From Micromonospora sp. FIMYZ51 (GTDB lineage: Bacteria > Actinomycetota > Actinomycetes > Mycobacteriales > Micromonosporaceae), in NCBI RefSeq assembly GCF_038246755.1, contig NZ_CP134706.1, forward strand, positions 3,162,001 through 3,226,000: a stretch of 64,000 nt of DNA. Reading direction: 5' to 3'. A program made the position numbers and the translations under genes. Position 1 is the first letter of the stretch; the number at the start of each line of letters is the position of its first letter. Under the pieces are notes generated by a model. The model was not told the origin of the DNA. It did no database searches and saw only the letters and a program-made list of their open reading frames with translations. Shown here in pieces: positions 1 through 64,000 of this stretch.

Positions 1-46
1 GGGCGTGATCGCCCGGCCGACCGAACCCGGTGAGGAGATTGACAAG

Positions 47-514
47 GTGAGTTCTGCTGAGCTGCCCCCGCCGTCGCCGGTACGCCAGTTGCGGCTGGTG
101 GTGGCGGCCGACGACTACGAGGCGGCGGTCCGGTTCTTCCGCGACGTGCTCGGCCTGCCGGAACAGGCGGCGTACTCCGGTGACGGCGACGCCCGGGTGG
201 TGATCCTGGAGGCCGGGCGGGCCACGCTGGAGATCGCCAACCCGGCGCAGCGGCGGATGATCGACGACGTCGAGGTGGGCCGGCAGGTCGCGCCGCAGAT
301 CCGGGTGGCCTTCGAGGTGGACGACACCGCCGCCACCACCGAGCGACTGGTGGCGGCGGGCGCCACCCAGGTCGCGCCGCCGACCACCACCCCGTGGCAG
401 TCGGTGAACGCCCGCCTGGACGCGCCGGCCGGCCTGCACATCACCGTCTTTCAGGAGTTGCGTACGCCCGACGAGCGCGCCGCGCTCGACGGCTTCGGCA
501 CCGAGTCCGCGTAG
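47..514 (+). CDS. VOC (glyoxalase-fold) family protein
   Basis: A 155-residue protein with the glyoxalase/bleomycin-resistance fold: the first half carries LRLVVAADDYEAAVRFF and a second module starts near IRVAFEVDDTAATT, ending with LHITVFQEL, the usual final strand of VOC enzymes. The family binds a divalent metal or acts as a small-molecule binding or detoxifying protein; the substrate cannot be told. I chose GTG at 47 because TGAGGAG lies about 9 nt upstream. A GTG at base 5 is in frame but adds a tail that does not look like the fold. It converges on the MarR gene to its right with a 27-nt gap. The fold assignment is good; the role is open. Confidence 0.8.
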   Translation: MSSAELPPPSPVRQLRLVVAADDYEAAVRFFRDVLGLPEQAAYSGDGDARVVILEAGRATLEIANPAQRRMIDDVEVGRQVAPQIRVAFEVDDTAATTERLVAAGATQVAPPTTTPWQSVNARLDAPAGLHITVFQELRTPDERAALDGFGTESA

Positions 515-541
515 CTCGGGTCGGTTGAACGCCGGGCGGCG

Positions 542-982
542 TCACGCCGGTTCGTGCCGGGCGAGGAGTTGACGGAGCAGGCGGGTCAGCGTCTGCCGGT
601 CCTGGGCCGACAGTGGCGCGAGCAACTCGTCCTGAACCTGGTCGAGCACCTGGTCAATCCGCCGCAGTTGCCGTCGACCGGGCTCGGTCAGGGCCACCTT
701 GTTGCGTCGTCCGTGCTCCGGATCCGGTGTCCGGTCGACGGAGCCCTGCTCGACCAGTTCGTTGACGGCCGCCACGACGTCGCTGCGGTCGATGCGGCAG
801 CGGCGGCCCAGGTCGGCCTGGCTGGACGGCCCGAACTCGTGCAGCGCGGCCAGAATCCGGTAGTGGTATCCGCGTGCGTCGGCGGCGGCGAATCCGTCGG
901 ACACCAGCCGGCGAACGTGCACGGCCAACTGGGTGATCAGCCAGCTCGGCTTCACCGCCAGGCGCTCCGGGACCTCGTTCAT
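542..982 (-). CDS. MarR family transcriptional regulator
   Basis: A 146-residue winged-helix regulator of the MarR family. The DNA-reading part is in the middle (SQADLGRRC, then DRSDVVAAVNELVEQG), followed by the wing DPEHGRRNKVALTEPG, with helices at both ends for dimerisation. I place the start at ATG 982: a -10-like TAGAGT on the minus strand lies 7 nt upstream, so the message is probably leaderless, and the GTG at 991 falls inside that hexamer. It is divergent from the SnoaL-like gene at 1072, and the gap holds a very long palindrome, the usual arrangement for a MarR repressor controlling itself and its neighbour. The ligand is unknown. Confidence 0.88.
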   Translation of the reverse strand: MNEVPERLAVKPSWLITQLAVHVRRLVSDGFAAADARGYHYRILAALHEFGPSSQADLGRRCRIDRSDVVAAVNELVEQGSVDRTPDPEHGRRNKVALTEPGRRQLRRIDQVLDQVQDELLAPLSAQDRQTLTRLLRQLLARHEPA

Positions 983-1000
983 GCCGGCCACTCTAGCGGT

Positions 1001-1044
1001 ATTGGTTGCACCAACACTCTACTGCTAGTGTTGGTGCAACCAAT
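1001..1044. promoter_or_regulatory. Double MarR-type operator in divergent promoter
   Basis: A perfect inverted repeat with 18-bp arms: ATTGGTTGCACCAACACT at 1001-1018 and its exact complement at 1027-1044, with an 8-nt spacer. Each arm also contains a smaller palindrome of the form TTGGT-N3-ACCAA (1002-1014 and 1031-1043), so two MarR dimers could sit side by side. It lies between the divergent MarR and SnoaL-like genes and overlaps the likely -35 regions of both. MarR binding is inferred from position and symmetry. Confidence 0.8.
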
Positions 1045-1071
1045 GTTGGACAGACCATCAAAGGAGGCGTC

Positions 1072-1485
1072 GTGTCCGCTGCGACCCAGATCGCCGACCG
1101 TGTCGACATCGCCGAACTCTTCGCCCGCTTGGCCAACCTCCTCGACGACGATCGTGTCGACGACGCCCACACCGTCTATCGCGCCGACGTCGTGGCGCGC
1201 TCGCCGCGCGGTGCCGAGTTGTACGGCCTTGACCAGGTCGTCGCGCACCTGAAGCGGAGCCGAGTCGAGGGGGAGCGTACTCAGCACGTGCACGGTGACG
1301 TGCTGGTGCACGTCGACGGCGACCACGCGACGGCCACCGCGAACCAGGTGGTGTACTTCTACCGCGACGGTGCGCCACCGCACCGGACGAGCGGCCTGCG
1401 GACGGCCTGCACCGCCGTGCGGACCCCGGTGGGCTGGCGATTCAGCACGATCGACATCACGCTCGCCTGGATGCGGGAGAGCTGA
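1072..1485 (+). CDS. SnoaL-like / NTF2-fold protein
   Basis: A 137-residue protein of the nuclear transport factor 2 (SnoaL_4) superfamily: an N-terminal helical part (RVDIAELFARLANLLDD, then VDDAHTVYRADVV) and C-terminal strands (ATANQVVYFYRDG) forming the cone-shaped barrel. Members are small isomerases, hydrolases or ligand-binding proteins; no specific reaction can be assigned. The start is GTG 1072, four bases after a strong AAAGGAGG (1060-1067); an upstream in-frame ATG would lie inside the operator and is rejected. It is transcribed divergently from a MarR gene and is its most likely target, suggesting a role in handling a small, perhaps toxic, molecule. Confidence 0.8.
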   Translation: MSAATQIADRVDIAELFARLANLLDDDRVDDAHTVYRADVVARSPRGAELYGLDQVVAHLKRSRVEGERTQHVHGDVLVHVDGDHATATANQVVYFYRDGAPPHRTSGLRTACTAVRTPVGWRFSTIDITLAWMRES

Positions 1486-1543
1486 CCCCGTCGCTTCGAT
1501 AACGGATCTTCACAAGCGGGAAGCCGCGCGACTCGTCCGTCGA

Positions 1544-2257
1544 TCACAGAACCTGCGGTAGGTCGCCGTGGGCCGGCTCCCGGGTGGTGTGCACGAGGCG
1601 ATGGCAGGCCGGCAGGGCGCGCATGCCGTGGGCGTCGAGGGTGCCGCGTACGAAGCGGTGGAAGCTGGGGCGGGCGAGCTGTCCGGCGAGGAACGGGACC
1701 GGTCCGGCCGGCAGCCGTACGTAGTTGACGAGCGTGAACGGCGACGCACCGGTGGGTCGTAGGGCGGTGGAGTTGTCGACTCCGATCTTGCCGGTGTACC
1801 AGCCGGTCAGCGAGCGCCAGACGGCCTCGGCGTCGACGTCCGCTCCGGCGGTGAAGTGGTTGAACAGGAAGGTGCCGTCGGTGCGGGCCTCGGTGTCGCC
1901 GATCCGCGCCACGTTGACCCCGGCCAGGAGCTGTTCCCCGCCGAGCGCGGACAGCTCCTCGCAGGCGCCTACGGTGTCGAGCTGGTCCACGCGCACGGTG
2001 CGTACCAGCACCGCGAGGTCGTGGCGGGGCGTGCCGGGCAGTGGCGGGATGAACACCGCCCGGTAGAGGTTGACGGCAGCGACGTCCGGGCGGCGGGCGA
2101 GCGCGGGCACGGCCGCCATGATTCGCGCCGCCTCGCGGCGTCGGCGTGGCGTGAAGGTGTGTACGGGGAGCCGCTGGGCGGGTTCTGCCGAGATGCCGAG
2201 GTAGATGAAGCCGTGCGGTTCCGGAGTGGCGAACCGGGGCGGTGGATAGCGGGTCAT
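1544..2257 (-). CDS. Conserved hypothetical protein
   Basis: A 237-residue soluble protein that I do not recognise. It has two similar-looking segments (VNLYRAVFIPPLPGT with DLAVLVRTV, and FLFNHFTAG with FTLVNYVRLPAGPVPF) that may be a duplicated alpha-beta module, but this is only an impression. There is no signal peptide or membrane segment. ATG 2257 is chosen because GGAGG lies just upstream on the minus strand. It is divergent from the MarR gene at 2356, with a short palindrome (GTAAC-T-GTTAC) between them, so that regulator may control it. It has the normal codon bias of the window and is not obviously foreign. Confidence 0.65.
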   Translation of the reverse strand: MTRYPPPRFATPEPHGFIYLGISAEPAQRLPVHTFTPRRRREAARIMAAVPALARRPDVAAVNLYRAVFIPPLPGTPRHDLAVLVRTVRVDQLDTVGACEELSALGGEQLLAGVNVARIGDTEARTDGTFLFNHFTAGADVDAEAVWRSLTGWYTGKIGVDNSTALRPTGASPFTLVNYVRLPAGPVPFLAGQLARPSFHRFVRGTLDAHGMRALPACHRLVHTTREPAHGDLPQVL

Positions 2258-2309
2258 GAAGCCTCCAGGGCGCGAGACGTGCGCGGTGCAACCCAGATGC
2301 GGAGCATCA

Positions 2310-2355
2310 GTAACTGTTACCTTAGAGGACAATAACGCGGGCCTACAATGTCGGA
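2310..2355 (+). promoter_or_regulatory. Leaderless promoter and possible MarR operator
   Basis: A short palindrome GTAACTGTTAC (2310-2320) is followed by a -10-like TACAAT (2344-2349) that ends 6 nt before the ATG at 2356. No Shine-Dalgarno sequence is present, so the MarR transcript is probably leaderless. The palindrome would overlap the -35 region and may be the autoregulatory site. Confidence 0.5.
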
Positions 2356-2883
2356 ATGTCCGCCGACACCTCAGGTGCGATTCGTCCGCTGGCCAGCCGG
2401 GCCAACTTCCTGCTGTCCCAGCTCGGCTTCCACATCGCGCAGTCGTTCGCCGAGCGGTTGGCGCCGCTGGGCATCGCACCGAACCACTTCGGGCTCCTCA
2501 TGCAACTGGAGCGCGCCGAGGGAAGCTCCCAGCAGCGGCTCGCCGACGCGCTGGGCATCCACCGCAAGGTCATGGTCGGCCTGCTCGACGACCTGGAGCG
2601 GCGCGGTCTGGTGGAGCGTCGGCGGCATCCCGCCGACCGCCGCGCGCACGCCATCCACCTGACCGCCGCCGCACGCGAACTGCTGCCCCGGGCCCGGGAC
2701 GTCGCCGACAAGCACGAGGAGGAGGTGCTGGCGACCCTCGACGAGGGCGAGCGCGCCCAGCTCATCGCCGTCCTGCAACGGCTCGCCGGGCAGACCGGCG
2801 ACCCGCCCGGCGTACACCCCGGGCTCCGGGGAAAGGAAGGGCCCCTGCTTAACGTCTGGGGTAGTAGAAGGGCCCCTTCTTAA
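2356..2883 (+). CDS. MarR family transcriptional regulator
   Basis: A 175-residue MarR-type regulator. The winged helix covers about residues 50-105 (QQRLADALGIHRKVMVGLLDD, then the wing RRRHPADRRAHAIHLT). Family members of this type are about 145-155 residues; the extra tail here (about residues 157-175, ending RAPS) is encoded inside an interspersed 54-bp repeat, so the natural C-terminus has probably been extended. ATG 2356 is selected because TACAAT lies 6 nt upstream (leaderless geometry); an ATG 8 nt earlier is in another frame. It is divergent from the unknown gene at 2257, its most likely target. The ligand is unknown. Confidence 0.85.
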   Translation: MSADTSGAIRPLASRANFLLSQLGFHIAQSFAERLAPLGIAPNHFGLLMQLERAEGSSQQRLADALGIHRKVMVGLLDDLERRGLVERRRHPADRRAHAIHLTAAARELLPRARDVADKHEEEVLATLDEGERAQLIAVLQRLAGQTGDPPGVHPGLRGKEGPLLNVWGSRRAPS

Positions 2884-2884
2884 C
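2831..2884 (-). repeat. 54-bp GGGGCCCTT interspersed repeat, copy A
   Basis: Read on the minus strand this runs from GTTAAGAAGGGGCCCTTC to the end CCCTTCCTTTC. It contains two AGGGGCCCTT palindromes 30 bp apart and matches the copy at 50117-50170 at 47 of 54 positions without gaps. It overlaps the 3' end of the MarR gene and supplies its last codons and TAA stop. No transposase or target duplication is seen, so a REP-like or terminator-like element is the best description. Confidence 0.85.
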
Positions 2885-2930
2885 AGCCAACCCCCAGGTA
2901 CCGGCTGGATCAGCCTGGTGTGCTCCACCC

Positions 2931-3677
2931 TCAGGTCGGCTCGGACAGCCAGGGTTCGAGTACCGACGGATCGGCGACCGCCAGCCTGACCTGCGCCAGT
3001 TCCTCGGTGGTCAGCGGCAGCGCGTGCAGCCGGGCACCCCACTCGGGCACCAGGTCCCGCTTCTCCAGCGCGGTCGACAACTCGATCAGCGCGGCGAGCG
3101 CCAACGCCTGTTCGACGGCGGGTGCCGCGTCGCCGTGCCGGCGTAGTCCCGAGTTCAGCGCCCGGAAGGAGGCCAGGTCGTCGCGCTTGAACTCGCGCAG
3201 GATGCGGGCGTTGTCCAGGACCTTGGCCAGCCCGGTCAGCTGCCGCGACCCGCCGTACTCCAGCCCGGACGGCTCGTCCCGCCGGATGAGGGTGATGGTG
3301 TTGCCGGACGGATCGACGATGCTGAAGCGCGACGCGCCGGGCCGGTAGCGGGTGATCCGGGGCAGCCCTCGGGCGAGCAGCTTGCCGTACGCGGCACGCA
3401 TCCCGGTGGTGAACGCGGTGTGGTACGGCGCGACCGCGTCGACCATCACCAGCGCGCCGCAGCCGCTCTCGGCCGGCTGGTCGAATCCGCGCGGCGCACT
3501 GCCGTAATGCAGCTCGAACCCGCTGTATCGAAAGGCCAGATACAGGTACGGCTTGTGCTGCTCCCAGGTCACCGCGAAGCCGAGCGCCCGCCAGAAGGCG
3601 ATCGTCTCGTCCACCGCCACGCAGGGCAGCAGCGGCACGGCGGATTCGTTCGGCTGGATTCGCTCCTCGGCAGTCAT
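2931..3677 (-). CDS. VOC family protein with C-terminal extension
   Basis: A 248-residue protein. The N-terminal 125 residues form a bleomycin-resistance-like VOC domain (PCVAVDETIAFWRALGF at the start, FSIVDPSGNTITLIRR at the end). The C-terminal part (about residues 145-248) is helical and contains VEQALALAALIELSTALEKR; it is not part of the VOC fold, and I do not recognise it. The start ATG is preceded by GGGAGGG on the minus strand. Proteins of this fold bind drugs or act as small metal enzymes; the function here is unknown. It converges on the MarR gene at 2356, with repeat copy A in between. Confidence 0.78.
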   Translation of the reverse strand: MTAEERIQPNESAVPLLPCVAVDETIAFWRALGFAVTWEQHKPYLYLAFRYSGFELHYGSAPRGFDQPAESGCGALVMVDAVAPYHTAFTTGMRAAYGKLLARGLPRITRYRPGASRFSIVDPSGNTITLIRRDEPSGLEYGGSRQLTGLAKVLDNARILREFKRDDLASFRALNSGLRRHGDAAPAVEQALALAALIELSTALEKRDLVPEWGARLHALPLTTEELAQVRLAVADPSVLEPWLSEPT

Positions 3678-3864
3678 CGATGATCCCTCCCGGCCCGGTT
3701 GGTGTCTCCCTCAGTGTGGCCAGTCCACGTGCTAGTACCGGCATCCCCGCAGCTGACCCGCGCGCCAGTGACCTGATCTGCGCACGTGCCGCCGCTAGCC
3801 CGTGGCAGCTCAGCTGGCGAAATCGACCCCCCGGGGTGAGGTGTCGGTGGTCGAGACTTGCGGG

Positions 3865-4698
3865 ATGCTGACGAAGCAGGTGGGGACGGGGTCGCCTTCG
3901 TGGCGGAACAGGCTGACGCATCCGCTGGTCTGGTCGCCGCCGGTGATGGCCGTGTTGGCCTGGCTATCCATGCCCTTCAACGACGCGCTCTACGAGTTCT
4001 GGGTCAACTACGACCCGCAGGGTGACGCGCAACAGCACGAGCGGTTCTACGCCACGCAGATCTTCCGGTACACCTCCGGAGTCTTGAGCGGACAACTGTT
4101 GGCGTTGCTGGCGGGTGCCGCCCTGGCCCGCCGCCATGCCCAGGCGATCGCCCTGGCGATCGCGGTTGCGCTCGGCGTACTGCTGGCCGGGGTGACCGTG
4201 CTTGTGGCGTACCCGGTCGCCAGCGCTCGGGAGGCCAGCCAGGGCGCTGGCCGGGCGTTCGACGATCCGGTGCTGGTCCGGGTGCTGCTGCACGAACTCG
4301 CCGGTTATCCGCTGCTCGCCGCCGTCGGGGTCGGCCTCGGGATCCTGCTCGCCGGCCGCCGCACCGGTAACCGCATCGCGCTGCTGACCCTGCTCGGGAT
4401 GGCCTGGTACGGCGCGACGCAGGTCGGGCTGGCGCAGGACGACGAGTTCGTCGGACCGTCGTGGCTGTTGTGGGCGGTGCCGCCGATCGCAGCAGGCACC
4501 GCTGTCGCACTCGCCGGCCTGTCGCTCGACGTGTGGTCCGAACCTCCGGCGTTGGTCGGCGACGCGGGATACCGCGCCGGCATCGCCCTGCTGGTGAGTG
4601 CCGGAGCGTACGCGCTCGGACTGAACCTGCTCGGCGTCCTGGTCGACCGGCAGCGACGCCGTTCGGCCGGGCCGGTCGGTCAATCGGGAGGGCGGTGA
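3865..4698 (+). CDS. Integral membrane protein, function unknown
   Basis: A 277-residue protein with about six hydrophobic segments, for example around residues 28-42, 72-90, 95-120, 150-170 and 250-270. No transporter or enzyme motif is visible, and I cannot name the family. The loop after the first segment is polar (FWVNYDPQGDAQQHERF). The start ATG 3865 is favoured because GAGACT stands 6 nt upstream, matching the leaderless spacing seen at other genes here; there is no Shine-Dalgarno sequence, and earlier GTG codons at 3841 and 3847 remain possible. It stands alone between a minus-strand VOC gene and the GH5 remnant. Confidence 0.65.
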   Translation: MLTKQVGTGSPSWRNRLTHPLVWSPPVMAVLAWLSMPFNDALYEFWVNYDPQGDAQQHERFYATQIFRYTSGVLSGQLLALLAGAALARRHAQAIALAIAVALGVLLAGVTVLVAYPVASAREASQGAGRAFDDPVLVRVLLHELAGYPLLAAVGVGLGILLAGRRTGNRIALLTLLGMAWYGATQVGLAQDDEFVGPSWLLWAVPPIAAGTAVALAGLSLDVWSEPPALVGDAGYRAGIALLVSAGAYALGLNLLGVLVDRQRRRSAGPVGQSGGR

Positions 4699-4784
4699 GC
4701 CGTCCGAGTTGATCCGTCAATCGTGGACTTGCGTACTCATCGCAGTAACGGATGTGGTGAAACCGGCGAAAGGCGCAGGATCCG

Positions 4785-5674
4785 ATGGACAGATCGAGGT
4801 TCGGCAGGTCTCGTACGCATACCCGGCGGTGGCGGCTCGGCGCGGTCGCCGGGGTGGCGGTGCTCGCCCTCGGTGTCGGGTTGGGGGTCGCCTCGGCCGG
4901 CGAGGACGTGCCGGCCGCACAGCCGCCTGCCATCAGCGCGCCCACTGCGCAGGCGCCTGCGGCGCAGGCCCCGGCCGACACGCCGGTGGCGGTGCACGGC
5001 CAGCTGAGCGTGTGTGGTGTGCAGTTGTGCGACGAGGCCGGCGAGGCGATCCAACTGCGCGGCATGAGCAGCCACGGCCTCCAGTTCTTCCCGGACTGAC
5101 GAGCACGCACGCGGCGAAGAACAACGTGATCTACGAGATCGCGAACGAGCCGAACGGGGTCAGCTGGGACGGCATCAAGGCGTACGCCGACGAGGTCATT
5201 CCGGTGATCCGCAACAACGCGCCGGAGAGCGTCGTGCTGGTCGGCACCCGTGGCTTCTCGTCGCTGGGGCTCAGCGAGGGCAGCGACGAGACCGAGATCA
5301 TCGACGATCCGGTCACCTTCGACAACATCATGTACACCTTCCACTTCTACGCCGCCTCGCACGGTGCGGACCGGCGCGCGGTGGTGGCCCGAGCCGCGCA
5401 GCGCCTGCCGCTGTTCGTCAGCGAGTTCGGCACGCAGACCTTCACCGGCGACGGTGACAACGACTTCGACAGCACCACCGCCTGGCTGGACCTGCTCAAG
5501 GAGCACAAGATCTCGTACGCGATGTGGAGCTTCTCCGACGGCCGGGAAACCAACTCGACATTCGTGCCGGGCACCTGCGCGGGCACCGAGTACGCCGGCA
5601 ACGACGTGCTTACCGAGGCGGGCCGGTATCTGCGCAGCCGGATCCTCACCGGCGTGGGCGACCCCAACGGTTAA
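4785..5674 (+). pseudogene. GH5 endoglucanase remnant with internal deletion
   Basis: The 5' part encodes a signal sequence (hydrophobic core AVAGVAVLALGVGLGVASAG), an Ala-Pro linker and the start of a GH5 catalytic domain (AIQLRGMSSHGLQFFPD), then hits TGA at 5097-5099. Directly after, in another frame (from about 5100 to 5674), the sequence resumes as the second half of the domain: NNVIYEIANEPNGV with the acid/base Glu, then LPLFVSEFGTQ with the nucleophile Glu. About 80-90 residues of a normal GH5 domain, including the conserved Arg and first His strands, are missing at the junction. This is a secreted cellulase or mannanase broken by a frame-changing internal deletion, unless the assembly is wrong here. 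Confidence 0.8.
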
Positions 5675-5681
5675 CGCAGGT

Positions 5682-5721
5682 CTGTCACCGCCCTCGGCCG
5701 GGCCGCCGAGAGCGGTGACAG
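5682..5721. terminator. Bidirectional hairpin terminator
   Basis: Arms 5682-5698 and 5705-5721 pair over 17 positions with one mismatch (CTGTCACCGC at the base), around a 6-nt loop. It lies between two converging glycosidase genes and can end transcription from both sides. Confidence 0.75.
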
Positions 5722-5723
5722 CA

Positions 5724-7387
5724 CTATTGGCAGGCAACGGTGACGACGACGGGGGCCTGCGTCAGCGTCGGCGGTCGGCGGCAGTCGCCCGGTGTCGTCG
5801 GTCGCCAGGCGGCGGCCAGGTTGTAGGTGCCGCTGAACGGCCGGTAGGCGGCCCACCGGGAGAGGTCGCTTCCGCCGTTCAGGCCGCTGGCGAGCAGGAC
5901 ACCGGGGACGTGGCGTTGGGTCTGGAACAGCAGCGCCTGCATGCCGATCACCGGATAGCCGAGCGCGGAGCAGGCCCCGTCCCCGTCTCGCCAGCACGTC
6001 CAGGCGAGCGCCGGATCGTCGATCGCCCGGTCCGGGAAGGGCGTGGAGAAGAGGTCGAACACGATCGACTCGTAGGAGCCAAGTCGCTCACCGACGCTGG
6101 TCCAGAAGTCGACGGCGTACGTGGCGTGCGGCATCGGCTTGGCGCAGAGCGCCCGCTCGTCTCGGCAGGTCGCACCCGGGCCGGTGTAGCGGCCGTGGCT
6201 CCAGGCGAGCGCGACGATCGGCGTGATGCCGACAGCCCGCAGCCGATGCACGTACGCGGTCACCTCCTGCTGGTACGGCTCGCCGCGGTAGCGCGGTGGC
6301 ACGTACGGCAGGCCGAGCCAGCAGGCTTCGTTAAGTGGAAGGTAGACCGCCTGGACGCCACGGCTGACGAGCCGGGAGACCGCGTCCGCGTCGACCGGAC
6401 CGTCCCAGATGCCCCGCCCGTGTACGCATCGGGACTCGGCGCCGGTCCGTGCGAGTGGTGCCAGCCGTCGAGGAGCTGCCGCTTCGACGATCGGGTCGAC
6501 GCCCCAGAGTTGATCGCGTACCACGCTGACGTACGGTGCCTGTCGTCGTTCACTTGGCGGGTGCACCCGGACGAGCACCGTCATGCTGTTCCGCACCGCG
6601 CCCGCATTGTCGTACGCCCAGGCCGTCAGGGCGTACTCGCCGGCCGGCAGGGCACTCCACTGCGCGGTGTACGGCGCGGTCGTGTCGGTGCCGATCAGGC
6701 CGGATCCCGGCGCGTCGCCGGAGCCGATGAACTCGACCCGGGTGATCTGTCGGCCGGGTGCCGGCGTGGCGGTGGCCGCCATCGTGATCGTCGCCGGGGC
6801 GAAGAACGGGTCGCCGGTCTCCGGTCGGGTGAGCTCCACAAGCGGCCGGTTCGGGTCGGGCACGGGACTCGCCGTCGCGCTGAGGGTGGGGTTCGGCGGC
6901 GAACTGGGGTTCGGGGTCGGGGTGGGGTTCGGGGCCAGCGTCGGGGTGGGGTTCGGCGTCGGGCTGGTGAGGCCCAGGGCGGCAGCACGGTCGCGCAGGT
7001 GACGCCGTTGAGCGTGAAGCCGGACCCGCTGCCGAGCTTGGCCCCGCGCGTCATGGCGTACGTGCGGAAGACCGGGATGTCTGCCGGTAGCACGTCACCG
7101 GGCCGGCCGCGCAGGGTGACCTGCGTGCCGCGCTGCTCCCAGTCCCCGCCGTCGAGATGCTTGATCTGTTCGGTCCGGTATTGCAGGTGGAAGCGGAGGG
7201 TCCAGTCGGACAGTGGCTGGCCGACGCTCATGACGCGGATCTCGCCCTGGCTCACCGACGCGGAGCCGTACCGGTGGTGCATCTCCACGGCGCACCCGCC
7301 GGCGGCGGAGGCCGGAAGCGTCACGGCGAGCAGACCCGAGGCGGCGGCGAGCACGGTGACGATCAGATAGCCGATCCGGGTCCTCAT
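5724..7387 (-). pseudogene. CBM2-Ig-GH5 secreted protein, frameshifted and catalytically dead
   Basis: Starting at ATG 7387, a signal peptide (ending LPASAA) is followed by a carbohydrate-binding CBM2-like domain to about 6995 (starts GGCAVEMHHRYGSASVSQ, ends NGVTCATV). The frame then shifts by one base between about 6995 and 6972 (plus-strand CCCAGGGCGGCAGC), and the other frame carries a Pro-Thr-Asn linker, an Ig-like domain (PLVELTRPETGDPFFAP) and a GH5-type barrel (VYLPLNEACWLGLP, FDLFSTPFPD). Two further defects exist: the acid/base motif expected as FDLFNEP reads FDLFSTP, and the protein stops at PVVVTVACQ, where relatives continue into the strand with the nucleophile Glu. So even without the frameshift it could bind but not cleave polysaccharide. 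Confidence 0.75.
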
Positions 7388-7580
7388 CGAAATCCCCCGA
7401 ACATCGAGAAGCGTCACTGCGACGGTCGGGCGGGGCGGGTGGGGAAGTCAAGCTTTTCCTCGGATGGTGTGCGCCGCCCCGACCGCCGATGGCATGGCGG
7501 AGCCTGCCGGGGCTGGCGCTATGGTGAGTGATCGTCGCGGATTACCTCCGCAGTACCGAATCGACCAGCGGAGGAGCCGC

Positions 7581-9110
7581 ATGGCGCGTGCGAACCTGAC
7601 CATCAACCCGGCCTTCACCGTGGGGCCGGTCCGGCGACGGCTCTTCGGCGGGTTCGTCGAACATCTCGGTCGCCACGTCTACGACGGCATCCACGAGCCG
7701 GGGCATCCGAGCGCCGGGCCGGACGGCTTCCGGCGCGACGTGGTCGAGTTGGTCAAGCAGCTCGGAGTCAGCACGGTGCGGTATCCGGGCGGCAACTTCG
7801 TCTCCGGCTACAACTGGGAGGACGGCGTCGGTCCGGTTGCCGAGCGGCCCCGCCGGCTCGATCTCGCCTGGCACTCCACCGAGACCAATCAGGTCGGTCT
7901 GCACGAGTTTCAGCACTGGCTCGATCTGGTGGGCAGCGAGCTGATGCTTGCGGTAAACCTCGGCACCCGCGGTCCGAAGGAAGCCGTCGAGCTGCTGGAG
8001 TACGCAAACGTCCCGGCCGGCACCGCCCGCGCCGCCCAGCGGGCCGCCAACGGCCGGGAGGAACCGTTCGGGATCTCGATGTGGTGTCTCGGCAACGAGA
8101 TGGACGGCCCGTGGCAGCTCGGGCACCGCAGCGCCGAGGACTACGGCAAGCTCGCGGCGATGACGGCAAAGGCGATGCGCCAGGTCGATCGGGACCTTGA
8201 GCTGGTCGCCTGTGGGTCGTCCGGGCGCGGCATGCCGACGTTCGGCGAGTGGGAACGCGTCGTGCTGACCCATGCGTACGACGACGTCGACTACCTCTCC
8301 TGCCACGCGTACTACCAGGAGCACGACGGCGACCTCGCGAGCTTCCTCGCCTCGGGCGTCGACATGGACGCCTACATCGACTCCGTGGTCGCGACTGTCG
8401 ACCACGTGAAGGCGGTGAAGCGGTCGACAAAACGCATCGACCTCTCGTTCGACGAGTGGAACATCTGGTACCTGACCCGGTGGCAGGAACAGGCCCGCAC
8501 CTTCACCATCGACGAGTGGCCGGTGGCGCCGCGCCTGCTCGAGGACCGCTACACGGTGGCGGACGCGGTGGTCCTCGGCGGTCTGCTGATCTCGCTGCTC
8601 AACCACGCCGACCGGGTCACCTCGGCGAGCCTCGCGCAGCTGGTGAACGTCATCGCGCCGATCATGACCGAGCCGGGCGGTCCCGCCTGGCGGCAGACCA
8701 CGTTCTTCCCGTTCTCGGTCACCTCGCACGCCGCCCGGGGCGACGCGCTGCGGGTCCTGGTCGACGCCGACAGCACGGACACCTCGGCGTACGGCTCGGT
8801 GCCGGTGGTGGCTGCGGCCGCGACCAGCGACGGCTCATCGCTCTCGGTGTTCCTTCAGCACCGGCACCGCACCGAGGCGACGACGGTCACGATCGACCTC
8901 CGCGCGTTCGCGCCGACCGGTGCGGTCTCGGCCCGCGGCATCTGGGACTCCGACGTACGCGCCGCCAACGACCTGGCCGACCCGAACCGGGTGGGGTTGC
9001 GGATCAACGACACCGCGCGGCTCTCCGACGGCCTGCTCACCGTCGAGCTACCGCCGGTGTCCTGGACCGCACTGACGATCCCGCACCAGGCCCGACCCGC
9101 CGAGGCGTGA
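7581..9110 (+). CDS. GH51 alpha-L-arabinofuranosidase
   Basis: A 509-residue cytoplasmic GH51 enzyme that releases terminal arabinofuranose from arabino-oligosaccharides by a retaining mechanism. The family hallmarks are present: FGGFVEHLGRHVYDGI near the start, VSTVRYPGGNFVSGYNWEDG, the acid/base Glu in LGNEMDGPWQ, the nucleophile Glu in LSFDEWNIWY, and a C-terminal beta-sandwich with VSARGIWDSDVRAANDL. There is no signal peptide, as usual for GH51 enzymes working on imported oligosaccharides. The start ATG is 6 nt after GGAGG (7570-7574). It is intact, unlike the two GH5 genes to its left, and sits beside a secreted GH43-AbfB enzyme, which points to arabinan or arabinoxylan use. Confidence 0.93.
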   Translation: MARANLTINPAFTVGPVRRRLFGGFVEHLGRHVYDGIHEPGHPSAGPDGFRRDVVELVKQLGVSTVRYPGGNFVSGYNWEDGVGPVAERPRRLDLAWHSTETNQVGLHEFQHWLDLVGSELMLAVNLGTRGPKEAVELLEYANVPAGTARAAQRAANGREEPFGISMWCLGNEMDGPWQLGHRSAEDYGKLAAMTAKAMRQVDRDLELVACGSSGRGMPTFGEWERVVLTHAYDDVDYLSCHAYYQEHDGDLASFLASGVDMDAYIDSVVATVDHVKAVKRSTKRIDLSFDEWNIWYLTRWQEQARTFTIDEWPVAPRLLEDRYTVADAVVLGGLLISLLNHADRVTSASLAQLVNVIAPIMTEPGGPAWRQTTFFPFSVTSHAARGDALRVLVDADSTDTSAYGSVPVVAAAATSDGSSLSVFLQHRHRTEATTVTIDLRAFAPTGAVSARGIWDSDVRAANDLADPNRVGLRINDTARLSDGLLTVELPPVSWTALTIPHQARPAEA

Positions 9111-9320
9111 CCGTCCCTGGGCGGCGAGCATTCCGGTGCCGGCGTGCCACCGGGCGATGGTGCCGGTGCGGTGGCCGGACGGCACTCGCAATCCGGATGC
9201 CCGACCAGGATCGGAAGGCTTGACGATGGGCGCTGATGTCGATGTCTTGACAGGTTCAGATCGTCGGTCAACACTTCGACACAAGCCCGAAACAGTCATC
9301 GATGCCTATGCGTTGCCACC

Positions 9321-9338
9321 GTTGTTAACGCTAACAAC
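9321..9338. promoter_or_regulatory. LacI-family type operator
   Basis: GTTGTTAACGCTAACAAC: 7-bp arms GTTGTTA and TAACAAC around ACGC, a typical LacI/GalR-family site with a central CG-type step. It lies 30 bp before the GH43 start and no LacI regulator is in the window, so the repressor must be elsewhere. A TTGACA at 9247-9252 may be part of the promoter, but no convincing -10 follows it. Confidence 0.65.
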
Positions 9339-9368
9339 CGCGGTGACGTCGGGGTGAGGAGAGCCTGG

Positions 9369-10850
9369 ATGTCGAGAATCGTCGCCAGGGTGAGCGCGCT
9401 GCTCGCCGCGATCTGCCTGCTGTTGCTGCCCGGCGGGCAGCCACCCCGAGCGGAGGCCGCCGCGCAGGCACCCCGGGCCGAGGCCGCCGCGCTCGACCCG
9501 TTCACCGGCTACCTGATGGCCCACTTCACCGGGGAGTCGGCCACCGGCGAGCAGATCTACCTCGCCCACAGCCGCGACGGGCTGACCTGGCGGGACCTGA
9601 ACAACGGCGCGCCCGTCCTGCTCTCCACCCTCGGCACCCGAGGCGTCCGCGACCCCGCCCTGGTCCGCTCACCCGCCGGCGACCGGTACTGGATCATCGC
9701 CACCGACCTGCGGATCGCCAGCGGCACCTCGTGGAGCGACGCGGCGAACCGGGGCAGCACCTCGCTTGTCGTGTGGGAGTCCGGCGACCTGGTGAACTGG
9801 TCCGCTCCCTGGCTGATCAACGTGGCCGGCGCGATCCCCGGTGCCGGCAACGCCTGGGCGCCGGAGGCCATCTACAACCAGGCGACCGGCGACTACGTCG
9901 TCTACTGGGCGACGAACTCCCCGCGCAACGGGGTCACCAAGAACCGGATCTGGTACGTCCGCACCAGCGACTTCCGCACCTTCACCGCGCCGCAGCTGTT
10001 CATCGACCGGCCCGGTAACCAGGGCATCATCGACACCCAGATTATCGAGGTGCCGAACAGTGTCGGCGGCTACCGCTACTACCGGGCGTCGGCCGACGGG
10101 CACATCCCAATCGAGGCCAGCAACTCCGTCCTCGGCTCCTGGACGAGCCTGGGGAACCTGTCGCACCTGGGCATCTCCAACGGCACCGGCGGCGGCAACG
10201 TGGTCGAGGGCCCGATGTGGATGCAGTTCAACGGCCGCAACGAATGGGCGCTCTACCTGGACCAGTTCGCCACCGGCCGCGGGTACCTGCCGATCACCTC
10301 GACGAACCTGGGCAGCGTCAACAACTTCCGGACCCGCTCGGACCACCAGATGGGTGCCAGCCGCAAGCGCCACGGCTCGATCCTCAACCTGACCGCCGCC
10401 GAGGAGAGCCGGGTGCTCGCCCGCTGGCCCAGCACCGCCACGGTCAACCGGATCCAGGCGTACACCCACCAGGACCGGTACGTGCGGCACGCCAACTACG
10501 ACGTACGCATCGACGCCAACGTGAGCCCCGCCCAGGACGCCCAGTTCCGGGTGGTGCCCGGCCTGGCCAACACCTCCGGGTACGTGTCGTTCGAGTCCGT
10601 CAACTACCCCGGCTACTACCTGCGGCACTACGGGTTCGACTTCGTACTGGCGGCCAACGACGGCAGTTCCGTCTTCGCCGCCGACGCCACCTTCCGGCAG
10701 GTCGCCGGGCTGGGTAACGCCGCCTGGCAGTCCTTCCAGTCGTACAACTATCCCGACCGCTACCTGCGGCACTACGGCTACCAGCTCCGCCTCGACCAGA
10801 TCACCGACACCCAGTCCCGCAACGACGCGACGTTCCGGCTGACGTCGTAA
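9369..10850 (+). CDS. Secreted GH43 enzyme with AbfB (CBM42) domain
   Basis: A 493-residue secreted protein. A signal peptide (VSALLAAICLLLLPGG) leads to a short Ala-rich spacer containing the near-duplicate PRAEAA / APRAEAA. The GH43 five-blade propeller follows at about residues 40-345, with DPALVRSPAGDRYWIIATDL, WAPEAIYN and VVEGPMWMQF. The last 130 residues are an AbfB arabinose-binding trefoil with three related blocks containing RYVRH, YYLRH and RYLRH. It probably trims arabinan or arabinoxylan outside the cell; exact specificity is not visible. The start ATG 9369 follows GAGGAGA. A LacI-type operator sits upstream and a long hairpin terminator downstream, so it is a single-gene unit. 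Confidence 0.9.
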   Translation: MSRIVARVSALLAAICLLLLPGGQPPRAEAAAQAPRAEAAALDPFTGYLMAHFTGESATGEQIYLAHSRDGLTWRDLNNGAPVLLSTLGTRGVRDPALVRSPAGDRYWIIATDLRIASGTSWSDAANRGSTSLVVWESGDLVNWSAPWLINVAGAIPGAGNAWAPEAIYNQATGDYVVYWATNSPRNGVTKNRIWYVRTSDFRTFTAPQLFIDRPGNQGIIDTQIIEVPNSVGGYRYYRASADGHIPIEASNSVLGSWTSLGNLSHLGISNGTGGGNVVEGPMWMQFNGRNEWALYLDQFATGRGYLPITSTNLGSVNNFRTRSDHQMGASRKRHGSILNLTAAEESRVLARWPSTATVNRIQAYTHQDRYVRHANYDVRIDANVSPAQDAQFRVVPGLANTSGYVSFESVNYPGYYLRHYGFDFVLAANDGSSVFAADATFRQVAGLGNAAWQSFQSYNYPDRYLRHYGYQLRLDQITDTQSRNDATFRLTS

Positions 10851-10859
10851 CCGGCACCT

Positions 10860-10909
10860 GAGGCTGGACGGGTCGTCGGCATCACTGCATCCGACACCCG
10901 TCCGGCCTC
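10860..10909 (+). terminator. Hairpin terminator after GH43 gene
   Basis: GAGGCTGGACGGGT at 10860-10873 pairs with ACCCGTCCGGCCTC at 10896-10909 (one G-T wobble), and the inner part GTCGG/CCGAC extends the stem after one bulged base. It begins 9 bases after the GH43 stop codon. Confidence 0.75.
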
Positions 10910-10954
10910 GTACCATTGCCCGAGAGTTCGCGGTTCGCGCGACGGGGAGGGACC

Positions 10955-11182
10955 ATGGGCAAAGGGATTCACGTGCAGGAACTGCCCGGCATCGGCAAGC
11001 GGTACGACGTCGATCTGGGCAGCGCCACCCAGCGGATCTCGATCGTGGTACGCCGTGACGGCGCCCGCGACCTGTACGTCTTCGCCGCCGGCACGGACGA
11101 CCCGGTGGCCGTGATCGAAATGTCGGAGGAGCAGGCCCGCAAGGTGGGCGCGCTGCTGGCCGGCACCTACTTCTCCGAGTAG
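10955..11182 (+). CDS. KhtT-like antiporter regulatory subunit
   Basis: A 75-residue soluble protein resembling the N-terminal domain of KhtT/TrkA-C type regulatory subunits of cation:proton antiporters: HVQELPGIGKRYDVDL matches their typical opening, followed by short strands (RISIVVRRDG, LYVFAAG) and a terminal helix with EEQARKVGALLAG. The TrkA-C nucleotide-binding domain is absent, so this is a reduced form. The start is ATG 10955, just after GGGGAGGG. The antiporter gene begins 61 bp downstream on the same strand, which supports a role as its partner subunit, acting on the cytoplasmic side. The functional call rests on context and on the short N-terminal match. Confidence 0.7.
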   Translation: MGKGIHVQELPGIGKRYDVDLGSATQRISIVVRRDGARDLYVFAAGTDDPVAVIEMSEEQARKVGALLAGTYFSE

Positions 11183-11243
11183 CCGGCACCCAAGCCCAGC
11201 CCAGCCCGTAGGTCGTCGCCCAGCTCTTGCAGGAGTCCTCACC

Positions 11244-12722
11244 GTGCACGCTGACCTCGTGGGCTTTGGTGCCCTCGTACTGATCGCGGGACTGCTGGCC
11301 CGCTTCGGCCGCCGGATCAACCTGCCCACCGTGCCGTTCTTCATGCTCGCCGGCATCCTGCTCGGGCCGGGCACGCCCGGTCCGGTGCTGGTCGCCCATC
11401 CCGAGGACCTCAGCCTGCTCGCCTCGCTCGGTCTGGTGCTGCTGCTGTTCCACCTGGGCGTCGAGTTCCCCGTGGAGCAGGTGCTCGGCAGCGGTAGACG
11501 GCTGTTCATCGCGGCCGGCTGCTACATCCTGCTCAACGTCGGTGCCGGCCTGCTCTTCGGGTTCGCGCTGGGCTGGGGTGGCTACGAGGCGTTCGTGGTG
11601 GCCGGTGCGCTCGGCATCTCCTCGTCGGCCATCGTCACCAAGCTGCTCATCGAGCTACGCCGGCTGGCGAACGCGGAGACCCCGGTCATCCTCGGCATCA
11701 TCGTCATCGAGGACCTGTTCCTCGCGCTGTACCTGGCGCTGCTGTCGCCGTTGTTGTCCGGCGCCGGCTCGGCGGGGGAACTGACGCTGCGGATCGGGCT
11801 GAGCTTCGCGTACCTGGTCGTGCTCTTCGCCGTGGCGCGCTACGGCGCCCGGCTGGTCGGCAAGCTGATCGACAGCAACGAGGACGAGTTGCTGGCCATC
11901 CTGATGGTCGGGCTGGTGGTGCTGGTGGCCGGCGTGTCGGCCGAGATCGGTGTCTCCGACGCCATCGGTGCCCTGATGATCGGTCTGGTGGTGGCCCGTA
12001 CCCCCATCCGGGAGCGGGTCGAGCGCCTGGTCCTGCCGCTGCGCGACGTCTTCGCGGCGGTGTTCTTCGTGGCGTTCGGGCTGAGCATCAACGTCGGCGA
12101 GATCGGCTCGGTGGCGCTGCCGGTGCTGCTGGCGGTCCTGCTCACCGTGGTCACAAACGTGACGGCCGGGCTGATCGCCGGCCGGCTGTTCGGGCTCAAC
12201 CAGCGCGGCGCGGCAAACGTCGGCCTGACCGTGCTGGGGCGTGGCGAGTTCTCGCTGATCCTCGCCACGCTCGCGCTCGCCGCCGGGCTGGACGCCCGCC
12301 TCGGCCCGTTCATCGCCCTGTACGTGCTGGTGCTCGCGGTGGCCAGCCCGCTGCTCGCGGCCAACTCCCGCTATCTCGCCCGGATCATCCCGGACCGGCT
12401 GCTGCACTCCGGTTGGCGGTACGTGCGGGAGGAGACCATCAGCACGGCCTGCACCCACCTGGACCGGGTTCAGATCACCGAGTCCGACGCCGAGGCGTGC
12501 CCGCAGTGCCTGGAGACCGGCGACGACTGGGTGCAACTGCGGCTCTGCCTGATCTGTGGCGCGGTGGGCTGTTGCAGCGACTCGGTCAACAACCACGCCG
12601 AGGAGCACTACCGGCAGACCGGGCACCCGTTGATCCGGTCGCTGGAACCGGGGGAGGACTGGCGTTACTGCTACATCGACGGTGCGCTGGTCCGCGAACC
12701 GATGGGTGCCGCCCGGCAGTGA
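11244..12722 (+). CDS. CPA2 cation:proton antiporter fused to UBP zinc finger
   Basis: A 492-residue fusion. Residues 1-390 are a CPA2 (KefB/KhtU-like) antiporter with about 12 membrane segments; visible family features are LLLFHLGVEF, GISSSAIVTKLL and the long GAANVGLTVLGRGEFSLIL region. Residues 405-485 form a UBP-type zinc finger with ordered ligands: CTHL, CPQC, CLICGAVGCC and H residues in NNHAEEHYRQTGHPL. This finger binds ubiquitin tails in eukaryotes; in bacteria its partner is unknown, and here it would hang in the cytoplasm as a gating or docking domain. The start is GTG 11244 after GCAGGAG. It follows a KhtT-like subunit and overlaps the GT2 gene end by 52 bp. Confidence 0.9.
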   Translation: MHADLVGFGALVLIAGLLARFGRRINLPTVPFFMLAGILLGPGTPGPVLVAHPEDLSLLASLGLVLLLFHLGVEFPVEQVLGSGRRLFIAAGCYILLNVGAGLLFGFALGWGGYEAFVVAGALGISSSAIVTKLLIELRRLANAETPVILGIIVIEDLFLALYLALLSPLLSGAGSAGELTLRIGLSFAYLVVLFAVARYGARLVGKLIDSNEDELLAILMVGLVVLVAGVSAEIGVSDAIGALMIGLVVARTPIRERVERLVLPLRDVFAAVFFVAFGLSINVGEIGSVALPVLLAVLLTVVTNVTAGLIAGRLFGLNQRGAANVGLTVLGRGEFSLILATLALAAGLDARLGPFIALYVLVLAVASPLLAANSRYLARIIPDRLLHSGWRYVREETISTACTHLDRVQITESDAEACPQCLETGDDWVQLRLCLICGAVGCCSDSVNNHAEEHYRQTGHPLIRSLEPGEDWRYCYIDGALVREPMGAARQ

Positions 12723-13645
12723 CCGGTGCTGTCGGTCTCGCGGACGAGGAAGTGCGGCCGGCGCTTGCTCTCGTGGTAGATCCGCCCGATGTACTCGCCG
12801 ATCACGCCGAGCACCATCAACTGGATGCCGCCCATTCCGATCACGGCGCTGATCAGCGTCGCGTAGCCCGGCATGTCGACGCCGTCCACCGCCGCTTTCA
12901 CCACCACCCAGACGGCGTAGCCGAGGGCGATCAGCGTCTGGAGCAGGCCGGCGTACACGACGAGGCGCAGCGGCTTGTGGTTGAACGAGACCAGCCCGTC
13001 CAGGGCGTAGTTGAACAGCTTGCCGAAGCTCCAGGTGCTGGTGCCGGCCTGTCGTTCCTCGTGCCGGAACGGCAGCGAGATGGTGCTGAAGCCGACCCAG
13101 GAGAAAAGGCCCTTGGAGAAGCGGTGGTACTCGGGCAGGGCGAGCAGGGCGTCCACCACGTCCCGCGACAACAGCCGGAAGTCACCCGCGCCGTCCTGTA
13201 GCCGGACATCGACCCAGCGGTTGATCGCCCGGTAGAAGAAGCGGGCCGGGATGCGCCGCAGCGCCGGCTCACCGCTGCGGTCCCGGACCGCGACGACCTG
13301 GTCGTAGCCCTGCTTGTGCAGCGCGACCATCTGCGGCAGCAGGTGCGGCGGGTGTTGCAGATCGGCGTCGAGCAGGACGATCGCGTCGCCCCGGCTGCGT
13401 TGCAGCCCCGCGAGCATCGCCGCCTCCTTGCCGAAGTTGCGGCTGAACGAGATGAACCGGACCGCCGGGTCGCGGGTGGCGAGGCTGCGCAGGGTCGCCA
13501 GGGTGCCGTCGGTGCTGCCGTCGTCCACGAAGAGGATCTCGACCTCGTCGTCCGGCAACGCGGCAGCCGCAGTGGTCACCGCCGCGTGCAGCGGACCGAT
13601 CGACCGCTCCTCGTTGTAGCAGGGCACCACTATCGACAGCCGCAC
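12671..13645 (-). CDS. GT2 glycosyltransferase, DPM1/GtrB-like
   Basis: A 324-residue polyprenyl-phosphate glycosyltransferase of family GT2. The GT-A domain shows VVPCYNEERSIGPL, EILFVDDGSTDGT and the metal-binding DADLQHPP; the acceptor region contains GAGDFRLLSRDVVDALLALPE. Two C-terminal membrane segments (LVVYAGLLQTLIALGYAVWV and IGMGGIQLMVLGVIGEYIG) match the GtrB/ArnC type that loads sugars on undecaprenyl-phosphate. The start is GTG 13645, 5 nt after GGAGG; an upstream TTG overlaps that site and is rejected. The gene lies 18 bp behind a large GT-C-like membrane protein on the same strand: a loader plus a membrane transferase, a common pair for decorating cell-surface molecules. Confidence 0.9.
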   Translation of the reverse strand: MRLSIVVPCYNEERSIGPLHAAVTTAAAALPDDEVEILFVDDGSTDGTLATLRSLATRDPAVRFISFSRNFGKEAAMLAGLQRSRGDAIVLLDADLQHPPHLLPQMVALHKQGYDQVVAVRDRSGEPALRRIPARFFYRAINRWVDVRLQDGAGDFRLLSRDVVDALLALPEYHRFSKGLFSWVGFSTISLPFRHEERQAGTSTWSFGKLFNYALDGLVSFNHKPLRLVVYAGLLQTLIALGYAVWVVVKAAVDGVDMPGYATLISAVIGMGGIQLMVLGVIGEYIGRIYHESKRRPHFLVRETDSTGHCRAAPIGSRTSAPSM

Positions 13646-13663
13646 CGGATCCTCCAATCCGCC

Positions 13664-15466
13664 CTAGTTGAGGTGGTACACGAAGACGCCAGCTATCTCC
13701 TCCCGCGTGATGCCGAGGCCATCAAGCGGTCGGGTGGCAACCCCGTCCCAGGGCGTACCAGCGAGTTGATTCGGCAGCACGACCACCGACCGGATGCCGC
13801 TCTGCCGCAGGAACGCGACGCTGCCCTGATCCGGGAAGGTCATGCTCATCGTGCGGATCTGTTCCTGGCTGGCGGGCACGAAGGCGGCGAGACCGTTGGC
13901 GATGCGCGGGAACCCGTCGGTGGACCAGAGCATGACGTGGAGTTCGGAGATGCTGTCGCTGGGCAGGACCAGCATCGGCTCGGCCGCCGCCTGGATCGCC
14001 GCCGGTGCCGGTGGCACGGTGGGGTGCGGGGTGCGGTTGACCCCTTCGAGCAGGACCAGCAGCAGCGGCGCCAGGAGCACGATTCGCCCGACCACTCGCG
14101 GCCACGCCAGCTTGGGCAGCTGCCGCCCGAACTCGGTGACGGCTCCCGCCGCCAGGATGGCCAGCAGCAGGCTCGTCCACACCATGAGCCGCCCCGGGGT
14201 GCGGAGCGCATCCCAGCCGGGGAGCAGCCGCGACAACGTCAGATATCCCGGGTCGCCCTGCCCGACGAGGTTGCTGCCCAGGCCGAGCGCGCCGGTGACC
14301 AGCACACCGAGCCCGAGCAGTACGCGGTGTCTGACCCGGAACACCGAGTAGCTCAGCCCGACCGCGGCCAGCACGATCAACGTGATGCCGGGCAGCAGCG
14401 CCATCTCCGGCGGCCAGGACAACTGGGCGCGGGCGGCCGTGAAGTAGTCACCCCACAACCACGAGTCCGCGGGCGCGACGAAGTATCCGCGCAACGGTGG
14501 GGAGAACATCTCGGTCCAGGACAGGTCCCGGCGAGCCTGCGGATTCAGCTCCACCACCCGCAGGAAGGTGATGCCGAGCCAGAGACAGACGCCAGCGAAC
14601 GCGGCACCACCGACCAGGTTGGCCAGCACCACCCGGCGCTCCAGCAGCCATTCGCCGCGCCGCCACCGGGCCCAGCCGATGGCCACGGCCACCACCAGCC
14701 CCACCCCGGCCAGGACGTACACCAGCGGCAACCCGATCCCGAAGCCGAGGCTCACCTGCCAGGCGGCGACCAGCCAACCGGCCACGATCCACCCGGGGCG
14801 GTGCAGCGCCGGGCGGTGGCCGCGCCGCAGCGACCAGCCGTGTCCCCGGGCCAGCATCGCCAGACACAGCGCGATGCCGCCGATGGAGAGGATGTTCAGA
14901 TGCCCACTGTGAGCCAGCCGCCACGGCGCGAAGGCCCAGGCGATGCCGGCGACGGCCGCCGCCGTGCGGCTGCTGCCCAGCTGGCGGACCAGGGCGTACG
15001 CCCCGACGAAGGCGAGCGCGTAGGCCAGGACGAAGAGCAGGTTGTAACGGAACACGGCAGCCTCGACGCCACTGCCGAAGAAACCGGCGGGAGCGTAGCC
15101 GAGCAGCGTGTCGCTGTAGACGTAGGTGTACGACGCCGGAAAGAACGTGTTGGAGTGCCAGAGGTTAAGCGGGTCGGTGAGCAGTGCGTGCCCGCCCCAG
15201 GCGACCTGCCATGCCTGCAATGTGGGATCCCCGATGTCGCCCGGGATGGTCGTCCACGGCTGCTTCAGGGTCGGCCAGGTGAGGAGCACGGCCAACGCCA
15301 GGCCGGCGAAACTCGCCACCACCCATTCGTGGCGTAGCAGCCGCGCGCTGGCTGCCAGCCAGCCTGATCCGCGGCGGGGTGGGAACTCCGATTCTGCCTG
15401 GTCCGGGTCGGGCTGCTGGCGATCAGCGGACGAGGTTCCGAGAAGCCTTCGACGTATCGCCTGCAC
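13664..15466 (-). CDS. Multi-spanning GT-C-like membrane glycosyltransferase
   Basis: A 600-residue membrane protein with roughly 11-12 hydrophobic segments and a large luminal C-terminal part. The first long extracytoplasmic loop carries acidic residues (TIPGDIGDPTLQAW, then NLWHSNTFFPASYTYVYSD), as in GT-C enzymes that use polyprenyl-phosphate sugars. No exact family can be named. The start is GTG 15466 because AGGAGGG lies just upstream; an earlier start at 15496 would span this site. The GT2 gene follows after 18 bp in the same direction and probably makes the lipid-linked donor. It likely transfers that sugar to a wall polymer, glycolipid or protein outside the membrane. Confidence 0.75.
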   Translation of the reverse strand: MQAIRRRLLGTSSADRQQPDPDQAESEFPPRRGSGWLAASARLLRHEWVVASFAGLALAVLLTWPTLKQPWTTIPGDIGDPTLQAWQVAWGGHALLTDPLNLWHSNTFFPASYTYVYSDTLLGYAPAGFFGSGVEAAVFRYNLLFVLAYALAFVGAYALVRQLGSSRTAAAVAGIAWAFAPWRLAHSGHLNILSIGGIALCLAMLARGHGWSLRRGHRPALHRPGWIVAGWLVAAWQVSLGFGIGLPLVYVLAGVGLVVAVAIGWARWRRGEWLLERRVVLANLVGGAAFAGVCLWLGITFLRVVELNPQARRDLSWTEMFSPPLRGYFVAPADSWLWGDYFTAARAQLSWPPEMALLPGITLIVLAAVGLSYSVFRVRHRVLLGLGVLVTGALGLGSNLVGQGDPGYLTLSRLLPGWDALRTPGRLMVWTSLLLAILAAGAVTEFGRQLPKLAWPRVVGRIVLLAPLLLVLLEGVNRTPHPTVPPAPAAIQAAAEPMLVLPSDSISELHVMLWSTDGFPRIANGLAAFVPASQEQIRTMSMTFPDQGSVAFLRQSGIRSVVVLPNQLAGTPWDGVATRPLDGLGITREEIAGVFVYHLN

Positions 15467-15622
15467 GTACCCTCCTGTTGATGACCGGTGCCGCACGTCC
15501 TAGCGTCGCATCGGTGGAAGGGTAAAAGCCATATTGATGGCCAGCGAAACTTGATCGGTCGCCGAGCCCACAGGCTGGGAAGCGGGCGAAAAGTGGATCG
15601 AGCGTTCGAAGACGCGGCCGGA

Positions 15623-16336
15623 TCAGCGCCCGGCCGGCCGGGGCGTGCCGATCCGGGTGACCCCGGAGCCGTGTTCGACAAGGGGTGCGACAAGCGCGGC
15701 CAGGACCCCGCCGAGCAGTGGGAAGAGGATGAACACCCAGAGCTGGCCGAGCGCGTGCGTTCCGGAGAAGATCGCCGGCCCGAAGGCGCGGGCCGGGTTC
15801 ACCGCGGCCCCGGTCAGCGCGACGCCGACCAGGTTCGCCACGCCCAGCGCCAGCCCGATGGCCAGGCCGGCGAAGCCGGACAGATCGGTGCTGCGCTTGC
15901 CCACCACCAGCACGACCAGGACGAAGAGGAAGGTCAGCACGGTTTCCAGCAGCATCGCGCCACCGGCGTTGATGTGGGTGCCGTAGCCATTGGCGCCCAG
16001 CACGCCGGTCTGGTCGGTCACCCCGCCCCAGTGCACAAGCACCCAGAGCAGGAAGGCCGCCAGAGCGGCGCCGGCGAACTGAGCGACCCAGTACACCACC
16101 GCCCCGAACAGTGAGATCTTGCCGGAGAGCAGCACGCCGAGGGTCACCGCCGGGTTCACGTGCGCGCCGGAGAGCTGACCGATGGTGTAGACCAAGGCGA
16201 GCATCACGAACCCGAACGCCAGCGAGACCACCACCACGCCGCCCTCGACGCGGGCCGCGACGGCGCTGCCCACGCCGAAGAACACCAGCAGGAACGTGCC
16301 GATGAACTCGGCCACGTAGCGCCTGACGTCAACCAT
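15623..16336 (-). CDS. MIP family water/polyol channel
   Basis: A 237-residue aquaporin-fold channel with six membrane helices and the two half-helix motifs, GAHVNPAVT (residue 61) and AAVNPARAFGP. The base after the second NPA is not the Asp typical of glycerol facilitators (NPARD), so a water-type pore is more likely, though selectivity cannot be fixed by reading. The start is ATG 16336; a TTG six codons upstream is less likely. It lies 59 bp after the FGGY kinase on the same strand and may be the third gene of the aldolase-aminotransferase operon, which would make a small polyol or sugar the substrate of interest. Confidence 0.9.
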   Translation of the reverse strand: MVDVRRYVAEFIGTFLLVFFGVGSAVAARVEGGVVVVSLAFGFVMLALVYTIGQLSGAHVNPAVTLGVLLSGKISLFGAVVYWVAQFAGAALAAFLLWVLVHWGGVTDQTGVLGANGYGTHINAGGAMLLETVLTFLFVLVVLVVGKRSTDLSGFAGLAIGLALGVANLVGVALTGAAVNPARAFGPAIFSGTHALGQLWVFILFPLLGGVLAALVAPLVEHGSGVTRIGTPRPAGR

Positions 16337-16395
16337 GACGTCAGTCTTGCCCAATGATCGCCTGCGAGTGGACGTTTCGGCAGGTCATCCCCGGT

Positions 16396-17997
16396 TCAGG
16401 CGGATCCGGGGCGGTTCAGGCGGCGGTACACCGGAGCCACCCGCCGGTGCAACGCCCGGTAGACGTCGAAGATCTCCTCGTACCTCGCCCGATGGGCCGG
16501 GTTCGGCGCGAAGACCCGGTCGGTGCGCATCAACGCCGGGATGTCGGCGAAGCTGAGCAGCCCGGTGCCGACCGCGCCGATCCAGCCCGCGCCGCGCGCG
16601 TTGACGGCGAGCGGTTGGGCGTCGCGCCGAATCTCGACGCCGAGCACGTCGGCGAAGATCTGGCACCAGGAGTCCGACAGCGCGCCGCCGCCGGTGATCG
16701 CCAACGAGGTGACCGGCGTACCGAGGAACCGGTCCACCGCGTGGGCCAGCCAGCGGGTGTTGAACGCCACCCCCTCGAAGACCGCCCGCAACAGATCCGA
16801 GCGGTTGGTGTCGAGGGAGATGTTGAAGAAGCCGGCGCGCAGGTTCGCGTCGTCCACCGGGGCGCGCTCGCCGTACAGCCAGGGGGTGTAGAGCACGCCG
16901 TTGGCACCCGGCGGCACGGTCGGGATGATCATGTCGAAGGCGTCGAAGATCGTTCCCTCGTCGCGGCTGAGCCGGCCGGCGGCGAGCAGCGGGTCGTCGT
17001 ACTCGACGATCTTGTCGCGGAGCCAGGTGAGGTTGGCACCGGCGGTGGCCTGGAGGGCGGTCATCAGATAGCGGTCGCCGATGGCACAGGGCACCGAGGC
17101 GATGCCGGCGGCGATGTCGGTCTTCTTCCGCGGCACGTGGGCCGCGATCCACGACGAGGTGCCGACATACAGGTGCGGGTCGTTGTCGCCGGTGGTGCCG
17201 GCACCGATCGCCGCGGCGGTGTTGTCGATCGCCCCGGCGACCACCCGGACCGACGCCGGCAGCCCCAGGTGCGCGGCGGCGGCCGGGGTCAGCGTGCCGA
17301 TCACCTCGGTACAGGCGACGATCGGCGGCAGCTTGTCCGCGTCGACGCCGCAGTCGGCGACCAGGGCGGGGGAGTAGCGGATGTGGCCGGGCCGTCGGTT
17401 GTCGGTCACCCACGAGGTGAGGATCGAGTCGACGGTGGCCACCGTCCGCCCGGTCAGCTTCAGGTTGATCCAGTCGAGCACGTTGAGGAAGGTCGCGGTC
17501 CGCGCGTACACCTGTGGCATGGTGTCCCGGACGAAGAGCATGTGGGCGGCGGGGTCCTTGCCGGTCGGCGACGGCATCCCCCCGGTCAGCCGCAGCCAAC
17601 GCGCGATCCGGCGCACCGACATCCCCTGGTACGCCGGGAAGCCGCCGAACTGCCGCCGCAGGTGCGGCGCGCCACGCATGTCGAGCCAGCTGATGCACGC
17701 CGTCAGCGGCTCCCCGGCGGCGTCCACCGCGATGGTCCCCTCGCCCTGGGTCGAGGCGCAGATCGTGCCGACCGCCCGCAACTGCTCCGGGTGGGCCCGG
17801 CCCAGCTCGGCGGTGACCTCGCCGAGCGCCGTCCACCAGGCGAGCGGGTCCTGTTCGGCGCCGCCGCCGGGCAGTACCCGCAGCGGGACCGGCCGCTCGG
17901 CCCAGCCGGTGACCGTGCCGTCGGCGGCGACCAGGGCGGCCTTCAGCCCCGAGGTGCCCAGATCGATCGCGAGAATCTGCGGCGAGCCGGCGGCCAC
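16396..17997 (-). CDS. FGGY family carbohydrate kinase
   Basis: A 533-residue sugar kinase of the FGGY family (xylulokinase-like length). The N-terminal ATPase fold starts with ILAIDLGTSGLKAALV; further marks are GGGAEQDPLAWW, TAISW-like TACISWLDMRG, the second-domain phosphate motif AGAIDNTAAAIGAGT and the FGGY signature region with GVLYTPWLYGERAP and ITGGGALSDSWCQ. It transfers phosphate from ATP to a sugar or polyol hydroxyl; the substrate is unknown. GTG 17997 starts 5 nt after the stop of the aldolase-aminotransferase gene, so the two are translated from one message. The kinase presumably supplies the phosphorylated substrate that the aldolase domain cleaves, which is inferred from context only. 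Confidence 0.9.
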   Translation of the reverse strand: MAAGSPQILAIDLGTSGLKAALVAADGTVTGWAERPVPLRVLPGGGAEQDPLAWWTALGEVTAELGRAHPEQLRAVGTICASTQGEGTIAVDAAGEPLTACISWLDMRGAPHLRRQFGGFPAYQGMSVRRIARWLRLTGGMPSPTGKDPAAHMLFVRDTMPQVYARTATFLNVLDWINLKLTGRTVATVDSILTSWVTDNRRPGHIRYSPALVADCGVDADKLPPIVACTEVIGTLTPAAAAHLGLPASVRVVAGAIDNTAAAIGAGTTGDNDPHLYVGTSSWIAAHVPRKKTDIAAGIASVPCAIGDRYLMTALQATAGANLTWLRDKIVEYDDPLLAAGRLSRDEGTIFDAFDMIIPTVPPGANGVLYTPWLYGERAPVDDANLRAGFFNISLDTNRSDLLRAVFEGVAFNTRWLAHAVDRFLGTPVTSLAITGGGALSDSWCQIFADVLGVEIRRDAQPLAVNARGAGWIGAVGTGLLSFADIPALMRTDRVFAPNPAHRARYEEIFDVYRALHRRVAPVYRRLNRPGSA

Positions 17998-18002
17998 CTG
18001 GC

Positions 18003-20252
18003 TCAGACCCCTTCGACAAGCGCGAAGACCTGGTCGAACCGGGCGAGCGCGTCGTCGATGACCTCGTCGGTGTCGGCCATCGACGTGTACATCCGGGACC
18101 CGGCCAGGGTGATGATGCCGTGCGCGGTGTACGCGGCACCCATCTGCTCCATCAGCCGCTTGCGGGCCTTGTTCTCCTTGAGCAGCTTCACCGGGTTGCG
18201 CATGTCCAGCAACATCACGCCGCTGCACTCCAGGTGCACGATGGAGCCCTGGTTGTACGCGACGTACGGCAGCCCGTAGGAGTCGATCAGCCGTTGCAGG
18301 CCCCGGGTCAGCCGGTCACCGGCCCGGCCGGCGATCACCGGCGCTCCGGTGCGGGCCATCTCCTCGATCGCGAAGTAGCCGGCCGCACAGGACAGCGGGT
18401 TGGCCGACAGCGTGCCGCCGACCTGAATGTGCGCCCCGCTCTTGCCGTCCAGCCCGGAACCGAAGACCGCCATCACGTCGGCCCGCCCGCCGACCCCACC
18501 GGCCATCGGGTAGCCGCCGGAGACCGTCTTGCCGAGCACGGTCAGGTCGGGAGTGACCCCGAAGTAGCCGGCCGCGCCGCCGAGCCCGAGCCGGAAACCG
18601 GTGACCACCTCGTCGAAGATCAACAGCGCGCCGAACTCGTCGCACAACTCGCGGACCCGGGCGTTGAAGTCGCGCGGCGCCGGCCGGGTGCCGGACTCGG
18701 GGCCGACCGGCTCGACCACCACCGCCGCCGTGCCGCCGCGCAGCCGGTTCTCGATCAGCTTGCGCTTGAGCTGCCCGAGATCGTGCGGGAAGGACTCCCG
18801 GGTGCGGGCGGTGGCACCGAACGGGATGCCCTTGGCGTTCATCCGGTACGTGCCGGGCACCCGCAGCCCGTAGACCATGGTGTCGGACCAGCCGTGGTAC
18901 GCCCCACCGACCTTGATCACCATCTTCTTGCCGGTGAAGGCACGCGCGCCGCGTACCGCCGCCATCACCGCCTCGGTGCCGGAACCGAGCGAGCGGTACA
19001 TCTGCACGTGCGGCATGAACCGGTGGATGATCTCGGCGAGCTTGAGTTCGTACTCGTGGAACAGGCCGGTCACCGGGCCGCAGTCGCGGACCACCTCGGC
19101 CACCCGCTCGTTGACCGGGCCGTAGTTGCTGCCCAGGATGGTCGGGCCGCCGGCCTGGAGGAAGTCGATGTAGGTGTTGCCGTCCCGGTCGACCAGGTAC
19201 GCCCCCTCGGCCTTGTCGATGGCGAGCGGGAACGGGTAGTTGAAGGCCAGGTTGTGCTGCACGCCGCCGGGGATGCGTTGCTTGGCCCGGTCGGTGATCT
19301 CCTTGCTGGCCCGGCACTTGGTGTCGAAGTAGTTCAGCACGTCCAGCAGCGCGTCGTGGCGCAGCCCGCGTACCGGCTGGGCGGTGAGCGCCTTCAGCCG
19401 GCGCATCACGTCATCGACGTCGGGATACTCGCTTATCGCATACCCGAGCCGGGCCGACTCCGTGCCCGGCTGCTCGTCGGTTCCGGCGTTGCTCGTGGTC
19501 ACCTGGGCGGCCGTCGCGTCGGCGCTCGGCAGTTCCTCGTCGGCCGGCACCCGCACCGGCTCGACCGCCTCGGTGAGCTGCGCGGCGATCCGCTTCTCGT
19601 CGGCGCGCAGCTTGCCGAAGGCGATCTCCCGGATCGCGGTCGGGATGGTGTAGACCTTCCCCGCCTCGCTTGTCAACGCCAGCAGGTACGCGATGGAGAC
19701 CTTCTCCAGCAGCGCCATGTTGAACACCGCCCGGTCCGGGTCGGTGCCCACCGCCACCACGCCGTGGTTGGCGATGATGAAGGCGTTGTCCCCGCTGGCC
19801 ACCTTCTTCTGCACGTTGCGGGCGAGAAACGAGGTGCCCGACGGCGCGTAGTCGATGATGGCCACCTCTCGGCCGAGGAACCGCACCTGTTCGTCGGTGA
19901 GCGCCGGGATCGGTTTACGCAGGAAGGCAAGCGCCGAGGCGTACGGCTGGTGGGTGTGCACGATCGCGTTGACGTCCGGGCGTTCCCGGTAGATGTTGGC
20001 GTGCATCCCGCACTCGATCGACGGCGCCAGCCCGGCACCGGAGTCGTCGGGCACGTGCTTGCCGTCGAAGTCGACAAGGCAGATGTCCGCCACCCGCATC
20101 CGGTCGTAGTCGTAGTTGCTCGGGGTCACCGCGTACAACCGGTGCCCGGGTACGCGGACCGAGACGTTGCCCTCGGTCGCCTTCAGATAGCCCCGGGCGA
20201 GCATCGTCCGGCACATGTCCACCACGTGCTGGCGGGACGTTAGGTGCTGCAC
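18003..20252 (-). CDS. Class II aldolase / class III aminotransferase fusion
   Basis: A 749-residue two-enzyme protein. Residues 1-235 are a class II aldolase (fuculose-phosphate aldolase type) with EGNVSVR, the Zn-binding HTHQP pair, catalytic Glu in APSIECGMH and a third His in ANHGVVAVG. A linker of about 90 residues, rich in Glu, Ala and Thr, leads to a class III PLP aminotransferase like glutamate-1-semialdehyde aminomutase (residues 330-749), with the PLP Asp in LIFDEVVTGFR and the Schiff-base Lys in VLGKTVSGGYPMAGG. Both halves look active. The start is GTG 20252 after GAGGAG; ATG 20303 is possible. An FGGY kinase follows and a PucR regulator is divergent. A cleaved aldehyde could pass directly to transamination. 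Confidence 0.88.
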   Translation of the reverse strand: MQHLTSRQHVVDMCRTMLARGYLKATEGNVSVRVPGHRLYAVTPSNYDYDRMRVADICLVDFDGKHVPDDSGAGLAPSIECGMHANIYRERPDVNAIVHTHQPYASALAFLRKPIPALTDEQVRFLGREVAIIDYAPSGTSFLARNVQKKVASGDNAFIIANHGVVAVGTDPDRAVFNMALLEKVSIAYLLALTSEAGKVYTIPTAIREIAFGKLRADEKRIAAQLTEAVEPVRVPADEELPSADATAAQVTTSNAGTDEQPGTESARLGYAISEYPDVDDVMRRLKALTAQPVRGLRHDALLDVLNYFDTKCRASKEITDRAKQRIPGGVQHNLAFNYPFPLAIDKAEGAYLVDRDGNTYIDFLQAGGPTILGSNYGPVNERVAEVVRDCGPVTGLFHEYELKLAEIIHRFMPHVQMYRSLGSGTEAVMAAVRGARAFTGKKMVIKVGGAYHGWSDTMVYGLRVPGTYRMNAKGIPFGATARTRESFPHDLGQLKRKLIENRLRGGTAAVVVEPVGPESGTRPAPRDFNARVRELCDEFGALLIFDEVVTGFRLGLGGAAGYFGVTPDLTVLGKTVSGGYPMAGGVGGRADVMAVFGSGLDGKSGAHIQVGGTLSANPLSCAAGYFAIEEMARTGAPVIAGRAGDRLTRGLQRLIDSYGLPYVAYNQGSIVHLECSGVMLLDMRNPVKLLKENKARKRLMEQMGAAYTAHGIITLAGSRMYTSMADTDEVIDDALARFDQVFALVEGV

Positions 20253-20361
20253 GGCGCACTCCTCGGTCGGATCGTCGGTGCCCGGGTGCGGGCGGGTGTC
20301 CATGGTCACCCGGCCGGGCCTGTCGAAACACCGTCCCGCCAGCAGCGATAATCCGGGGCTT

Positions 20362-20389
20362 TTTTGTCCTGCCGTGACAAAATCGCGGC
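20362..20389 (+). promoter_or_regulatory. Leaderless PucR promoter with inverted repeat
   Basis: TTTTGTC (20362-20368) and GACAAAA (20376-20382) are perfect 7-bp arms around 7 nt. CAAAAT (20378-20383) can act as a -10, ending 6 nt before GTG 20390 with no Shine-Dalgarno sequence. The repeat lies between the divergent PucR gene and the aldolase-aminotransferase operon and is a likely PucR site. Confidence 0.55.
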
Positions 20390-21577
20390 GTGACCACGCC
20401 CGGGTCCGTACCTGCATGGCGGCGCCTCCCCGCCGACCTGGCCACCGCCATGCGCCCGCACCTGCCGGTGACGGTGGCCGCCGTGGCGGTCGCGGTCACC
20501 GAGGCCACGCCGGTCTTCGCCGGCATCGACGACGACAAGTTCGGCCGCGACGTGCGGCACGCCGTCCAGGTCGCGCTCGACCGCTTCCTCGACCTGGTCG
20601 GCACCGACGAGCCGGCACTGCCGGCACCCTTCCGGGAGGTGTTCGTCGCGCTCGGCGCCGCCGAGGCCCGCGAGGAGCGTGGACCGGAGGCGCTGCTCGC
20701 CGCGCTGCGGATGGCGGCGCGGCAGCTGCTGCGTACGGCATCGCAGTCGCTGGCCCGGCTCCGTCCGGTCGGGACCGAGGAGCTGATCGACCTCTCCGAC
20801 GCGGTCACCGCGTACGTCGACGAGCTGGCCGCGGCGAGCACCGACGGGTACGCGCTCCAACTGCGTGAGCAGGCCGGCGAGGGCGACCGCCGTCGCCAAC
20901 TCGCCGAGCTGCTGCTGCGCGGCGACGGCATGCCCAGCGCGGTCGGCGCGGCGGCGGCCCGGATCGGCTGGCCCGACCTCGACGCCGTGGTGCCCGTACT
21001 GCTGCCGCTCGACCAGGCCCGCGACGTGCGGTTCCGGTACGGCCCGGACGGCGTCGTGGTCGAGCGCGGCCGGGATGCGGTGCTGCTGCTGCGGTCCGGA
21101 CCCCGGGCCACCCGGGCCGCGCTGACCGAGGCGCTGGCCGGGCGGTGGGCCGTGGTGGGCCCGGGACTGGCCTGGCCCCAGGTGCCGGCGGCGGTCCGGC
21201 TCGCCGAACTGGCCACCGGGCTGGCCGGGCCGGACCCGGGTCCGCTCTTCGCCGACGACCACCTGATCGCGCTGGCCCTGCGCGGTGAGACGGGCGCCCT
21301 GGCGGTGCTCACCGCCCGCCGCCTGGCGCCGTTGGCCGACCTGCGTGCGGCCCAGCGGGAGAACCTGTTGGCGACGCTGCACAGCTGGCTGCGGCACTGG
21401 GGCTCGCGGGCCGAGGTGTCCACCGAGCTGTTCGTGCACCCGCAGACGGTCAGTTACCGGCTCAAGCGGCTGCGCGACCTGTACGGTGCCGACCTGGACG
21501 ACCCGACCGCCCGCTTCGAGCTGCTTGTGGTGTTGGCCAGCCGACTCGGCACCCCCACCCCGACGCTGCGCACCTGA
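20390..21577 (+). CDS. PucR family transcriptional regulator
   Basis: A 395-residue regulator with the C-terminal PucR helix-turn-helix: LLATLHSWLRHWGSRAEV, then STELFVHPQTVSYRLKRL and a final helix DPTARFELLVVL. The N-terminal 300 residues are mostly helical with a GGDEF-like middle region, as in CdaR/PucR proteins that sense metabolites. GTG 20390 is chosen on the leaderless spacing from CAAAAT. It is divergent from the aldolase-aminotransferase and kinase operon, with an inverted repeat in between, so it most probably activates or represses that operon in response to its substrate. PucR relatives control purine, gamma-aminobutyrate or glycolate-type catabolism; the inducer here is unknown. 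Confidence 0.88.
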   Translation: MTTPGSVPAWRRLPADLATAMRPHLPVTVAAVAVAVTEATPVFAGIDDDKFGRDVRHAVQVALDRFLDLVGTDEPALPAPFREVFVALGAAEAREERGPEALLAALRMAARQLLRTASQSLARLRPVGTEELIDLSDAVTAYVDELAAASTDGYALQLREQAGEGDRRRQLAELLLRGDGMPSAVGAAAARIGWPDLDAVVPVLLPLDQARDVRFRYGPDGVVVERGRDAVLLLRSGPRATRAALTEALAGRWAVVGPGLAWPQVPAAVRLAELATGLAGPDPGPLFADDHLIALALRGETGALAVLTARRLAPLADLRAAQRENLLATLHSWLRHWGSRAEVSTELFVHPQTVSYRLKRLRDLYGADLDDPTARFELLVVLASRLGTPTPTLRT

Positions 21578-21700
21578 ACTGCCCAGGCGACGGTGACCCG
21601 GCCTCCTCCGGTTTTGCTGCTGCGGGCGGCGCGGTCGGGCTGTTAGCCTGGCCGATGCCAGGTGGCGGTAACGGCCGGCACTGTGGACGAGGAGCGCGAC

Positions 21701-21733
21701 GTGCTGTCAGGAGACGACGACATCTCGGGGTGA
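21701..21733 (+). CDS. Leader peptide upstream of ABC-F gene
   Basis: A 10-codon reading frame, GTG to TGA, encoding MLSGDDDISG. GAGGAG (21689-21694) stands 6 nt before the GTG, a better ribosome site than that of the ABC-F gene itself. Its stop codon lies in the loop of a small hairpin (21726-21742, arms CGGGG and CCCCG) and a terminator-like hairpin follows 60 nt later. Ribosome stalling here by an antibiotic would be expected to change folding of the leader, as in known ABC-F and erm attenuators. Translation is inferred. Confidence 0.6.
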   Translation: MLSGDDDISG

Positions 21734-21791
21734 GCAGCCCCGCAGCTGGCCCCTGGGCGGGCGGCTGTCCAGTCGTAGCCCTGTTTCCTGA

Positions 21792-21820
21792 CCGGGGCGC
21801 AGTCGCGTCCCGGCTTCTTT
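21792..21820 (+). terminator. Putative attenuator hairpin before ABC-F gene
   Basis: CCGGGGCG (21792-21799) pairs with CGTCCCGG (21806-21813) with one G-T wobble, and is followed by CTTCTTT. It lies 18 nt before the ABC-F ATG. Position and the pyrimidine run suggest an intrinsic attenuator controlled by the leader peptide upstream. Confidence 0.55.
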
Positions 21821-21837
21821 CCCGAGGTCTGCCTGCC

Positions 21838-23475
21838 ATGTTCGACGCATGCGTCGTCTGCACCAACCTGTCCTTTTCCTGGCCCGATGACACTTCGGTG
21901 TTCCGGGATCTGTCCTTCACCGTGCCGCCCGGCCGGACCGGCCTGGTCGCGCCGAACGGGGCCGGCAAGTCCACCCTGCTGCGGCTGATCGCCGGTGACC
22001 TCACCCCCACCGGCGGCGGCGTGACGGTCGAGGGCCTGCTCGGCTACCTGCCGCAGAACCTGCCGCTGACCGGGGAGCTGACCGTGGCCGAGGTGCTGGG
22101 TGTCGCCCCGGCGCTGGAAGCGCTGCGGGCCATCGAGTCCGGCGACGCCAGCGAGGAGAACTTCGCCACGGTCGGCGACGACTGGGATGTCGAGGAGCGC
22201 AGCCGCGCCGAACTGGACCGGCTCGGGCTGGGCGAGGTCACCCTGGACCGGCACCTCCAGACCCTCAGCGGCGGGCAGATCGTCTCGCTCGGCCTGGCCG
22301 CGCAACTGCTGCGCCGCCCGGACGTGCTGCTGCTCGACGAGCCGACGAACAACCTCGACATCGACGCCCGGCACCGGCTGTACGACGTCCTCGAACACTG
22401 GTCCGGGTGCCTGCTGCTGGTCAGCCACGACCGGGTGCTGCTGGACCGGATGGACCGGATCGCCGAACTCGACGGCGGGCAGCTGCGCCTGTACGGCGGC
22501 AACTTCACCGCCTACGAGCAGGCGGTGAGCGCGGCCCGGGAGGCGGCCGAGCGCAACGTCCGTAGTGCCGAGCAGGAGGTCAAGCGGGAGAAACGGGAGA
22601 TGCAGCAGGCCCGCGAGCGGGCCGACCGCCGGGCCGGCAATGCCGCCCGCAACCTCGGCAACGCCGGCCTGGCCCGGATTGTGGCCGGCGGGCTCAAGCG
22701 CAGCGCTCAGGAGTCGGCCGGGCGGGCCCGACAGGCCCACGCCAGCCGGGTCAGCGAGGCCCAGGGTCGGCTCGACGAGGCCAGCCGGGCGCTCCGGGAG
22801 GACCAGACGCTGACGCTGGACCTGCCGGAGACCGACGTGCCGGCCGGCCGGACCCTGGTCGAGGCCGAGCGGACGCAGGTGTGGCACGACGCCCGGCCGT
22901 TGTTCGCGGGCGACGGTGTCGACCTGACCATCCGGGGTCCGGAGCGGATCGCGTTGACCGGACCCAACGGTGCCGGCAAGTCGACGCTGCTGCGCCTGCT
23001 CTGCGGTGAGCTGGCACCGGAGGGCGGTCAGGTACGCCGGGCCGACGGCCGGGTGGCGTACCTGTCCCAGCGGCTGGACCTGCTCGACGCCGAGCGTACG
23101 GTCGCCGAGAACCTTGCCGCGTACGCGCCGGACCGCCCGCCGGCCGAGCGGATGAACCTGCTGGCCCGGTTCCTGTTCCGGGGCGACCGTGCCCACCTGC
23201 CGGTCGGTGTGCTCTCCGGCGGCGAACGCCTGCGGGCCACCCTGGCCTGTGTCCTCTACGCCCAGCCGGCGCCGCACCTGCTACTGCTCGACGAGCCCAC
23301 CAACAACCTCGACCTGGTCAGCGTGGGCCAGTTGGAGAACGCGCTGGACGCCTATCGAGGGGCGTTCGTGGTGGTCAGTCACGACGAGCGGTTCCTGCGC
23401 GACATCGGCGTGCGGCGGTGGCTGCGCCTGGACGGTGCCGGGCTGCGCGAGATCGCGGCGCCCGAGGCGGGGTGA
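21838..23475 (+). CDS. ABC-F family ribosome-associated ATPase
   Basis: A 545-residue duplicated ATPase without membrane segments. Domain 1 has GLVAPNGAGKST, LSGGQ and VLLLDEPTNNLD; domain 2 has GPNGAGKST, LSGGER and LLLLDEPTNNLD. Between them (about residues 225-330) is the charged helical linker of ABC-F proteins (KREKREMQQARERADRRAG), the part that reaches into the ribosomal exit site to free stalled or drug-bound ribosomes. It is probably an antibiotic-protection or translation-rescue factor. ATG 21838 is favoured; an in-frame GTG at 21730 would translate the leader hairpins. The upstream leader peptide and terminator suggest drug-induced expression. It ends 2 nt from the converging GNAT gene. 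Confidence 0.9.
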   Translation: MFDACVVCTNLSFSWPDDTSVFRDLSFTVPPGRTGLVAPNGAGKSTLLRLIAGDLTPTGGGVTVEGLLGYLPQNLPLTGELTVAEVLGVAPALEALRAIESGDASEENFATVGDDWDVEERSRAELDRLGLGEVTLDRHLQTLSGGQIVSLGLAAQLLRRPDVLLLDEPTNNLDIDARHRLYDVLEHWSGCLLLVSHDRVLLDRMDRIAELDGGQLRLYGGNFTAYEQAVSAAREAAERNVRSAEQEVKREKREMQQARERADRRAGNAARNLGNAGLARIVAGGLKRSAQESAGRARQAHASRVSEAQGRLDEASRALREDQTLTLDLPETDVPAGRTLVEAERTQVWHDARPLFAGDGVDLTIRGPERIALTGPNGAGKSTLLRLLCGELAPEGGQVRRADGRVAYLSQRLDLLDAERTVAENLAAYAPDRPPAERMNLLARFLFRGDRAHLPVGVLSGGERLRATLACVLYAQPAPHLLLLDEPTNNLDLVSVGQLENALDAYRGAFVVVSHDERFLRDIGVRRWLRLDGAGLREIAAPEAG

Positions 23476-23477
23476 AC

Positions 23478-23984
23478 TCACCGCGCCACCTGCCCGCCGG
23501 GCGGTAGCGCATAGCGCCGCAGGGTGACCGGGCTGCCGTCCGGAGCGGTCCAGTCGGCCGTCTCGGTGGCGGTGTGTTGCCAGCCGTCGCGCTCGTACAG
23601 CGCGACGGCCGGCGACCGGCGGTCGTCGACGACCTCCAGGATCAGCTCGATCCGGTGCTCGGTCGCCCACCGCCGCGCCTGTGCGAGCAGGGCGATGCCG
23701 ACCCGGTGCCGGCGGAAGGCGGGCGCGACGAAGAGCCGGGACACCTCCGCGCGCTCCTGGTCGTCGCCGGTGGCCGGGACCTGATGCAGGGCGAGATGCC
23801 CGACCAGCCCGGCGTCGTCGGCCTCGGCGACCCACGCGTGCCGCAGCCCCGGCGGTGACAACCAGCGGTACGGCTCGACCGGCCAGTTGAGCGGGTAGCT
23901 GTCCGAGCGGTGCACCTCGGCGAGCATCTCGACACATGCCGGCAGGTCGCTGCCGTCGCGGTCGCGTACCGTCAGTTGCTCCAT
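23478..23984 (-). CDS. GNAT family N-acetyltransferase
   Basis: A 168-residue GNAT enzyme. The acetyl-CoA binding motif is in the middle (VSRLFVAPAFRRHRVGIALL, a variant of RxxGxG with RHRVG), then LILEVVDDRRSPAVALYERDGW, the usual motif B. The acceptor is unknown: members acetylate drugs, amino acids or protein ends. It is convergent with the ABC-F gene with only 2 nt between stops. There is no obvious promoter motif, and it does not form an operon with the ABC exporter genes to its right, which end 100 bp away on the same strand; readthrough from them is possible. Confidence 0.85.
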   Translation of the reverse strand: MEQLTVRDRDGSDLPACVEMLAEVHRSDSYPLNWPVEPYRWLSPPGLRHAWVAEADDAGLVGHLALHQVPATGDDQERAEVSRLFVAPAFRRHRVGIALLAQARRWATEHRIELILEVVDDRRSPAVALYERDGWQHTATETADWTAPDGSPVTLRRYALPPGGQVAR

Positions 23985-24084
23985 TGGCCCATTCTCGCGC
24001 CCGATGATCCCGGCGCAGGTGGCGCAGACGGGGTCGGGATGGCGCGGTTGGTGGCAGGCCTACCAGCCCTGTTGCCGGTCGCTC

Positions 24085-24852
24085 TTACTCCCAGCGGAAG
24101 AGCAGACCCGCCACCACGGCGCCCACCACGACCGTGCCGCCGAGAGCGAGCAGGTGGGCGACCTCGACGGCGGTGCCGGCCGAGGCGGCGGAGAGGGCCT
24201 CGACGGCGGCGCCGAAGGGCAGCCAGCCGCCGATCTCGGCGAGCGGCTCGGGCAGCGCGTCCCGGCCGCCGAACATCCCGCCGAGGGCGCCGACGGCGAA
24301 GAAGATGACCAGACCGATGGCGACGGCCGAGTTCGGGGTGGGCGCGACCGCGGCGACGATCATGCCGGTGGCGTACATCGCCGCCATCGTCAGGCCGAGC
24401 ACGCCGAGCGCGGTCGCGGCGTGGGCGGGCGGGTTGGCGCCGAACACGACGAACGCGACGGTGAGCGCCCCCGCGATGCCGATGATCGTCTGGAGCAGAC
24501 CGACGATCGCCTGCGCGGCGAGGACCATGGCCGGTGACGCGGGAGTGACCGCGAGCCGGCGCAGGATGCCGCTGCGCCGGTAGTAGGCGAGGAAACTCGG
24601 CATGTTGATGATGCCGATCATGGCGATGACCATGGTGAGCACGATCGGCAGGACGAACACGTCCAGTGCCGTACGCCCGTTCACGACGACCTGGTCGGTC
24701 GCCGAGGAGGCGCTGGTCAGCAGGATCAGCAGCGGCAGGCCCAACGGGACGATCAGCCCGGCGGTGTCCCGCATGACCATCTTCGCCTCACAGCCGACGA
24801 GGATGAGCAGGGAGCGCAGCCCGGGGCGGTGCGTCGCGACCAGGGTGCTCAT
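24085..24852 (-). CDS. ABC-2 type exporter permease
   Basis: A 255-residue membrane protein of the ABC-2 (DrrB/YhhJ-like) family with six hydrophobic segments: GLIVPLGLPLLILLTSA near the start, a large loop, IVLTMVIAMIGIINMPSFLA and a C-terminal VVGAVVAGLLFRW. The LAYYRRSGILRRLAVTPASP stretch is the typical coupling loop. It forms a heteromer with the ATPase encoded just upstream (4-bp overlap of start and stop). Together they export a drug, lipid or other small amphipathic molecule. A two-component system is divergently encoded next door and is the probable controller. Confidence 0.88.
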   Translation of the reverse strand: MSTLVATHRPGLRSLLILVGCEAKMVMRDTAGLIVPLGLPLLILLTSASSATDQVVVNGRTALDVFVLPIVLTMVIAMIGIINMPSFLAYYRRSGILRRLAVTPASPAMVLAAQAIVGLLQTIIGIAGALTVAFVVFGANPPAHAATALGVLGLTMAAMYATGMIVAAVAPTPNSAVAIGLVIFFAVGALGGMFGGRDALPEPLAEIGGWLPFGAAVEALSAASAGTAVEVAHLLALGGTVVVGAVVAGLLFRWE

Positions 24853-25586
24853 GCCGTCACCTCCAGGTCCTTGCCGGTCAACGCGACGAACGCGTCGTCG
24901 AGGTTCGCCGCGCCCGTGCGCGCAACGAGACCCGCGGGGGTGTCGAGCGCGAGGACCCGGCCGGCGTCGATCACGGCGACCCGGTCACAGAGCCGTTCGA
25001 CCTCCTCCATCGCGTGACTGACCAGCAGGATGGTCACCCCGTCGGCCCGCAGCCGCTCGATCGTGCCCCACATGCGCCGTCGGGCCGCCGGATCCAGGCC
25101 GGTGGTCAGCTCGTCGAGGATCACCACGCGCGGCCGACCGGCCAGCGCCAGGGCGATCGAGAGTCGCTGCTTCTGACCGCCGGAGAGCTTCTCGAAGATG
25201 GTCCGCCGCTGCTCGGCCAGGTCGACCAGGTCCAGCAGTTCGTCGGTGGGCCGGGGCGCGGGGTAGAAGCTGCGGTACAGCTCGACCAGCTCCGTGACGC
25301 GCAGGGCATGGTGCAGGTAGGCGTTCTGAAGCTGTACGCCGAGCACCTGCCGGAGCCGGGCCCGGTCGCGGCGGGGATCGAGGCCGAGCACGCGGATCCG
25401 CCCCCGGTCGGGACCGCGCAGCCCGGCGATCATCTCGACGGTGGTCGTCTTCCCGGCACCGTTGGTGCCGAGGATGCCCATCGTCTCGCCGCTGTCGACC
25501 CGCAGGCTCACATCGACGACCGCCTGGGTGCGGCCGTAACGCTTGGCGAGGTTCTCGGCGAGGATGGCCGGCTCGGAACTGGTCAT
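24849..25586 (-). CDS. ABC transporter ATP-binding protein, DrrA-like
   Basis: A 245-residue ATPase with GILGTNGAGKTTTVEMIAG (Walker A), a Q-loop at GVQLQNAYLHHALRV, signature LSGGQKQRLSIALAL, Walker B VVILDELTTGLDPAARR (ELT replaces the more usual EPT) and switch His in ILLVSHAMEEVERL. It energises the ABC-2 permease encoded right after it. It is divergent from the histidine kinase at 25698 across a 111-bp region holding an 11-bp inverted repeat. This genetic layout (NarL-type sensor/regulator next to DrrAB-like exporter) is typical of cell-envelope stress or antibiotic detox modules. Confidence 0.9.
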   Translation of the reverse strand: MTSSEPAILAENLAKRYGRTQAVVDVSLRVDSGETMGILGTNGAGKTTTVEMIAGLRGPDRGRIRVLGLDPRRDRARLRQVLGVQLQNAYLHHALRVTELVELYRSFYPAPRPTDELLDLVDLAEQRRTIFEKLSGGQKQRLSIALALAGRPRVVILDELTTGLDPAARRRMWGTIERLRADGVTILLVSHAMEEVERLCDRVAVIDAGRVLALDTPAGLVARTGAANLDDAFVALTGKDLEVTA

Positions 25587-25621
25587 ACCCGAACGCTACG
25601 GCCGACGCCGGGACGAATCCT

Positions 25622-25660
25622 GTGCCGGAAGTAACCACCTTCGGCCATGACTTCCGGCAC
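25622..25660. promoter_or_regulatory. Inverted repeat in exporter/sensor divergent promoter
   Basis: GTGCCGGAAGT (25622-25632) and its perfect complement ACTTCCGGCAC (25650-25660) are separated by 17 nt. A -10-like TACAGT (25685-25690) lies 7 nt before the kinase ATG 25698, giving a leaderless geometry. The repeat is a good candidate site for the adjacent NarL-type response regulator. Confidence 0.6.
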
Positions 25661-25697
25661 GGGTGACCGGGGCGGTGACCGGCCTACAGTGGGGATC

Positions 25698-26801
25698 ATG
25701 CGACGTGTCGGCACGGAGGAGTGGTCGGGCCTCGCCATGCTCGTGGTGGCGGTCGCGGTCGCCGTGCCCGGCCTGTTCGGCGTCGCCGAGCTGGTGATTC
25801 CGCAGAGTTTGTGGATCGCCCTCTTCGTTCTCTTCCTCTGCGCCCTGCTCGCCTCGGTGGCCGCGCCCGCGTCGGGCCGGTCGCGCCACGTGGTGTTCGG
25901 CGTGGCGGTCGTCGCCGCCTGGGCGCTCGTGCTCTCCGCGCGTCACCTGGGGCTCCTGCCGGTCCTGCTGGTCTTCACCGCCGCGGTGAGCGTCTACCTG
26001 GTCCCGCTCTACGCGGGCCTGGTCGTGGTCGGCCTGAACACGGCGGTGATCACCCTCGTCGCGCTGCCGGCCACGTCCGCGCCCGTGGAGTTGGCCCTGA
26101 CCGTGGGCTTCTACCTGCTCATCCAGTTGGCCTCGCTGCTCAGCTCGATCACCCTGCTGCGGGAACAGCGGATGCGCCGCGAACTCGCCGCGGCGCACGT
26201 CGAACTGACGGCGGCCGGCTTCCGGCTTGAGGAATCGGCCCGTACCGAGGAGCGGCTGCGGATCTCCCGGGAACTGCATGACCTGATCGGTCACCAGCTG
26301 ACCGTGCTGACCCTCGAACTGGAGACTGCCCGGCACCTCGACGGTGCGGCGGCGCGGCGGCACGTGGAGCGCGCCGACCGGGTCGCCCGGGAACTCCTCG
26401 GCGACGTGCGCAGCACGGTGGGGCAGCTGAGAACCGAGACTCCCGATCTCGAACAGGCGCTCCGCCGGATGGCTCGTGACCTGCCGGGCCTCGACGTGTC
26501 GATCGAGGTCTCGCCCGGGGTGCGGGTGGACGAGGAACGTGGCGCGGCCTTCGTCCGCGCGACGCAGGAGATCATCACGAACACGATCCGGCACGCCGAA
26601 GCGCGTGAGCTGCGGATCTCGGTCACCGGTGACGACGGCGGCACCGTCCTCGACGCGCGTGACGATGGACGCGGCGCACGGGACCCGGTGTTCGGCAACG
26701 GGCTGCGCGGCCTCCGCGAACGATTCCAGGCCCTCGGCGGCGACCTGGCCGTCGAGGGCGAGGGCGGATTCCGGGTGACCGCCCGGGTGCCGGCGGCATG
26801 A
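25698..26801 (+). CDS. NarL-type sensor histidine kinase
   Basis: A 367-residue membrane sensor kinase. Residues 10-155 hold about five hydrophobic segments with almost no extracellular loop, so it probably senses membrane state or a membrane-embedded ligand. The HisKA_3 dimerisation motif EERLRISRELHDLIGHQLTV places the phospho-His at residue 194. The ATPase part shows EIITNTIRHAEARELRISV and GNGLRGLRERFQALGG. ATG 25698 is picked on the leaderless spacing from TACAGT. The stop overlaps the response-regulator start by 4 bp. It is divergent from the ABC-2 exporter genes and most likely controls them. Confidence 0.9.
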   Translation: MRRVGTEEWSGLAMLVVAVAVAVPGLFGVAELVIPQSLWIALFVLFLCALLASVAAPASGRSRHVVFGVAVVAAWALVLSARHLGLLPVLLVFTAAVSVYLVPLYAGLVVVGLNTAVITLVALPATSAPVELALTVGFYLLIQLASLLSSITLLREQRMRRELAAAHVELTAAGFRLEESARTEERLRISRELHDLIGHQLTVLTLELETARHLDGAAARRHVERADRVARELLGDVRSTVGQLRTETPDLEQALRRMARDLPGLDVSIEVSPGVRVDEERGAAFVRATQEIITNTIRHAEARELRISVTGDDGGTVLDARDDGRGARDPVFGNGLRGLRERFQALGGDLAVEGEGGFRVTARVPAA

Positions 26802-27442
26802 CCCGCGTGGTGGTCGTCGACGACCAGACCCTCATCCGGCAGGGCATCCGGGGGCTGCTCGAGGTCGCCGACATCGACGTGGTCGGTGAGGCCGCCGACG
26901 GCCGGGCCGCGCTCGACGTCATCGCGCGGACCGCACCGGACGTGATCCTGCTCGACCTGCGGATGCCCCGCTTCGACGGCATCTGGACGATCGAGCAACT
27001 GCGGGCCGCCGAGATCGACATCCCGGTGCTGGTGCTCACCACCTTCGACGACGACGCACTGGTGTTGGGCGCGCTCCGCGCGGGCGCCCGTGGCTACCTG
27101 CTCAAGGACGTGACGCTGGCCCAGCTCACCCGGGCCATCCACACGCTCGCCGAGGGCGGCACGCTGATCGCCCCGTCGATCACCGACCGGATGCTGCGGG
27201 CGATCCGCTCCGGACCCTCGCCGGCCGGGCCGGACGCGCCCGCCGTGCCGAGCCTCACCGAACGCGAGCAGGAGGTGCTGCGGCTGGTCGCGCACGGCTA
27301 CAGCAACCGCGAGATCGCCGGAATCCTCTTCCTCGCCGAGGGCACCGTCAAGAACCACGTCTCCACGATCCTCACCAAGCTCGGTGCCCGGGACCGGACG
27401 AACGCCGTGCTCCGCGCCCTGCACGAGGGCATCCTGGAGTAG
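26798..27442 (+). CDS. NarL/LuxR family response regulator
   Basis: A 214-residue regulator. The receiver domain has VVVVDDQTLIRQGI, phospho-acceptor Asp53 in VILLDLRMPRFDG, Thr in VLVLTTFDDD and Lys in YLLKDVTLAQL. The C-terminal LuxR helix-turn-helix reads LTEREQEVLRLVAHGYSNRE with GTVKNHVSTILTKLGARDR. It overlaps the kinase gene by 4 bp and is its cognate partner. The 11-bp inverted repeat between the kinase and the exporter genes is its likely binding site, so it probably regulates both the exporter and itself. Confidence 0.92.
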   Translation: MTRVVVVDDQTLIRQGIRGLLEVADIDVVGEAADGRAALDVIARTAPDVILLDLRMPRFDGIWTIEQLRAAEIDIPVLVLTTFDDDALVLGALRAGARGYLLKDVTLAQLTRAIHTLAEGGTLIAPSITDRMLRAIRSGPSPAGPDAPAVPSLTEREQEVLRLVAHGYSNREIAGILFLAEGTVKNHVSTILTKLGARDRTNAVLRALHEGILE

Positions 27443-27530
27443 CCCACCGGCGGCGGTCTTCCGGGCTGGCCGGTCGAAGGAGCAGCCCACCGACGGCCCG
27501 CTGCTGGCCGGCCGGTCGAACCGGACGCGC

Positions 27531-29324
27531 TCAGCCGGCCAGGGTGGCGTAGCGGCCGTTGCGGTTCAGCAGGCTGTCGTGGTCGCCGGCCTCGACGACC
27601 CGGCCGTGGTCGAGCACCACGATCTGGTCGGCGGCCCGGACCGTGGCGAGCCGGTGGGCGATGGTGATCGTGGTACGCCCCTCGGCGAGCACCTCGAACG
27701 CCCGTTGTACGGCCCGTTCGGTCTCGGTGTCCAGCGCGCTGGTGGCCTCGTCGAGCACCAGGATGCGTGGGTCCCGCAGCAGCGTACGGGCGATGGCCAG
27801 GCGCTGTTTCTCGCCGCCGGAGAATCGGTGGCCGCGAGAGCCGACCAGGGTGTCGTACCCGTCGGGCAGACCGGCGATCAGGTCGTGGATCTGGGCGGCG
27901 CGGGCGGCCTGCTCGATCTCGACGTCCGTGGCGTCCGGGCGGGCGTAGCGCAGGTTCTCCCGAACCGTGTTGTGCAGCAGGTACGTCTCCTGGCTGACCA
28001 CGCCGACGATCGCGGTCAGGTCGGCCAGGCGCAGGCCACGCAGGTCGACGCCGTCGATGGTGACCTGGCCTGCGGTCGGGTCGTACAGCCGGCTGATCAG
28101 TCCGGCGAGGGTGCTCTTGCCGGAGCCGGTCTCGCCCACCACGGCCAGGCTGGAGCCGGCGGGCACGTCGAGGGTGATGCCGGCGAGCGCGGCGGTGTCG
28201 CTGCCCGGATAGGTGAAGGTGACGTCGGTCAGCCGCAGGTGTCCGCGTACCCCGGCGGGGTCGAGGTGGACCGGTTCGGTGGGGTCGGCCACGTCCACCG
28301 GCAGGTCCAGGTACTCGAAGATCCGGGCGAACAGCGCCAGCGACGCGGCGAGCGAGACGCCGACGTTGAGCAGCCCCATCAGCGGCCGGAACAGGCCGCC
28401 CTGGAGGGTGGTGAAGGCGACCAGGGTGCCGATGCTCAGGGTGCCGGCGGTGCCGGGCAGGCCGGCGGCGAGGTAGATGACCGCCGGTACGGCGGCGAAG
28501 ATGATGCTCATCGAGGCCATCCGCCAGCGACCGGCCACCTCGCTACGCAACTCCAGGTCGACAAGTCGGGCCGAGGAGGCGGTGAACCGGTCGATGAGCG
28601 CCGGCCCGGTACCGAGGGTCTTGGCCAACTGCACCCCACTTATCGACAGCCCTTCCTCGACCGTGACGTTGAGGTCGGCGAGTTCACGCTGGCGTTGCGC
28701 GGTGATCTCGCGGCGCATCCGGGCGACCCGGCGGGTCAGCCAGATCGCCGGTGGCAGCACGACCAGCGAGACCAGGGAGAGTTGCCAGGAGAGCGCCACC
28801 ATGGCGACCGCGGTCGCGACCACGGTGGTGAGGTTGGCCGCGACGGCGGTGGCGGTGGAGGTGACCACCGACTGCATGCCACCGATGTCGTTGGTGATCC
28901 TTGACTGCACCTCGCCGGTGCGGGTGCGGGTGAAGAAGCCGAGTGACTGCCGCTGAAGGTGACTGAAGACGTCGGTACGCAGCCGGTGCATGACCTGCTG
29001 ACCGACCCGGGTGGAGAGCCAGGTCTGCACCACGCCGAGGACGGCGGTCACGGCGGCCACCGCGACCATGCCGAGGACCAGCCAGACCAGCAGGGTCACG
29101 TCGCCTTCCGGCAGGGCCCGGTCGATCACCGTACGCAGCAGGAACGGCGTGGCCATCGCGATGACCGAGGAGACCACGATGATCGTGGTGACGGCGGCCA
29201 GCGCGGGCCGGTGGGGGCTGAAGAGGCGGCCGATACGACGCAGCGACACCTGGCGGGCCTGCGCCTTCTCCTCGGCGCTGAGGGTGCGGTGACCGCGGTC
29301 GCGGCCGGAGGGGATCGGTTCCAA
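27531..29324 (-). CDS. ABC multidrug/lipid exporter (half-transporter)
   Basis: A 597-residue type IV ABC exporter with an N-terminal six-helix domain (first helix LAAVTTIIVVSSVIAMATPF) and a C-terminal ATPase: GETGSGKSTLAGLISRLYDP, signature FSGGEKQRLAIARTLL, Walker B ILVLDEATSALD, switch AHRLATVRAAD. All catalytic residues are in place, so a homodimer would be active. The start appears to be TTG 29324, with AAGGTGG 6 nt upstream; ATG is absent nearby. It is divergent from a MarR gene with a near-perfect 21-bp palindrome in the gap, so the exporter is probably derepressed by its drug substrate. Confidence 0.9.
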   Translation of the reverse strand: MEPIPSGRDRGHRTLSAEEKAQARQVSLRRIGRLFSPHRPALAAVTTIIVVSSVIAMATPFLLRTVIDRALPEGDVTLLVWLVLGMVAVAAVTAVLGVVQTWLSTRVGQQVMHRLRTDVFSHLQRQSLGFFTRTRTGEVQSRITNDIGGMQSVVTSTATAVAANLTTVVATAVAMVALSWQLSLVSLVVLPPAIWLTRRVARMRREITAQRQRELADLNVTVEEGLSISGVQLAKTLGTGPALIDRFTASSARLVDLELRSEVAGRWRMASMSIIFAAVPAVIYLAAGLPGTAGTLSIGTLVAFTTLQGGLFRPLMGLLNVGVSLAASLALFARIFEYLDLPVDVADPTEPVHLDPAGVRGHLRLTDVTFTYPGSDTAALAGITLDVPAGSSLAVVGETGSGKSTLAGLISRLYDPTAGQVTIDGVDLRGLRLADLTAIVGVVSQETYLLHNTVRENLRYARPDATDVEIEQAARAAQIHDLIAGLPDGYDTLVGSRGHRFSGGEKQRLAIARTLLRDPRILVLDEATSALDTETERAVQRAFEVLAEGRTTITIAHRLATVRAADQIVVLDHGRVVEAGDHDSLLNRNGRYATLAG

Positions 29325-29357
29325 GGGGAACCACCTTTCGCCGGAAACAATGTTGAG

Positions 29358-29399
29358 GTTACCTCATCATGAGGTAACAACCGCATTCCGTGTTACCGT
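29358..29399. promoter_or_regulatory. MarR operator and leaderless promoter
   Basis: GTTACCTCAT (29358-29367) and ATGAGGTAAC (29369-29378) form a perfect palindrome around one central base. TACCGT (29394-29399) ends 6 nt before GTG 29406, and the palindrome covers the matching -35 position, so binding would block transcription of the MarR gene. The site is also about 35 bp from the exporter start, so it can control both genes. Confidence 0.75.
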
Positions 29400-29405
29400 A
29401 TTCCG

Positions 29406-29837
29406 GTGACCGAGCCCACCACCGGCAGCGCTGACGACGAGAGCCTGGCGGAGACGTTCTGGGCGGTGGCGTCACGGCTGCGCCGGCAGATCCGCGAGTC
29501 CCTCGCGCCCTGGGCGGTCACCCCGAGCCAGTCCCGGGCGCTCGGCGTGCTGGTCCGGCACGGCGAGGTGCGCCCCGGCGTGCTCGCCGAGCAACTGCGC
29601 ATCGCGCCCCGCTCGGCCACCGAGGTCATCGACGATCTCCAGGCCCGTGGGCTGGTCACGCGCCGACCCGATCCGGCCGACCGGCGGGCCACCCTGGTCG
29701 CGCTCACCGAGCAGGGGCACCGGGTCAGCGCCGACATCCGGGCGGCGCGCCGGGCCGAGGCGGACCGCTTCTTCGGTCACCTCGACGACGCCGACCGGGC
29801 CGAGTTGACCCGCATCCTGCGTACCCTGCGCGCCTGA
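29406..29837 (+). CDS. MarR family transcriptional regulator
   Basis: A 143-residue MarR regulator of normal family length: AVTPSQSRALGVLVRHG before the DNA-reading part, GVLAEQLRIAPRSATEVIDD as helix-turn-helix, and the wing RRPDPADRRATLVALTEQG. GTG 29406 has no Shine-Dalgarno sequence and sits 6 nt behind a -10-like TACCGT, so a leaderless start is likely. It is divergent from an ABC exporter and the shared gap contains a 21-bp palindrome that fits a MarR dimer. It is best read as a drug-responsive repressor of that exporter. Confidence 0.9.
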   Translation: MTEPTTGSADDESLAETFWAVASRLRRQIRESLAPWAVTPSQSRALGVLVRHGEVRPGVLAEQLRIAPRSATEVIDDLQARGLVTRRPDPADRRATLVALTEQGHRVSADIRAARRAEADRFFGHLDDADRAELTRILRTLRA

Positions 29838-29960
29838 TCTGCGTGGGAGAACGCGGACGCCTCCCGGCCGCTGGCCACGCAGGGTTGCCGTCGATGGCAG
29901 CGCCGCCGCAACCGGCAAATCACCCGAGCCGGGAGGGCGCTGTCGGCTTATGCTGTGGCC

Positions 29961-30050
29961 GTGGCACGCTTCGCGGTTTCACTCCGTTCCGTCCTTCGAC
30001 GTGAGCGAACCTTGGCTCGCCTGCGAGCCGTCCTCGACCGCCTGAGCTGA
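29961..30050 (+). CDS. Arg-rich leader peptide upstream of argS
   Basis: A 29-residue reading frame from GTG 29961 to TGA 30048-30050, with eight arginines, at positions 3, 9, 13, 14, 16, 20, 22 and 27 (five of them CGA or CGT codons, less common in such GC-rich DNA). The -10-like TATGCT (29949-29954) ends 6 nt before the GTG, so it would be read from the very 5' end of the message. Downstream are mutually exclusive hairpins and the arginyl-tRNA synthetase gene. This is what an attenuation leader sensing charged tRNA-Arg should look like. A 31-codon frame from ATG 29950 overlaps it but has only one Arg codon. Confidence 0.6.
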   Translation: MARFAVSLRSVLRRERTLARLRAVLDRLS

Positions 30051-30062
30051 CCACCTGCGGCG

Positions 30063-30154
30063 ACCGGCGGATCGATCCGCCTGGTCTTCGTGGTCGTCGA
30101 TCGATCCGCTCTCCGCGCATCCCCCGGAAGATCCACCGCGTGTGCGCGTGGATC
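30063..30154 (+). promoter_or_regulatory. Candidate argS attenuator structures
   Basis: Three elements follow the leader peptide. First, GGCGGATC/GATCCGCC (30066-30081, extended by ACC/GGT to 30063-30085) is self-complementary. Second, GCGGATCGATC (30067-30077) can instead pair perfectly with GATCGATCCGC at 30099-30109, so these two forms exclude each other. Third, a hairpin at 30130-30154 (GATCCAC/GTGGATC plus GCG/CGC, loop TGTG) lies just before GGAGCGAG and the ATG. There is no U-run, so it may act on translation or by Rho rather than as an intrinsic terminator. Confidence 0.5.
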
Positions 30155-30176
30155 GGAGCGAGATTGGCGTACCTTC

Positions 30177-31895
30177 ATGGATCTTGAGAAGTTGCTTGCC
30201 GACCGGCTGGCGCAGGCGTTCTCGGCGGTGGCCGGCGGACCGGTCGACCCGGTCGTGCGGCGGTCGCAGCACGCGGATTACCAGTCCGACGCGGCGCTGT
30301 CCCTGGCCCGCCGGCTCGGCCGTCCACCACGGGACATCGCCACCGAGGTCGTCGATCGGGCGCAGTTGGCGGACCTGTGTTCGGCGGTGGCGGTGTCCGG
30401 TCCGGGCTTCATCAACCTGACCGTCGCCGACCCGGCGCTCGACACGCTGCTGTCGACGATGGCCGCCGACCACCGGCTCGGCGTCGCGCCAAGCGCCGCG
30501 CCGGAGACGGTGATCGTGGACTACTCGGCGCCGAACGTGGCAAAGGAGATGCATGTCGGTCACCTCCGGTCGACAGTCATCGGCGACGCCACCGTCCGGC
30601 TGCTCACCTGGCGCGGGCACCGGGTGATCAAGGCCAATCACCTGGGGGACTGGGGCACCCCGTTCGGGATGCTCATCGAGCATCTGCTCGACCTGGGCGA
30701 GTCGGCGGCGGCCCACGAGTTGTCCGTCGGTGACCTGGACTCGTTCTACAAGGCGGCTCGGGTCAAGTTCGACGCCGAGGACGAGTTCAAGGAGCGGGCC
30801 AGGCTCCGGGTGGTCGCCCTGCAAGGCGGCGACGAGTTGACGCTGCGGTTGTGGCGGCTGCTGGTCGCCGAGTCGGAGAAGTACTTCCTCACCGTCTACG
30901 ACCAGCTCGGGGTGCTGCTCACCGGGGAGGACTTCTACGGCGAGAGCTACTACAACGACATGCTCGCCCCGGTGACCGACGAGTTGGACCGGCTCGGATT
31001 GCTGCGCGACAGCGGCGACGCGGCCTGCGTCTTCCCGGACGGGTTCACCGGCCGCGACGGGCAGCCGCTGCCGATCATCGTGCGCAAACGCGACGGCGGG
31101 TACGGCTACGGCGCCACCGACCTCGCCGCGATCCGCCACCGCACCCAGAATCTCGGTGCCACCCGGCTGCTCTACGTCGTCGGCCTGCCGCAACGCCAGC
31201 ACTTCGAGATGGTGTACGCGGTGGCCCGGCAGGCCGGTTGGCTGCGCCCACCGGCGACGGCCGAACACGTCGGCTTCGGCTCCATCCTCGGCGCGGACGG
31301 CAAGATGCTGCGCAGCCGGGCCGGCGGCTCGATCAAACTCGTCGAACTGCTCGACGAGGCCGTGACCAGGGCCGCCGAACTGGCCCGGCAGAAGAACCCC
31401 GAGCTGCCCGACGCGGCCATCGCCGAGGTCGCCCGCGCGGTCGGCATCGGCGCCATCAAGTACGCCGACCTGTCCACCGACCGGGTCAAGGACTACGTCT
31501 TCGACTGGCAGCGGATGCTCTCCCTCGACGGCAACACCGCCCCGTACCTGCAATACGCCCACGCCCGGATCCGGTCCATCTTCCGGCGCGCCGGCATCGA
31601 CGAGTTCGCCGCCGGCCCGATCGTGATCGGGCACCCGGCCGAACACGCCCTCGCCCTCGAACTGGCCAACTTCGGCACCGTCGTCACCGGCGTCGAACGC
31701 ACCCTGGAGTTCCACCGCCTCGCCGGCTACCTGCACACCCTCGCCGCCACCTTCAGCGGCTTCTACGAACACTGCCCGGTGCTGCGCGCCGAGGGCGAGG
31801 TACGCGACAGCCGGCTGGCCCTGTGCGACCTCACCGCCCGGGTCCTGCGCCGGGGGCTCTACCTGCTCGGCATCGCCACCCCGGACCGGATGTAG
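30177..31895 (+). CDS. argS: Arginyl-tRNA synthetase, E. coli-like type
   Basis: A 572-residue class I synthetase that charges tRNA-Arg. The N-terminal Add1 domain (VSGPGFINLTV) is followed by the HIGH-type motif VDYSAPNVAKEMHVGHLRST, then WGTPFGMLIEHLL, LPQRQHFEMVY, the KMSKS-region ADGKMLRSRAG and a C-terminal anticodon-binding domain with DWQRMLSLDGNTAPYLQYAH. This catalytic motif is like E. coli ArgS, whereas the usual mycobacterial/actinomycete form has SANPTGPIHIG instead, so this may be a second, acquired copy. ATG 30177 is about 15 nt after GGAGCGAG. It has a 340-bp leader with an Arg-rich peptide and stands alone between MarR and GntR genes. Confidence 0.95.
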   Translation: MDLEKLLADRLAQAFSAVAGGPVDPVVRRSQHADYQSDAALSLARRLGRPPRDIATEVVDRAQLADLCSAVAVSGPGFINLTVADPALDTLLSTMAADHRLGVAPSAAPETVIVDYSAPNVAKEMHVGHLRSTVIGDATVRLLTWRGHRVIKANHLGDWGTPFGMLIEHLLDLGESAAAHELSVGDLDSFYKAARVKFDAEDEFKERARLRVVALQGGDELTLRLWRLLVAESEKYFLTVYDQLGVLLTGEDFYGESYYNDMLAPVTDELDRLGLLRDSGDAACVFPDGFTGRDGQPLPIIVRKRDGGYGYGATDLAAIRHRTQNLGATRLLYVVGLPQRQHFEMVYAVARQAGWLRPPATAEHVGFGSILGADGKMLRSRAGGSIKLVELLDEAVTRAAELARQKNPELPDAAIAEVARAVGIGAIKYADLSTDRVKDYVFDWQRMLSLDGNTAPYLQYAHARIRSIFRRAGIDEFAAGPIVIGHPAEHALALELANFGTVVTGVERTLEFHRLAGYLHTLAATFSGFYEHCPVLRAEGEVRDSRLALCDLTARVLRRGLYLLGIATPDRM

Positions 31896-31935
31896 CAGTC
31901 GAGCGTCGGGGAACCACAGCGAGGAGCGGGCCCGG

Positions 31936-31965
31936 CCGCCGCCACGCCGGTCGGCGTGGCGGCGG
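31936..31965 (+). terminator. Hairpin terminator after argS
   Basis: CCGCCGCCACGCCG (31936-31949) and CGGCGTGGCGGCGG (31952-31965) are perfect 14-bp arms separated by two bases. It lies 41 bp after the argS stop and ends shortly before the GntR promoter (CAGACT at 31970-31975, 7 nt before GTG 31983). Confidence 0.7.
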
Positions 31966-31982
31966 GTGGCAGACTCGTCGGG

Positions 31983-32648
31983 GTGAACGAGGTGGCCGCG
32001 TCGCCGGTGGACGGCGAGTTGGAGAGTGTCAGTCTGGTGGACCTCGCGGTTTCCCGGCTGACCCGGGAGATCCTCAGCGGCAAGAGTGATCCGGGTGAAC
32101 GCCTGGTGGAGGAGCAGCTCACCCGACGGCTCGGGATCAGCCGGGCACCCCTGCGGGAGGCACTGCGGTTGTTGGCCCAGCAGGGGTTGGTCGAGCACAT
32201 TCCCCGGCGCGGGGTCCGGGTCGCCACCCTCTCCGACCGGGACGTGCGGGAGCTGTACGAGCTGCGTGACGTGCTGGAACGGTTCGCGGTGCGGACAGCG
32301 GTCCCGGTCCGGCGGGAGAGCGACCTCGTCGGGCTGCGGGCGGCGCTGGACCAGATGCGGGAGGCGACCCGGGCCGGTGACCGGCTGGCCGTCGCCGAGT
32401 CACACCGGACGTTCCACGTCGCGCTTGTGGGGCTCGCCGGCAATCGGCAGCTCTCCGCGGTGTACGACTCGATCCTGATGAAGTTGCAGCTCTACATGGC
32501 GATAAACCTGCGGCGCGAGGCGGAGACGGCGCAGCCGCTGGACGGGGTGTACCGGCACGAGCGGCTCTTCGAGGCCGTCGCCGGGGGAGACCCGGAGGCG
32601 GTCCTGGCCGTGCTCTCCGGGCACGGGGCGCGCTCCTACCTCGGGTAG
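31983..32648 (+). CDS. GntR/FadR family regulator (FCD domain)
   Basis: A 221-residue regulator. The N-terminal winged helix spans about residues 15-80 (LTREILSGKSDPGERLVEEQ, LGISRAPLREALRLLAQQGL, IPRRGVRVATLS), and the C-terminal all-helical FCD domain contains ELYELRDVLERFA, AESHRTFHVALVGLAGN and a late HERLFEAVAGGDPEAV; these His/Asp positions usually bind a metal with a carboxylate ligand. The GTG start has CAGACT 7 nt upstream and no Shine-Dalgarno sequence. It stands directly before the amidase/cysteine-hydrolase operon, whose promoter region has a GTTACAT/ATGTAAC repeat, so it is most likely its local repressor. Confidence 0.9.
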   Translation: MNEVAASPVDGELESVSLVDLAVSRLTREILSGKSDPGERLVEEQLTRRLGISRAPLREALRLLAQQGLVEHIPRRGVRVATLSDRDVRELYELRDVLERFAVRTAVPVRRESDLVGLRAALDQMREATRAGDRLAVAESHRTFHVALVGLAGNRQLSAVYDSILMKLQLYMAINLRREAETAQPLDGVYRHERLFEAVAGGDPEAVLAVLSGHGARSYLG

Positions 32649-32701
32649 GACCGATGCCGGTCCGCGCGGCCGGGTGGTGCCCGGCCGCGCGTCATCGCGC
32701 C

Positions 32702-32750
32702 GTTACATTTCGCGCGTCTGCATGTAACCGCACTGTCGACAATCGACTGT
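32702..32750 (+). promoter_or_regulatory. Promoter/operator of the allophanate-type operon
   Basis: GTTACAT (32702-32708) and ATGTAAC (32722-32728) are perfect 7-bp arms separated by 13 nt. A second small repeat GTCGA/TCGAC lies at 32735-32747. GACAAT (32738-32743) ends 7 nt before ATG 32751 without any Shine-Dalgarno sequence, so the transcript may be leaderless. The GntR regulator just upstream is the likely binder. Confidence 0.55.
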
Positions 32751-34283
32751 ATGCCAGAACGGATCGGATCGGTCTCCGAGCTGCGGTCGGCGTACCTCCA
32801 TGCCGGACTGACCCCCGTCGAGCTGGTCGAACGCGTCCTGGCCGGGCTGGCCGGCCGGGACGGGGGACCGGTCTGGATCAGCACCCTGTCGGCCGAGCAC
32901 CTGCGCGCCCGGGCCGAGTCGCTGACCCGCGAGGGCGATCCGGTCACGCTGCCGCTGTACGGCATCCCGTTCGCGGTCAAGGACAACATCGACGTCGCCG
33001 GGCTGGTCACCACGGCCGGCTGCCCGGAGTTCGGATACCGGGCCGTGGAGGACGCGCCAGTGGTACGCCGGCTGCTCGACGCCGGTGCGCTGCTCGTCGG
33101 CAAGACCAACCTGGACCAGTTCGCCACCGGGCTGACCGGTGCCCGTTCGCCGTACGGCAGCTGCGAGAGCGTCTTCGGCGGCGGCCTCATCTCCGGCGGT
33201 TCCAGCTCCGGCTCGGCGGTGGCGGTCGCCGCCGGCCAGGTCTGCTTCGCCCTGGGTACGGACACCGCCGGCTCCGGTCGGGTGCCGGCGGCGCTGAACG
33301 GGATCGTCGGGCTGAAACCCACCCGGGGCCTGCTCAGCACGGCCGGGGTGGTGCCGGCCTGCCGCTCGTTGGACTGCGTCTCGGTCTTCGCCACCGATGT
33401 CGCCGGTGCGCTGGCGGTGCTGCACACCGCCCGTGGCATCTCGGCGGCCGATCCCTGGGGGCGGTCGCTGCCCGCGGAGCGGGTGGTGGCCCGCATGCCG
33501 GGGACGCTACGCCTCGGCGTACCCCGGGCAGAAGACCTCGAATTCTTCGGCGATGCCGGGCAGGCGGTCCGGTTCGCCGCCGGGGTCCAGCGGCTGCGTG
33601 CGCTGGTCGCGCGGACCCGTCAGGTGCCGCTGGCCGCCTTCACCGAGGCGGGCGACCTGCTCTACCAGGGACCCTGGGTGGCCGAGCGGCTCACCGGGCT
33701 GGACGGCTTCCTCCGGGCACATCCCGAGGCGGTCCTGCCGGTCACCCGGGCCGTGCTGGAGACCGGGCGGCGCTACGACGCGATCGACGCCTTCCGGGGC
33801 TGGCACCGGCTGCGCGAGCTGCGGGCCCGGGTCGACCAGCTGTGGCAGGAGATCGATGTGCTGGTGGTGCCCACCGTCGGCACCACCTTCACGCTCGACG
33901 AGATCGCCGAGGATCCGATCGGGCGCAACGCGATGCTCGGCCGCTACACCCAGTTCGCGAACCTGCTCGACCTGGCCGCGGTGACCGTGCCGAACGGGTT
34001 CACCGCCGCCGGCCGCCCGGCGAGCCTGACCCTTGTCGGCCCGGCCTGCACCGACACCACCCTGGCCCGGCTCGCCGCCGCTTTCGGCGGCGAACCCACT
34101 GCCGTCAGCACCGAGCCCACGGTTGTCGGCGCCGGACCCACGGTTGTCGGCGCCGGACCCACGGTTGTCGGCACCGAGCCCGCTGCCGTCGGCAGCGCAT
34201 TCGTCGAGGACGGGGAGCAACCGCTCGCCGCCGCACAGCTGACCCCGGGAGGAGAGCGAGGATGGGCCGGATCGGGCCGGTAA
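32751..34283 (+). CDS. atzF: AtzF-like allophanate hydrolase (amidase domain only)
   Basis: A 510-residue amidase-signature enzyme. Triad: Lys77 in [14 protein letters not shown], the cis-Ser in ISGGSSSGS (about residue 152) and nucleophile Ser175 in [19 protein letters not shown]. The strings [17 protein letters not shown] and [17 protein letters not shown] are typical of allophanate hydrolase, which splits allophanate to ammonia and CO2 via N-carboxycarbamate. Full AtzF has a further C-terminal domain of about 150 residues; here, after about residue 447, it is replaced by five 7-residue repeats and a short tail. The stop overlaps the next gene by 22 bp. It heads the operon of two cysteine hydrolases, a permease and an AtzH-like protein. 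The exact ureide substrate is inferred from these neighbours. Confidence 0.85.
34092..34196 (+). repeat. In-frame 21-bp tandem repeat in amidase gene
   Basis: Five 21-bp units, the middle three being almost identical (GGACCCACGGTTGTCGGC at their core), encode [28 protein letters not shown] and EPAAVGS. It sits where the C-terminal domain of a full allophanate hydrolase would begin. The period keeps the frame. Confidence 0.9.
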
Positions 34284-34948
34284 CGGCCAACCCCTATTCC
34301 TGGCCGTACGACGGCGCGGCCGACACCGCGCGTACCGCCCTGCTCTGCATCGACTGGCAGACCGACTTCTGCGGGCCGGGCGGCTACGTCGACGCGATGG
34401 GCTACGACATCGGGCTGACCCGGGCCGGCCTGCCGGCCACCGCCCGGCTGCTGGACCACGCCCGATCGCTCGGCATGCTTGTCGTGCACACCCGCGAGGG
34501 GCACGATCGGGACCTGTCCGACCTGCCGGCGAACAAACGCTGGCGCTCGGCCCGCATCGGTGCCGAGATCGGCGCGGCCGGCCCGTGCGGTCGGATCCTG
34601 GTCAAGGGCGAACCCGGCTGGGAGATCGTGCCCGAGGTGGCCCCGATACCCGGCGAGGTGGTCATCGACAAGCCGGGCAAGGGTGCCTTCTACGCCACCA
34701 ACCTCGACCTGGTGCTGCGTACCCGGGGCATCACCCACCTGATCCTCACCGGCATCACCACCGACGTCTGCGTCCACACCACCATGCGGGAGGCGAACGA
34801 CCGGGGCTACGAGTGCCTCATCCTCTCCGACTGCACCGGCGCCACCGACAAGGGCAACCACGAGGCGGCGCTGCACATGGTGACCATGCAGGGCGGCGTC
34901 TTCGGCTGCGTCGCCACCTCCGAGGACGTCATCGCCGCCATCAGTTGA
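34262..34948 (+). CDS. biuH: Cysteine hydrolase, biuret hydrolase-like
   Basis: A 228-residue isochorismatase-superfamily amidohydrolase. Catalytic triad: Asp31 ([11 protein letters not shown]), Lys137 ([14 protein letters not shown]) and Cys170 ([11 protein letters not shown]). Its nearest known functions are biuret hydrolase (biuret to allophanate and ammonia) and ureidoacrylate amidohydrolase RutB. The neighbouring allophanate-hydrolase-like amidase favours the biuret or a related ureide reading. ATG 34262 follows GGGAGGAGAG and overlaps the amidase stop. A second, related cysteine hydrolase follows 11 bp later; they share about half their residues by eye, including the whole DKPGKGAF block, and may form a mixed oligomer or take different substrates. 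Confidence 0.8.
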
Positions 34949-34959
34949 GTGAGGTGCGC

Positions 34960-35652
34960 ATGTTGACCATCGCCGCCGCGCGGCCTTCCCCGTACACCTT
35001 CGATCCCTCGACCACGGCGCTGCTCGTCATCGACATGCAGCGCGACTTCCTGGAACCCGGTGGTTTCGGCGAGAGCCTGGGCAACGACGTGAGTCAGTTG
35101 CGGCGGACCATCGCGCCCCTGACGGCGCTGCTGGCCGGCGCCCGCGCGGCGGGTCTGACCGTCGTGCACACCCGCGAGGGGCACCTGCCCGACCTCTCCG
35201 ACTGCCCGCCGGCCAAGCTCAACCGGGGCGCACCGAGCACGCGCATCGGTGATCCCGGACCCAAGGGGCGGATTCTGATCCGGGGCGAGTACGGCCACGA
35301 CATCGTCGACGAACTCGCGCCGCTGCCCGGCGAGCCGGTCATCGACAAGCCGGGCAAGGGCGCCTTCCACGCCACCGGACTGGCCGGGCTGCTCGCCGAA
35401 CGGAAGATTCACAGCCTGCTGATCACCGGGGTCACCACCGAGGTGTGCGTGCACACCACCGTCCGGGAGGCCAACGACCGCGGGTACGAGTGCCTCGTGC
35501 TCGCCGACTGCGTCGGCTCCTACTTTCCCGAGTTCCACCGGGTCGGGCTCGACATGATCGCCGCCCAGGGCGGGATCTTCGGATGGGTCGCCGACTCGAC
35601 GGACGTGCTCGCCGTGCTGCCCACCACCCCCGTCTTGCAACCCTCCTCCTGA
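34960..35652 (+). CDS. Second isochorismatase-family cysteine hydrolase
   Basis: A 230-residue paralogue of the preceding enzyme. The triad is intact: Asp in [15 protein letters not shown], Lys in [15 protein letters not shown], Cys163 in [19 protein letters not shown]. It differs in the substrate-facing loops (for example [17 protein letters not shown] and [14 protein letters not shown], where the first has [15 protein letters not shown]), so it may act on another ureide of the same path. ATG 34960 is 5 nt after GAGG; a GTG two codons upstream is possible. It sits between the first hydrolase and the permease with small gaps on both sides, clearly in one operon. Confidence 0.82.
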
Positions 35653-35664
35653 CCGGGAGCAGCC

Positions 35665-37320
35665 ATGGTCTCCACCAGATCCACCGCCGCCGGGCCCGCG
35701 TACTGGGTGCGCGGCGACACCAACGCGTTCTTCGGGTTCGGCGTCAACGTCCTGGTCAACGTGCTCACCCTGACCGGGCTCTGTGTCTTCGTGGTGAACC
35801 TGCCGGAGCGGGAGGTGTTCGGCACGATCCTGCCGGCGCTCGGCATCGCCCTGGTCGCCGGCAACATCTACTACACGTATCTGGCCCGACGGCTGGCCCG
35901 CCGGGAGCAGCGCAGCGACGTGACCGCCCTGCCGTACGGGCCGAGCGTGCCGCACATGTTCATCGTCATCTTCGTCATCATGCTGCCGATCTTCCTGCGT
36001 ACCGGCGACCCGATCCGGGCCTGGGAGGCGGGGCTGGCGTGGGCCTTCATCATCGGCGTGATCGTGTTGATCGGCGCGTTCGTCGGCCCGTACATCCGCC
36101 GGTACACACCCCGGGCGGCGCTGCTCGGCACCCTTGCCGGCATCTCCATCACCTTCATCTCGATGAACCCGGCCGGTCAGATGTGGCGGCTCGCCTGGAT
36201 CGCCCTACCGGTCTTCGCACTGCTGCTGATCGGCCTGCTCACCGACGTCAAGCTGCCGTTCAACTTCCCGATCGGGCTGGCCGCCCTGCTGCTCGGCACC
36301 GCGATCGGCTGGCTCGGCGGAGCGATGTCGGTGCCGGACGTCACGGCGGCGGCGCGGGACATCGCGTTCGCCTTCCCCAGCCTCCAACTCGACCTGCTCT
36401 GGCGCGGCCTGACCGACATGGCGCCGCTGCTGGCCACCGCCATCCCGCTGGGCGTCTACAACTTCACCGAGGCGATGACCAACGTGGAGAGCGCGGCCAC
36501 CGCCGGGGACAGCTACAACCTGCGCAGCGTACTGCTCGCCGACGGCGCCGGTGCGGTGATCGGCTCGGCGCTCGGCTCACCGTTCCCGCCGGCGGTCTAC
36601 GTCGGTCATCCGGGTTGGAAGGCGGCCGGCGGGCGGAGCGGCTACTCGATGGCGACCGGGATCGTCATCGCGCTGCTCTGCTTTCTCGGCATGTTCTCCC
36701 TGCTCGGCGCGATCTTCCCGACCGCGGCGATCGTGCCGATCCTGCTCTACATCGGTCTCCTGATCGGCGCGCAGGCCTTCCAGGCCACGCCCCGGGCGCA
36801 CGCCGCGGCGGTGGTGGCGGCGCTGATTCCCAACATCGCGGCCTGGGCGACCGGGCAGATGAACAACGCCCTGGCAGCGGCGGGCACCACTGCGGCCCAG
36901 GTCGGCGACGAGGCCCTGGCCGGTGCCGGGGTGGTCTACGACGGCCTGCGCATCCTCGGTGAGGGCGCCATCCTCGCCGGCCTGGTGCTCGGCGCGATCG
37001 TCGCCTTCATCATCGACAAACGCTTCGTCCAGGCGGCGATCTTCGCCGCTTCCGGCGCGGTACTGGCCTTCATCGGTCTGATCCACGGCGAGGAGGTCCG
37101 GTGGAACGCCAACGGGCAGGTCGCGCTCGGCTACCTCTTCGTGGCGGTGATCTGCGCGATCTTCGCGCTCGGCAAGTATCCGCCCCGGGTCCCCGAGCCC
37201 GCGGAAATCGAGCTGGACCGCCGGCACGGCGGTACCGCGCCGGCTCCGGCTGACGACACCGAGCCGGCCGATGGCACCGGGTCGGTCCGTGCCGCCGATC
37301 GGGGGCCCGTCTCCGCATGA
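35665..37320 (+). CDS. NCS2-like nucleobase/ureide permease
   Basis: A 551-residue membrane protein with about 12-14 hydrophobic helices, resembling the xanthine/uracil permease superfamily of the AzgA-like branch: VTALPYGPSVPHMFI, ATAIPLGVYNFTEAMTNVES with the central acidic residues, and TPRAHAAAVVAALIPNIAAW. The tail (last 45 residues) is cytoplasmic, acidic and low in complexity. It starts at ATG 35665, 12 bp after the second cysteine hydrolase (GGGAGCAGCC upstream), and overlaps the AtzH-like gene by 4 bp. It probably imports the nitrogen compound that the operon breaks down; the substrate is unknown. Confidence 0.8.
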   Translation: MVSTRSTAAGPAYWVRGDTNAFFGFGVNVLVNVLTLTGLCVFVVNLPEREVFGTILPALGIALVAGNIYYTYLARRLARREQRSDVTALPYGPSVPHMFIVIFVIMLPIFLRTGDPIRAWEAGLAWAFIIGVIVLIGAFVGPYIRRYTPRAALLGTLAGISITFISMNPAGQMWRLAWIALPVFALLLIGLLTDVKLPFNFPIGLAALLLGTAIGWLGGAMSVPDVTAAARDIAFAFPSLQLDLLWRGLTDMAPLLATAIPLGVYNFTEAMTNVESAATAGDSYNLRSVLLADGAGAVIGSALGSPFPPAVYVGHPGWKAAGGRSGYSMATGIVIALLCFLGMFSLLGAIFPTAAIVPILLYIGLLIGAQAFQATPRAHAAAVVAALIPNIAAWATGQMNNALAAAGTTAAQVGDEALAGAGVVYDGLRILGEGAILAGLVLGAIVAFIIDKRFVQAAIFAASGAVLAFIGLIHGEEVRWNANGQVALGYLFVAVICAIFALGKYPPRVPEPAEIELDRRHGGTAPAPADDTEPADGTGSVRAADRGPVSA

Positions 37321-37802
37321 CAAGCATGGAGATCGACCGCCCCGACGTGGTGGCCGAGGTGACGGCGGCTTTCGCCGCCTACGAACAGGCACTTGTCGAC
37401 GGCGACCCGGACCGGATCTGCGGATTCTTCTGGGACTCCGGCCGGACCGTACGCTTCGGCATCGCCGACCATCAGTACGGCCTCGACGAGCAGCACAAGT
37501 GGCGCGCCGCGCAACCTCCGCTGCCACCCGGCCGCCGGCTGGTCGATCCCCTGGTCACCACCTTCGGCCCGGACGTCGCGGTGGTCACCACCCGATTCGG
37601 GTACGCCGGCACCGCCGCCACCGGCCGGCAGACCCAGACCTGGGTACGCCTTCCGGCCGGCTGGCGCATCGTCACCGCCCACGTCTCCACGCCGCTGCCA
37701 CCGACTCCTCCCGTTGACCATGAGGTTGACGGCAGTCTGGAGATCAACGACTGCCGCCAACCTCATGATCAACGCTCAGGGGTGGGGCGGGCTAGAAGGT
37801 GA
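37317..37802 (+). CDS. atzH: AtzH-like DUF3225 (SnoaL-type) protein
   Basis: A 161-residue NTF2-fold protein like AtzH from cyanuric-acid pathways, where it is proposed to convert 1,3-dicarboxyurea to allophanate. Residues I recall as needed in AtzH, Tyr22 and Arg46, fall at the same numbers here (FAAYEQAL and GRTVRFG). Other family strings are CGFFWDSG and GLDEQHKWRAAQPP. The body ends near residue 132 (THVS-like AHVSTPLP); the remaining tail is encoded through a 61-bp interspersed repeat and looks random. It overlaps the permease gene by 4 bp and converges with the S15 hydrolase, overlapping it by 11 bp. Its presence supports an allophanate-producing operon. Confidence 0.8.
   Translation: MTSMEIDRPDVVAEVTAAFAAYEQALVDGDPDRICGFFWDSGRTVRFGIADHQYGLDEQHKWRAAQPPLPPGRRLVDPLVTTFGPDVAVVTTRFGYAGTAATGRQTQTWVRLPAGWRIVTAHVSTPLPPTPPVDHEVDGSLEINDCRQPHDQRSGVGRARR
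37713..37773 (+). repeat. 61-bp GTTGATCATGAGG interspersed repeat, copy 1
   Basis: Long inverted repeat: GTTGACCATGAGGTTGACGG on the left pairs with CCGCCAACCTCATGATCAAC on the right (24-nt arms, two mismatches) around a 13-nt centre. It matches the copy at 58757-58817 at 55 of 61 positions without gaps. It overlaps the 3' end of the AtzH-like gene and lies between converging genes. Confidence 0.85.
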
Positions 37803-39669
37803 GGGCCGGTTTGCCGCCGACTACGGGCAGGCGTAGTTGGCTGTGGTGCGGGGCGACCCGCAGCTCGGTGCCGCCCAGCGGCAGCAGGGTGTGTGCCTGG
37901 TCGGTGGAGAAGACCACCACGCCGATCCGGTGACCGGCCGGGAAGACGTAGTCCTTCGGCTCCAAGGTCCACCGGAAGTCGTACAGCTTGCCCTGCTTGA
38001 TCGGCTGGGTGCGGGCGGCGCTGGTGCGGTTCTGCGGGTCCATCCAGCCCCGGGTCACCACGGTCGGCGTGCCGGTCGGCCCGTAGTCGACGAGATATGC
38101 GGTCAGGTTTGCGCCCGGCTTGTTGTCGATCGCCATGCGCAGCCGCATCTCCGGACGCCCGGCGAAGCGGACCTCGTCGGTCAGCGCGGGGGAGCGGTAG
38201 AGGAGTCGGTGCGCACTGGCCGTGTCGGGACCAGCGACCAGGGTGGTCGGCGCGATGGTCCGACCCTCGTCGACGAAGCGCTGCTCCACCTTGGTCTTCG
38301 GTGATTTGCGCGAGGTGAGCGTACCGGGGGCGGTGGCGTCGGTGGCGGCAAAGTGCAGCGCGACCGCACGGGCGGCCGGATCGGGCCAGTTGCGGTAGGT
38401 GGTGTAGACCCGGTCCTCCCGCTGCACGACTGCGGTCGGCTCGTCCATGATGCCGTTGCGGACATTCCACAGCCAGTAGTCGAACCAGCGGTTCTCGGTC
38501 TGCTTCCAGGTCCAGGTGCGGCCGTCGGGCAGGGTCACCGACGCGGTGTTGCCGGGGCTGCTGTGCCCGCCCTGGTGCAGCCAGAGCTTGCGCGGCACGT
38601 TTCGCTTGGCCAGCGCGTCCCACCAGCCGGCGAAGTGCTCGGTGCGGACGTTCCAGTCGTTGAGGCCGTGCACCACCAGGACGCTGGCCTTGACCTTCTT
38701 GGCGTCGAGGTAGTCGCGGTCCTGCCAGAACTTGGCATAGTCGCCGGTGACCCGGTCCTGCCGTGCGGTCAGCTCGGCGATCTCGTCCGCGCAGGCACCC
38801 TCGGCGCGGGCCCGGCCGGCGGTGTACTGGGCCAGGATGTCGGCATCCTCGCCCTGGTATCCGCCCGGCGCGACGACCAGGCCGTTGGCCCGGTAGTAGT
38901 CGTACCAGCTGCTGATCGCGGCGACCGGCACGATGGTCCGCAGCCCGTCGACGCCGGTGGTGGCCACCTGGTTGGGCAGCGTGCCGTTGTAGGAGACGCC
39001 GGTCATGCCGACCGCGCCGGTGGTCCAGTCGGCGGTCACCGGAGCACCGGTCGCGTCGTATCCCTTCGCCCGGCCGTTGAGCCAGTCGATGACCGCCTTG
39101 GTGCCGAGGGTCTCGGCCTGGTCGCCGCTGGTCGGGCAGCCGTCCGAGTCGCCGGTGCCGACGGACTGGCCGAGCACCACCGCGTAGCCGCGGGGCACGT
39201 AGTAGTCGTCCAACTGGCCGGGCAGGTTGGCCTTCGCCACCGCGCGCTGGGCCTCGACCTCGCCGGCCCGGGCCCCGGACCGGCCGGTCAGGCCGTTCTG
39301 TGGCAGATCGTCCACCAGCACACTCGGGTACGGCACGTCACCCCAGGTGCCCTTGCGGTACGGGCTGTGCTCGAAGATGACCGGCACCTTGAAGCCATGG
39401 GTGGCGGTCTCCCGGGGGCGGGCGATGTCGATCGCCACCCGGTCGCGCCGGCCGTCGTGATCGGTGTCCACCGGGGTCTCCACATAGACCCGTTCCTCGA
39501 TCGCGTCGGCGAGCGAGAACACCGGCTGGGTCATGCCGTCGCTGACCACGATGCCCGGTGGCGGCGTGGCCCCGGCGGGCGTGCTCCGGGCTGCCGCCGG
39601 TGCGCTACTGAGCGCCAGCGCGCCGGCCACGCCGACAGCTAGTAGGGCCAGATGGGGAGTTCGACGCAC
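37792..39669 (-). CDS. Secreted S15/CocE family hydrolase (X-Pro dipeptidyl-peptidase-like)
   Basis: A 625-residue secreted alpha/beta-hydrolase. The signal peptide (HLALLAVGVAGALALSSAPAAA) is followed by an S15 domain: PVIFEHSPYRKGTWG, the nucleophile Ser in GMTGVSYNGTLPN, Asp in VVHGLNDWNVRTEHF and His in WLHQGGHSSPGN. The C-terminal 200 residues are the jelly-roll PepX_C domain (LDP-like RGWMDPQNRTS, VFPAGHRIGVVVFS). It removes X-Pro dipeptides or cleaves bulky esters; both activities occur in the family. GTG 39669 has GGGAGA just upstream and starts a proper signal peptide. It overlaps the AtzH-like gene end by 11 bp in convergent direction, and no functional link to it is apparent. Confidence 0.88.
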   Translation of the reverse strand: MRRTPHLALLAVGVAGALALSSAPAAARSTPAGATPPPGIVVSDGMTQPVFSLADAIEERVYVETPVDTDHDGRRDRVAIDIARPRETATHGFKVPVIFEHSPYRKGTWGDVPYPSVLVDDLPQNGLTGRSGARAGEVEAQRAVAKANLPGQLDDYYVPRGYAVVLGQSVGTGDSDGCPTSGDQAETLGTKAVIDWLNGRAKGYDATGAPVTADWTTGAVGMTGVSYNGTLPNQVATTGVDGLRTIVPVAAISSWYDYYRANGLVVAPGGYQGEDADILAQYTAGRARAEGACADEIAELTARQDRVTGDYAKFWQDRDYLDAKKVKASVLVVHGLNDWNVRTEHFAGWWDALAKRNVPRKLWLHQGGHSSPGNTASVTLPDGRTWTWKQTENRWFDYWLWNVRNGIMDEPTAVVQREDRVYTTYRNWPDPAARAVALHFAATDATAPGTLTSRKSPKTKVEQRFVDEGRTIAPTTLVAGPDTASAHRLLYRSPALTDEVRFAGRPEMRLRMAIDNKPGANLTAYLVDYGPTGTPTVVTRGWMDPQNRTSAARTQPIKQGKLYDFRWTLEPKDYVFPAGHRIGVVVFSTDQAHTLLPLGGTELRVAPHHSQLRLPVVGGKPALTF

Positions 39670-39809
39670 GCGCGTCTCCCTTCGCTCGGCTGGTGGCCGG
39701 AGTCGACCAGGAGTGGATGAGGATCGATGATCCACATGCTAACGCCTCACCCCGGCCACACCGCCGCGTCGAGCCCACGGATCATCCGACCACGATCCGA
39801 CCCGGCCGG

Positions 39810-40322
39810 TCAGCCCATCGACTTGGCGCCGTCGATGGTCTCGCGGATGATGTCGGCGTGGCCGGCGTGCTGCGACGTCTCGGCGATGATGTGCAGCAGC
39901 ACCCGGCGGGCGGACCAGCGGGCGCCGGGCTCGAACCAGGGTGCCTCGGGCAGCGGCTGGCTGACGTCCAGGTCCGGAAGCGTACGCACCAGGTCGTCGG
40001 TGTGCTTGGCGACCTCGTCGTACGCGGCGAACACGCTGGCCAGGGTCTCGCCCGGCAGCATCTGGAACGCGTTGGCGTACTCCTCGATGGCGGCCGGGTC
40101 GGTCCCGCTGATCCCGCTGCCGTCCAGGATGAAGCGGGTCCAGTTCCGCTCGCCCTGCGTGACGTGTTTGATCAACCCGCCGATGCACAGCTCGCTCGCG
40201 GTGCTGCGCTGGCCGGCCTGCTCGTCGGTGAGGTCACGGGCGGTGTGGCGGAGAAAATAACGATGCATCTGGAGCGTGTCCAGCAGGTCAGCGCGCTCGG
40301 GCGACAGCGTTGCCTCGGCCAT
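39810..40322 (-). CDS. DinB superfamily protein
   Basis: A 170-residue four-helix-bundle protein of the DinB/mycothiol-transferase superfamily (DUF664 type). The three metal-binding His positions are visible: LIKHVTQGERNW near residue 55 and HAGHADIIRETIDG near the end. DLTDEQAGQRSTASELCIGG is a family-typical stretch. In actinomycetes such proteins often use mycothiol or bacillithiol to detoxify compounds; the substrate is unknown. AAGGGGG precedes ATG 40322. It is a single gene between two unrelated minus-strand genes, with gaps of more than 110 bp on each side. Confidence 0.85.
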   Translation of the reverse strand: MAEATLSPERADLLDTLQMHRYFLRHTARDLTDEQAGQRSTASELCIGGLIKHVTQGERNWTRFILDGSGISGTDPAAIEEYANAFQMLPGETLASVFAAYDEVAKHTDDLVRTLPDLDVSQPLPEAPWFEPGARWSARRVLLHIIAETSQHAGHADIIRETIDGAKSMG

Positions 40323-40439
40323 GACGGCCCCCTTATCGTCGGCGTTGCCCGGACGCTATCGACTGCCACCGACATTCCACTGCGGCGAACGTGCCTGCCC
40401 GAGTGCCGCCGTCAGCCGCCGCGACAACGGTGCTGAGTG

Positions 40440-41168
40440 TCAGCTTCCGCTGGCCAGCGCGTCGCGCATCCGGTTGATCTCGACGTTCTGCTCCACCACG
40501 ACGCTGCTGGCCATCTCGTTGATGATGGGGTCGCTGCCGAGCGTGAGCGCTTCGTTGGCCATGGTGATCGCGCCCTGGTGGTGGTCGGTCATCATGGCGA
40601 CGAACATCCGGTCGAACTCGGCACCTCGTGCGGCGGTGAGCCGGTTCAGCGCCTCGGCCGACTGCATGCCGGACATGGTGTGCTTGTGGTCGCCACCGGA
40701 CTCGCGGTTGAGGCCCCGCTCGGCCAGCCAGTTCTCCAGGAACTTGATCTCCGGTTCCTGGGCCGCCAGGATCCGCTCCGCGATGCTCTTGAGCTGAGGA
40801 CTCCCGGCACGGTCGGCCGCCAGTCGGGCCATCACCAGGGCCTGTTCGTGGTGCGGAATCATCATCGCGACGAAGCGGACGTCCGCGTTGTTGTGCGGCT
40901 GACGCGGCAGGGCCGACATCTCGTTCGCGGCGGCGGTCTTCGCCGGCTCACCGGGGCGGCCGGGCATCAGCACCGGTGCGGTGGAGTCCGGCAGGCCGGG
41001 CAGCTCGATCGAGGCCGACGGGCTGGCCGTCGCCGCCGGCTGCGCTCCGCCGTCCGGCAGCCAGAACAGCGCTGCGGCGCCCACCGCCAGCACCGCCAGC
41101 ACGGCCAGCTCGATCAGCACGATCGGCCGTGACTGACGGAGAACGTTCCGGATCGGTACACCTAGCAC
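40440..41168 (-). CDS. DUF305 family exported/membrane-anchored protein
   Basis: A 242-residue protein with one N-terminal membrane helix (LIELAVLAVLAVGAAALFWL) and a ferritin-like DUF305 domain outside the membrane, duplicated: FVAMMIPHHEQALVMARLA and FVAMMTDHHQGAITMANEA. The paired His residues suggest metal binding; the family is often linked with copper, but the role is unproven. GTG 41168 has GGGAGGC at a good distance; an upstream start would add an Arg-rich stretch without ribosome site. It is divergent from an LVIVD-repeat protein with a CRP-type site in the shared region, a pairing that suggests joint function at the cell surface. Confidence 0.88.
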   Translation of the reverse strand: MLGVPIRNVLRQSRPIVLIELAVLAVLAVGAAALFWLPDGGAQPAATASPSASIELPGLPDSTAPVLMPGRPGEPAKTAAANEMSALPRQPHNNADVRFVAMMIPHHEQALVMARLAADRAGSPQLKSIAERILAAQEPEIKFLENWLAERGLNRESGGDHKHTMSGMQSAEALNRLTAARGAEFDRMFVAMMTDHHQGAITMANEALTLGSDPIINEMASSVVVEQNVEINRMRDALASGS

Positions 41169-41326
41169 TACTGCCTCCCGCCCTGGTGCCGAGGTTGGCC
41201 GGGATCGTAACGCGGACCGGGGATGTGACAGCAGGGATCGGCGGCGGCGAAAAGATGTCATTGGTCGTTCCTGCGGTTATTCGTGTTCCCGGTGTTGCCT
41301 AATCGTGATCGAGGCCCTGCGGTGTG

Positions 41327-41349
41327 TGTGACTCAAATCACAATAGAGT
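41327..41349 (+). promoter_or_regulatory. CRP/GlxR-type binding site and promoter
   Basis: TGTGACTCAAATCACA (41327-41342) has perfect TGTGA and TCACA half-sites with 6-nt spacing, the consensus of CRP-family regulators in actinobacteria. A -10-like TAGAGT follows at 41344-41349, so the site overlaps the -35 position of the LVIVD gene; it may also affect the divergent DUF305 gene. Confidence 0.7.
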
Positions 41350-41410
41350 TAAGGTCGCCCAGGTTAGGGTCCCGCTACCCCCGTTCCATCCACAACGAAG
41401 GGTGTTCTAC

Positions 41411-43075
41411 ATGTCCCAACCGAAGCCACGTGGGCGACGAAGGCTGGTCCTCGGCCTAGCCGCCACCGGCGCCCTTCTCCTCAGCTCCGTCGCGGCAGCA
41501 CCGGCGAGTGCCGCCGCGAACGAGATCCCGGGCGTTGACGAGATCGTCAGCAGCCCCAATCTCACCCAGATCGCCAACGTCCCGAAGTCCGGCGCGTTCG
41601 CCACCGAGGCGTCCTACAACAGTGACCTGGCGTTCCAGGGCAACTACGTGTTCTCGGGCAACTACAACGGCTTCACCGTGTACGACGTCAGCTCCCCGGC
41701 GTCGCCGCAGGTGGTCAGTCAGGTCGTCTGTCCGGGTGGACAGGGTGACCCGTCGGTCTTCGGCAACCTGCTCTTCCTCGCGGTCGACGCGCCCCGTAGC
41801 GACGACTCGTGCAACAGCGCCGCTGGCTCGGTGTCGAACGCGGCGCACTGGGAGGGCGTGCGGATCTTCGACATCAGCGACAAGGCCAACCCGCAGTACA
41901 TCAAGTCGGTTCGCACCGACTGCGGGTCGCACACCCTGACGCTGGCGCCGAGCAAGGACGGCAAGGACGTCTACGTCTACGTCCAGTCGTACGGCCCGCC
42001 GTCCAACGGCAGTGGGGCGTACTGCAAGCCGCCGCACGACAAGATCTCCATCATCAAGACGCCGCTGGCCAACCCGACCAGCTCCGCCGTGGTCGCCACC
42101 CCGGTTCTCTTCCCGGACGGCGGCTTCACCAACACCAGCGGTTGCCACGACATCACCGTCTACCCGGAGCTGGACCTCGCGGCCGGCGCCTGCATGGGTG
42201 ACGGGGTGCTGATGGACATCTCGGACCGGGAGAACCCGGTCATCCTGAGCCAGGTCCGGGACACGAACTTCGCGTTCTGGCACTCGGCCACGTTCAACAA
42301 CGCCGGCACCAAGGTGCTCTTCACCGACGAACTCGGTGGCGGCAGCGGCGCCATCTGCACCGCCAACTACCGGACCAACCAGGGCGCGAACGCGATCTAC
42401 GACATCGTGGGCTCGGGTGCCAACCGGCAGCTGGTCTTCAAGAGCTACTTCAAGATTCCGCGGCTGAACAGCCCTCGGGAGAACTGCGTGGCCCACAACG
42501 GCTCGCTGATCCCGGCGATGGGCCGCGACATCATGGTGCAGGCGTGGTACCAGGGCGGCATTTCGGTGATCGACTTCACCGACTCGGCCAACCCGGTCGA
42601 GCTCGCCTACTGGGAGCGGGGCCCGCTCTCGGACACCCGGTCCATCCTCGGTGGATCCTGGTCGACGTACTGGCACAACGGGTACATCTACTCGAACGAC
42701 ATCCAGAAGGGGCTGGACGTCCTGAAGCTGGACGACCCGCGTACCAACAACGCGCGGGCGATCGCCTTCGAGGAGCTGAACGTCCAGACGCAGCCCAGCT
42801 ACCCGGCCTGCACCACCGTCCTGCGCGGTCGGCAGAACGGTAGCCTGACCATCAAGTCCGGCATCACCTGCTTCGACGGGGTGAGCCAGAACGGCGCCAT
42901 CAAGGTCAACCCGGGCGCCGGTCTGATCGTCTTCAACTCGAACCTGAACGGTTCGGTGAGCGCGGTCGGCGCCTCGGTGGTGTCGATCGTGGAGAGCACG
43001 GTGAACGGTTCGGTGAACGCTCCCGGCGCCACCATCCGGGACAGCAAGGTCAACGGATCGGTGCGGACGAGCTGA
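41411..43075 (+). CDS. Secreted LVIVD-repeat protein with C-terminal beta-solenoid
   Basis: A 554-residue secreted protein. The signal peptide ends near VAAAPASAAA. Residues 45-475 form a propeller of LVIVD-type repeats (NYNGFTVYDVSSPASPQVV, VRIFDISDKANPQYIKSV, VLMDISDRENPVILSQV, ISVIDFTDSANPVELAYW). The last 75 residues are a different module with NGS-V-GA periodicity (SNLNGSVSAVGA, STVNGSVNAPGA, SKVNGSVRTS), which looks like a short beta-solenoid for surface or matrix attachment. ATG 41411 has AAGGGTG upstream. It is divergent from a DUF305 protein and behind a CRP site, so its expression may follow carbon status. The molecular role is unknown. Confidence 0.88.
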   Translation: MSQPKPRGRRRLVLGLAATGALLLSSVAAAPASAAANEIPGVDEIVSSPNLTQIANVPKSGAFATEASYNSDLAFQGNYVFSGNYNGFTVYDVSSPASPQVVSQVVCPGGQGDPSVFGNLLFLAVDAPRSDDSCNSAAGSVSNAAHWEGVRIFDISDKANPQYIKSVRTDCGSHTLTLAPSKDGKDVYVYVQSYGPPSNGSGAYCKPPHDKISIIKTPLANPTSSAVVATPVLFPDGGFTNTSGCHDITVYPELDLAAGACMGDGVLMDISDRENPVILSQVRDTNFAFWHSATFNNAGTKVLFTDELGGGSGAICTANYRTNQGANAIYDIVGSGANRQLVFKSYFKIPRLNSPRENCVAHNGSLIPAMGRDIMVQAWYQGGISVIDFTDSANPVELAYWERGPLSDTRSILGGSWSTYWHNGYIYSNDIQKGLDVLKLDDPRTNNARAIAFEELNVQTQPSYPACTTVLRGRQNGSLTIKSGITCFDGVSQNGAIKVNPGAGLIVFNSNLNGSVSAVGASVVSIVESTVNGSVNAPGATIRDSKVNGSVRTS

Positions 43076-43103
43076 TCCGTACCCCCGCCTGATCGCACCG
43101 AAA

Positions 43104-43137
43104 GCTCCGGCCCGGCGGCTCTCCGCCGGGCCGGAGC
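43104..43137. terminator. Strong bidirectional hairpin terminator
   Basis: GCTCCGGCCCGGCGG (43104-43118) and CCGCCGGGCCGGAGC (43123-43137) are perfect 15-bp arms with a CTCT loop, placed between the converging LVIVD and lipoprotein genes. Confidence 0.85.
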
Positions 43138-43159
43138 CCGTTGTACGGCGAACGGTCGC

Positions 43160-44881
43160 TCAGCCCCGGCACAGCGGTACGTCGGGCTCGACGACGGTAC
43201 GGTTGACGATGTCCGCGTTGACGAAGTTCGCTTCCTTCGGGATCTTCACCCCCAGCGTGTGCTCGATGGCCTTGGTCAACGGTCCGGAGATGCTGATGCC
43301 CTCACCGGCCCGTACGGTCAGCACCAGCGTGGATCCCCGGCACTTGACCGCCGGTCCGGCCAGCGGCAGGCCCACCCGACCGGCCGCCGAACCGTTGGTC
43401 AACCCCAGCGAGGCGACCACGCCGACGAAGGGACCCGCGCCCGCCACCGGCAGCCCGAGCATCAGTCCGAAGCGGAACTCCGCAGCCACCACGATCGCCT
43501 CGACGCCGATCGACACGCCGCGCAGTGACTGCATGATGCTCTTCTGCACCGAGAACGTGGGCGTGAGCACCGAACCCTCGTAGCCGATCGGCCCGTCGAG
43601 ACCCCACCGGCCGGTCGCCGAGATGTTGCCGTTCTTGGCGGTGAACGCCGTCTGGACCAGGAACTTGAACGTCTGCTTGAGGGTCGCCGGGAAGCCACCG
43701 ATGATGATCGGCTGCGTCACCTCGATCGGGAACTCGATCCTCGCCTTCTTGTTGTCGCTCAAACCGCCCTGTGCACCAGCGGCGATGGTGACGGCGAGGC
43801 CGTGCACCCCGTCGACCCGGAACCGGGGCTGCGGAATCACCCCGTTGGTCACCTTCAGTTCGCCCGATACCCGGAGGTTCTTGACCAGCAACTGAATGTC
43901 GAAGTCGACCTTGAGCCCGGACGCCGCCGTCGTGTGCCCGGCCGTCAGGCCCAGCTTCGAGTGGTCCTTGTAGGCGGTGACGTCCCAGTCACCGACCTTC
44001 CGCTCGACCCGGTCGGTCGCGCCCTCGGCACCGGGGGCACGGGCCGGTCCGAGGGCGATCGGCGGTACGGCGATCCGAAGCGCGGACCGGTCGGCCCCCT
44101 CTCCATCGGCCCCCACCGGGTTGCCGAGCCTGACCGGGTTGCCGAGGCCGACCGCGCTGCCGAGGCCGATCGCGCTACCGAGCCCGATCGCGCTGCCGGG
44201 CCTGACCGCGCTGCCGGGCCTGATCGCGCTGCCGGGCCTGATCGCGCTGCCGGGCCTGACCGGGTTGCCTAGGCCGATTGCGTTGCGACCCAGGCCGATC
44301 GCGTTCCTGCCCAGCCCGGTCGCCTCCGCCGCGTCCGGCAGCACCGGTGTCGCGGGGGCGGCCTCCTCGACCACCTCACCGAGCAGGTCGGGAAGCGGCT
44401 CGAACGCCTGCGCCGTCAGGTCGAGTGGCTGGTCGAAGGTTATCTGCGCATCCCGCACCACGTCGTGCAGACGTACCGGAGCCAGGGTCACCGCTCGATC
44501 GCCGCCGGACTTCTCGACCCGCACCACCCGGCCGAGCGCCTCGCTGGTGACAAACATGATCTTGCCTGGCTGCACCTCGTCCACGCCTGCGGCATCGCCG
44601 TCGATGACGTACGTGAAGCCGTCCTCGCGCACCGAGCGGATGGCCCCGCCGCCGCCCTCGACGAGGACCACGTCCGGTTGGTAGACCACGGAGTCGTCCG
44701 GCTTCGGCGCGTACCCGTACCGGTGGTCGTCGGCCCCGGCACCAGGCGGGGCGACCTTGCTGCACCCGGCGGTCAGTACGACCAGGCAGGTCAGGGCTAT
44801 GCCGCCACCGACCCAGCGGCGCACGACGGCCGCGCCGACGCGGCCAGCACCGGGCCGGGGCGGGAAGGGATCTCTGGACAT
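43160..44881 (-). CDS. Putative lipoprotein with hexapeptide repeats
   Basis: A 573-residue protein with a lipoprotein signal: hydrophobic stretch ending LTAGC, with Cys40 as the lipidation site, preceded by twin Arg residues. Residues 55-175 form a beta-rich domain (VVLVEGGGGAIRSV, PGKIMFVTSEALGRVVRVE). Residues about 187-255 are low-complexity hexapeptide repeats such as GLGSAI, RPGSAI and GLGNPV. The C-terminal 290 residues are a second beta-rich domain of unknown family (DFDIQLLVKNLRVSGELKV, PAVKCRGSTLVLTVRAG). No enzyme motif is seen. It should sit on the outer face of the membrane. It is a single gene between a hairpin terminator and the promoter region of the next gene. Confidence 0.75.
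   Translation of the reverse strand: MSRDPFPPRPGAGRVGAAVVRRWVGGGIALTCLVVLTAGCSKVAPPGAGADDHRYGYAPKPDDSVVYQPDVVLVEGGGGAIRSVREDGFTYVIDGDAAGVDEVQPGKIMFVTSEALGRVVRVEKSGGDRAVTLAPVRLHDVVRDAQITFDQPLDLTAQAFEPLPDLLGEVVEEAAPATPVLPDAAEATGLGRNAIGLGRNAIGLGNPVRPGSAIRPGSAIRPGSAVRPGSAIGLGSAIGLGSAVGLGNPVRLGNPVGADGEGADRSALRIAVPPIALGPARAPGAEGATDRVERKVGDWDVTAYKDHSKLGLTAGHTTAASGLKVDFDIQLLVKNLRVSGELKVTNGVIPQPRFRVDGVHGLAVTIAAGAQGGLSDNKKARIEFPIEVTQPIIIGGFPATLKQTFKFLVQTAFTAKNGNISATGRWGLDGPIGYEGSVLTPTFSVQKSIMQSLRGVSIGVEAIVVAAEFRFGLMLGLPVAGAGPFVGVVASLGLTNGSAAGRVGLPLAGPAVKCRGSTLVLTVRAGEGISISGPLTKAIEHTLGVKIPKEANFVNADIVNRTVVEPDVPLCRG
44115..44276 (-). repeat. In-frame 18-bp tandem repeats in lipoprotein gene
   Basis: Nine 18-bp units, for example CTGCCGGGCCTGATCGCG on the plus strand, two of them identical, encode the hexapeptides RPGSAI, GLGSAI, GLGNPV and variants. 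Two related 21-bp units (GLGRNAI) continue to about 44320. Confidence 0.9.
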
Positions 44882-45030
44882 GCCTCGACGCTAGATCGCA
44901 TTCAGCGTCGGCGAATCCGGCGTTTCCCCACGCAAGGCCGATCCGGCGTGGGTTTCACCGTCCGCGGCCAGGGCATTTCGAACCCGGGGTGACGGTCTCG
45001 TCCCCGTCCCACGTCACCGGGAGGTAACCG

Positions 45031-45354
45031 ATGCCGGCAGGATCCAGCCCCAAGCGGGAACGGCAGTACGAACACATCAAGGCGAGTGCCAAGAAGCGTG
45101 GCGTCAGCAACAGCCGAGCCGAGGAGATCGCCGCCCGTACGGTGAACAAGGAGCGGGCCCGTTCCGGCGAGGCACGTACCGCGAGCCGGTCCTCGCTGCG
45201 CGACGTCTCCTCCGGGCACCGGGGCGGCAAGCGGTCATCCAGCGGTGCCCAGGGGCGTACCAAGGAACAGCTGTACAACGAGGCGAAGAAGCGCAATATC
45301 AAGGGCCGATCGTCGATGTCGAAGGCCGAGTTGGAGAAGGCGCTGTCGCGCTGA
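45031..45354 (+). CDS. Small basic 'plasmid stabilization'-type protein
   Basis: A 107-residue very basic protein. The first half (RERQYEHIKASAKKRGVS, EEIAARTVNKERARSGEA) is highly typical of a small actinomycete family usually labelled plasmid stabilization protein; the last 35 residues (GRTKEQLYNEAKKRNIKGRS, MSKAELEKAL) look like a Rho-N/SAP-type nucleic-acid binding helix pair. The label is historical, and no toxin partner is present here, so it is better read as a small chromosomal nucleic-acid-binding protein. GGGAGG stands just before ATG 45031. The gene is isolated, with 149 bp upstream and 108 bp downstream. Confidence 0.8.
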   Translation: MPAGSSPKRERQYEHIKASAKKRGVSNSRAEEIAARTVNKERARSGEARTASRSSLRDVSSGHRGGKRSSSGAQGRTKEQLYNEAKKRNIKGRSSMSKAELEKALSR

Positions 45355-45462
45355 CCGGGCGCTCCGCACGGCGGCCCAGGCGTTCCCGGGTCGCCGGCCG
45401 GCGCGTGCCGGTGGGATGCCCGCCGGCACGGTGATGTCCCACCCGGCCACTAGCCTGACGGC

Positions 45463-45501
45463 ATGCAACAGGCTGTGTCCCGTGGGAGCCGCGATGGCTG
45501 A
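45463..45501 (+). CDS. Short leader ORF overlapping yjbR-type gene
   Basis: A 12-codon frame, MQQAVSRGSRDG, starting at ATG 45463. TAGCCT (45451-45456) ends 6 nt before it, the same leaderless spacing as other genes here. Its stop TGA (45499-45501) overlaps the start of the next gene (ATG 45494) by 8 nt, so ribosomes ending here could restart on the downstream gene. Translation is inferred from geometry only. Confidence 0.45.
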   Translation: MQQAVSRGSRDG

Positions 45502-45850
45502 CGCCGACGACGTCCGTCGCCTGGCTCTGGCGCTGCCCCACGTGGTGGAGATCGACAGCGACGGCTTCGACTTCCGGGTCGCCGACAAGGGCTTCGTCTG
45601 GTCCTATCCCGAACGCCAGCCCGGCCGGCCGCGGGTCATCCGCACCGACATCGCGGTGCTGTATGTCGGCGACGAGGCCGAGAAGCAGGCGCTGCTGCTG
45701 GGCGAGCCGGACACGTTCTTCACCACGCCCGGCTACGACGGGCTGCCTCTGGTCATGCTGCGGCTCGCGCAGGTGGACGTCGACCGGCTTGAAGAGTTGG
45801 TGACGGACGCCTGGCGGATGCGGGTTCCCGAGTCCATCGTCGGCCGGTGA
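45494..45850 (+). CDS. MmcQ/YjbR family protein
   Basis: A 118-residue CyaY-like-fold protein of the YjbR (MmcQ) family: VRRLALALPHVVEID at the start, FRVADKGFVWSYPER, and a C-terminal helix with DVDRLEELVTDAWRMRVPES. The family is called DNA-binding from structure, but no role is established. The start is ATG 45494, with GGGAGC 4 nt upstream and a short leaderless frame overlapping. A second YjbR protein is encoded at 50149-50523; the two share the fold but are clearly diverged. Confidence 0.85.
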   Translation: MADADDVRRLALALPHVVEIDSDGFDFRVADKGFVWSYPERQPGRPRVIRTDIAVLYVGDEAEKQALLLGEPDTFFTTPGYDGLPLVMLRLAQVDVDRLEELVTDAWRMRVPESIVGR

Positions 45851-45969
45851 CCGGGCTCGCACCGTTCGGTGCCCGGGAGCCGGTCCGGTAGCACATCGCG
45901 CAGGTGAGCCGGGCTGGCCGAAGATCACCCTTCGCGATCTTGCGGGCGTGGGTGTGGCATGGTGGCGGG

Positions 45970-48579
45970 ATGGTACCGCCGGAGGACAGCAAGGCCCGAC
46001 CGCTGCCCGAGCCGGTCCGGGTCGGCCTGCGGGTTCTGCGCGGCTACCGGCCGACCATAGCCCGGCTACGGACGCTGGTCCGCAGCATGGTGACGTCCTT
46101 CGTGGTGCTCAGCGCGACGTTCTGGTTGCTGCCCGGAGTCACCACCACCAGCCTGGTCGGGCTGTTGTGGCTGGTCGTCCTGGTCAGCGCGGTCGGTGCG
46201 GTGCTGCGCCCGCTGCTGTTGGCGCTGGCCACCGCGCTCGGCGGGCTCGGTGCCCTGACCATCGGGGTGGGCGTACAGGCCGTGGTCATGTACGTGGCGC
46301 TGCGGCTGGCTCCCGAGGCACAGGTGGCCGGGTTCGGCGTCGCGTTCGCCGCCGCCTGGCTCGCCGTGGCGCTGGCCGCGATCGTCAACTGGCTCGCCGA
46401 TGCCGGCACCGACGACACCTTCGTCAGCGAGACCCTGCGGCTGATGAGTCGGGTCCGGCGCGCCACGGGTCGCCGCCGACGCCCGCTGCGGCGGGCCCGC
46501 CGCAGCGGCGACCCGACGACGGTCGACCCGCCGAGAGGTGACCCGGCGGCCGGGCCGACGCCCGACGGATTGCTGATCATCCAGCTCGACGGCGTTGCCA
46601 CGCCGGTCGTGCAGTGGGCGGTGCGCGCCGGCAACCTGCCCACCATCGGCCGGTGGCTGCGATCCGGCACCCATCGGATGACCCGTTGGCACACCGGACT
46701 GCCGGCCACCACCCCGGCCGCCCAGGCGGGACTGCTGCACGGCGAGACCCGTCAGGTGCCGGCCTACCGCTGGTACGAGAAGGCCACCGACGGTGGTGGC
46801 GGCGGCCGGCTCGTGGTGAGCAGTCGGCCCCGCGACGCCGCCGAGGTCGAACGGCGCATCTCCACCGGAGCGGGGCTGCTGCGCGACGGCGGAGTCAGCA
46901 TCAGTACGGCCTTCTCCGGTGACGCCCCCACCAACCTGCTCACGGTCAGCCGGGCCGGGCTTCCCGGGCGCTCCACGCCGGGCTACGCGGCCTTCATGAC
47001 CAGCCCGTACGGCTTCGCCCGTACCGTGGTGCTCGGCGCCGGGCTGGTGCTCCGCGAACTGCACGAGGCCCGGCGTCGGCGGGTGCGCGGGGTCCAACCC
47101 CGGGCCGATCGTGGCGGTACCTACCTGGCCCTGCGCCCGCTGGCCAGCCTGCTCAACGACCTGAGCGTGTCGCTCATCGCCGAGCAGATGGCCCGTGGCG
47201 CACCGGTGATCTTCTGTGACTTCGTCGACTACGACGAGGTGGCGCACCACGCCGGGCCGGCGCGCCCGGAGGCGATGGCCGCGCTGGAAGCGCTCGACCA
47301 CACCCTCGGCATCCTGCAACGGCTGGCCGCCGAGGCAACACGGCGCTACCACCTCGTGGTGCTCAGTGACCACGGGCAGAGCCAGGGCGCCACGTTCCGC
47401 CAACGGTACGGCGAGTCGCTTGCCCAACTGGTCGACCGGCTGGTCGTACCGCAGGTCGCCGTACCCGAAGGTGCTCCGGACGGCCGGGACGAGGCGTGGG
47501 GTCGGGTCGACGCGCTGCTCACCGAGGTGGCCGGTCAGCACGGGGTGACCGCCGTGGCGACCCGGGTGAGCTCCGGCCTGGTGCGCAGCCAGGCCGGTGC
47601 CCGGTCGCGGGCGGAGCGGGACCGCAAGGTTGGCGTCCGGTGGCCGGTGGAGCGGGAGCGGAAGGCTGGCGTCCAGCCACCGGCCGAGCCGGACCGGGAG
47701 GGTGGCGTGCAGTCGCCGGTGGGCCGGGACGGGGAGGTTGGCGTCCGGTCGTCGGTGGGCCGGGATGGGGAGGTTGGCGTCCGGTCGTCGGTTGAGCGGG
47801 AGCGGAAGGTTGGCGTCCGGTCACCGGCCGAGCCGGACCGGGAGGCGCCGGTGGGCCGGGCCGAACCGGAGACCGTGGTGGTGGCCTCCGGAAACCTGGC
47901 GATGATCTACTTCACCCGGCATCCGGGGCGGCTCACCCGGCAGCGGGTGGAGGCCGTTGCCCCGGGGCTGATCGACGGGCTGGCGGGGCATCCCGGCATC
48001 GGGCTGGTCGTGGTCGACTCGGACGACGGTCCGGTGGCGATCGGCTCCGGCGGCAGTCACCGGCTGCGCGATGGGCAGGTCGACGGCGTCGACCCGCTGG
48101 TGCCGTACGGGCCGCGGGCCCGGCGCGACCTGCTGTGCCACCAGGAGATGGCGCACGTCGGCGATCTGGTGCTGATCAGCGCGGTGGACCCCGGCCTGGA
48201 GGAGGTGAGTGCCTTCGAGGAACTGATCGGCAGTCACGGCGGACTTGGCGGCTGGCAGAACGACGCGCTGCTCATCCATCCCGCCGAATTGCCGCAGCAG
48301 GGCGAACTCGTCGGCCCGGAAGCCGTACACCGGCAGTTGCTCGACTGGTTGCGCCGGCTGGGCCTACGCCGGCCAGACGGTGACCCGATGGCCGGTGGCC
48401 CGGTGGCGGGTGGTGCGGTGGCGGGTGGTGCGGTGGCGGGTGGTGCGGCGGCCGGGCGGGCGGAGCCGGGTGCCGGTACCCGTGAACGTCCGGGGCCGGG
48501 CGAGCGTCCCAGCACGGTCACGCCGGTGGATGAGCCGGCACCGGCCGGCGTCGTCCCAGCCAGTTCAACCCCTGGCTGA
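45970..48579 (+). CDS. Membrane phosphodiesterase/alkaline phosphatase-like protein with repeat insertion
   Basis: An 869-residue protein. Residues 35-140 hold about four membrane helices (FVVLSATFWLLPGV, a phage-holin-4-like unit). From residue 195 an alkaline-phosphatase-superfamily domain follows: GLLIIQLDGVATPVVQWAV, a catalytic Thr candidate in GLPATTPAAQAGLLHGE, then FCDFVDYDEVAHHAGPARPE, VVLSDHGQSQGATFRQRYGE and, much later, SGNLAMIYFT and GSGGSHRL. The metal-binding Asp and His of the superfamily are present. Between residues about 540 and 640 the domain is interrupted by six 12-residue repeats, and the C-terminus has AVAGG repeats. The substrate is unknown, perhaps a lipid-linked phosphodiester. 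The 3' end overlaps the convergent DedA gene by 62 bp. Confidence 0.85.
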   Translation: MVPPEDSKARPLPEPVRVGLRVLRGYRPTIARLRTLVRSMVTSFVVLSATFWLLPGVTTTSLVGLLWLVVLVSAVGAVLRPLLLALATALGGLGALTIGVGVQAVVMYVALRLAPEAQVAGFGVAFAAAWLAVALAAIVNWLADAGTDDTFVSETLRLMSRVRRATGRRRRPLRRARRSGDPTTVDPPRGDPAAGPTPDGLLIIQLDGVATPVVQWAVRAGNLPTIGRWLRSGTHRMTRWHTGLPATTPAAQAGLLHGETRQVPAYRWYEKATDGGGGGRLVVSSRPRDAAEVERRISTGAGLLRDGGVSISTAFSGDAPTNLLTVSRAGLPGRSTPGYAAFMTSPYGFARTVVLGAGLVLRELHEARRRRVRGVQPRADRGGTYLALRPLASLLNDLSVSLIAEQMARGAPVIFCDFVDYDEVAHHAGPARPEAMAALEALDHTLGILQRLAAEATRRYHLVVLSDHGQSQGATFRQRYGESLAQLVDRLVVPQVAVPEGAPDGRDEAWGRVDALLTEVAGQHGVTAVATRVSSGLVRSQAGARSRAERDRKVGVRWPVERERKAGVQPPAEPDREGGVQSPVGRDGEVGVRSSVGRDGEVGVRSSVERERKVGVRSPAEPDREAPVGRAEPETVVVASGNLAMIYFTRHPGRLTRQRVEAVAPGLIDGLAGHPGIGLVVVDSDDGPVAIGSGGSHRLRDGQVDGVDPLVPYGPRARRDLLCHQEMAHVGDLVLISAVDPGLEEVSAFEELIGSHGGLGGWQNDALLIHPAELPQQGELVGPEAVHRQLLDWLRRLGLRRPDGDPMAGGPVAGGAVAGGAVAGGAAAGRAEPGAGTRERPGPGERPSTVTPVDEPAPAGVVPASSTPG
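47629..47844 (+). repeat. In-frame 36-bp tandem repeat in phosphodiesterase gene
   Basis: Six 36-bp units (each starting GTTGGCGTCCGG or close) encode 12-residue blocks such as VGVRSSVGRDGE and VGVRSSVERERK. Units alternate between ERERK, EPDRE and GRDGE endings, which suggests higher-order duplication. A half unit precedes the array at about 47605. A separate 15-bp array (GCGGTGGCGGGTGGT) lies near the 3' end at about 48390-48455. Confidence 0.92.
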
Positions 48580-49093
48580 TCAACACCACCAGCAGGACGG
48601 CGGCCACCACGCTCTGCCAGGGCTCCGGGAAAACGGCCCGGCCGAGCACCCCGATCGCGGCGTAGACGGCCGACCAGAGCAGGCTGGCCGGCAGGTTGAC
48701 GACGGCGAAGCGCTGCCAGGTGAGCCCGGCCACCGCCGCGGCCAACAGCACCGGCAACCGGCCGCCCGGGATGAGCCGGGACACCAGGAACACCGAGATC
48801 GGCCCCTCGCGTACCCGTGCCGAGACCCGGTCGAGCCGATGCGGCTCGCGCAGCCAGCGCAACCGTCGGGCGACCCGCTCCCCACCCCAGCCGAGCACCA
48901 GATAGACCACCAGGTCACCGAGGTACGCGCCGAGGGCCCCGGCGAGCACGACCAGGAGCACGGTGGCCGGGTCCTGGTGGGCGGCGAGGGCGGCGGCTCC
49001 GCTCACCGCCGCGCCGGTCGGCACCACCGGGGCGACCGCGCCGACCAGCACCACCAGGGCGAGCCACGCCAGCGCGCCGAGCGTCGCCGTCAC
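48518..49093 (-). CDS. DedA family membrane protein
   Basis: A 191-residue polytopic protein of the DedA/SNARE-associated family with about five hydrophobic segments. Family marks: the re-entrant region ALGAYLGDLVVYLVLGWGGE and the downstream VFLVSRLIPGGRLPVLLAAA, in which the Arg and Gly-Gly are the conserved FxRxxPGxR-type motif. DedA proteins flip or recycle lipid carriers such as undecaprenyl-phosphate. GTG 49093 overlaps the stop of the MBL gene (GTGA), so both are co-translated. The other end overlaps the convergent phosphodiesterase gene by 62 bp; a lipid-phosphate role for both would fit. Confidence 0.88.
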   Translation of the reverse strand: MTATLGALAWLALVVLVGAVAPVVPTGAAVSGAAALAAHQDPATVLLVVLAGALGAYLGDLVVYLVLGWGGERVARRLRWLREPHRLDRVSARVREGPISVFLVSRLIPGGRLPVLLAAAVAGLTWQRFAVVNLPASLLWSAVYAAIGVLGRAVFPEPWQSVVAAVLLVVLISQGLNWLGRRRPVPAHPPA

Positions 49094-49848
49094 GGCGCCG
49101 TCGTGCAGGACGCGCCCGGGCGCAGCACACGCACCCGGGTGCCGGGGGAGATCAGCCCGGCCTGCCGGGCGAAGTCGTCACCCGGTTGAAAGAACCGGTC
49201 CGGTCGGATGCGGTCACAACCGACCGGCCAGAACGTGCCGTAGTGGATGGGCACCGCGCAACTGGCTGCGGCGCGTCGGACCGCCTCGGCCGCCCCGGCC
49301 GGATCGAGGTGACCGGGACCAAGGGTCGGGCCCCAACCGCCAACCGGAATCAGCGCCAGGTCGACGGGCCCGAGCTTGGTCATCTCGTCGAAGAGAGCGG
49401 TGTCCCCGGCGAACCAGGTGCGGGCCGCGCCGTCGATCAGGTAACCGATGGCGGGCGCCTCGTGCCGGGACCACGGCCCGCGGCCGGCCGGGTGGGCGGC
49501 GGGCACCGCCGTGACGGTGACCGGGCCCACCGTGGTCCGGTCGCCGGGTGCCAACTCCGTGCACCGGCCCGCGACCTCGCCGAGCGCCCGACGGATCAGC
49601 CGGGCAGCGCCTGCCGGCACCACAAGCGTGGTGTCCGCGGGCAGCCGGCGCAGCGATGCGAAATCCAGGTGGTCGGCGTGCAGGTGGGAAATGAGCACCG
49701 CGTCCGGAGCGGCGGCGAGGCGTGGCGTGGGCCCGCGCCGTCGCCGGAGGTGGGCCAGCCGGTCACGCAGCAGCGGGTCGGTAAGCAGCCGGGTGCCGGA
49801 ATCTTCGATCCACACGGTGCTGTGACCGTGCCAGGTCACGTCGATCAC
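49090..49848 (-). CDS. MBL-fold metallo-hydrolase (UlaG/NAPE-PLD-like)
   Basis: A 252-residue metallo-beta-lactamase-fold hydrolase. Metal ligands: ISHLHADHLDF (HxHxDH), His in VPAAHPAGRGPWSRHE, Asp in WFAGDTALFDEM and His in PIHYGTFWPV. The opening VIDVTWHGHSTVWIED is typical for the UlaG/YtnP-like branch that acts on phosphodiesters or lactones. GTG 49848 is preferred since the upstream extension is Gly-rich and unlike the fold. It shares a 4-bp start-stop overlap with the DedA gene. Together with the DedA and phosphodiesterase genes it may form a lipid-related group, which is inferred from proximity. Confidence 0.87.
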   Translation of the reverse strand: MIDVTWHGHSTVWIEDSGTRLLTDPLLRDRLAHLRRRRGPTPRLAAAPDAVLISHLHADHLDFASLRRLPADTTLVVPAGAARLIRRALGEVAGRCTELAPGDRTTVGPVTVTAVPAAHPAGRGPWSRHEAPAIGYLIDGAARTWFAGDTALFDEMTKLGPVDLALIPVGGWGPTLGPGHLDPAGAAEAVRRAAASCAVPIHYGTFWPVGCDRIRPDRFFQPGDDFARQAGLISPGTRVRVLRPGASCTTAP

Positions 49849-49943
49849 ACTGCCACCCAAACTGCCGCTGCCACACCTGCCACCGTATCCGGCGGGCCCG
49901 ACCATGATCCGCCGAGGTCACCTGCTGCGCCGACGCCCGAGGA

Positions 49944-50062
49944 CGACCGCGCCGAGGCGTACGCCGAGGGCGACCGCGCTGGTGTGCGCCCCTGGCGACC
50001 GCGCCGAGGTACATGCCGATGGTGACCGCGCCGGTGTGCGCCGCTGGCGATCGCGCCGAGGG
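49944..50062 (+). repeat. 52-bp tandem repeat in intergenic region
   Basis: Units begin at 49944, 49996 and (partial) 50048; each is made of two 25-27-bp halves starting CGACCGCG. No open frame with coding character crosses it on either strand. The rest of the 300-bp gap between the MBL and YjbR genes (49849-50148) holds this array and the 54-bp repeat, and nothing else I can identify. Confidence 0.75.
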
Positions 50063-50116
50063 TGAGCGGTGATCAGCAGCCGGCGCGGGGTACGTCGCAG
50101 CCGACGAGCAGGCGGT

Positions 50117-50170
50117 GTTAAAAAGGGGCCCTTCCTCTACCGCAGGCGTTAGGAAGGGGCCCTTCCTTTC
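50117..50170 (+). repeat. 54-bp GGGGCCCTT interspersed repeat, copy B
   Basis: GTTAAAAAGGGGCCCTTC at the left, CTACC centre, and AAGGGGCCCTTCCTTTC at the right; 47 of 54 bases match copy A at 2831-2884 (opposite orientation). It overlaps the 3' end of the yjbR-type gene on the minus strand and supplies its last six codons (KGRAPS) and TAA stop. Confidence 0.88.
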
Positions 50171-50523
50171 ACCCGGGCGATGAGGGTTTTAGGGGCGACG
50201 GCCAGGTAGCCGTCCTGGAGGATCTCGGCGAGTTCGGTCTCGTCGATGCCGGTGTCGAGGCGTACGCCGACCCAGCCGCGATGGCCCACGTAGGGCGGGC
50301 GGAAGTAGGTCTCCGGGTTGGCGGCGATCAGTTCGACGGCCGAGCCGGGCGGTGCGGCGCACCAGAGGTGGGGAAAGTCGTCCTGGTGGTGCCCGTCGGG
50401 CCAGACGTACGCGAAGGACTTCTTGTCTCGGACGAACCAGGCCGGGGTGCCGTGACTCAGGCGCTCGCTGACCTCGGGCAGGCCCAGGCACACCCGGCGG
50501 ATCGTGGCCACCGTGTCGGTCAT
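50149..50523 (-). CDS. MmcQ/YjbR family protein
   Basis: A 124-residue YjbR/MmcQ-type protein: TIRRVCLGLPEVSERLSHGT, FVRDKKSFAYVWPDG, then ETYFRPPYVGHRGWVGVRLD and a C-terminal helix (DETELAEILQDGYLAVAPKT), a strong match to the family consensus. ATG 50523 follows GGTGAGGCG; upstream in-frame codons reach 50631 but lack coding character. The final residues KGRAPS come from the 54-bp repeat copy B. No operon partner is apparent. The role of the family is unproven, though it is often called a DNA-binding protein. Confidence 0.88.
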   Translation of the reverse strand: MTDTVATIRRVCLGLPEVSERLSHGTPAWFVRDKKSFAYVWPDGHHQDDFPHLWCAAPPGSAVELIAANPETYFRPPYVGHRGWVGVRLDTGIDETELAEILQDGYLAVAPKTLIARVKGRAPS

Positions 50524-50728
50524 CGCCTCACCGTACGGCATGCCGTTGTCGGTCCGACGCGCCACGCGCGGAACGGCTTGTCTTGACATGCAAATTTCTC
50601 GATGGAAGCGTGTGTTCTCCGTGGGTCGCATCGATGCGGCCCACGCGATCTACGGGTGACCTGGACGGCAGCGACGGCGATACCGGCAGCAACCGGTTTC
50701 GGCACCGAGTACCTGTGGGAGCGACGGT

Positions 50729-52582
50729 ATGAGTCTCATCGGAATCCGCAACCGGATCATGTTGCTCGGCACGCTCCGGGACGCGGGCGGTCGTCTGGTC
50801 GGCGGGCTCGCGCTGCTCCAGGTGATCGGCAATCTCGGTCCGGCGGTGACCGCGGCGGCGGTCGCGTTGCTGGTGAGTCGGGTGTCCGCTGCGGACGGCC
50901 CGGCCGGTTTGCTGAGCGCGGTGCAAGTACCGCTGGTGATCTTCGGGCTGGCGCTGGTCGCGGCCCACGTCATGGAGGCGGTGACGGAACCGCTGACCTA
51001 CCTGGCCATCTCGCGGATCAACGGGCGGCACCGGGCGCGGATCATCCGGCTCACCTCCCGTGGCTCCACCGTCGGCGGGCTGGAGAGCCCCGAGGTGCAG
51101 CGGTTGATCTACGAGGCGAAGGCCGACCCGGACAACTGGACCCAACGTACGCCGGGCGACGGGGCGGTCTCCCAGTTGAACCTGATCGCCGCCGTGATCG
51201 GACTGGCCGGCTCGTGCATCGTGCTGGCCCGCTTCGCCTGGTGGCTGATCCCGCTGGTGGCGATCCCGGCGCTGGTCTACCGGATCATGGACCGGAACCG
51301 CCTCGTCGGCTGGTACGAGAAGTGGCAGGAGAACATGGACGAGGGGCGCCGTGCCGAGAAGTGGCAGGCGGCCGTCGTCTCACCGAGCGAGGGCAAGGAC
51401 ACCCGGATCTTCGGCTTCGGCAACTGGGTGGTCGACCGGCTGCAACTGCACATCCGCCGGATGTACGTGCCGGTGTGGAAGGCCGGCGAGCGTTACATCC
51501 TTCAACAGTGGAGCAAGTTCCCGCTGGTCGCGGTGCCGCTGGCGATCGCGTTCGGCGCGGTCGCGTACAGCGCGGGACAGGGGCTGACCTCGATCGCGGT
51601 GGCCACCGCGGTGTTCAGCGCCGGCTGGGGGATCTACCAGGTCTTCGCGCACAACGACGCCCGCGACCCGGTGGGCGCGATCGCCTGCCTGCGGGCGTAC
51701 GCGGAACTGGAACGGCTGCTCGACGCGGAGACGGAGCCGGCCGCCCCGGTGGAGAAGGCGGAACTGCCGGCCACCGGTGGGCCGCCGATGGTGCGCTTCG
51801 AGAATGTGTCGTTCACCTATCCGCGTACCGAGCGACGCATCCTCGATCAGATCGACCTGGAGATACGCCCTGGTGAACTGCTGGGTGTGGTCGGCCTGAA
51901 CGGTGCCGGCAAGACCACCCTGATCAAGCTGCTGGCCGGGCTGTACCACCCGACCGGGGGTCGGATCACCGTGGACGGGATCGATCTCGCCCGGCTCGAC
52001 GTCACCGCGTGGCGTACCCGGCTGTCGATCGTGTTCCAGGACTTCATCCACTACGAACTCTCCGTCGCCGACAACGTCATGCTGGGGCACGCCAGCGCGC
52101 CACGCAGCCAGGAGGCGCTGGCCAACGCGGCCACCAGCGCCGGGCTGGGCGGCGTGCTCGACGACCTGCCGGCCCGCTGGGACACGCCGCTGTCCCGGTC
52201 CCGCACCGGCGGGGTGGACCTCTCCGGCGGGCAGTGGCAGCAGGTCGCCCTGGCCCGCGCCCTTTACGGGATGCAGACCGGTGCCGACATCCTGGTCCTC
52301 GACGAGCCCACCGCCCACCTCGACGTCCGCACCGAGTTCGGGGTCTTCGACCGGCTCATCGCCGAGCGCGGCGACGCAAGCGTCATCCTCATCTCGCACC
52401 GGCTCTCCACCGTCCGGCGAGCCGACCGCATCGTGATGCTGGACGGCGGCCGGGTTGCCGAGTCCGGCACCCACGAGGAGTTGATGGCGTTCGGCGGCGC
52501 GTACGCCCGGATGTTCAAGATCCAAGCCGAGCGGTTCCAGCAGGGCTATGACGACCGGATCGAGGAAGGCGAACTGCTGTGA
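50729..52582 (+). CDS. ABC exporter subunit 1 (membrane + ATPase)
   Basis: A 617-residue ABC half-exporter. The membrane domain spans about residues 20-300 (VIGNLGPAVTAAAVALLVSR, AAVIGLAGSCIVLARFAWWL). The ATPase has GVVGLNGAGKTTLIKLLAGL, a Q-loop at SIVFQDFIHYELSV, signature VDLSGGQWQQVALARALY, Walker B ILVLDEPTAHLD and switch ISHRLSTVRRAD. It overlaps the next ABC gene by 4 bp; together they form a heterodimer and the probable export or resistance pump of the biosynthetic cluster to the right. GGGAGCGAC precedes ATG 50729. The 205-bp upstream gap has an imperfect hairpin (50620-50645) and TTGACA at 50583, with no clear -10. Confidence 0.9.
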   Translation: MSLIGIRNRIMLLGTLRDAGGRLVGGLALLQVIGNLGPAVTAAAVALLVSRVSAADGPAGLLSAVQVPLVIFGLALVAAHVMEAVTEPLTYLAISRINGRHRARIIRLTSRGSTVGGLESPEVQRLIYEAKADPDNWTQRTPGDGAVSQLNLIAAVIGLAGSCIVLARFAWWLIPLVAIPALVYRIMDRNRLVGWYEKWQENMDEGRRAEKWQAAVVSPSEGKDTRIFGFGNWVVDRLQLHIRRMYVPVWKAGERYILQQWSKFPLVAVPLAIAFGAVAYSAGQGLTSIAVATAVFSAGWGIYQVFAHNDARDPVGAIACLRAYAELERLLDAETEPAAPVEKAELPATGGPPMVRFENVSFTYPRTERRILDQIDLEIRPGELLGVVGLNGAGKTTLIKLLAGLYHPTGGRITVDGIDLARLDVTAWRTRLSIVFQDFIHYELSVADNVMLGHASAPRSQEALANAATSAGLGGVLDDLPARWDTPLSRSRTGGVDLSGGQWQQVALARALYGMQTGADILVLDEPTAHLDVRTEFGVFDRLIAERGDASVILISHRLSTVRRADRIVMLDGGRVAESGTHEELMAFGGAYARMFKIQAERFQQGYDDRIEEGELL

Positions 52583-54366
52583 TTCGATACATCAAGCTCT
52601 GGATCGAGCTGCTCGGCGTCTCGTGGCGGCGGTTCCCCGGCCAGACCGGGGCGATGTTCCTGGTCAAGCTGCTGGCCGCCGGTGCGGTGTCGGCGACCGC
52701 CGTCGCCCTGAAGCACGCGACCGACTCGGCGTTGCAGGGTGACGCCCAGGGTGCGCTTGTCGCCGCGGCCATCGCCGCGTTGACCTACGGGCTGGTCGGC
52801 TACCTCGAAGGGGTCGACACGTACCTGCACTTCCTGCTGGTGGAGAAGGTCGCCCTGATCGACCTCCAGATGGAGATCGACCGGAGCATCGCCACCATGG
52901 AGGGGCTCGACCATCTGGAGCGGACGGACTACCTCGACCGGGTCACGGTGGTGCGCAACGCACCGTGGGGCATCATGTTCGGGCTCTGGGTCGCGGTCGA
53001 CACGGTCTTCAACATCCTGCAACTGGTCATCATGCTCGCCGTGCTCGGCTCGGTCAGCCCCTGGCTGATGCTGTTGCTGCTCTTCGCGGGGGTGCCGCTC
53101 TGGTTCGAGCGGCGCGGCCTGACGCTTGTCAACGACGCCGAGACCGAGACCGCCGAGCTGTTCCGGGTGCAGCGCCACCTTTTCGACCTGGCCACCGACG
53201 CGGCGACCAGCAAGGAGGTACGGGTCGCCGGCGCGGGCGAGGAGTGCACCCGGATCCAGTCCCGGGCCTGGGACGAGATGGTCGAGGGACGCTACCGGGC
53301 CCGGGTCCGCTCCGCGTTCTGGCAGGTCACCGGCTGGATCATCTTCACCGCCGGCTTCACCGGCGGCATCGGGCTCGTGGTCTACCAGGCCGCCAACGGC
53401 ACCGGCACGATCGGCGACATCATCCTGACCATCACGGTGGCGGTGAACCTGCGCGCGGCGGTGCAGAACACGGTGGCGCGTACGGCGGAGACGGCCGGGG
53501 CCGGCATGCTGATCGACCCGTTCCTCTGGCTGCGCGACTACACGGCAGCCGACCGGGCCCGCGCCAAGGGCGTGCTGCCGCCGCCGGAGACGCTGCGCGA
53601 GGGGCTGCGGCTCGACCACGTCAGCTACACCTACCCGGGCACCACCTCGCCGGCTCTGGACGACGTGACGGTCTCCTTCCCGGCCGGTTCCGTGGTCGCC
53701 ATCGTCGGCGAGTACGGGTCGGGCAAGACGACGCTTGTCAAGCTGCTCAGCAAGTTCTACCTGCCGGACCAGGGCCAGATCTCGGTCGACGGCACCCCGT
53801 TGGTGGACATCAACACCGAGGCGTGGCGGGCCCGGTCCAGCGCCGCGTTCCAGGACTTCGGCCGGTTCCAGACGGTCTTCGCCGAAACGGTGGGTCTCGG
53901 CGACCTGGACCGGATCGAGGACCGCGAGCGGATCAGTTGGGCGCTCGCCTTCGCCGACGCGCAGAGCCTGGTCGACCGCCTGCCCGACGGCCTGGACACC
54001 CAGCTCGGCCGCTCGCTGGGCGGGGTCGACCTGTCGGAAGGGCAGTGGCAGAAGACCGCCCTCGCCCGCTCCGCGATGCGCGAGGCGCCGCTGCTCTTCA
54101 TTCTCGACGAACCGACCGCGTCGCTTGATGCGCCGAGCGAGAACGCGATCTTCCGCCGGTACATGCAGCGGGCCCGTGACCTGGCCGCGCGGACCGGTGC
54201 GGTCACCGTGGTGGTCTCGCACCGCTTCTCCACCGTGGCGGGTGCCGACCTGATCCTGGTGTTGGACCAGGGCCGGGTGATCGAGTCCGGTACGCACGAG
54301 GAGCTTCTCGACGCCGGTGGCCGCTACGCCGAGGTCTACAACATGCAGGCAGCCGCGTCGATGTGA
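52579..54366 (+). CDS. ABC exporter subunit 2 (membrane + ATPase)
   Basis: A 595-residue partner half-exporter. Its membrane domain starts FPGQTGAMFLVKLLAAGAVS; the ATPase shows AIVGEYGSGKTTLVKLLSKF, AAFQDFGRFQTVFAETV, Walker B LLFILDEPTASLD and VVSHRFSTVAGAD. The signature reads LSEGQ instead of LSGGQ, a change often seen in one half of heterodimeric exporters, so one nucleotide site may be weaker. GTG 52579 overlaps the previous stop (GTGA). A long hairpin ends the two-gene unit. The substrate is unknown, but the location next to a natural-product cluster suggests its product. Confidence 0.9.
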   Translation: MIRYIKLWIELLGVSWRRFPGQTGAMFLVKLLAAGAVSATAVALKHATDSALQGDAQGALVAAAIAALTYGLVGYLEGVDTYLHFLLVEKVALIDLQMEIDRSIATMEGLDHLERTDYLDRVTVVRNAPWGIMFGLWVAVDTVFNILQLVIMLAVLGSVSPWLMLLLLFAGVPLWFERRGLTLVNDAETETAELFRVQRHLFDLATDAATSKEVRVAGAGEECTRIQSRAWDEMVEGRYRARVRSAFWQVTGWIIFTAGFTGGIGLVVYQAANGTGTIGDIILTITVAVNLRAAVQNTVARTAETAGAGMLIDPFLWLRDYTAADRARAKGVLPPPETLREGLRLDHVSYTYPGTTSPALDDVTVSFPAGSVVAIVGEYGSGKTTLVKLLSKFYLPDQGQISVDGTPLVDINTEAWRARSSAAFQDFGRFQTVFAETVGLGDLDRIEDRERISWALAFADAQSLVDRLPDGLDTQLGRSLGGVDLSEGQWQKTALARSAMREAPLLFILDEPTASLDAPSENAIFRRYMQRARDLAARTGAVTVVVSHRFSTVAGADLILVLDQGRVIESGTHEELLDAGGRYAEVYNMQAAASM

Positions 54367-54379
54367 GTGCACCGTTGTG

Positions 54380-54427
54380 GATCCTGGTCCGAGCAGGCCC
54401 TTCCGAGGGCGGTTTCGGACCAGGATC
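54380..54427. terminator. Long bidirectional hairpin terminator
   Basis: GATCCTGGTCCGA (54380-54392) and TCGGACCAGGATC (54415-54427) are perfect 13-bp arms; the inner part GCCCT/AGGGC can pair too. It lies between the ABC gene and the converging GT2 gene. Confidence 0.85.
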
Positions 54428-55755
54428 TACTCGGGTGGCGCGACCAGGTGCGCGCCCACCCGGGCCGCCTCGGCGGTGATGCGGTCCTGCCACAGCGGCC
54501 AGACGCCGCGCATCCGGGAGGAGACGACGACCAGGTCCAGGCTGTCGTCGGGGCACGGGAGGCGCAGCCCGAGGCCGTGCACCGGAAGGTCGAGCGACCC
54601 CCGGACGGCGCGGGCCGCCAGCTCCGGCGCGAAGTCGACCAGGATCGCGGGCGGCAGCTCCGGCGGCACCCGTTCACCGCACCCGATCACGCACACCCGT
54701 GGCCGGCCCGGGTCTGCCGCCGACGGGCGTGTCGAGCCGCCGGCCGCCGCTCGGAGCTGCGCCGAGCCGCCGGCCGCTGGCCCTGCCGCGTACGCCGCGT
54801 ACGTCGCCGCCAGTTCGTCGGCCACGTCGGTGTCGGTGACCTGCGCCCGCCAGGCGGTGAAGGCCGCGAACTCCTCCTCGTAGCGGCGCAGCAGGTTGCG
54901 GGCCCGGATGCTCGCGTACAGCTCGACGTCGGGCCCGGGATGCCGGTCGGCGAAGACGATCAGGTTGCCGTTGACGCTGGCCGCCATGGCGCTCAGATCC
55001 GGTCGGGACGGCCACTCGATGCCCCACGCCGCGCGGCTCATCACGATGGGGCAGCCGTGCCGGAACAGTCGGTAGCCCAGCTCGATGTCCTCGTAGCCCC
55101 AGCCCCGGAACGCCTCGCTGAAGCCGCCCACCGCGCGGAAGTCGGCGGTGCGGACGGAGACGTTGAGGGTCCAGAAGAGGATCCAGGGCGCGGCCAGCCG
55201 GGACAGGTCGTAGTCGAGCGCGACGAGTTCGTCGTGGCGCATGTCGAGCCCGCGCGGGCCGTCCCCGATCTTGGCGGCCACCAGCTCCGGCGGTTCGGCG
55301 CGCAGCAGCTCCGCCAGCCCTCGGAACGGCCGGAACTTCACCGTGCCGTAGGCGTAGCCGAGCACCGCGACGCCAGGACCACCGGGCCGGACCGGGTGCG
55401 CCCGGTGCGCCGCGCGGTGGCTGGCGACCAGCTCCGGTCCGGCGACCATCCCGCAGTCCAGGAAGAGCAGCAGTTCGCTGGCGGCGCTGGCGGCACCGAC
55501 ATTGCGTACCCGGGAGACGCAGTAGCCGTGGGCGGCGATGTCGGCGAGGTCGCGTTCGAGGAACTCGTACCGGATCGTGAGTCGGTCGCCGAACTCGTCG
55601 ACGACCGCGTCGGTGCCGTCGGTCGATCCGTCGTCGACCACGATCACCTCGAACGTTCCCGTCGGCACGGACTGCCGCGCCAGCGACGTGAGTGTCGCGC
55701 GCAACTGGTCGGCCCGGTTGTACGTGGGGATGATGACGGACACCTCGACCGCCAC
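54427..55755 (-). CDS. GT2 glycosyltransferase
   Basis: A 442-residue soluble GT-A fold transferase: VSVIIPTYNRADQLRATLTS, FEVIVVDDGSTDGTDAV, the acidic metal site LLLFLDCGMV (DCG in place of DxD) and the acceptor region GGFSEAFRGWGYEDIELGYR, typical of galactosyl/GalNAc-type GT2 enzymes. After about residue 320 an Ala/Gly-rich linker leads to a second small domain (RPRVCVIGCGERVPPELPPA, DSLDLVVVSSRM) that I do not recognise. GTG 55755 follows GGAGG. It sits between the exporter and the condensation gene and may glycosylate the cluster product or be an unrelated surface enzyme. Confidence 0.85.
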   Translation of the reverse strand: MAVEVSVIIPTYNRADQLRATLTSLARQSVPTGTFEVIVVDDGSTDGTDAVVDEFGDRLTIRYEFLERDLADIAAHGYCVSRVRNVGAASAASELLLFLDCGMVAGPELVASHRAAHRAHPVRPGGPGVAVLGYAYGTVKFRPFRGLAELLRAEPPELVAAKIGDGPRGLDMRHDELVALDYDLSRLAAPWILFWTLNVSVRTADFRAVGGFSEAFRGWGYEDIELGYRLFRHGCPIVMSRAAWGIEWPSRPDLSAMAASVNGNLIVFADRHPGPDVELYASIRARNLLRRYEEEFAAFTAWRAQVTDTDVADELAATYAAYAAGPAAGGSAQLRAAAGGSTRPSAADPGRPRVCVIGCGERVPPELPPAILVDFAPELAARAVRGSLDLPVHGLGLRLPCPDDSLDLVVVSSRMRGVWPLWQDRITAEAARVGAHLVAPPE

Positions 55756-55799
55756 TGCGCCTCCTCGGCCTCGCCAGGGGGAGCCAGCCTAGCATTCGA

Positions 55800-55828
55800 T
55801 TGACGACCGTCAGTGCGGATCATATCGT
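55800..55828 (+). promoter_or_regulatory. Promoter of the condensation-adenylation operon
   Basis: TTGACG (55800-55805), a 17-nt spacer and TATCGT (55823-55828), then 6 nt to GTG 55835. No Shine-Dalgarno sequence is present, so the transcript is probably leaderless. This is one of the best -35/-10 pairs in the window. Confidence 0.7.
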
Positions 55829-55834
55829 GGCGGG

Positions 55835-57124
55835 GTGGGAACCCGAGAGGTGCCAGCCTCGGTCGGCCAACGCCTGCTCTGGCTGATGGACCACTACCGG
55901 GGCGCCGGTGGCGGGTTGACCGAGCCGCTCGTCTGGCGGCTGCGCGGCCCGCTCGACCTCGCCGCTCTGCGCCGCGGGTTGGACCTGCTCAGCGCCCGGC
56001 ACGAGGCGCTGCGCACCACGTACGCGCTGCGCCGGTCACGGCTGACCCAGCTGATCCACGAGCCCCGGCCGGTGCGCCTCGAAATCGTCGACCTGCGCGG
56101 TGCGGCGGCACCGGAACAGCGGCTCACCGCCGAGGTGGAGGCGGAACTGTCGCGCGGCGTCGACCCGACGCACTGGCCACTGCGGGCCCTGCTCTGGCAG
56201 CTCGCCGACGACGATCACCTGCTCTGCGTCAACCTGCACCATCTCGCGGTCGACTACCGGTCCAACCGGATCATCACCGAGGACCTCACCCGCCTCTACA
56301 ACGCCCAGTTCGGCACCGAGCCCGAGCTGCCCCCGGTACGCCGGCAGTACGCCGACTGGTCGGCCGGGCAGGCGCGGGCGCTGCGCGGGTCCGCGCTGCG
56401 GGAACTGACCGGGTACTGGACCGCCACGCTGGACGGTGCGCGGTTCCTGCCGGTACGCCCGGCAGCCGGTGACGCCGGGGTGCGGATGGACGAGCCCCGG
56501 GAGGCGCACATCCAGGGGGCGCGGCTGGCCAACCTGCGGGCCGTCGCCCGTGAACGCGGCCTGCCGATGCTGCCGGTGGCCCTCGCCGTCTTCTTCGCCT
56601 CGGTGCACCGGCTCACCGGGATGACCGACCTGACCATCGGCACGCTCGTCGATGTGCGGGGTGCGCCCGAGTACGCCGACACCGTCGGCTTCTTCGAGAA
56701 CCTCGTGCTGGTCCGCGTCCAGGCCGGCGACACGTTCGCCGAGACGGTGCAACGCTGCGGCGTGGCCGTCGCCGGGGCGCTGGCGCACGCGGCGCTGCCG
56801 TTCCACATGCTGCCCCCGGCGACCACCGGTGCCGCCCGGGAGGCAGGCGGCGGTCGCGCCGACGACGTCGTGGTCAACCTCATCGACGCCTGGGACGCCC
56901 GGCTCGGTCTGGACCGGCTGGACGCGCAGCTGATGCCGTTGGGGTTCGGCCACAGCAGCGGGCGCTTCGGCGTCCGGGTGGTGATGATGGAATATTCCGA
57001 AGGGTTGGTGATCTCGGTGACCCATGGCCTGGATGGTCCCGCTCCGTCCTGGGTGGACGGACTGCTACCGGCCATCGAGGAGCTGCTGGCCGAGCCGCTC
57101 ACCGCTGCGGCGGTGCTGCCGTGA
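55835..57124 (+). CDS. Stand-alone condensation-domain protein
   Basis: A 429-residue single condensation (C) domain as in non-ribosomal peptide synthetases, with no adenylation or carrier part attached. It opens with VPASVGQRLLWLMDHYRGAG; the active-site motif is CVNLHHLAVDYRS (HHxxxD kept, the usual following Gly replaced by Tyr). Later motifs are PVALAVFFASVHRLTG, TIGTLVDVRGAPEYADTVGF and ISVTHGLDGP. It should join an activated acyl group to an amine or alcohol. Its stop overlaps the adenylation gene (GTGA), so the two are co-translated. The paralogue at 58813-60084 begins with nearly the same residues. Confidence 0.9.
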   Translation: MGTREVPASVGQRLLWLMDHYRGAGGGLTEPLVWRLRGPLDLAALRRGLDLLSARHEALRTTYALRRSRLTQLIHEPRPVRLEIVDLRGAAAPEQRLTAEVEAELSRGVDPTHWPLRALLWQLADDDHLLCVNLHHLAVDYRSNRIITEDLTRLYNAQFGTEPELPPVRRQYADWSAGQARALRGSALRELTGYWTATLDGARFLPVRPAAGDAGVRMDEPREAHIQGARLANLRAVARERGLPMLPVALAVFFASVHRLTGMTDLTIGTLVDVRGAPEYADTVGFFENLVLVRVQAGDTFAETVQRCGVAVAGALAHAALPFHMLPPATTGAAREAGGGRADDVVVNLIDAWDARLGLDRLDAQLMPLGFGHSSGRFGVRVVMMEYSEGLVISVTHGLDGPAPSWVDGLLPAIEELLAEPLTAAAVLP

Positions 57125-58761
57125 CCCAGGTGGGCGAGCCGGCCGACGTACTGACCGGCGTGGTGCCGTTCCCGGCCGAGGCTGCCGCCGCGTACCGGGC
57201 GGCCGGCTACTGGACCGGCGAGCCGCTGGGCACCATCCTCGACCGGTGGGTGGCCACCGACCCGGACCGGGTCGCGGTGGTGGCCGGGCCACAACGGATC
57301 ACCTACGGGCAGCTCGACCGGCGGGCCACCGAGTTCGCCGCCGGCCTCCAGACGCTGGGCCTGCGGGCCGGTGACCGGGCCGTGGTGCAGCTACCCAACC
57401 TGCCCGACCTGCTGGTCACGCTGATCGCGATGTTCCGCGTCGGCGTACTGCCGGTTCTCGCCCTGCCGGCTCACCGTCGCAACGAGATCGGCTACCTCTG
57501 CGCCCATTCCCAGGCGCGGGCGTACGTCGTGGTGGACGCGGCACCGCGCTTCGACTACCGCGAACTGGCGGCCCAGGTACGCGCGGAGCACCCCACGATC
57601 GAACACGTGATCGTCGCCGGGGACCCGGGCGGCTTCCGGTCGATCGACGAGGTGGTCGCGCTCGGTGCCGGACGGCAGGTCGTACCGCCCGAGCAGCCCG
57701 TGCCGGTCGCCTTCTTCCTGCTCTCCGGCGGCACCACCGGCCTGCCCAAGTTGATTCCCCGCACCCACGACGACTACCGCTACCAGTTGCGGGAGACCGC
57801 CGCCGCGATGGGCTTCGACCAGAGTGGCGTCTACCTGGCCGCGCTGCCGGCCGCGCACAACGCCGCACTCGGCTGTCCGGGGGTGCTCGGCGCGCTGCTG
57901 GCCGGTGGTCGGGTGGTGCTCGCGGCCAGCCCCAGCCCGGACGAGGTGGGGCCGCTGATCGCCGCCGAACGGGTCACCCTGACCACGTTGATGCCTTCGT
58001 TCCTCACTCTCTGGGCGGACCTTGCCGACCTGTTCGACACCGACCTGTCCGGCCTGACCATCGAGGTCGGCGGTGCCCGGCTCAGCCCAGAGGACGCGCT
58101 AAGTGCCGAGCGGGCGCTGGGCGCCACCGTCAGCCGCTGGTTCGGGATGGCCGAGGGCGTGTTGTCCTTCACCCGCGCCGACGACCCGGACGACGTACGG
58201 CTCGGCACCGAGGGCCGACCGATGTCGCCGGCCGACGAGATGATGATCGTCTCCGTCGACACCGACCAGCCGCTGCCGTCCGGCGAGACCGGCGCGCTGC
58301 TGGTGCGTGGCCCCTGCACGCTGCGCGGCTACTACGACGCGGCCGACTACAACGCCCGCAGCTTCACCACCGACGGCTTCCTGCGCACCGGCGACCTGGC
58401 CCGGTTCACCCCGGCCGGACACCTGGTCATCGCCGGCCGGATCAAGGACATCGTCAACCGGGCCGGCGAGAAGGTCCCGGTCGAGGAGGTCGAGGGCTTC
58501 CTCGTCCGGCACCCGGCCGTCGCCGACGTCGCCGTCGTCGCGCTGCCCGACCACGCCCTCGGCGAGCGGACCTGCGCTGTCGTCGTACCCCGTGGCCCGG
58601 CACCGACCCTGCCCGACCTGCGGACCTTCCTCGCCGCCCACGACCTGGCCGACTACAAGTTCCCCGACCAGATCGTCATCGTCGACGCGCTACCCCGCAC
58701 CAGCCTCGGCAAGCCCGACAAGGTCACCCTCACCACCCAACTAGCCACCAGTCCCCGTTGA
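57121..58761 (+). CDS. Aryl-acid AMP ligase (DhbE/EntE-like adenylation enzyme)
   Basis: A 546-residue stand-alone adenylation enzyme. The N-terminus (VPFPAEAAAAYRAAGYWTGE) and LPALPAHRR-like VLALPAHRRNEIGYLCAHSQ are typical of aryl-acid ligases for 2,3-dihydroxybenzoate or salicylate. ATP motifs: FFLLSGGTTGLPKLIPRT, WFGMAEGVLSFTR, TGDLARFTPAGHL and the terminal Lys in RTSLGKPDKVTL. The pocket region reads PAAHNAALGCPG, where known aryl ligases have HNYPLSSPG: Asn is kept but the Tyr is Ala, so a different or larger aromatic acid is likely. It is co-translated with the condensation protein; no aryl carrier protein is in view. Its stop codon lies inside the 61-bp repeat. Confidence 0.88.
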   Translation: MTQVGEPADVLTGVVPFPAEAAAAYRAAGYWTGEPLGTILDRWVATDPDRVAVVAGPQRITYGQLDRRATEFAAGLQTLGLRAGDRAVVQLPNLPDLLVTLIAMFRVGVLPVLALPAHRRNEIGYLCAHSQARAYVVVDAAPRFDYRELAAQVRAEHPTIEHVIVAGDPGGFRSIDEVVALGAGRQVVPPEQPVPVAFFLLSGGTTGLPKLIPRTHDDYRYQLRETAAAMGFDQSGVYLAALPAAHNAALGCPGVLGALLAGGRVVLAASPSPDEVGPLIAAERVTLTTLMPSFLTLWADLADLFDTDLSGLTIEVGGARLSPEDALSAERALGATVSRWFGMAEGVLSFTRADDPDDVRLGTEGRPMSPADEMMIVSVDTDQPLPSGETGALLVRGPCTLRGYYDAADYNARSFTTDGFLRTGDLARFTPAGHLVIAGRIKDIVNRAGEKVPVEEVEGFLVRHPAVADVAVVALPDHALGERTCAVVVPRGPAPTLPDLRTFLAAHDLADYKFPDQIVIVDALPRTSLGKPDKVTLTTQLATSPR

Positions 58762-58817
58762 TCATGAGGTTGGCGGCACTTTGAAGATCAACAACTGCCG
58801 CCAACCTCATGATCAAC
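58757..58817 (+). repeat. 61-bp GTTGATCATGAGG interspersed repeat, copy 2
   Basis: Perfect 22-bp arms: GTTGATCATGAGGTTGGCGG and its complement, CCGCCAACCTCATGATCAAC, each with two further paired bases, around a 17-nt centre; 55 of 61 positions match copy 1 at 37713-37773. It lies exactly between the converging adenylation and condensation genes and gives both their TGA stop codons. It probably also works as a bidirectional terminator. Confidence 0.9.
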
Positions 58818-60084
58818 CAGTTGGGGTGTCGGGGGTGGCGGTGAGGGAGTCGACAAGGGTGGCGTAGCGGGTGGTGAACGCCTGGGCGGAGGCGGGGCCG
58901 AACTGGTCGGTGTGGTGGTAGAGCAGGACCCGGGTGCCGCCGTCGACCGGGGCGAGGACGAGTTCCAGCCGGAACCGGCTACCGATCTCCTCGGGCAGGA
59001 CCAGCTCGAAGTCGATGCCGCCCGCGTGGGCCCGCTGGTGGGGGTCGGGCATCATCTGGAACACCAGGTCGTCCACGCGCCCGCCGGCCGGGGTGAGCGC
59101 CGCGGTCGGCAGCAGTTGCAGCGGCAACTCCTGGTGGGCGAAGGCGCCGGACACGGTGGTGTGGGTGCGGGCCACCAGGTCGGCGAAGGTGCCGCGTACC
59201 TCGGTGCGCAGCAGCGCCATGGTGGCGAGAAAGCCGACCACGCCCTGCGTCCGCCGGTCCAGCCGGTTCGCGAACAGCGTCGCGACCACCACATCATGTT
59301 TGCCGGTGTACGCCGCGAGCTGCGCGTAGTAGACCGCCAGGAAGACCACGAACGGGGTGGTACGCAGCCGCTGCGCGAGCGCGGCGACCCGGGCGGTGAT
59401 CTCGGCGGAGAGGTCGGCGCTGGCCAGGCCCGGCCGGGCGGCCTCGGGCGGGTCGGCGTCGGGCGCGGCCGGCAGGGTGAGGATGCGTGCCCCGTCGAGC
59501 CGCCGCCGCCAGTAGTCGCGTTGCCGGTCGAACCGTTGCCGCTCCGGCCCGCTGCCGCTGGTCCCGGCGGTCTGCCGGTCCACGATGTCCTGGAAGGTGA
59601 GGTCGAGCTGCGGCAGCGGGCGGTCCGCGTACAGCTCGCGCAGCTCGGCGTAGAGCACCCCGCAGGACCAGGCGTCGGTGATCAGGTGGTGCAGGTTGAG
59701 GCAGAGCACGTGCTCGGTCGCCGAGACGCGCCACAGCACGGCACGCCGGGTCTGCACCGCCGGGTCGAGCGGCCGGGCCAGCTCGGCGGCGAGGGCGGCG
59801 GGCAGCGCCTCCGGGCCGGCCAGCGCCACCACCGGCAGGTCGACGCCCTCGGGTTCGCCGACCACCTGGGTCAGTCGGTGGCCGCGCCCGGTGAAGGTGG
59901 TACGCAGTGAGTCGTGCCGGGCGACAAGCGCCGCGAGTGCGGCCCGGAGCCGGTCGTGGTCGAGTGGGCCGCTGAGGCGGCAGATCAACGGGCAGCTCAG
60001 CGTGGCGCCACGGTGGTGGCCGATCATCCAGAGCAGACGTTGCCCGATCGAGGCGGGCAGCTGCCGGGCGCCAAGGGTCGCCAT
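58813..60084 (-). CDS. Second stand-alone condensation-domain protein
   Basis: A 423-residue single C domain, paralogous to the one at 55835: LPASIGQRLLWMIGHHRGAT versus VPASVGQRLLWLMDHYRGAG at the start. The active-site motif is CLNLHHLITDAWS (HHxxxD intact), closer to canonical C domains than its paralogue. Other motifs: VVFLAVYYAQLAAYTG, VATLFANRLDRRTQGVVGF and VLLYHHTDQFGP. It probably forms a second amide or ester bond in the pathway. It is transcribed toward the adenylation gene and ends in the shared 61-bp repeat. It is the last gene of a minus-strand operon after the two acyl-CoA dehydrogenases (3-nt gap). Confidence 0.9.
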   Translation of the reverse strand: MATLGARQLPASIGQRLLWMIGHHRGATLSCPLICRLSGPLDHDRLRAALAALVARHDSLRTTFTGRGHRLTQVVGEPEGVDLPVVALAGPEALPAALAAELARPLDPAVQTRRAVLWRVSATEHVLCLNLHHLITDAWSCGVLYAELRELYADRPLPQLDLTFQDIVDRQTAGTSGSGPERQRFDRQRDYWRRRLDGARILTLPAAPDADPPEAARPGLASADLSAEITARVAALAQRLRTTPFVVFLAVYYAQLAAYTGKHDVVVATLFANRLDRRTQGVVGFLATMALLRTEVRGTFADLVARTHTTVSGAFAHQELPLQLLPTAALTPAGGRVDDLVFQMMPDPHQRAHAGGIDFELVLPEEIGSRFRLELVLAPVDGGTRVLLYHHTDQFGPASAQAFTTRYATLVDSLTATPDTPTG

Positions 60085-60087
60085 GGC

Positions 60088-61029
60088 TCAACCGGCCAGC
60101 AGTTCGGCGACGAGGAGGTCCCGATGGTGCGCGGCCGGCTCGTGGGCGTCGGCGATCCAGCGGGCCCGCCGGTAGTGCCGGTTGACCGGCCCGTCCCAGG
60201 TGAAGCCGTACGCCCCGTGGGTCTGGATGGCGGCCTCGCCGGCCCGGATCGCGGCGCGCTCGGCGGCGACGACCGCCGCCGACGCGGATGCCGGGCCGGC
60301 GTCGTCCGCGTCCAGGGCCCACGCCGCCCGGTAGACCAGCGAACGGGCCAGCTCGATCGAGGCGTACGCGTCGACCAGCCGGTGCGACACCGCCTGGAAG
60401 CTGCCGATCGGGCGACCGAACTGGACCCGCTCGCGGGCGTACCCGGCGGCGTCGGTCACCATCGTCTGGGCGATCCCGACCGCCTGGGCCGCGAGCTGCA
60501 CCCAGGAGTGTTCCCGCGACCGGGCGGCGTCCGGGTAATCCAGGATCCGCTCGGCGGGCGCGTCGGTAAGCGTGTAGCGGGCGTACCCGAATTCGGTGTC
60601 GATGCTGGCGGTGACCTCGGCCGGCGTCACCTCGGTGAGTTCGTAGACCCCGGCGGCCGGCCCGTCGTCGATGCTCACCAGCAGCGACGTCATGCCCTCG
60701 ACGTAGGGCACGCGGTGCGCGGTGCCGCTGACCCGGCCGTCGGTCACGGTCAGCCGGCACCGATCCGGCCGGGCGTGGGTCGTCGGCGCGGTGGGGGACC
60801 GACCGGCCCGCCGGTACGCCGGCAGCGCGTACGCCTGGGTGAGCAACACCGCCCCGAACCCGGTGGCGGCGGCGCAGCTCTCGCCGATCAGGGCGGTTTC
60901 CAGGGCCGGCAGCTCCGGATCGAACCAGCCGAGCTCGACCAGCTCGGGCCAGCCCGGCGGGGTGCCGGCGGCCACCTTCACCGCGACGTCGCGCAGCGCC
61001 TGCTGTTCGGTGGTGAGCGTGAAATCCAT
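60088..61029 (-). CDS. Acyl-CoA dehydrogenase, short partner subunit
   Basis: A 313-residue acyl-CoA dehydrogenase-like protein, shorter than the usual 380. The N-terminal helical domain is reduced (MDFTLTTEQQALRDVAVKVA), the middle beta domain is weak, and the C-terminal helix domain is clear: GYARERVQFGRPIGSFQAVS, then IQTHGAYGFTWDGPVNRHYR. The catalytic Glu region is not evident, so it is likely the partner subunit of the full-length enzyme encoded 17 bp upstream, as in alpha2-beta2 FadE pairs. ATG 61029 is followed by a normal start of the fold. In this cluster it would help desaturate a carrier- or CoA-bound intermediate. Confidence 0.85.
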   Translation of the reverse strand: MDFTLTTEQQALRDVAVKVAAGTPPGWPELVELGWFDPELPALETALIGESCAAATGFGAVLLTQAYALPAYRRAGRSPTAPTTHARPDRCRLTVTDGRVSGTAHRVPYVEGMTSLLVSIDDGPAAGVYELTEVTPAEVTASIDTEFGYARYTLTDAPAERILDYPDAARSREHSWVQLAAQAVGIAQTMVTDAAGYARERVQFGRPIGSFQAVSHRLVDAYASIELARSLVYRAAWALDADDAGPASASAAVVAAERAAIRAGEAAIQTHGAYGFTWDGPVNRHYRRARWIADAHEPAAHHRDLLVAELLAG

Positions 61030-61046
61030 GCTGGCCCCGATCCTCG

Positions 61047-62198
61047 TCACCGGCTGCGGGGCAGGGCGAGGATCCGTTCGGCGACGATGTCGCGCAGGAT
61101 CTCCGAGCTGCCGCCCTCGATGCTGTTCGCGCGGCTGCGCAGCTGTTCGCGTTCCCAGTGCGACCGCCAGCGCTCGGCGGCCGGGTGGTCGGCGGCGTCC
61201 CGGAGCACGTCCAGGGCCAGCCCGGTGAGCCGCTGGTTCGCCTCCGACCAGCGGAGCTTGAGGACTGTGGATTCCGGCCCGGGGGAGTGCCCGTCGCCGA
61301 GTGCCCGGATGCTGGTCCAGCGCAGGCCCTGCGCCTCGACGTGCAGCGTGGCGAGCCGGTCGCGGACGACCGGATCACGGTCGAGCCCGGCGTCGCGGAT
61401 CGTCGCGGCGAGCAGGCGCAGCTGTCGTTCCAACCGGGCGGTCAGGGTGAACCCGAAGGTGCCCCGCTCGTGGGCGAGGGTGGTCATCGCCACCGACCAA
61501 CCGTTGCCGGCACCGCCGAGCACCCGGGTCGCCGGCACCCGGACCTGGTCGAGGATGATCTCGCCGAAACCGGGCTCGCCGGTGAGTTGACGTTGCGGGC
61601 GGACCGTCACCCCCGGGGTCCGCAGGTCGAGCAGGAAGCAGGTGAGCCCCCGGTGTCGGCTGCTGTCCGGCGCGCTGCGGGCGAGCAGCAGGCACTCGTC
61701 GGCCACCGTGGCGTACGACGACCAGACCTTCTGCCCGTCGAGGACGAACTCGTCGCCGTCGGGCGTGGCCCGGGTCGCCATCGCGGCGAGATCGGAACCG
61801 GCGCCCGGCTCGGAGAAACCCTGGCACATCAGCGTCTCGCCGGTCAGGATCCGGGGCAGGTACGCGTGCTGTTGATCCGGGGTGCCGACCGCGATGAGGG
61901 TCGGCCCGACCATGCCGAGACCGATCACGTTCACGTGCTCCCCGGCGCCGGCCCGGGCCGTCTCCTCCAGGTAGATGGCCTGGTAGCCGAGGGTGAGCCC
62001 CTGCCCGCCGTGCTCGCGCGGCCAGGTCAACCCGGCGTACCCGGCCTCGTACAGGGCGTGCGCCCACCGCCGCGCGGTGTCGATGTCGGTGGTCTGCGGG
62101 ACGAGCGGTTCGTTGTCCCGGGCCGGCACGGTCGAGGCCAGCCAGTCGCGCAACCGGTGCCGGAACCGGGCTTCCTCCGGCGTGTCCCGTAGCTGCAT
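61047..62198 (-). CDS. Acyl-CoA dehydrogenase, catalytic subunit
   Basis: A 383-residue FAD-dependent acyl-CoA dehydrogenase. Visible motifs: AGLTWPREHGGQGLTLGYQA, the FAD loop QGFSEPGAGSDLAAM, LDGQKVWSSYATVAD, and the C-terminal GGSSEILRDIVAERILALPR, which holds the family's catalytic Glu region (here IEGGSSEI). It introduces a double bond alpha-beta to a thioester carbonyl. It is encoded 17 bp before a shorter partner, which suggests a heteromer. The gene starts at ATG 62198 and is divergent from the LLM monooxygenase (116-bp gap), so the cluster has at least two operons facing away from this point. Confidence 0.9.
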   Translation of the reverse strand: MQLRDTPEEARFRHRLRDWLASTVPARDNEPLVPQTTDIDTARRWAHALYEAGYAGLTWPREHGGQGLTLGYQAIYLEETARAGAGEHVNVIGLGMVGPTLIAVGTPDQQHAYLPRILTGETLMCQGFSEPGAGSDLAAMATRATPDGDEFVLDGQKVWSSYATVADECLLLARSAPDSSRHRGLTCFLLDLRTPGVTVRPQRQLTGEPGFGEIILDQVRVPATRVLGGAGNGWSVAMTTLAHERGTFGFTLTARLERQLRLLAATIRDAGLDRDPVVRDRLATLHVEAQGLRWTSIRALGDGHSPGPESTVLKLRWSEANQRLTGLALDVLRDAADHPAAERWRSHWEREQLRSRANSIEGGSSEILRDIVAERILALPRSR

Positions 62199-62280
62199 GC
62201 AGTCTCCACGGTCGTCGTCAGGCGTGATCCAGTCTCGCCAAGAGAACCATGCCAGTCAATGCCGCCGGATGGACGTCGAC

Positions 62281-62309
62281 TTGACAACATCGTTTTACGT
62301 CGATGAGAT
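62281..62309 (+). promoter_or_regulatory. Promoter of LLM monooxygenase operon
   Basis: TTGACA (62281-62286), a 17-nt spacer and TGAGAT (62304-62309), 5 nt before GTG 62315. A small inverted repeat CATCG/CGATG (62288-62292 and 62301-62305) lies in the spacer and may be an operator. Confidence 0.6.
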
Positions 62310-62314
62310 AAGGC

Positions 62315-63412
62315 GTGGCCGTGCACCTGCATTGGTTTCTGCCGTCCCACAGTGACGGCCGGGCCATCGCCCGGGTCGAGGGGGAGATCGCCCAGGGCAG
62401 TGCGCTGGGTGCCCGCCGGGATCCCGACCTCGGCTACCTCACGCAGGTGGCCCAGGCCGCCGATCGGCTCGGCTTCGAGAGCGTGCTGGTGCCGTTCGGG
62501 CTGTTCTGCGAGGACCCGTGGCTGGTGACCGCCGCGCTGGCCCAGCAGACCCGGCGGCTCAAGTTCATGATCGCGCTACGGCCGGGGCTGATCTCCCCGA
62601 CCCTGGTCGCGCAGCTCTGCGCCAGCACCCAACGCCTGACCGGCAACCGGCTGCTACTAAACGTCGTCACCGGCGGCGACAGCGACGAGCAGCGACGCTA
62701 CGGCGACTGGGCCGATCACGGCAGCCGCTACGAGCGGACCGGCGAGCTGTTGACCATCCTGAACGGCACCTGGGACGGCTGCGCGTTCGACTTCGAGGGG
62801 GAGCACTACCGGGTGAAGGCGGCACGGGTGATGCGGCCCAGCCCTCGCCCGGCGGTCTTCGTCGGCGGCTCCTCACCGGCCGCCCAACAGGTGGCCGCCC
62901 GACACGCCGACACCTACCTGGCCTGGGGCGAGACGCCCGAGCAACTGCGTGCGCTGGTGGCCGACTTCCGGGCCCGTACGGCGGCGTACGGCCGGACGGT
63001 GCCGGTCGGTACGCGGTTCCACGTGATCAGCCGGGACACCGCGGCGGAGGCGTGGGCGGTGGCCGAGCGGATGCTCGCCGGGATGGACCCCGCGATGGTC
63101 GCCGCCGCCCAGTCCCGCTTCGCGCTCAGCGAGTCCGAGGGACAGCGCCGGATGGCGGCGTTGCACGCGGCAAACCCGGGCCGGCTGGAGGTGGCACCCA
63201 ACATCTGGGTCGGCTACAGCCTGCTGCGTCCCGGCGCCGGGGCGGCACTCGTCGGCAGCCACACCGAGGTCGCCGACCGGATCGAGGAGCTGCACGGGCT
63301 CGGCATCGACCACCTCATCCTCTCCGGCCAGCCACACCTGGAGGAGGCGTACTGGTTCGGTGAGGGCGTGCTGCCGATCCTCGCCGCCCGGGGCCTGCTG
63401 CCGGATGGCTGA
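62315..63412 (+). CDS. LLM-class flavin monooxygenase (SsuD-like)
   Basis: A 365-residue TIM-barrel flavin-dependent monooxygenase of the bacterial luciferase family, alkanesulfonate monooxygenase type: HLHWFLPSHSDGRAI at the start, RLGFESVLVPFG, LRPGLISPTLVAQLCAST, LLLNVVTGGDSDEQRRYGDW and VFVGGSSPAAQQVAARHAD. It uses reduced FMN and oxygen; in a natural-product setting it could hydroxylate, cleave or oxidise a C-S or C-N bond. No flavin reductase is in view. GTG 62315 is read as leaderless start behind TTGACA/TGAGAT; a second GTG two codons later is possible. Its stop overlaps the methyltransferase start by 8 nt. Confidence 0.88.
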   Translation: MAVHLHWFLPSHSDGRAIARVEGEIAQGSALGARRDPDLGYLTQVAQAADRLGFESVLVPFGLFCEDPWLVTAALAQQTRRLKFMIALRPGLISPTLVAQLCASTQRLTGNRLLLNVVTGGDSDEQRRYGDWADHGSRYERTGELLTILNGTWDGCAFDFEGEHYRVKAARVMRPSPRPAVFVGGSSPAAQQVAARHADTYLAWGETPEQLRALVADFRARTAAYGRTVPVGTRFHVISRDTAAEAWAVAERMLAGMDPAMVAAAQSRFALSESEGQRRMAALHAANPGRLEVAPNIWVGYSLLRPGAGAALVGSHTEVADRIEELHGLGIDHLILSGQPHLEEAYWFGEGVLPILAARGLLPDG

Positions 63413-64000
63413 GCCGGGCGGTGAGCGGCCGGTGCCGGCGGGTGGTGGGCGGCCGGCGGCGGCGGGTGGTGGGCGGCCGGCGGCGGCGGGTGGTGAGCGG
63501 CCGGTGCCGCCGGGTGGTGAGCGGTCCGGAGTGGTCGCCGACATCGAGCGGGTGCAGGAGATCGCCGACTACATCGCGCCGCTGGCGCTGCGGATCGCGT
63601 GCACCTACCGGGTGGCCGATTGCCTGATCGGCGGGCCGCGTCCGGTGGCCGAGATCGCCGCCGAGGTCGGGCTGCACGCCGAGACGCTGCGTCGACTGTT
63701 GCGGGTGCTGGCGATGCGGGGTGTGTTCACCGAGCCGGCGCCGGGGGTGTTCGCGCTGACCCCGCTGGCCCAACTGCTGCGCGGCGACCATCCGCTGTCG
63801 CTGCGCGACGCGTACCCGATGGTGGCGGCCGATCTGCACGCCTGGGCCGGGTTGGAGGAGACCGCCCGCACCGGCACGGCCGCGTTCCCGCGCGAGCACG
63901 GCGAGAGCTACTACGCCTACCTGGCCGGTCAGCCGGCGGTCAGCCGGCGGGTGGACGCCTCCGTCGAGGCGCAGAACCGCCTCGTGGTCCGTACCCTGAT
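63405..64000 (+). CDS. O-methyltransferase family 2, cut by window end
   Basis: An open frame from ATG 63405 to the window end, 198 residues so far, overlapping the previous stop by 8 nt. After about 40 residues of Gly/Pro/Arg repeats, the sequence has the N-terminal dimerisation winged helix of plant-type O-methyltransferases: IADYIAPLALRIACTYRVAD, VAEIAAEVGLHAETLRRLLR, LAMRGVFTEPAPGVFALTPL, then LRDAYPMVAADLHAWAGLEE and AFPREHGESYYAYLAGQP. The S-adenosylmethionine domain lies beyond the window. It most likely methylates a hydroxyl on the cluster's aromatic product. It is the last gene visible of the plus-strand operon. Confidence 0.85.
   Translation, partial: MAEPGGERPVPAGGGRPAAAGGGRPAAAGGERPVPPGGERSGVVADIERVQEIADYIAPLALRIACTYRVADCLIGGPRPVAEIAAEVGLHAETLRRLLRVLAMRGVFTEPAPGVFALTPLAQLLRGDHPLSLRDAYPMVAADLHAWAGLEETARTGTAAFPREHGESYYAYLAGQPAVSRRVDASVEAQNRLVVRTL
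63417..63524 (+). repeat. In-frame 24-bp tandem repeat in methyltransferase gene
   Basis: Four and a half 24-bp units; the second and third (63441-63488) are identical. They encode the octapeptides GGERPVPA, GGGRPAAA (twice) and GGERPVPP, giving a disordered N-terminal extension not known from this enzyme family. Confidence 0.9.

Follow-up and report, generated by a model that had tools for sequence, protein, structure and literature searches.

A leaderless ORF rich in arginine codons precedes a second, E. coli-type argS gene in Micromonospora and is a probable attenuator

A leaderless Arg-rich ORF upstream of an auxiliary argS gene

In the 64-kb stretch of DNA analysed here (the window), the gene argS2 (30177..31895, + strand) encodes an E. 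coli-type arginyl-tRNA synthetase of 572 residues. Translated from the ATG at position 30177, the product contains the three ArgRS domains (PF03485, PF00750, the latter with 344 bits, and PF05746), passes the NCBI argS model TIGR00456 with 454 bits and has as its best PDB chain 4oby, which we take to be E. coli ArgRS (549.7 bits over residues 1–572). It carries the E. coli-type motif APNVAKEMHVGHLRS on which the preliminary description of this DNA had relied. The same description had regarded argS2 as a second argS; indeed, a standard actinobacterial argS with the motif SANPTGPVHIGG is present elsewhere in the genome (locus L002), and argS2 is not the only argS of this strain.

Counting E. coli-type argS genes at E ≤ 1e-100, which reaches down to approximately 46% identity, we found them in 103 of the 150 genomes of the family, and standard argS in 145 of the 150. 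Both types are present in 102 of the 103 carriers of the E. coli type, genome G074 being the exception; note that in one of these 102 (G033) the match to standard argS shows only 45% identity. Since the standard argS coexists with it, argS2 counts as an auxiliary gene in this strain and, probably, in the majority of the other genomes. As a second gene beside a housekeeping argS, it fits the picture of an auxiliary aminoacyl-tRNA synthetase (aaRS).

The −10 promoter element TATGCT (29949..29954, + strand) is followed 6 nt downstream by a GTG codon, which is both the predicted transcript start (29961, + strand) and the first codon of a putative leaderless leader-peptide ORF (29961..30050, + strand) ending with the TGA at 30048–30050. 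The 29 codons, which encode MARFAVSLRSVLRRERTLARLRAVLDRLS, include the eight Arg codons reported in the preliminary description (in order, CGC CGT CGA CGT CGA CGC CGA CGC), three of them being CGA. The strict leader pattern defined below has a single match on the + strand of the window, at the argS2 leader, and a single match on the − strand, at 49876 (VWQRQFGWQCDRRDLARSQHRVDRRFRHPAAYRPAAA), the latter being probably due to chance.

Conservation of the leader among relatives

We scanned the 330 bases located 5′ of argS in 171 de-duplicated relatives with a strict pattern, namely a TANNNT element, a gap of 4–10 nt and an ORF of 6–45 codons in which some stretch of eight residues contains four Arg or more. 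This pattern is found in 64 of the 171 relatives versus none of the 171 reverse complements, and in 0–2 of the 171 sequences in each of six dinucleotide shuffles. Over 424,464 strand-bases of related loci it yields 18 matches, the real leaders of these loci included. A looser rule, complemented by cases added by hand, gave a set of 72 leaders. In this set the gap between TANNNT and the start codon is 6 nt in 37 leaders and 7 nt in 24 (61 of 72 altogether), a spacing which, judging from the sequence, is that of leaderless transcripts and agrees with the leaderless start proposed at the outset; five of the 72 have no TANNNT 4–10 nt upstream of the start codon used.

The Arg codons are conserved in many orthologous leaders. 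The peptides end, for instance, with ...GALRRRRSRDRLR or ...VIERRRIVAAR, a complete example being MFCFSVRRRRPHGRR, and an RRRR stretch is invariant in 12 distinct Micromonospora leaders; the window leader has RR, not RRR. The Arg codons are also of an unusual kind: CGA accounts for 142 of the 481 Arg codons of the leaders (29.5%) versus 1.5% of the 3691 Arg codons of the same argS genes, i.e. an approximately 20-fold excess, and, of the 64 leaders that contain RRR, 62 have CGA as the first codon of the Arg run. In the window, CGA makes up three of the eight Arg codons of the leader versus none of the 50 in argS2. A slow, rare codon heading the Arg run would sharpen sensing.

In an argS tree of 148 rows, 66 of which have the leader, leader presence changes 8 times versus a mean of 48.7 for shuffled labels, a clustering that is eased by the inclusion of near relatives. 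All 66 leader-bearing rows belong to a single clade of 92 rows, which is that of the window, the remaining 26 having no recognised leader; within the narrower argS clade of the window, the leader is kept in 31 of 32 rows. In one relative, L093, the leader, located in the last 190 bases 5′ of argS, is devoid of Arg codons but retains the promoter, the start codon and the two hairpins described below.

Such a leader was found in none of ten standard-argS loci (the ten best matches, all from the same genus), and a role of the leader in regulating the standard argS was rejected on this ground. Likewise, none of 80 further loci, drawn from 100 among the matches listed (73 from other families and seven from the genus of the window), passes the strict scan. 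Six of the seven same-genus loci belong to a second argS lineage, in which the Arg-codon ORF does not start after a TANNNT element, and the seventh, L235, has a leader whose clustered Arg are too few for the scan. A looser search, run without a control and requiring just RRR within a small ORF, matches 23 of the 80, and we take the matches other than these six as noise. The second E. coli-type lineage (L222, L226, L228, L230, L231 and L232) displays 51–53% identity to argS2 within the same genus. Its upstream Arg-codon ORF ends with RRSRLRRR or RLRLRRR, reads CGA CGA CGA TAG immediately followed by TCGT, and has an in-frame ATG preceded by GGTGGAG, not by a −10 element.

Hairpins and alternative pairings in the leader RNA

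The predicted fold of the leader RNA comprises (i) a hairpin inside the ORF (30014..30029, + strand), pairing 30014–30019 with 30024–30029; (ii) hairpin 1 (B:C; 30062..30086, + strand), with the sequence GACC-GGCGGATCGATCCGCC-T-GGTC, 11 nt past the leader stop codon; and (iii) hairpin 2 (30092..30173, + strand), whose arms, 30092–30112 and 30150–30173, close onto the argS start region. In hairpin 1, positions 30066–30081 (GGCGGATCGATCCGCC) are self-pairing. Segment B (30067..30077, + strand; GCGGATCGATC) is also the perfect complement of segment D (30099..30109, + strand; GATCGATCCGC), its alternative partner, which lies within the 5′ arm of hairpin 2. The preliminary description had correctly given both mutually exclusive pairings with their coordinates, as well as the hairpin at the argS start region, which ends just before the ATG at 30177. 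A conserved motif, GAGATTGGCGTACC (30160..30173, + strand), lies immediately 5′ of argS. Note that the arms given for hairpin 2 are those of the minimum-energy structure predicted for the entire leader and that its 5′ arm shifts when a ribosome is placed at the stop codon. The fold of region 29962–30190 is modestly better than those of shuffled sequences (z −2.03, 8 of 200 shuffles being as good).

No U-tract follows hairpin 1 (2.10 T per 9 nt versus 1.58 expected, 48 loci), and the leader consequently does not have the U-tract after a 3:4 hairpin that characterizes the classical intrinsic-terminator attenuator. Since hairpin 1 lacks this tract, an early stop of transcription and the closure of the argS start are both possible outputs.

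Hairpin 1 is shared by two leader layouts, type 1 (Micromonospora and kin, 31 loci including the window) and type 2 (Actinoplanes and kin, 17 loci). Its core is nearly invariant, and at the outermost base pair tested, which varies, pairing is maintained in 37 of the 48 loci. Swapping segments between species gave z values of −8.2 for B:C, −4.3 for B:D, −3.3 for D:S and −3.8 for C:S over the 48 loci, with no covariation between the ORF tail and B (z +1.2); the effects of relatedness partly remain in these values, as in those of the within-type and shuffle tests. Within types, the swap test supports B:C in both (p < 0.0002 in type 1, 0.022 in type 2) and gives, for B:D, p values of 0.029 in type 1 and 0.34 in type 2, the mean z of B:D relative to shuffled D being −2.1 and −1.6, respectively. 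The Arg run is also found without hairpin 1, in Catellatospora-type leaders and in very short leaders such as L172, L175 and L182.

Folding of the nascent leader

We folded nascent RNAs ending just past B for the 48 loci, the ribosome being modelled by masking. With a ribosome on the first Arg codon of the run, B is paired with ORF RNA with a value of 0.71 versus 0.28 without ribosome; the value of 0 obtained with the ribosome at the stop codon is a consequence of the masking of the ORF and not a result. The difference between the stalled and the ribosome-free states is +0.38 for the 31 type-1 loci and +0.53 for the 17 type-2 loci versus −0.06 and −0.09 for codon-shuffled ORFs, and on average 15% (type 1) and 6% (type 2) of the codon shuffles reach the real difference. 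The ribosome-free value is 0.31 and 0.23 for the real sequences of types 1 and 2 versus 0.63 and 0.63 for the shuffled ones. In these models, this low ribosome-free value seems to be the unusual feature family-wide, as if the Arg run guarded the ORF tail. The stalled value is less unusual: 33% of the type-1 and 15% of the type-2 codon shuffles attain it, as do 29% and 28%, respectively, of the sequences in which the tail was shuffled. On average, the modelled folding of the nascent RNA agrees with a classical attenuator, where B is either captured by the tail or left to pair with C. Taken alone, the window leader barely differs between the two states (0.59 stalled versus 0.53 free, 28% of the shuffles reaching this difference), so that the case for a switch in this copy rests on its relatives.

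At equilibrium, ribosome-masked folding of the 72 leaders leaves the accessibility of the argS start unmoved (means of 0.37, 0.38 and 0.38), and in full-length type-1 leaders hairpin 1 has means of 0.94 without ribosome, 0.81 with a stalled ribosome and 0.90 with the ribosome at the stop codon. Since hairpin 1 usually prevails whatever the ribosome state, with a small loss upon stalling, and since access to argS is static, any switch must be kinetic, and we did not base the mechanism below on equilibrium folding. We also considered the direct switch between B:C and B:D put forward in the preliminary description. The complementarity between B and D is real; however, it covers just part of the structure, folding designates the ORF tail as the likelier competitor for B, and no ribosome position was found that removes C while freeing B for D. 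The direct switch was therefore rejected.

A candidate attenuation mechanism and its alternatives

The conserved leader with its Arg and CGA bias, the hairpins with alternative pairings and the presence of a second argS suggest, as far as sequence and folding models go, that a ribosome-mediated attenuator sensing the charging of Arg-tRNA probably controls this auxiliary, and probably horizontally acquired, argS. The transcript would begin at the GTG codon, with the ribosome loading immediately on the leaderless ORF. When charged tRNA-Arg is ample, the ribosome would reach the stop codon, and the ORF tail would be covered, or later held by the Arg run, so that B would pair with C. With hairpin 1 formed and hairpin 2 closed on the argS start, expression would be low. 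When charged tRNA-Arg falls, chiefly the tRNA reading CGA, the ribosome would stall at the Arg codons and leave the ORF tail free; the tail would then capture B before the polymerase makes C, hairpin 1 would not form and argS2 would be expressed. A stop at hairpin 1, given the lack of a U-tract, would perhaps be factor-assisted. We think that such a premature stop of transcription is about twice as likely as the exposure of the argS start by an opened hairpin 2.

The latter output would rely on the same sensor and, though doubtful, is the most serious alternative: the stalled ribosome would mask or redirect the leader RNA, hairpin 2 (D:S) would open and the argS start would be freed. In mycobacteria, the opening of a hairpin reportedly frees the ribosome site in the case of polycysteine leaderless ORFs. 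A translational output would give a role to hairpin 2, which takes in the region just 5′ of the argS ATG, and would agree with the fit of the D:S partners in type 2 (swap test p 0.005; mean z −2.2 relative to shuffled D, with 16 of 17 loci below −1), whereas D:S is unsupported within type 1, that of the window (p 0.24; mean z −0.6, 9 of 31 loci below −1), the caveat on relatedness given above applying to both. It would also suit the missing U-tract at hairpin 1 and the short leaders L172, L175 and L182, which leave scant room for a terminator, but it does not explain why the mean accessibility of the start stays unchanged in ribosome-masked folding, and it is not obvious how stalling would make B available to D.

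That the Arg codons are not read at all, the Arg-rich ORF being a by-product of a GC-rich and CGN-rich RNA structure through which structure or a protein regulates argS2, appears unlikely. The start codon lies 6–7 nt past the −10 element and shares its reading frame with the Arg cluster across leaders of various lengths and layouts; Catellatospora-type leaders, which lack hairpin 1, still have CGA CGA CGA; and the strict pattern is absent from the 171 reverse strands, to which the 20-fold CGA excess has to be added. These features weigh against a mere by-product despite several observations that would fit it: variable sites in the 12 distinct 29-codon Micromonospora leaders number 14, 12 and 7 by codon position, which is not the usual coding pattern, third positions being no more variable than the others; the Arg run itself joins the predicted RNA pairing; and the window leader is unconvincing by itself in folding.

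Slightly less probable still is a reading of the leader as a relic or as a constitutive 5′ region, with argS2 expressed from a degenerate −10 element (GAGATT) just before its ATG. Several leader-free orthologues have a −10-like TAGATT or TAGGTT 6–8 nt 5′ of argS, at a place where most leader-bearing type-1 loci have GAGATT or GAGATC, and judging from these sites it looks as if the attenuator and a new promoter had been placed before a once leaderless argS. The window retains the A and the last T of this element, and L093 lost all its Arg codons and kept promoter, start and hairpins, both in line with a relic; yet most Micromonospora rows of the alignment read GAGATC, without the final T, and have kept the leader, as have nearly all rows of the window's narrower argS clade. 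Finally, a T-box was rejected, as no Rfam family matches at gathering score in the window, nor does any, T-box included, up to an E-value of 1 in 29850–30230.

Comparison with known systems

The preliminary description had seen in a peptide-type attenuator of an aaRS gene a break with the usual Gram-positive scheme. This was too strong, as leaders of leuS, trpS, alaS and thrS have been published for Streptomyces (PMC8079986, PMC1262725); the kind is therefore known, and what appears to be new is its specificity for arginine. In the parts of these two sources that we covered, argS is absent among the Streptomyces cases, and our look-up of the literature on leader peptides or attenuation for ArgRS or argS, a coverage from which subscription papers largely fall out, returned no argS case. 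An Arg/argS member of this class thus appears new within the literature covered.

In the accessible text of the reannotation of the S. lividans genome (PMC8079986), leader peptides precede leuS, trpS, alaS and thrS; eight leader peptides are listed there (two Leu, two Trp, Ala, Ile, Met and Thr). LeuL2, TrpL2 and ThrL are described as leaderless, and the last two are followed by hairpins that lack a U-rich stretch. The word arginine is absent from the main text. As in our case, these aaRS leaders are short ORFs with cognate codons before an aaRS gene, with a TAnnnT −10 element. A survey of amino-acid and aaRS operons in Actinobacteria, as far as it was accessible, predicts attenuators for trpS2 and leuS and reports no conserved structures for other pathways (PMC1262725). 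It also covers the ileS T-boxes, which likewise place an aaRS gene under RNA control by tRNA charging (PMC1262725); the argS2 leader, for its part, matches no Rfam family, T-box or other, and sensing would proceed via the codons of its ORF. In contrast to the S. lividans aaRS leaders, the leader described here belongs to a second argS common to several genera, and the rare CGA codon dominates.

Another auxiliary synthetase gene of an actinomycete, encoding a TrpRS, is reportedly that of S. coelicolor. This antibiotic-resistant Streptomyces enzyme is described as being under ribosome-mediated transcriptional attenuation (Vecchione and Sello 2010, as cited in the part of PMC4787780 covered), the control that we propose for argS2. 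The amino acid is Trp, not Arg, and a drug, indolmycin, is known there, whereas none is known for argS2. The leaderless cysteine ORFs of mycobacteria act through the release of a ribosome site. From the parts of the reports covered (Shell 2015, PMC4633059; Canestrari 2020), they resemble the argS2 leader as leaderless sensory ORFs with a codon run in an actinobacterium; they differ in that the codons are Cys and the targets metabolic operons. Lastly, orf34 of Salmonella speF also has consecutive Arg codons and senses arginine via ribosome pausing; according to the text available, it controls ornithine decarboxylase, not an aaRS, with an output that involves Rho, RNase G and access to the ribosome site (PMC6386406).

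Acquisition, possible role and genomic neighbourhood

That argS2 was acquired, as first suggested, is probable from its identity across genera, its placement in the tree and the shared leader–argS unit. The protein displays 90–91% identity to its counterparts in another genus (L084–L086), 89% to that in a third genus (L087) and 71–76% to 12 same-genus matches, and E. coli-type argS is absent from three other genomes of the genus; the standard argS of the window's genome shows 86–95% identity among 15 same-genus rows. The argS tree groups argS2 with the genera of L084–L087. DNA similarity with L084–L088 spans from inside the leader (29992–30000) to the argS stop codon (31893–31896), and the flanks of L084–L088, over 1.5 kb on each side, show no similarity to positions 24001–38000 of the window. 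The leader and argS2 are thus common to several genera as one unit.

As to the role of this unit, we tentatively suggest, as a speculation less probable than its opposite, a horizontally exchanged emergency ArgRS encoded in a single transcription unit with its own sensor of Arg-tRNA charge, which rare CGA codons would tune to their cognate tRNA-Arg. The unit would be widespread in one actinobacterial family and kept against undescribed natural inhibitors of the housekeeping ArgRS, or arginine antimetabolites, met in soil. A limited look-up of the literature, including passages of a review, returned no natural ArgRS inhibitor. An attenuator of this kind would extend the control of aaRS genes by leaderless leader peptides to arginine and to a second argS beside the housekeeping gene. 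The leader could serve as a reporter of Arg-tRNA charging in actinomycetes, and the leader–argS2 unit could be a lead to natural inhibitors of ArgRS, whose presence would make a spare enzyme useful. The existence of several leader layouts, of a leader that has naturally lost its Arg codons (L093) and of leader-free orthologues makes the switch directly testable.

A near sister genome (G107) lacks positions 27436–31950 of the window and has 106 other bases in their place; this block contains argS2 together with the genes of an ABC transporter and a MarR-type regulator. The latter two neighbours are also present in the same-genus genomes G303, G065, G317 and G045, in which similarity stops at 29832–29871. 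In one relative, a tRNA-Gly gene adjoins the 3′ end of argS (L087, 1396–1469), which may hint at an insertion site. Downstream of argS2, in-frame repeats (PTVVGAG-like) are present at approximately 34100–34220, near the end of ORF 32751–34283, whose product is presumably amidase-like.
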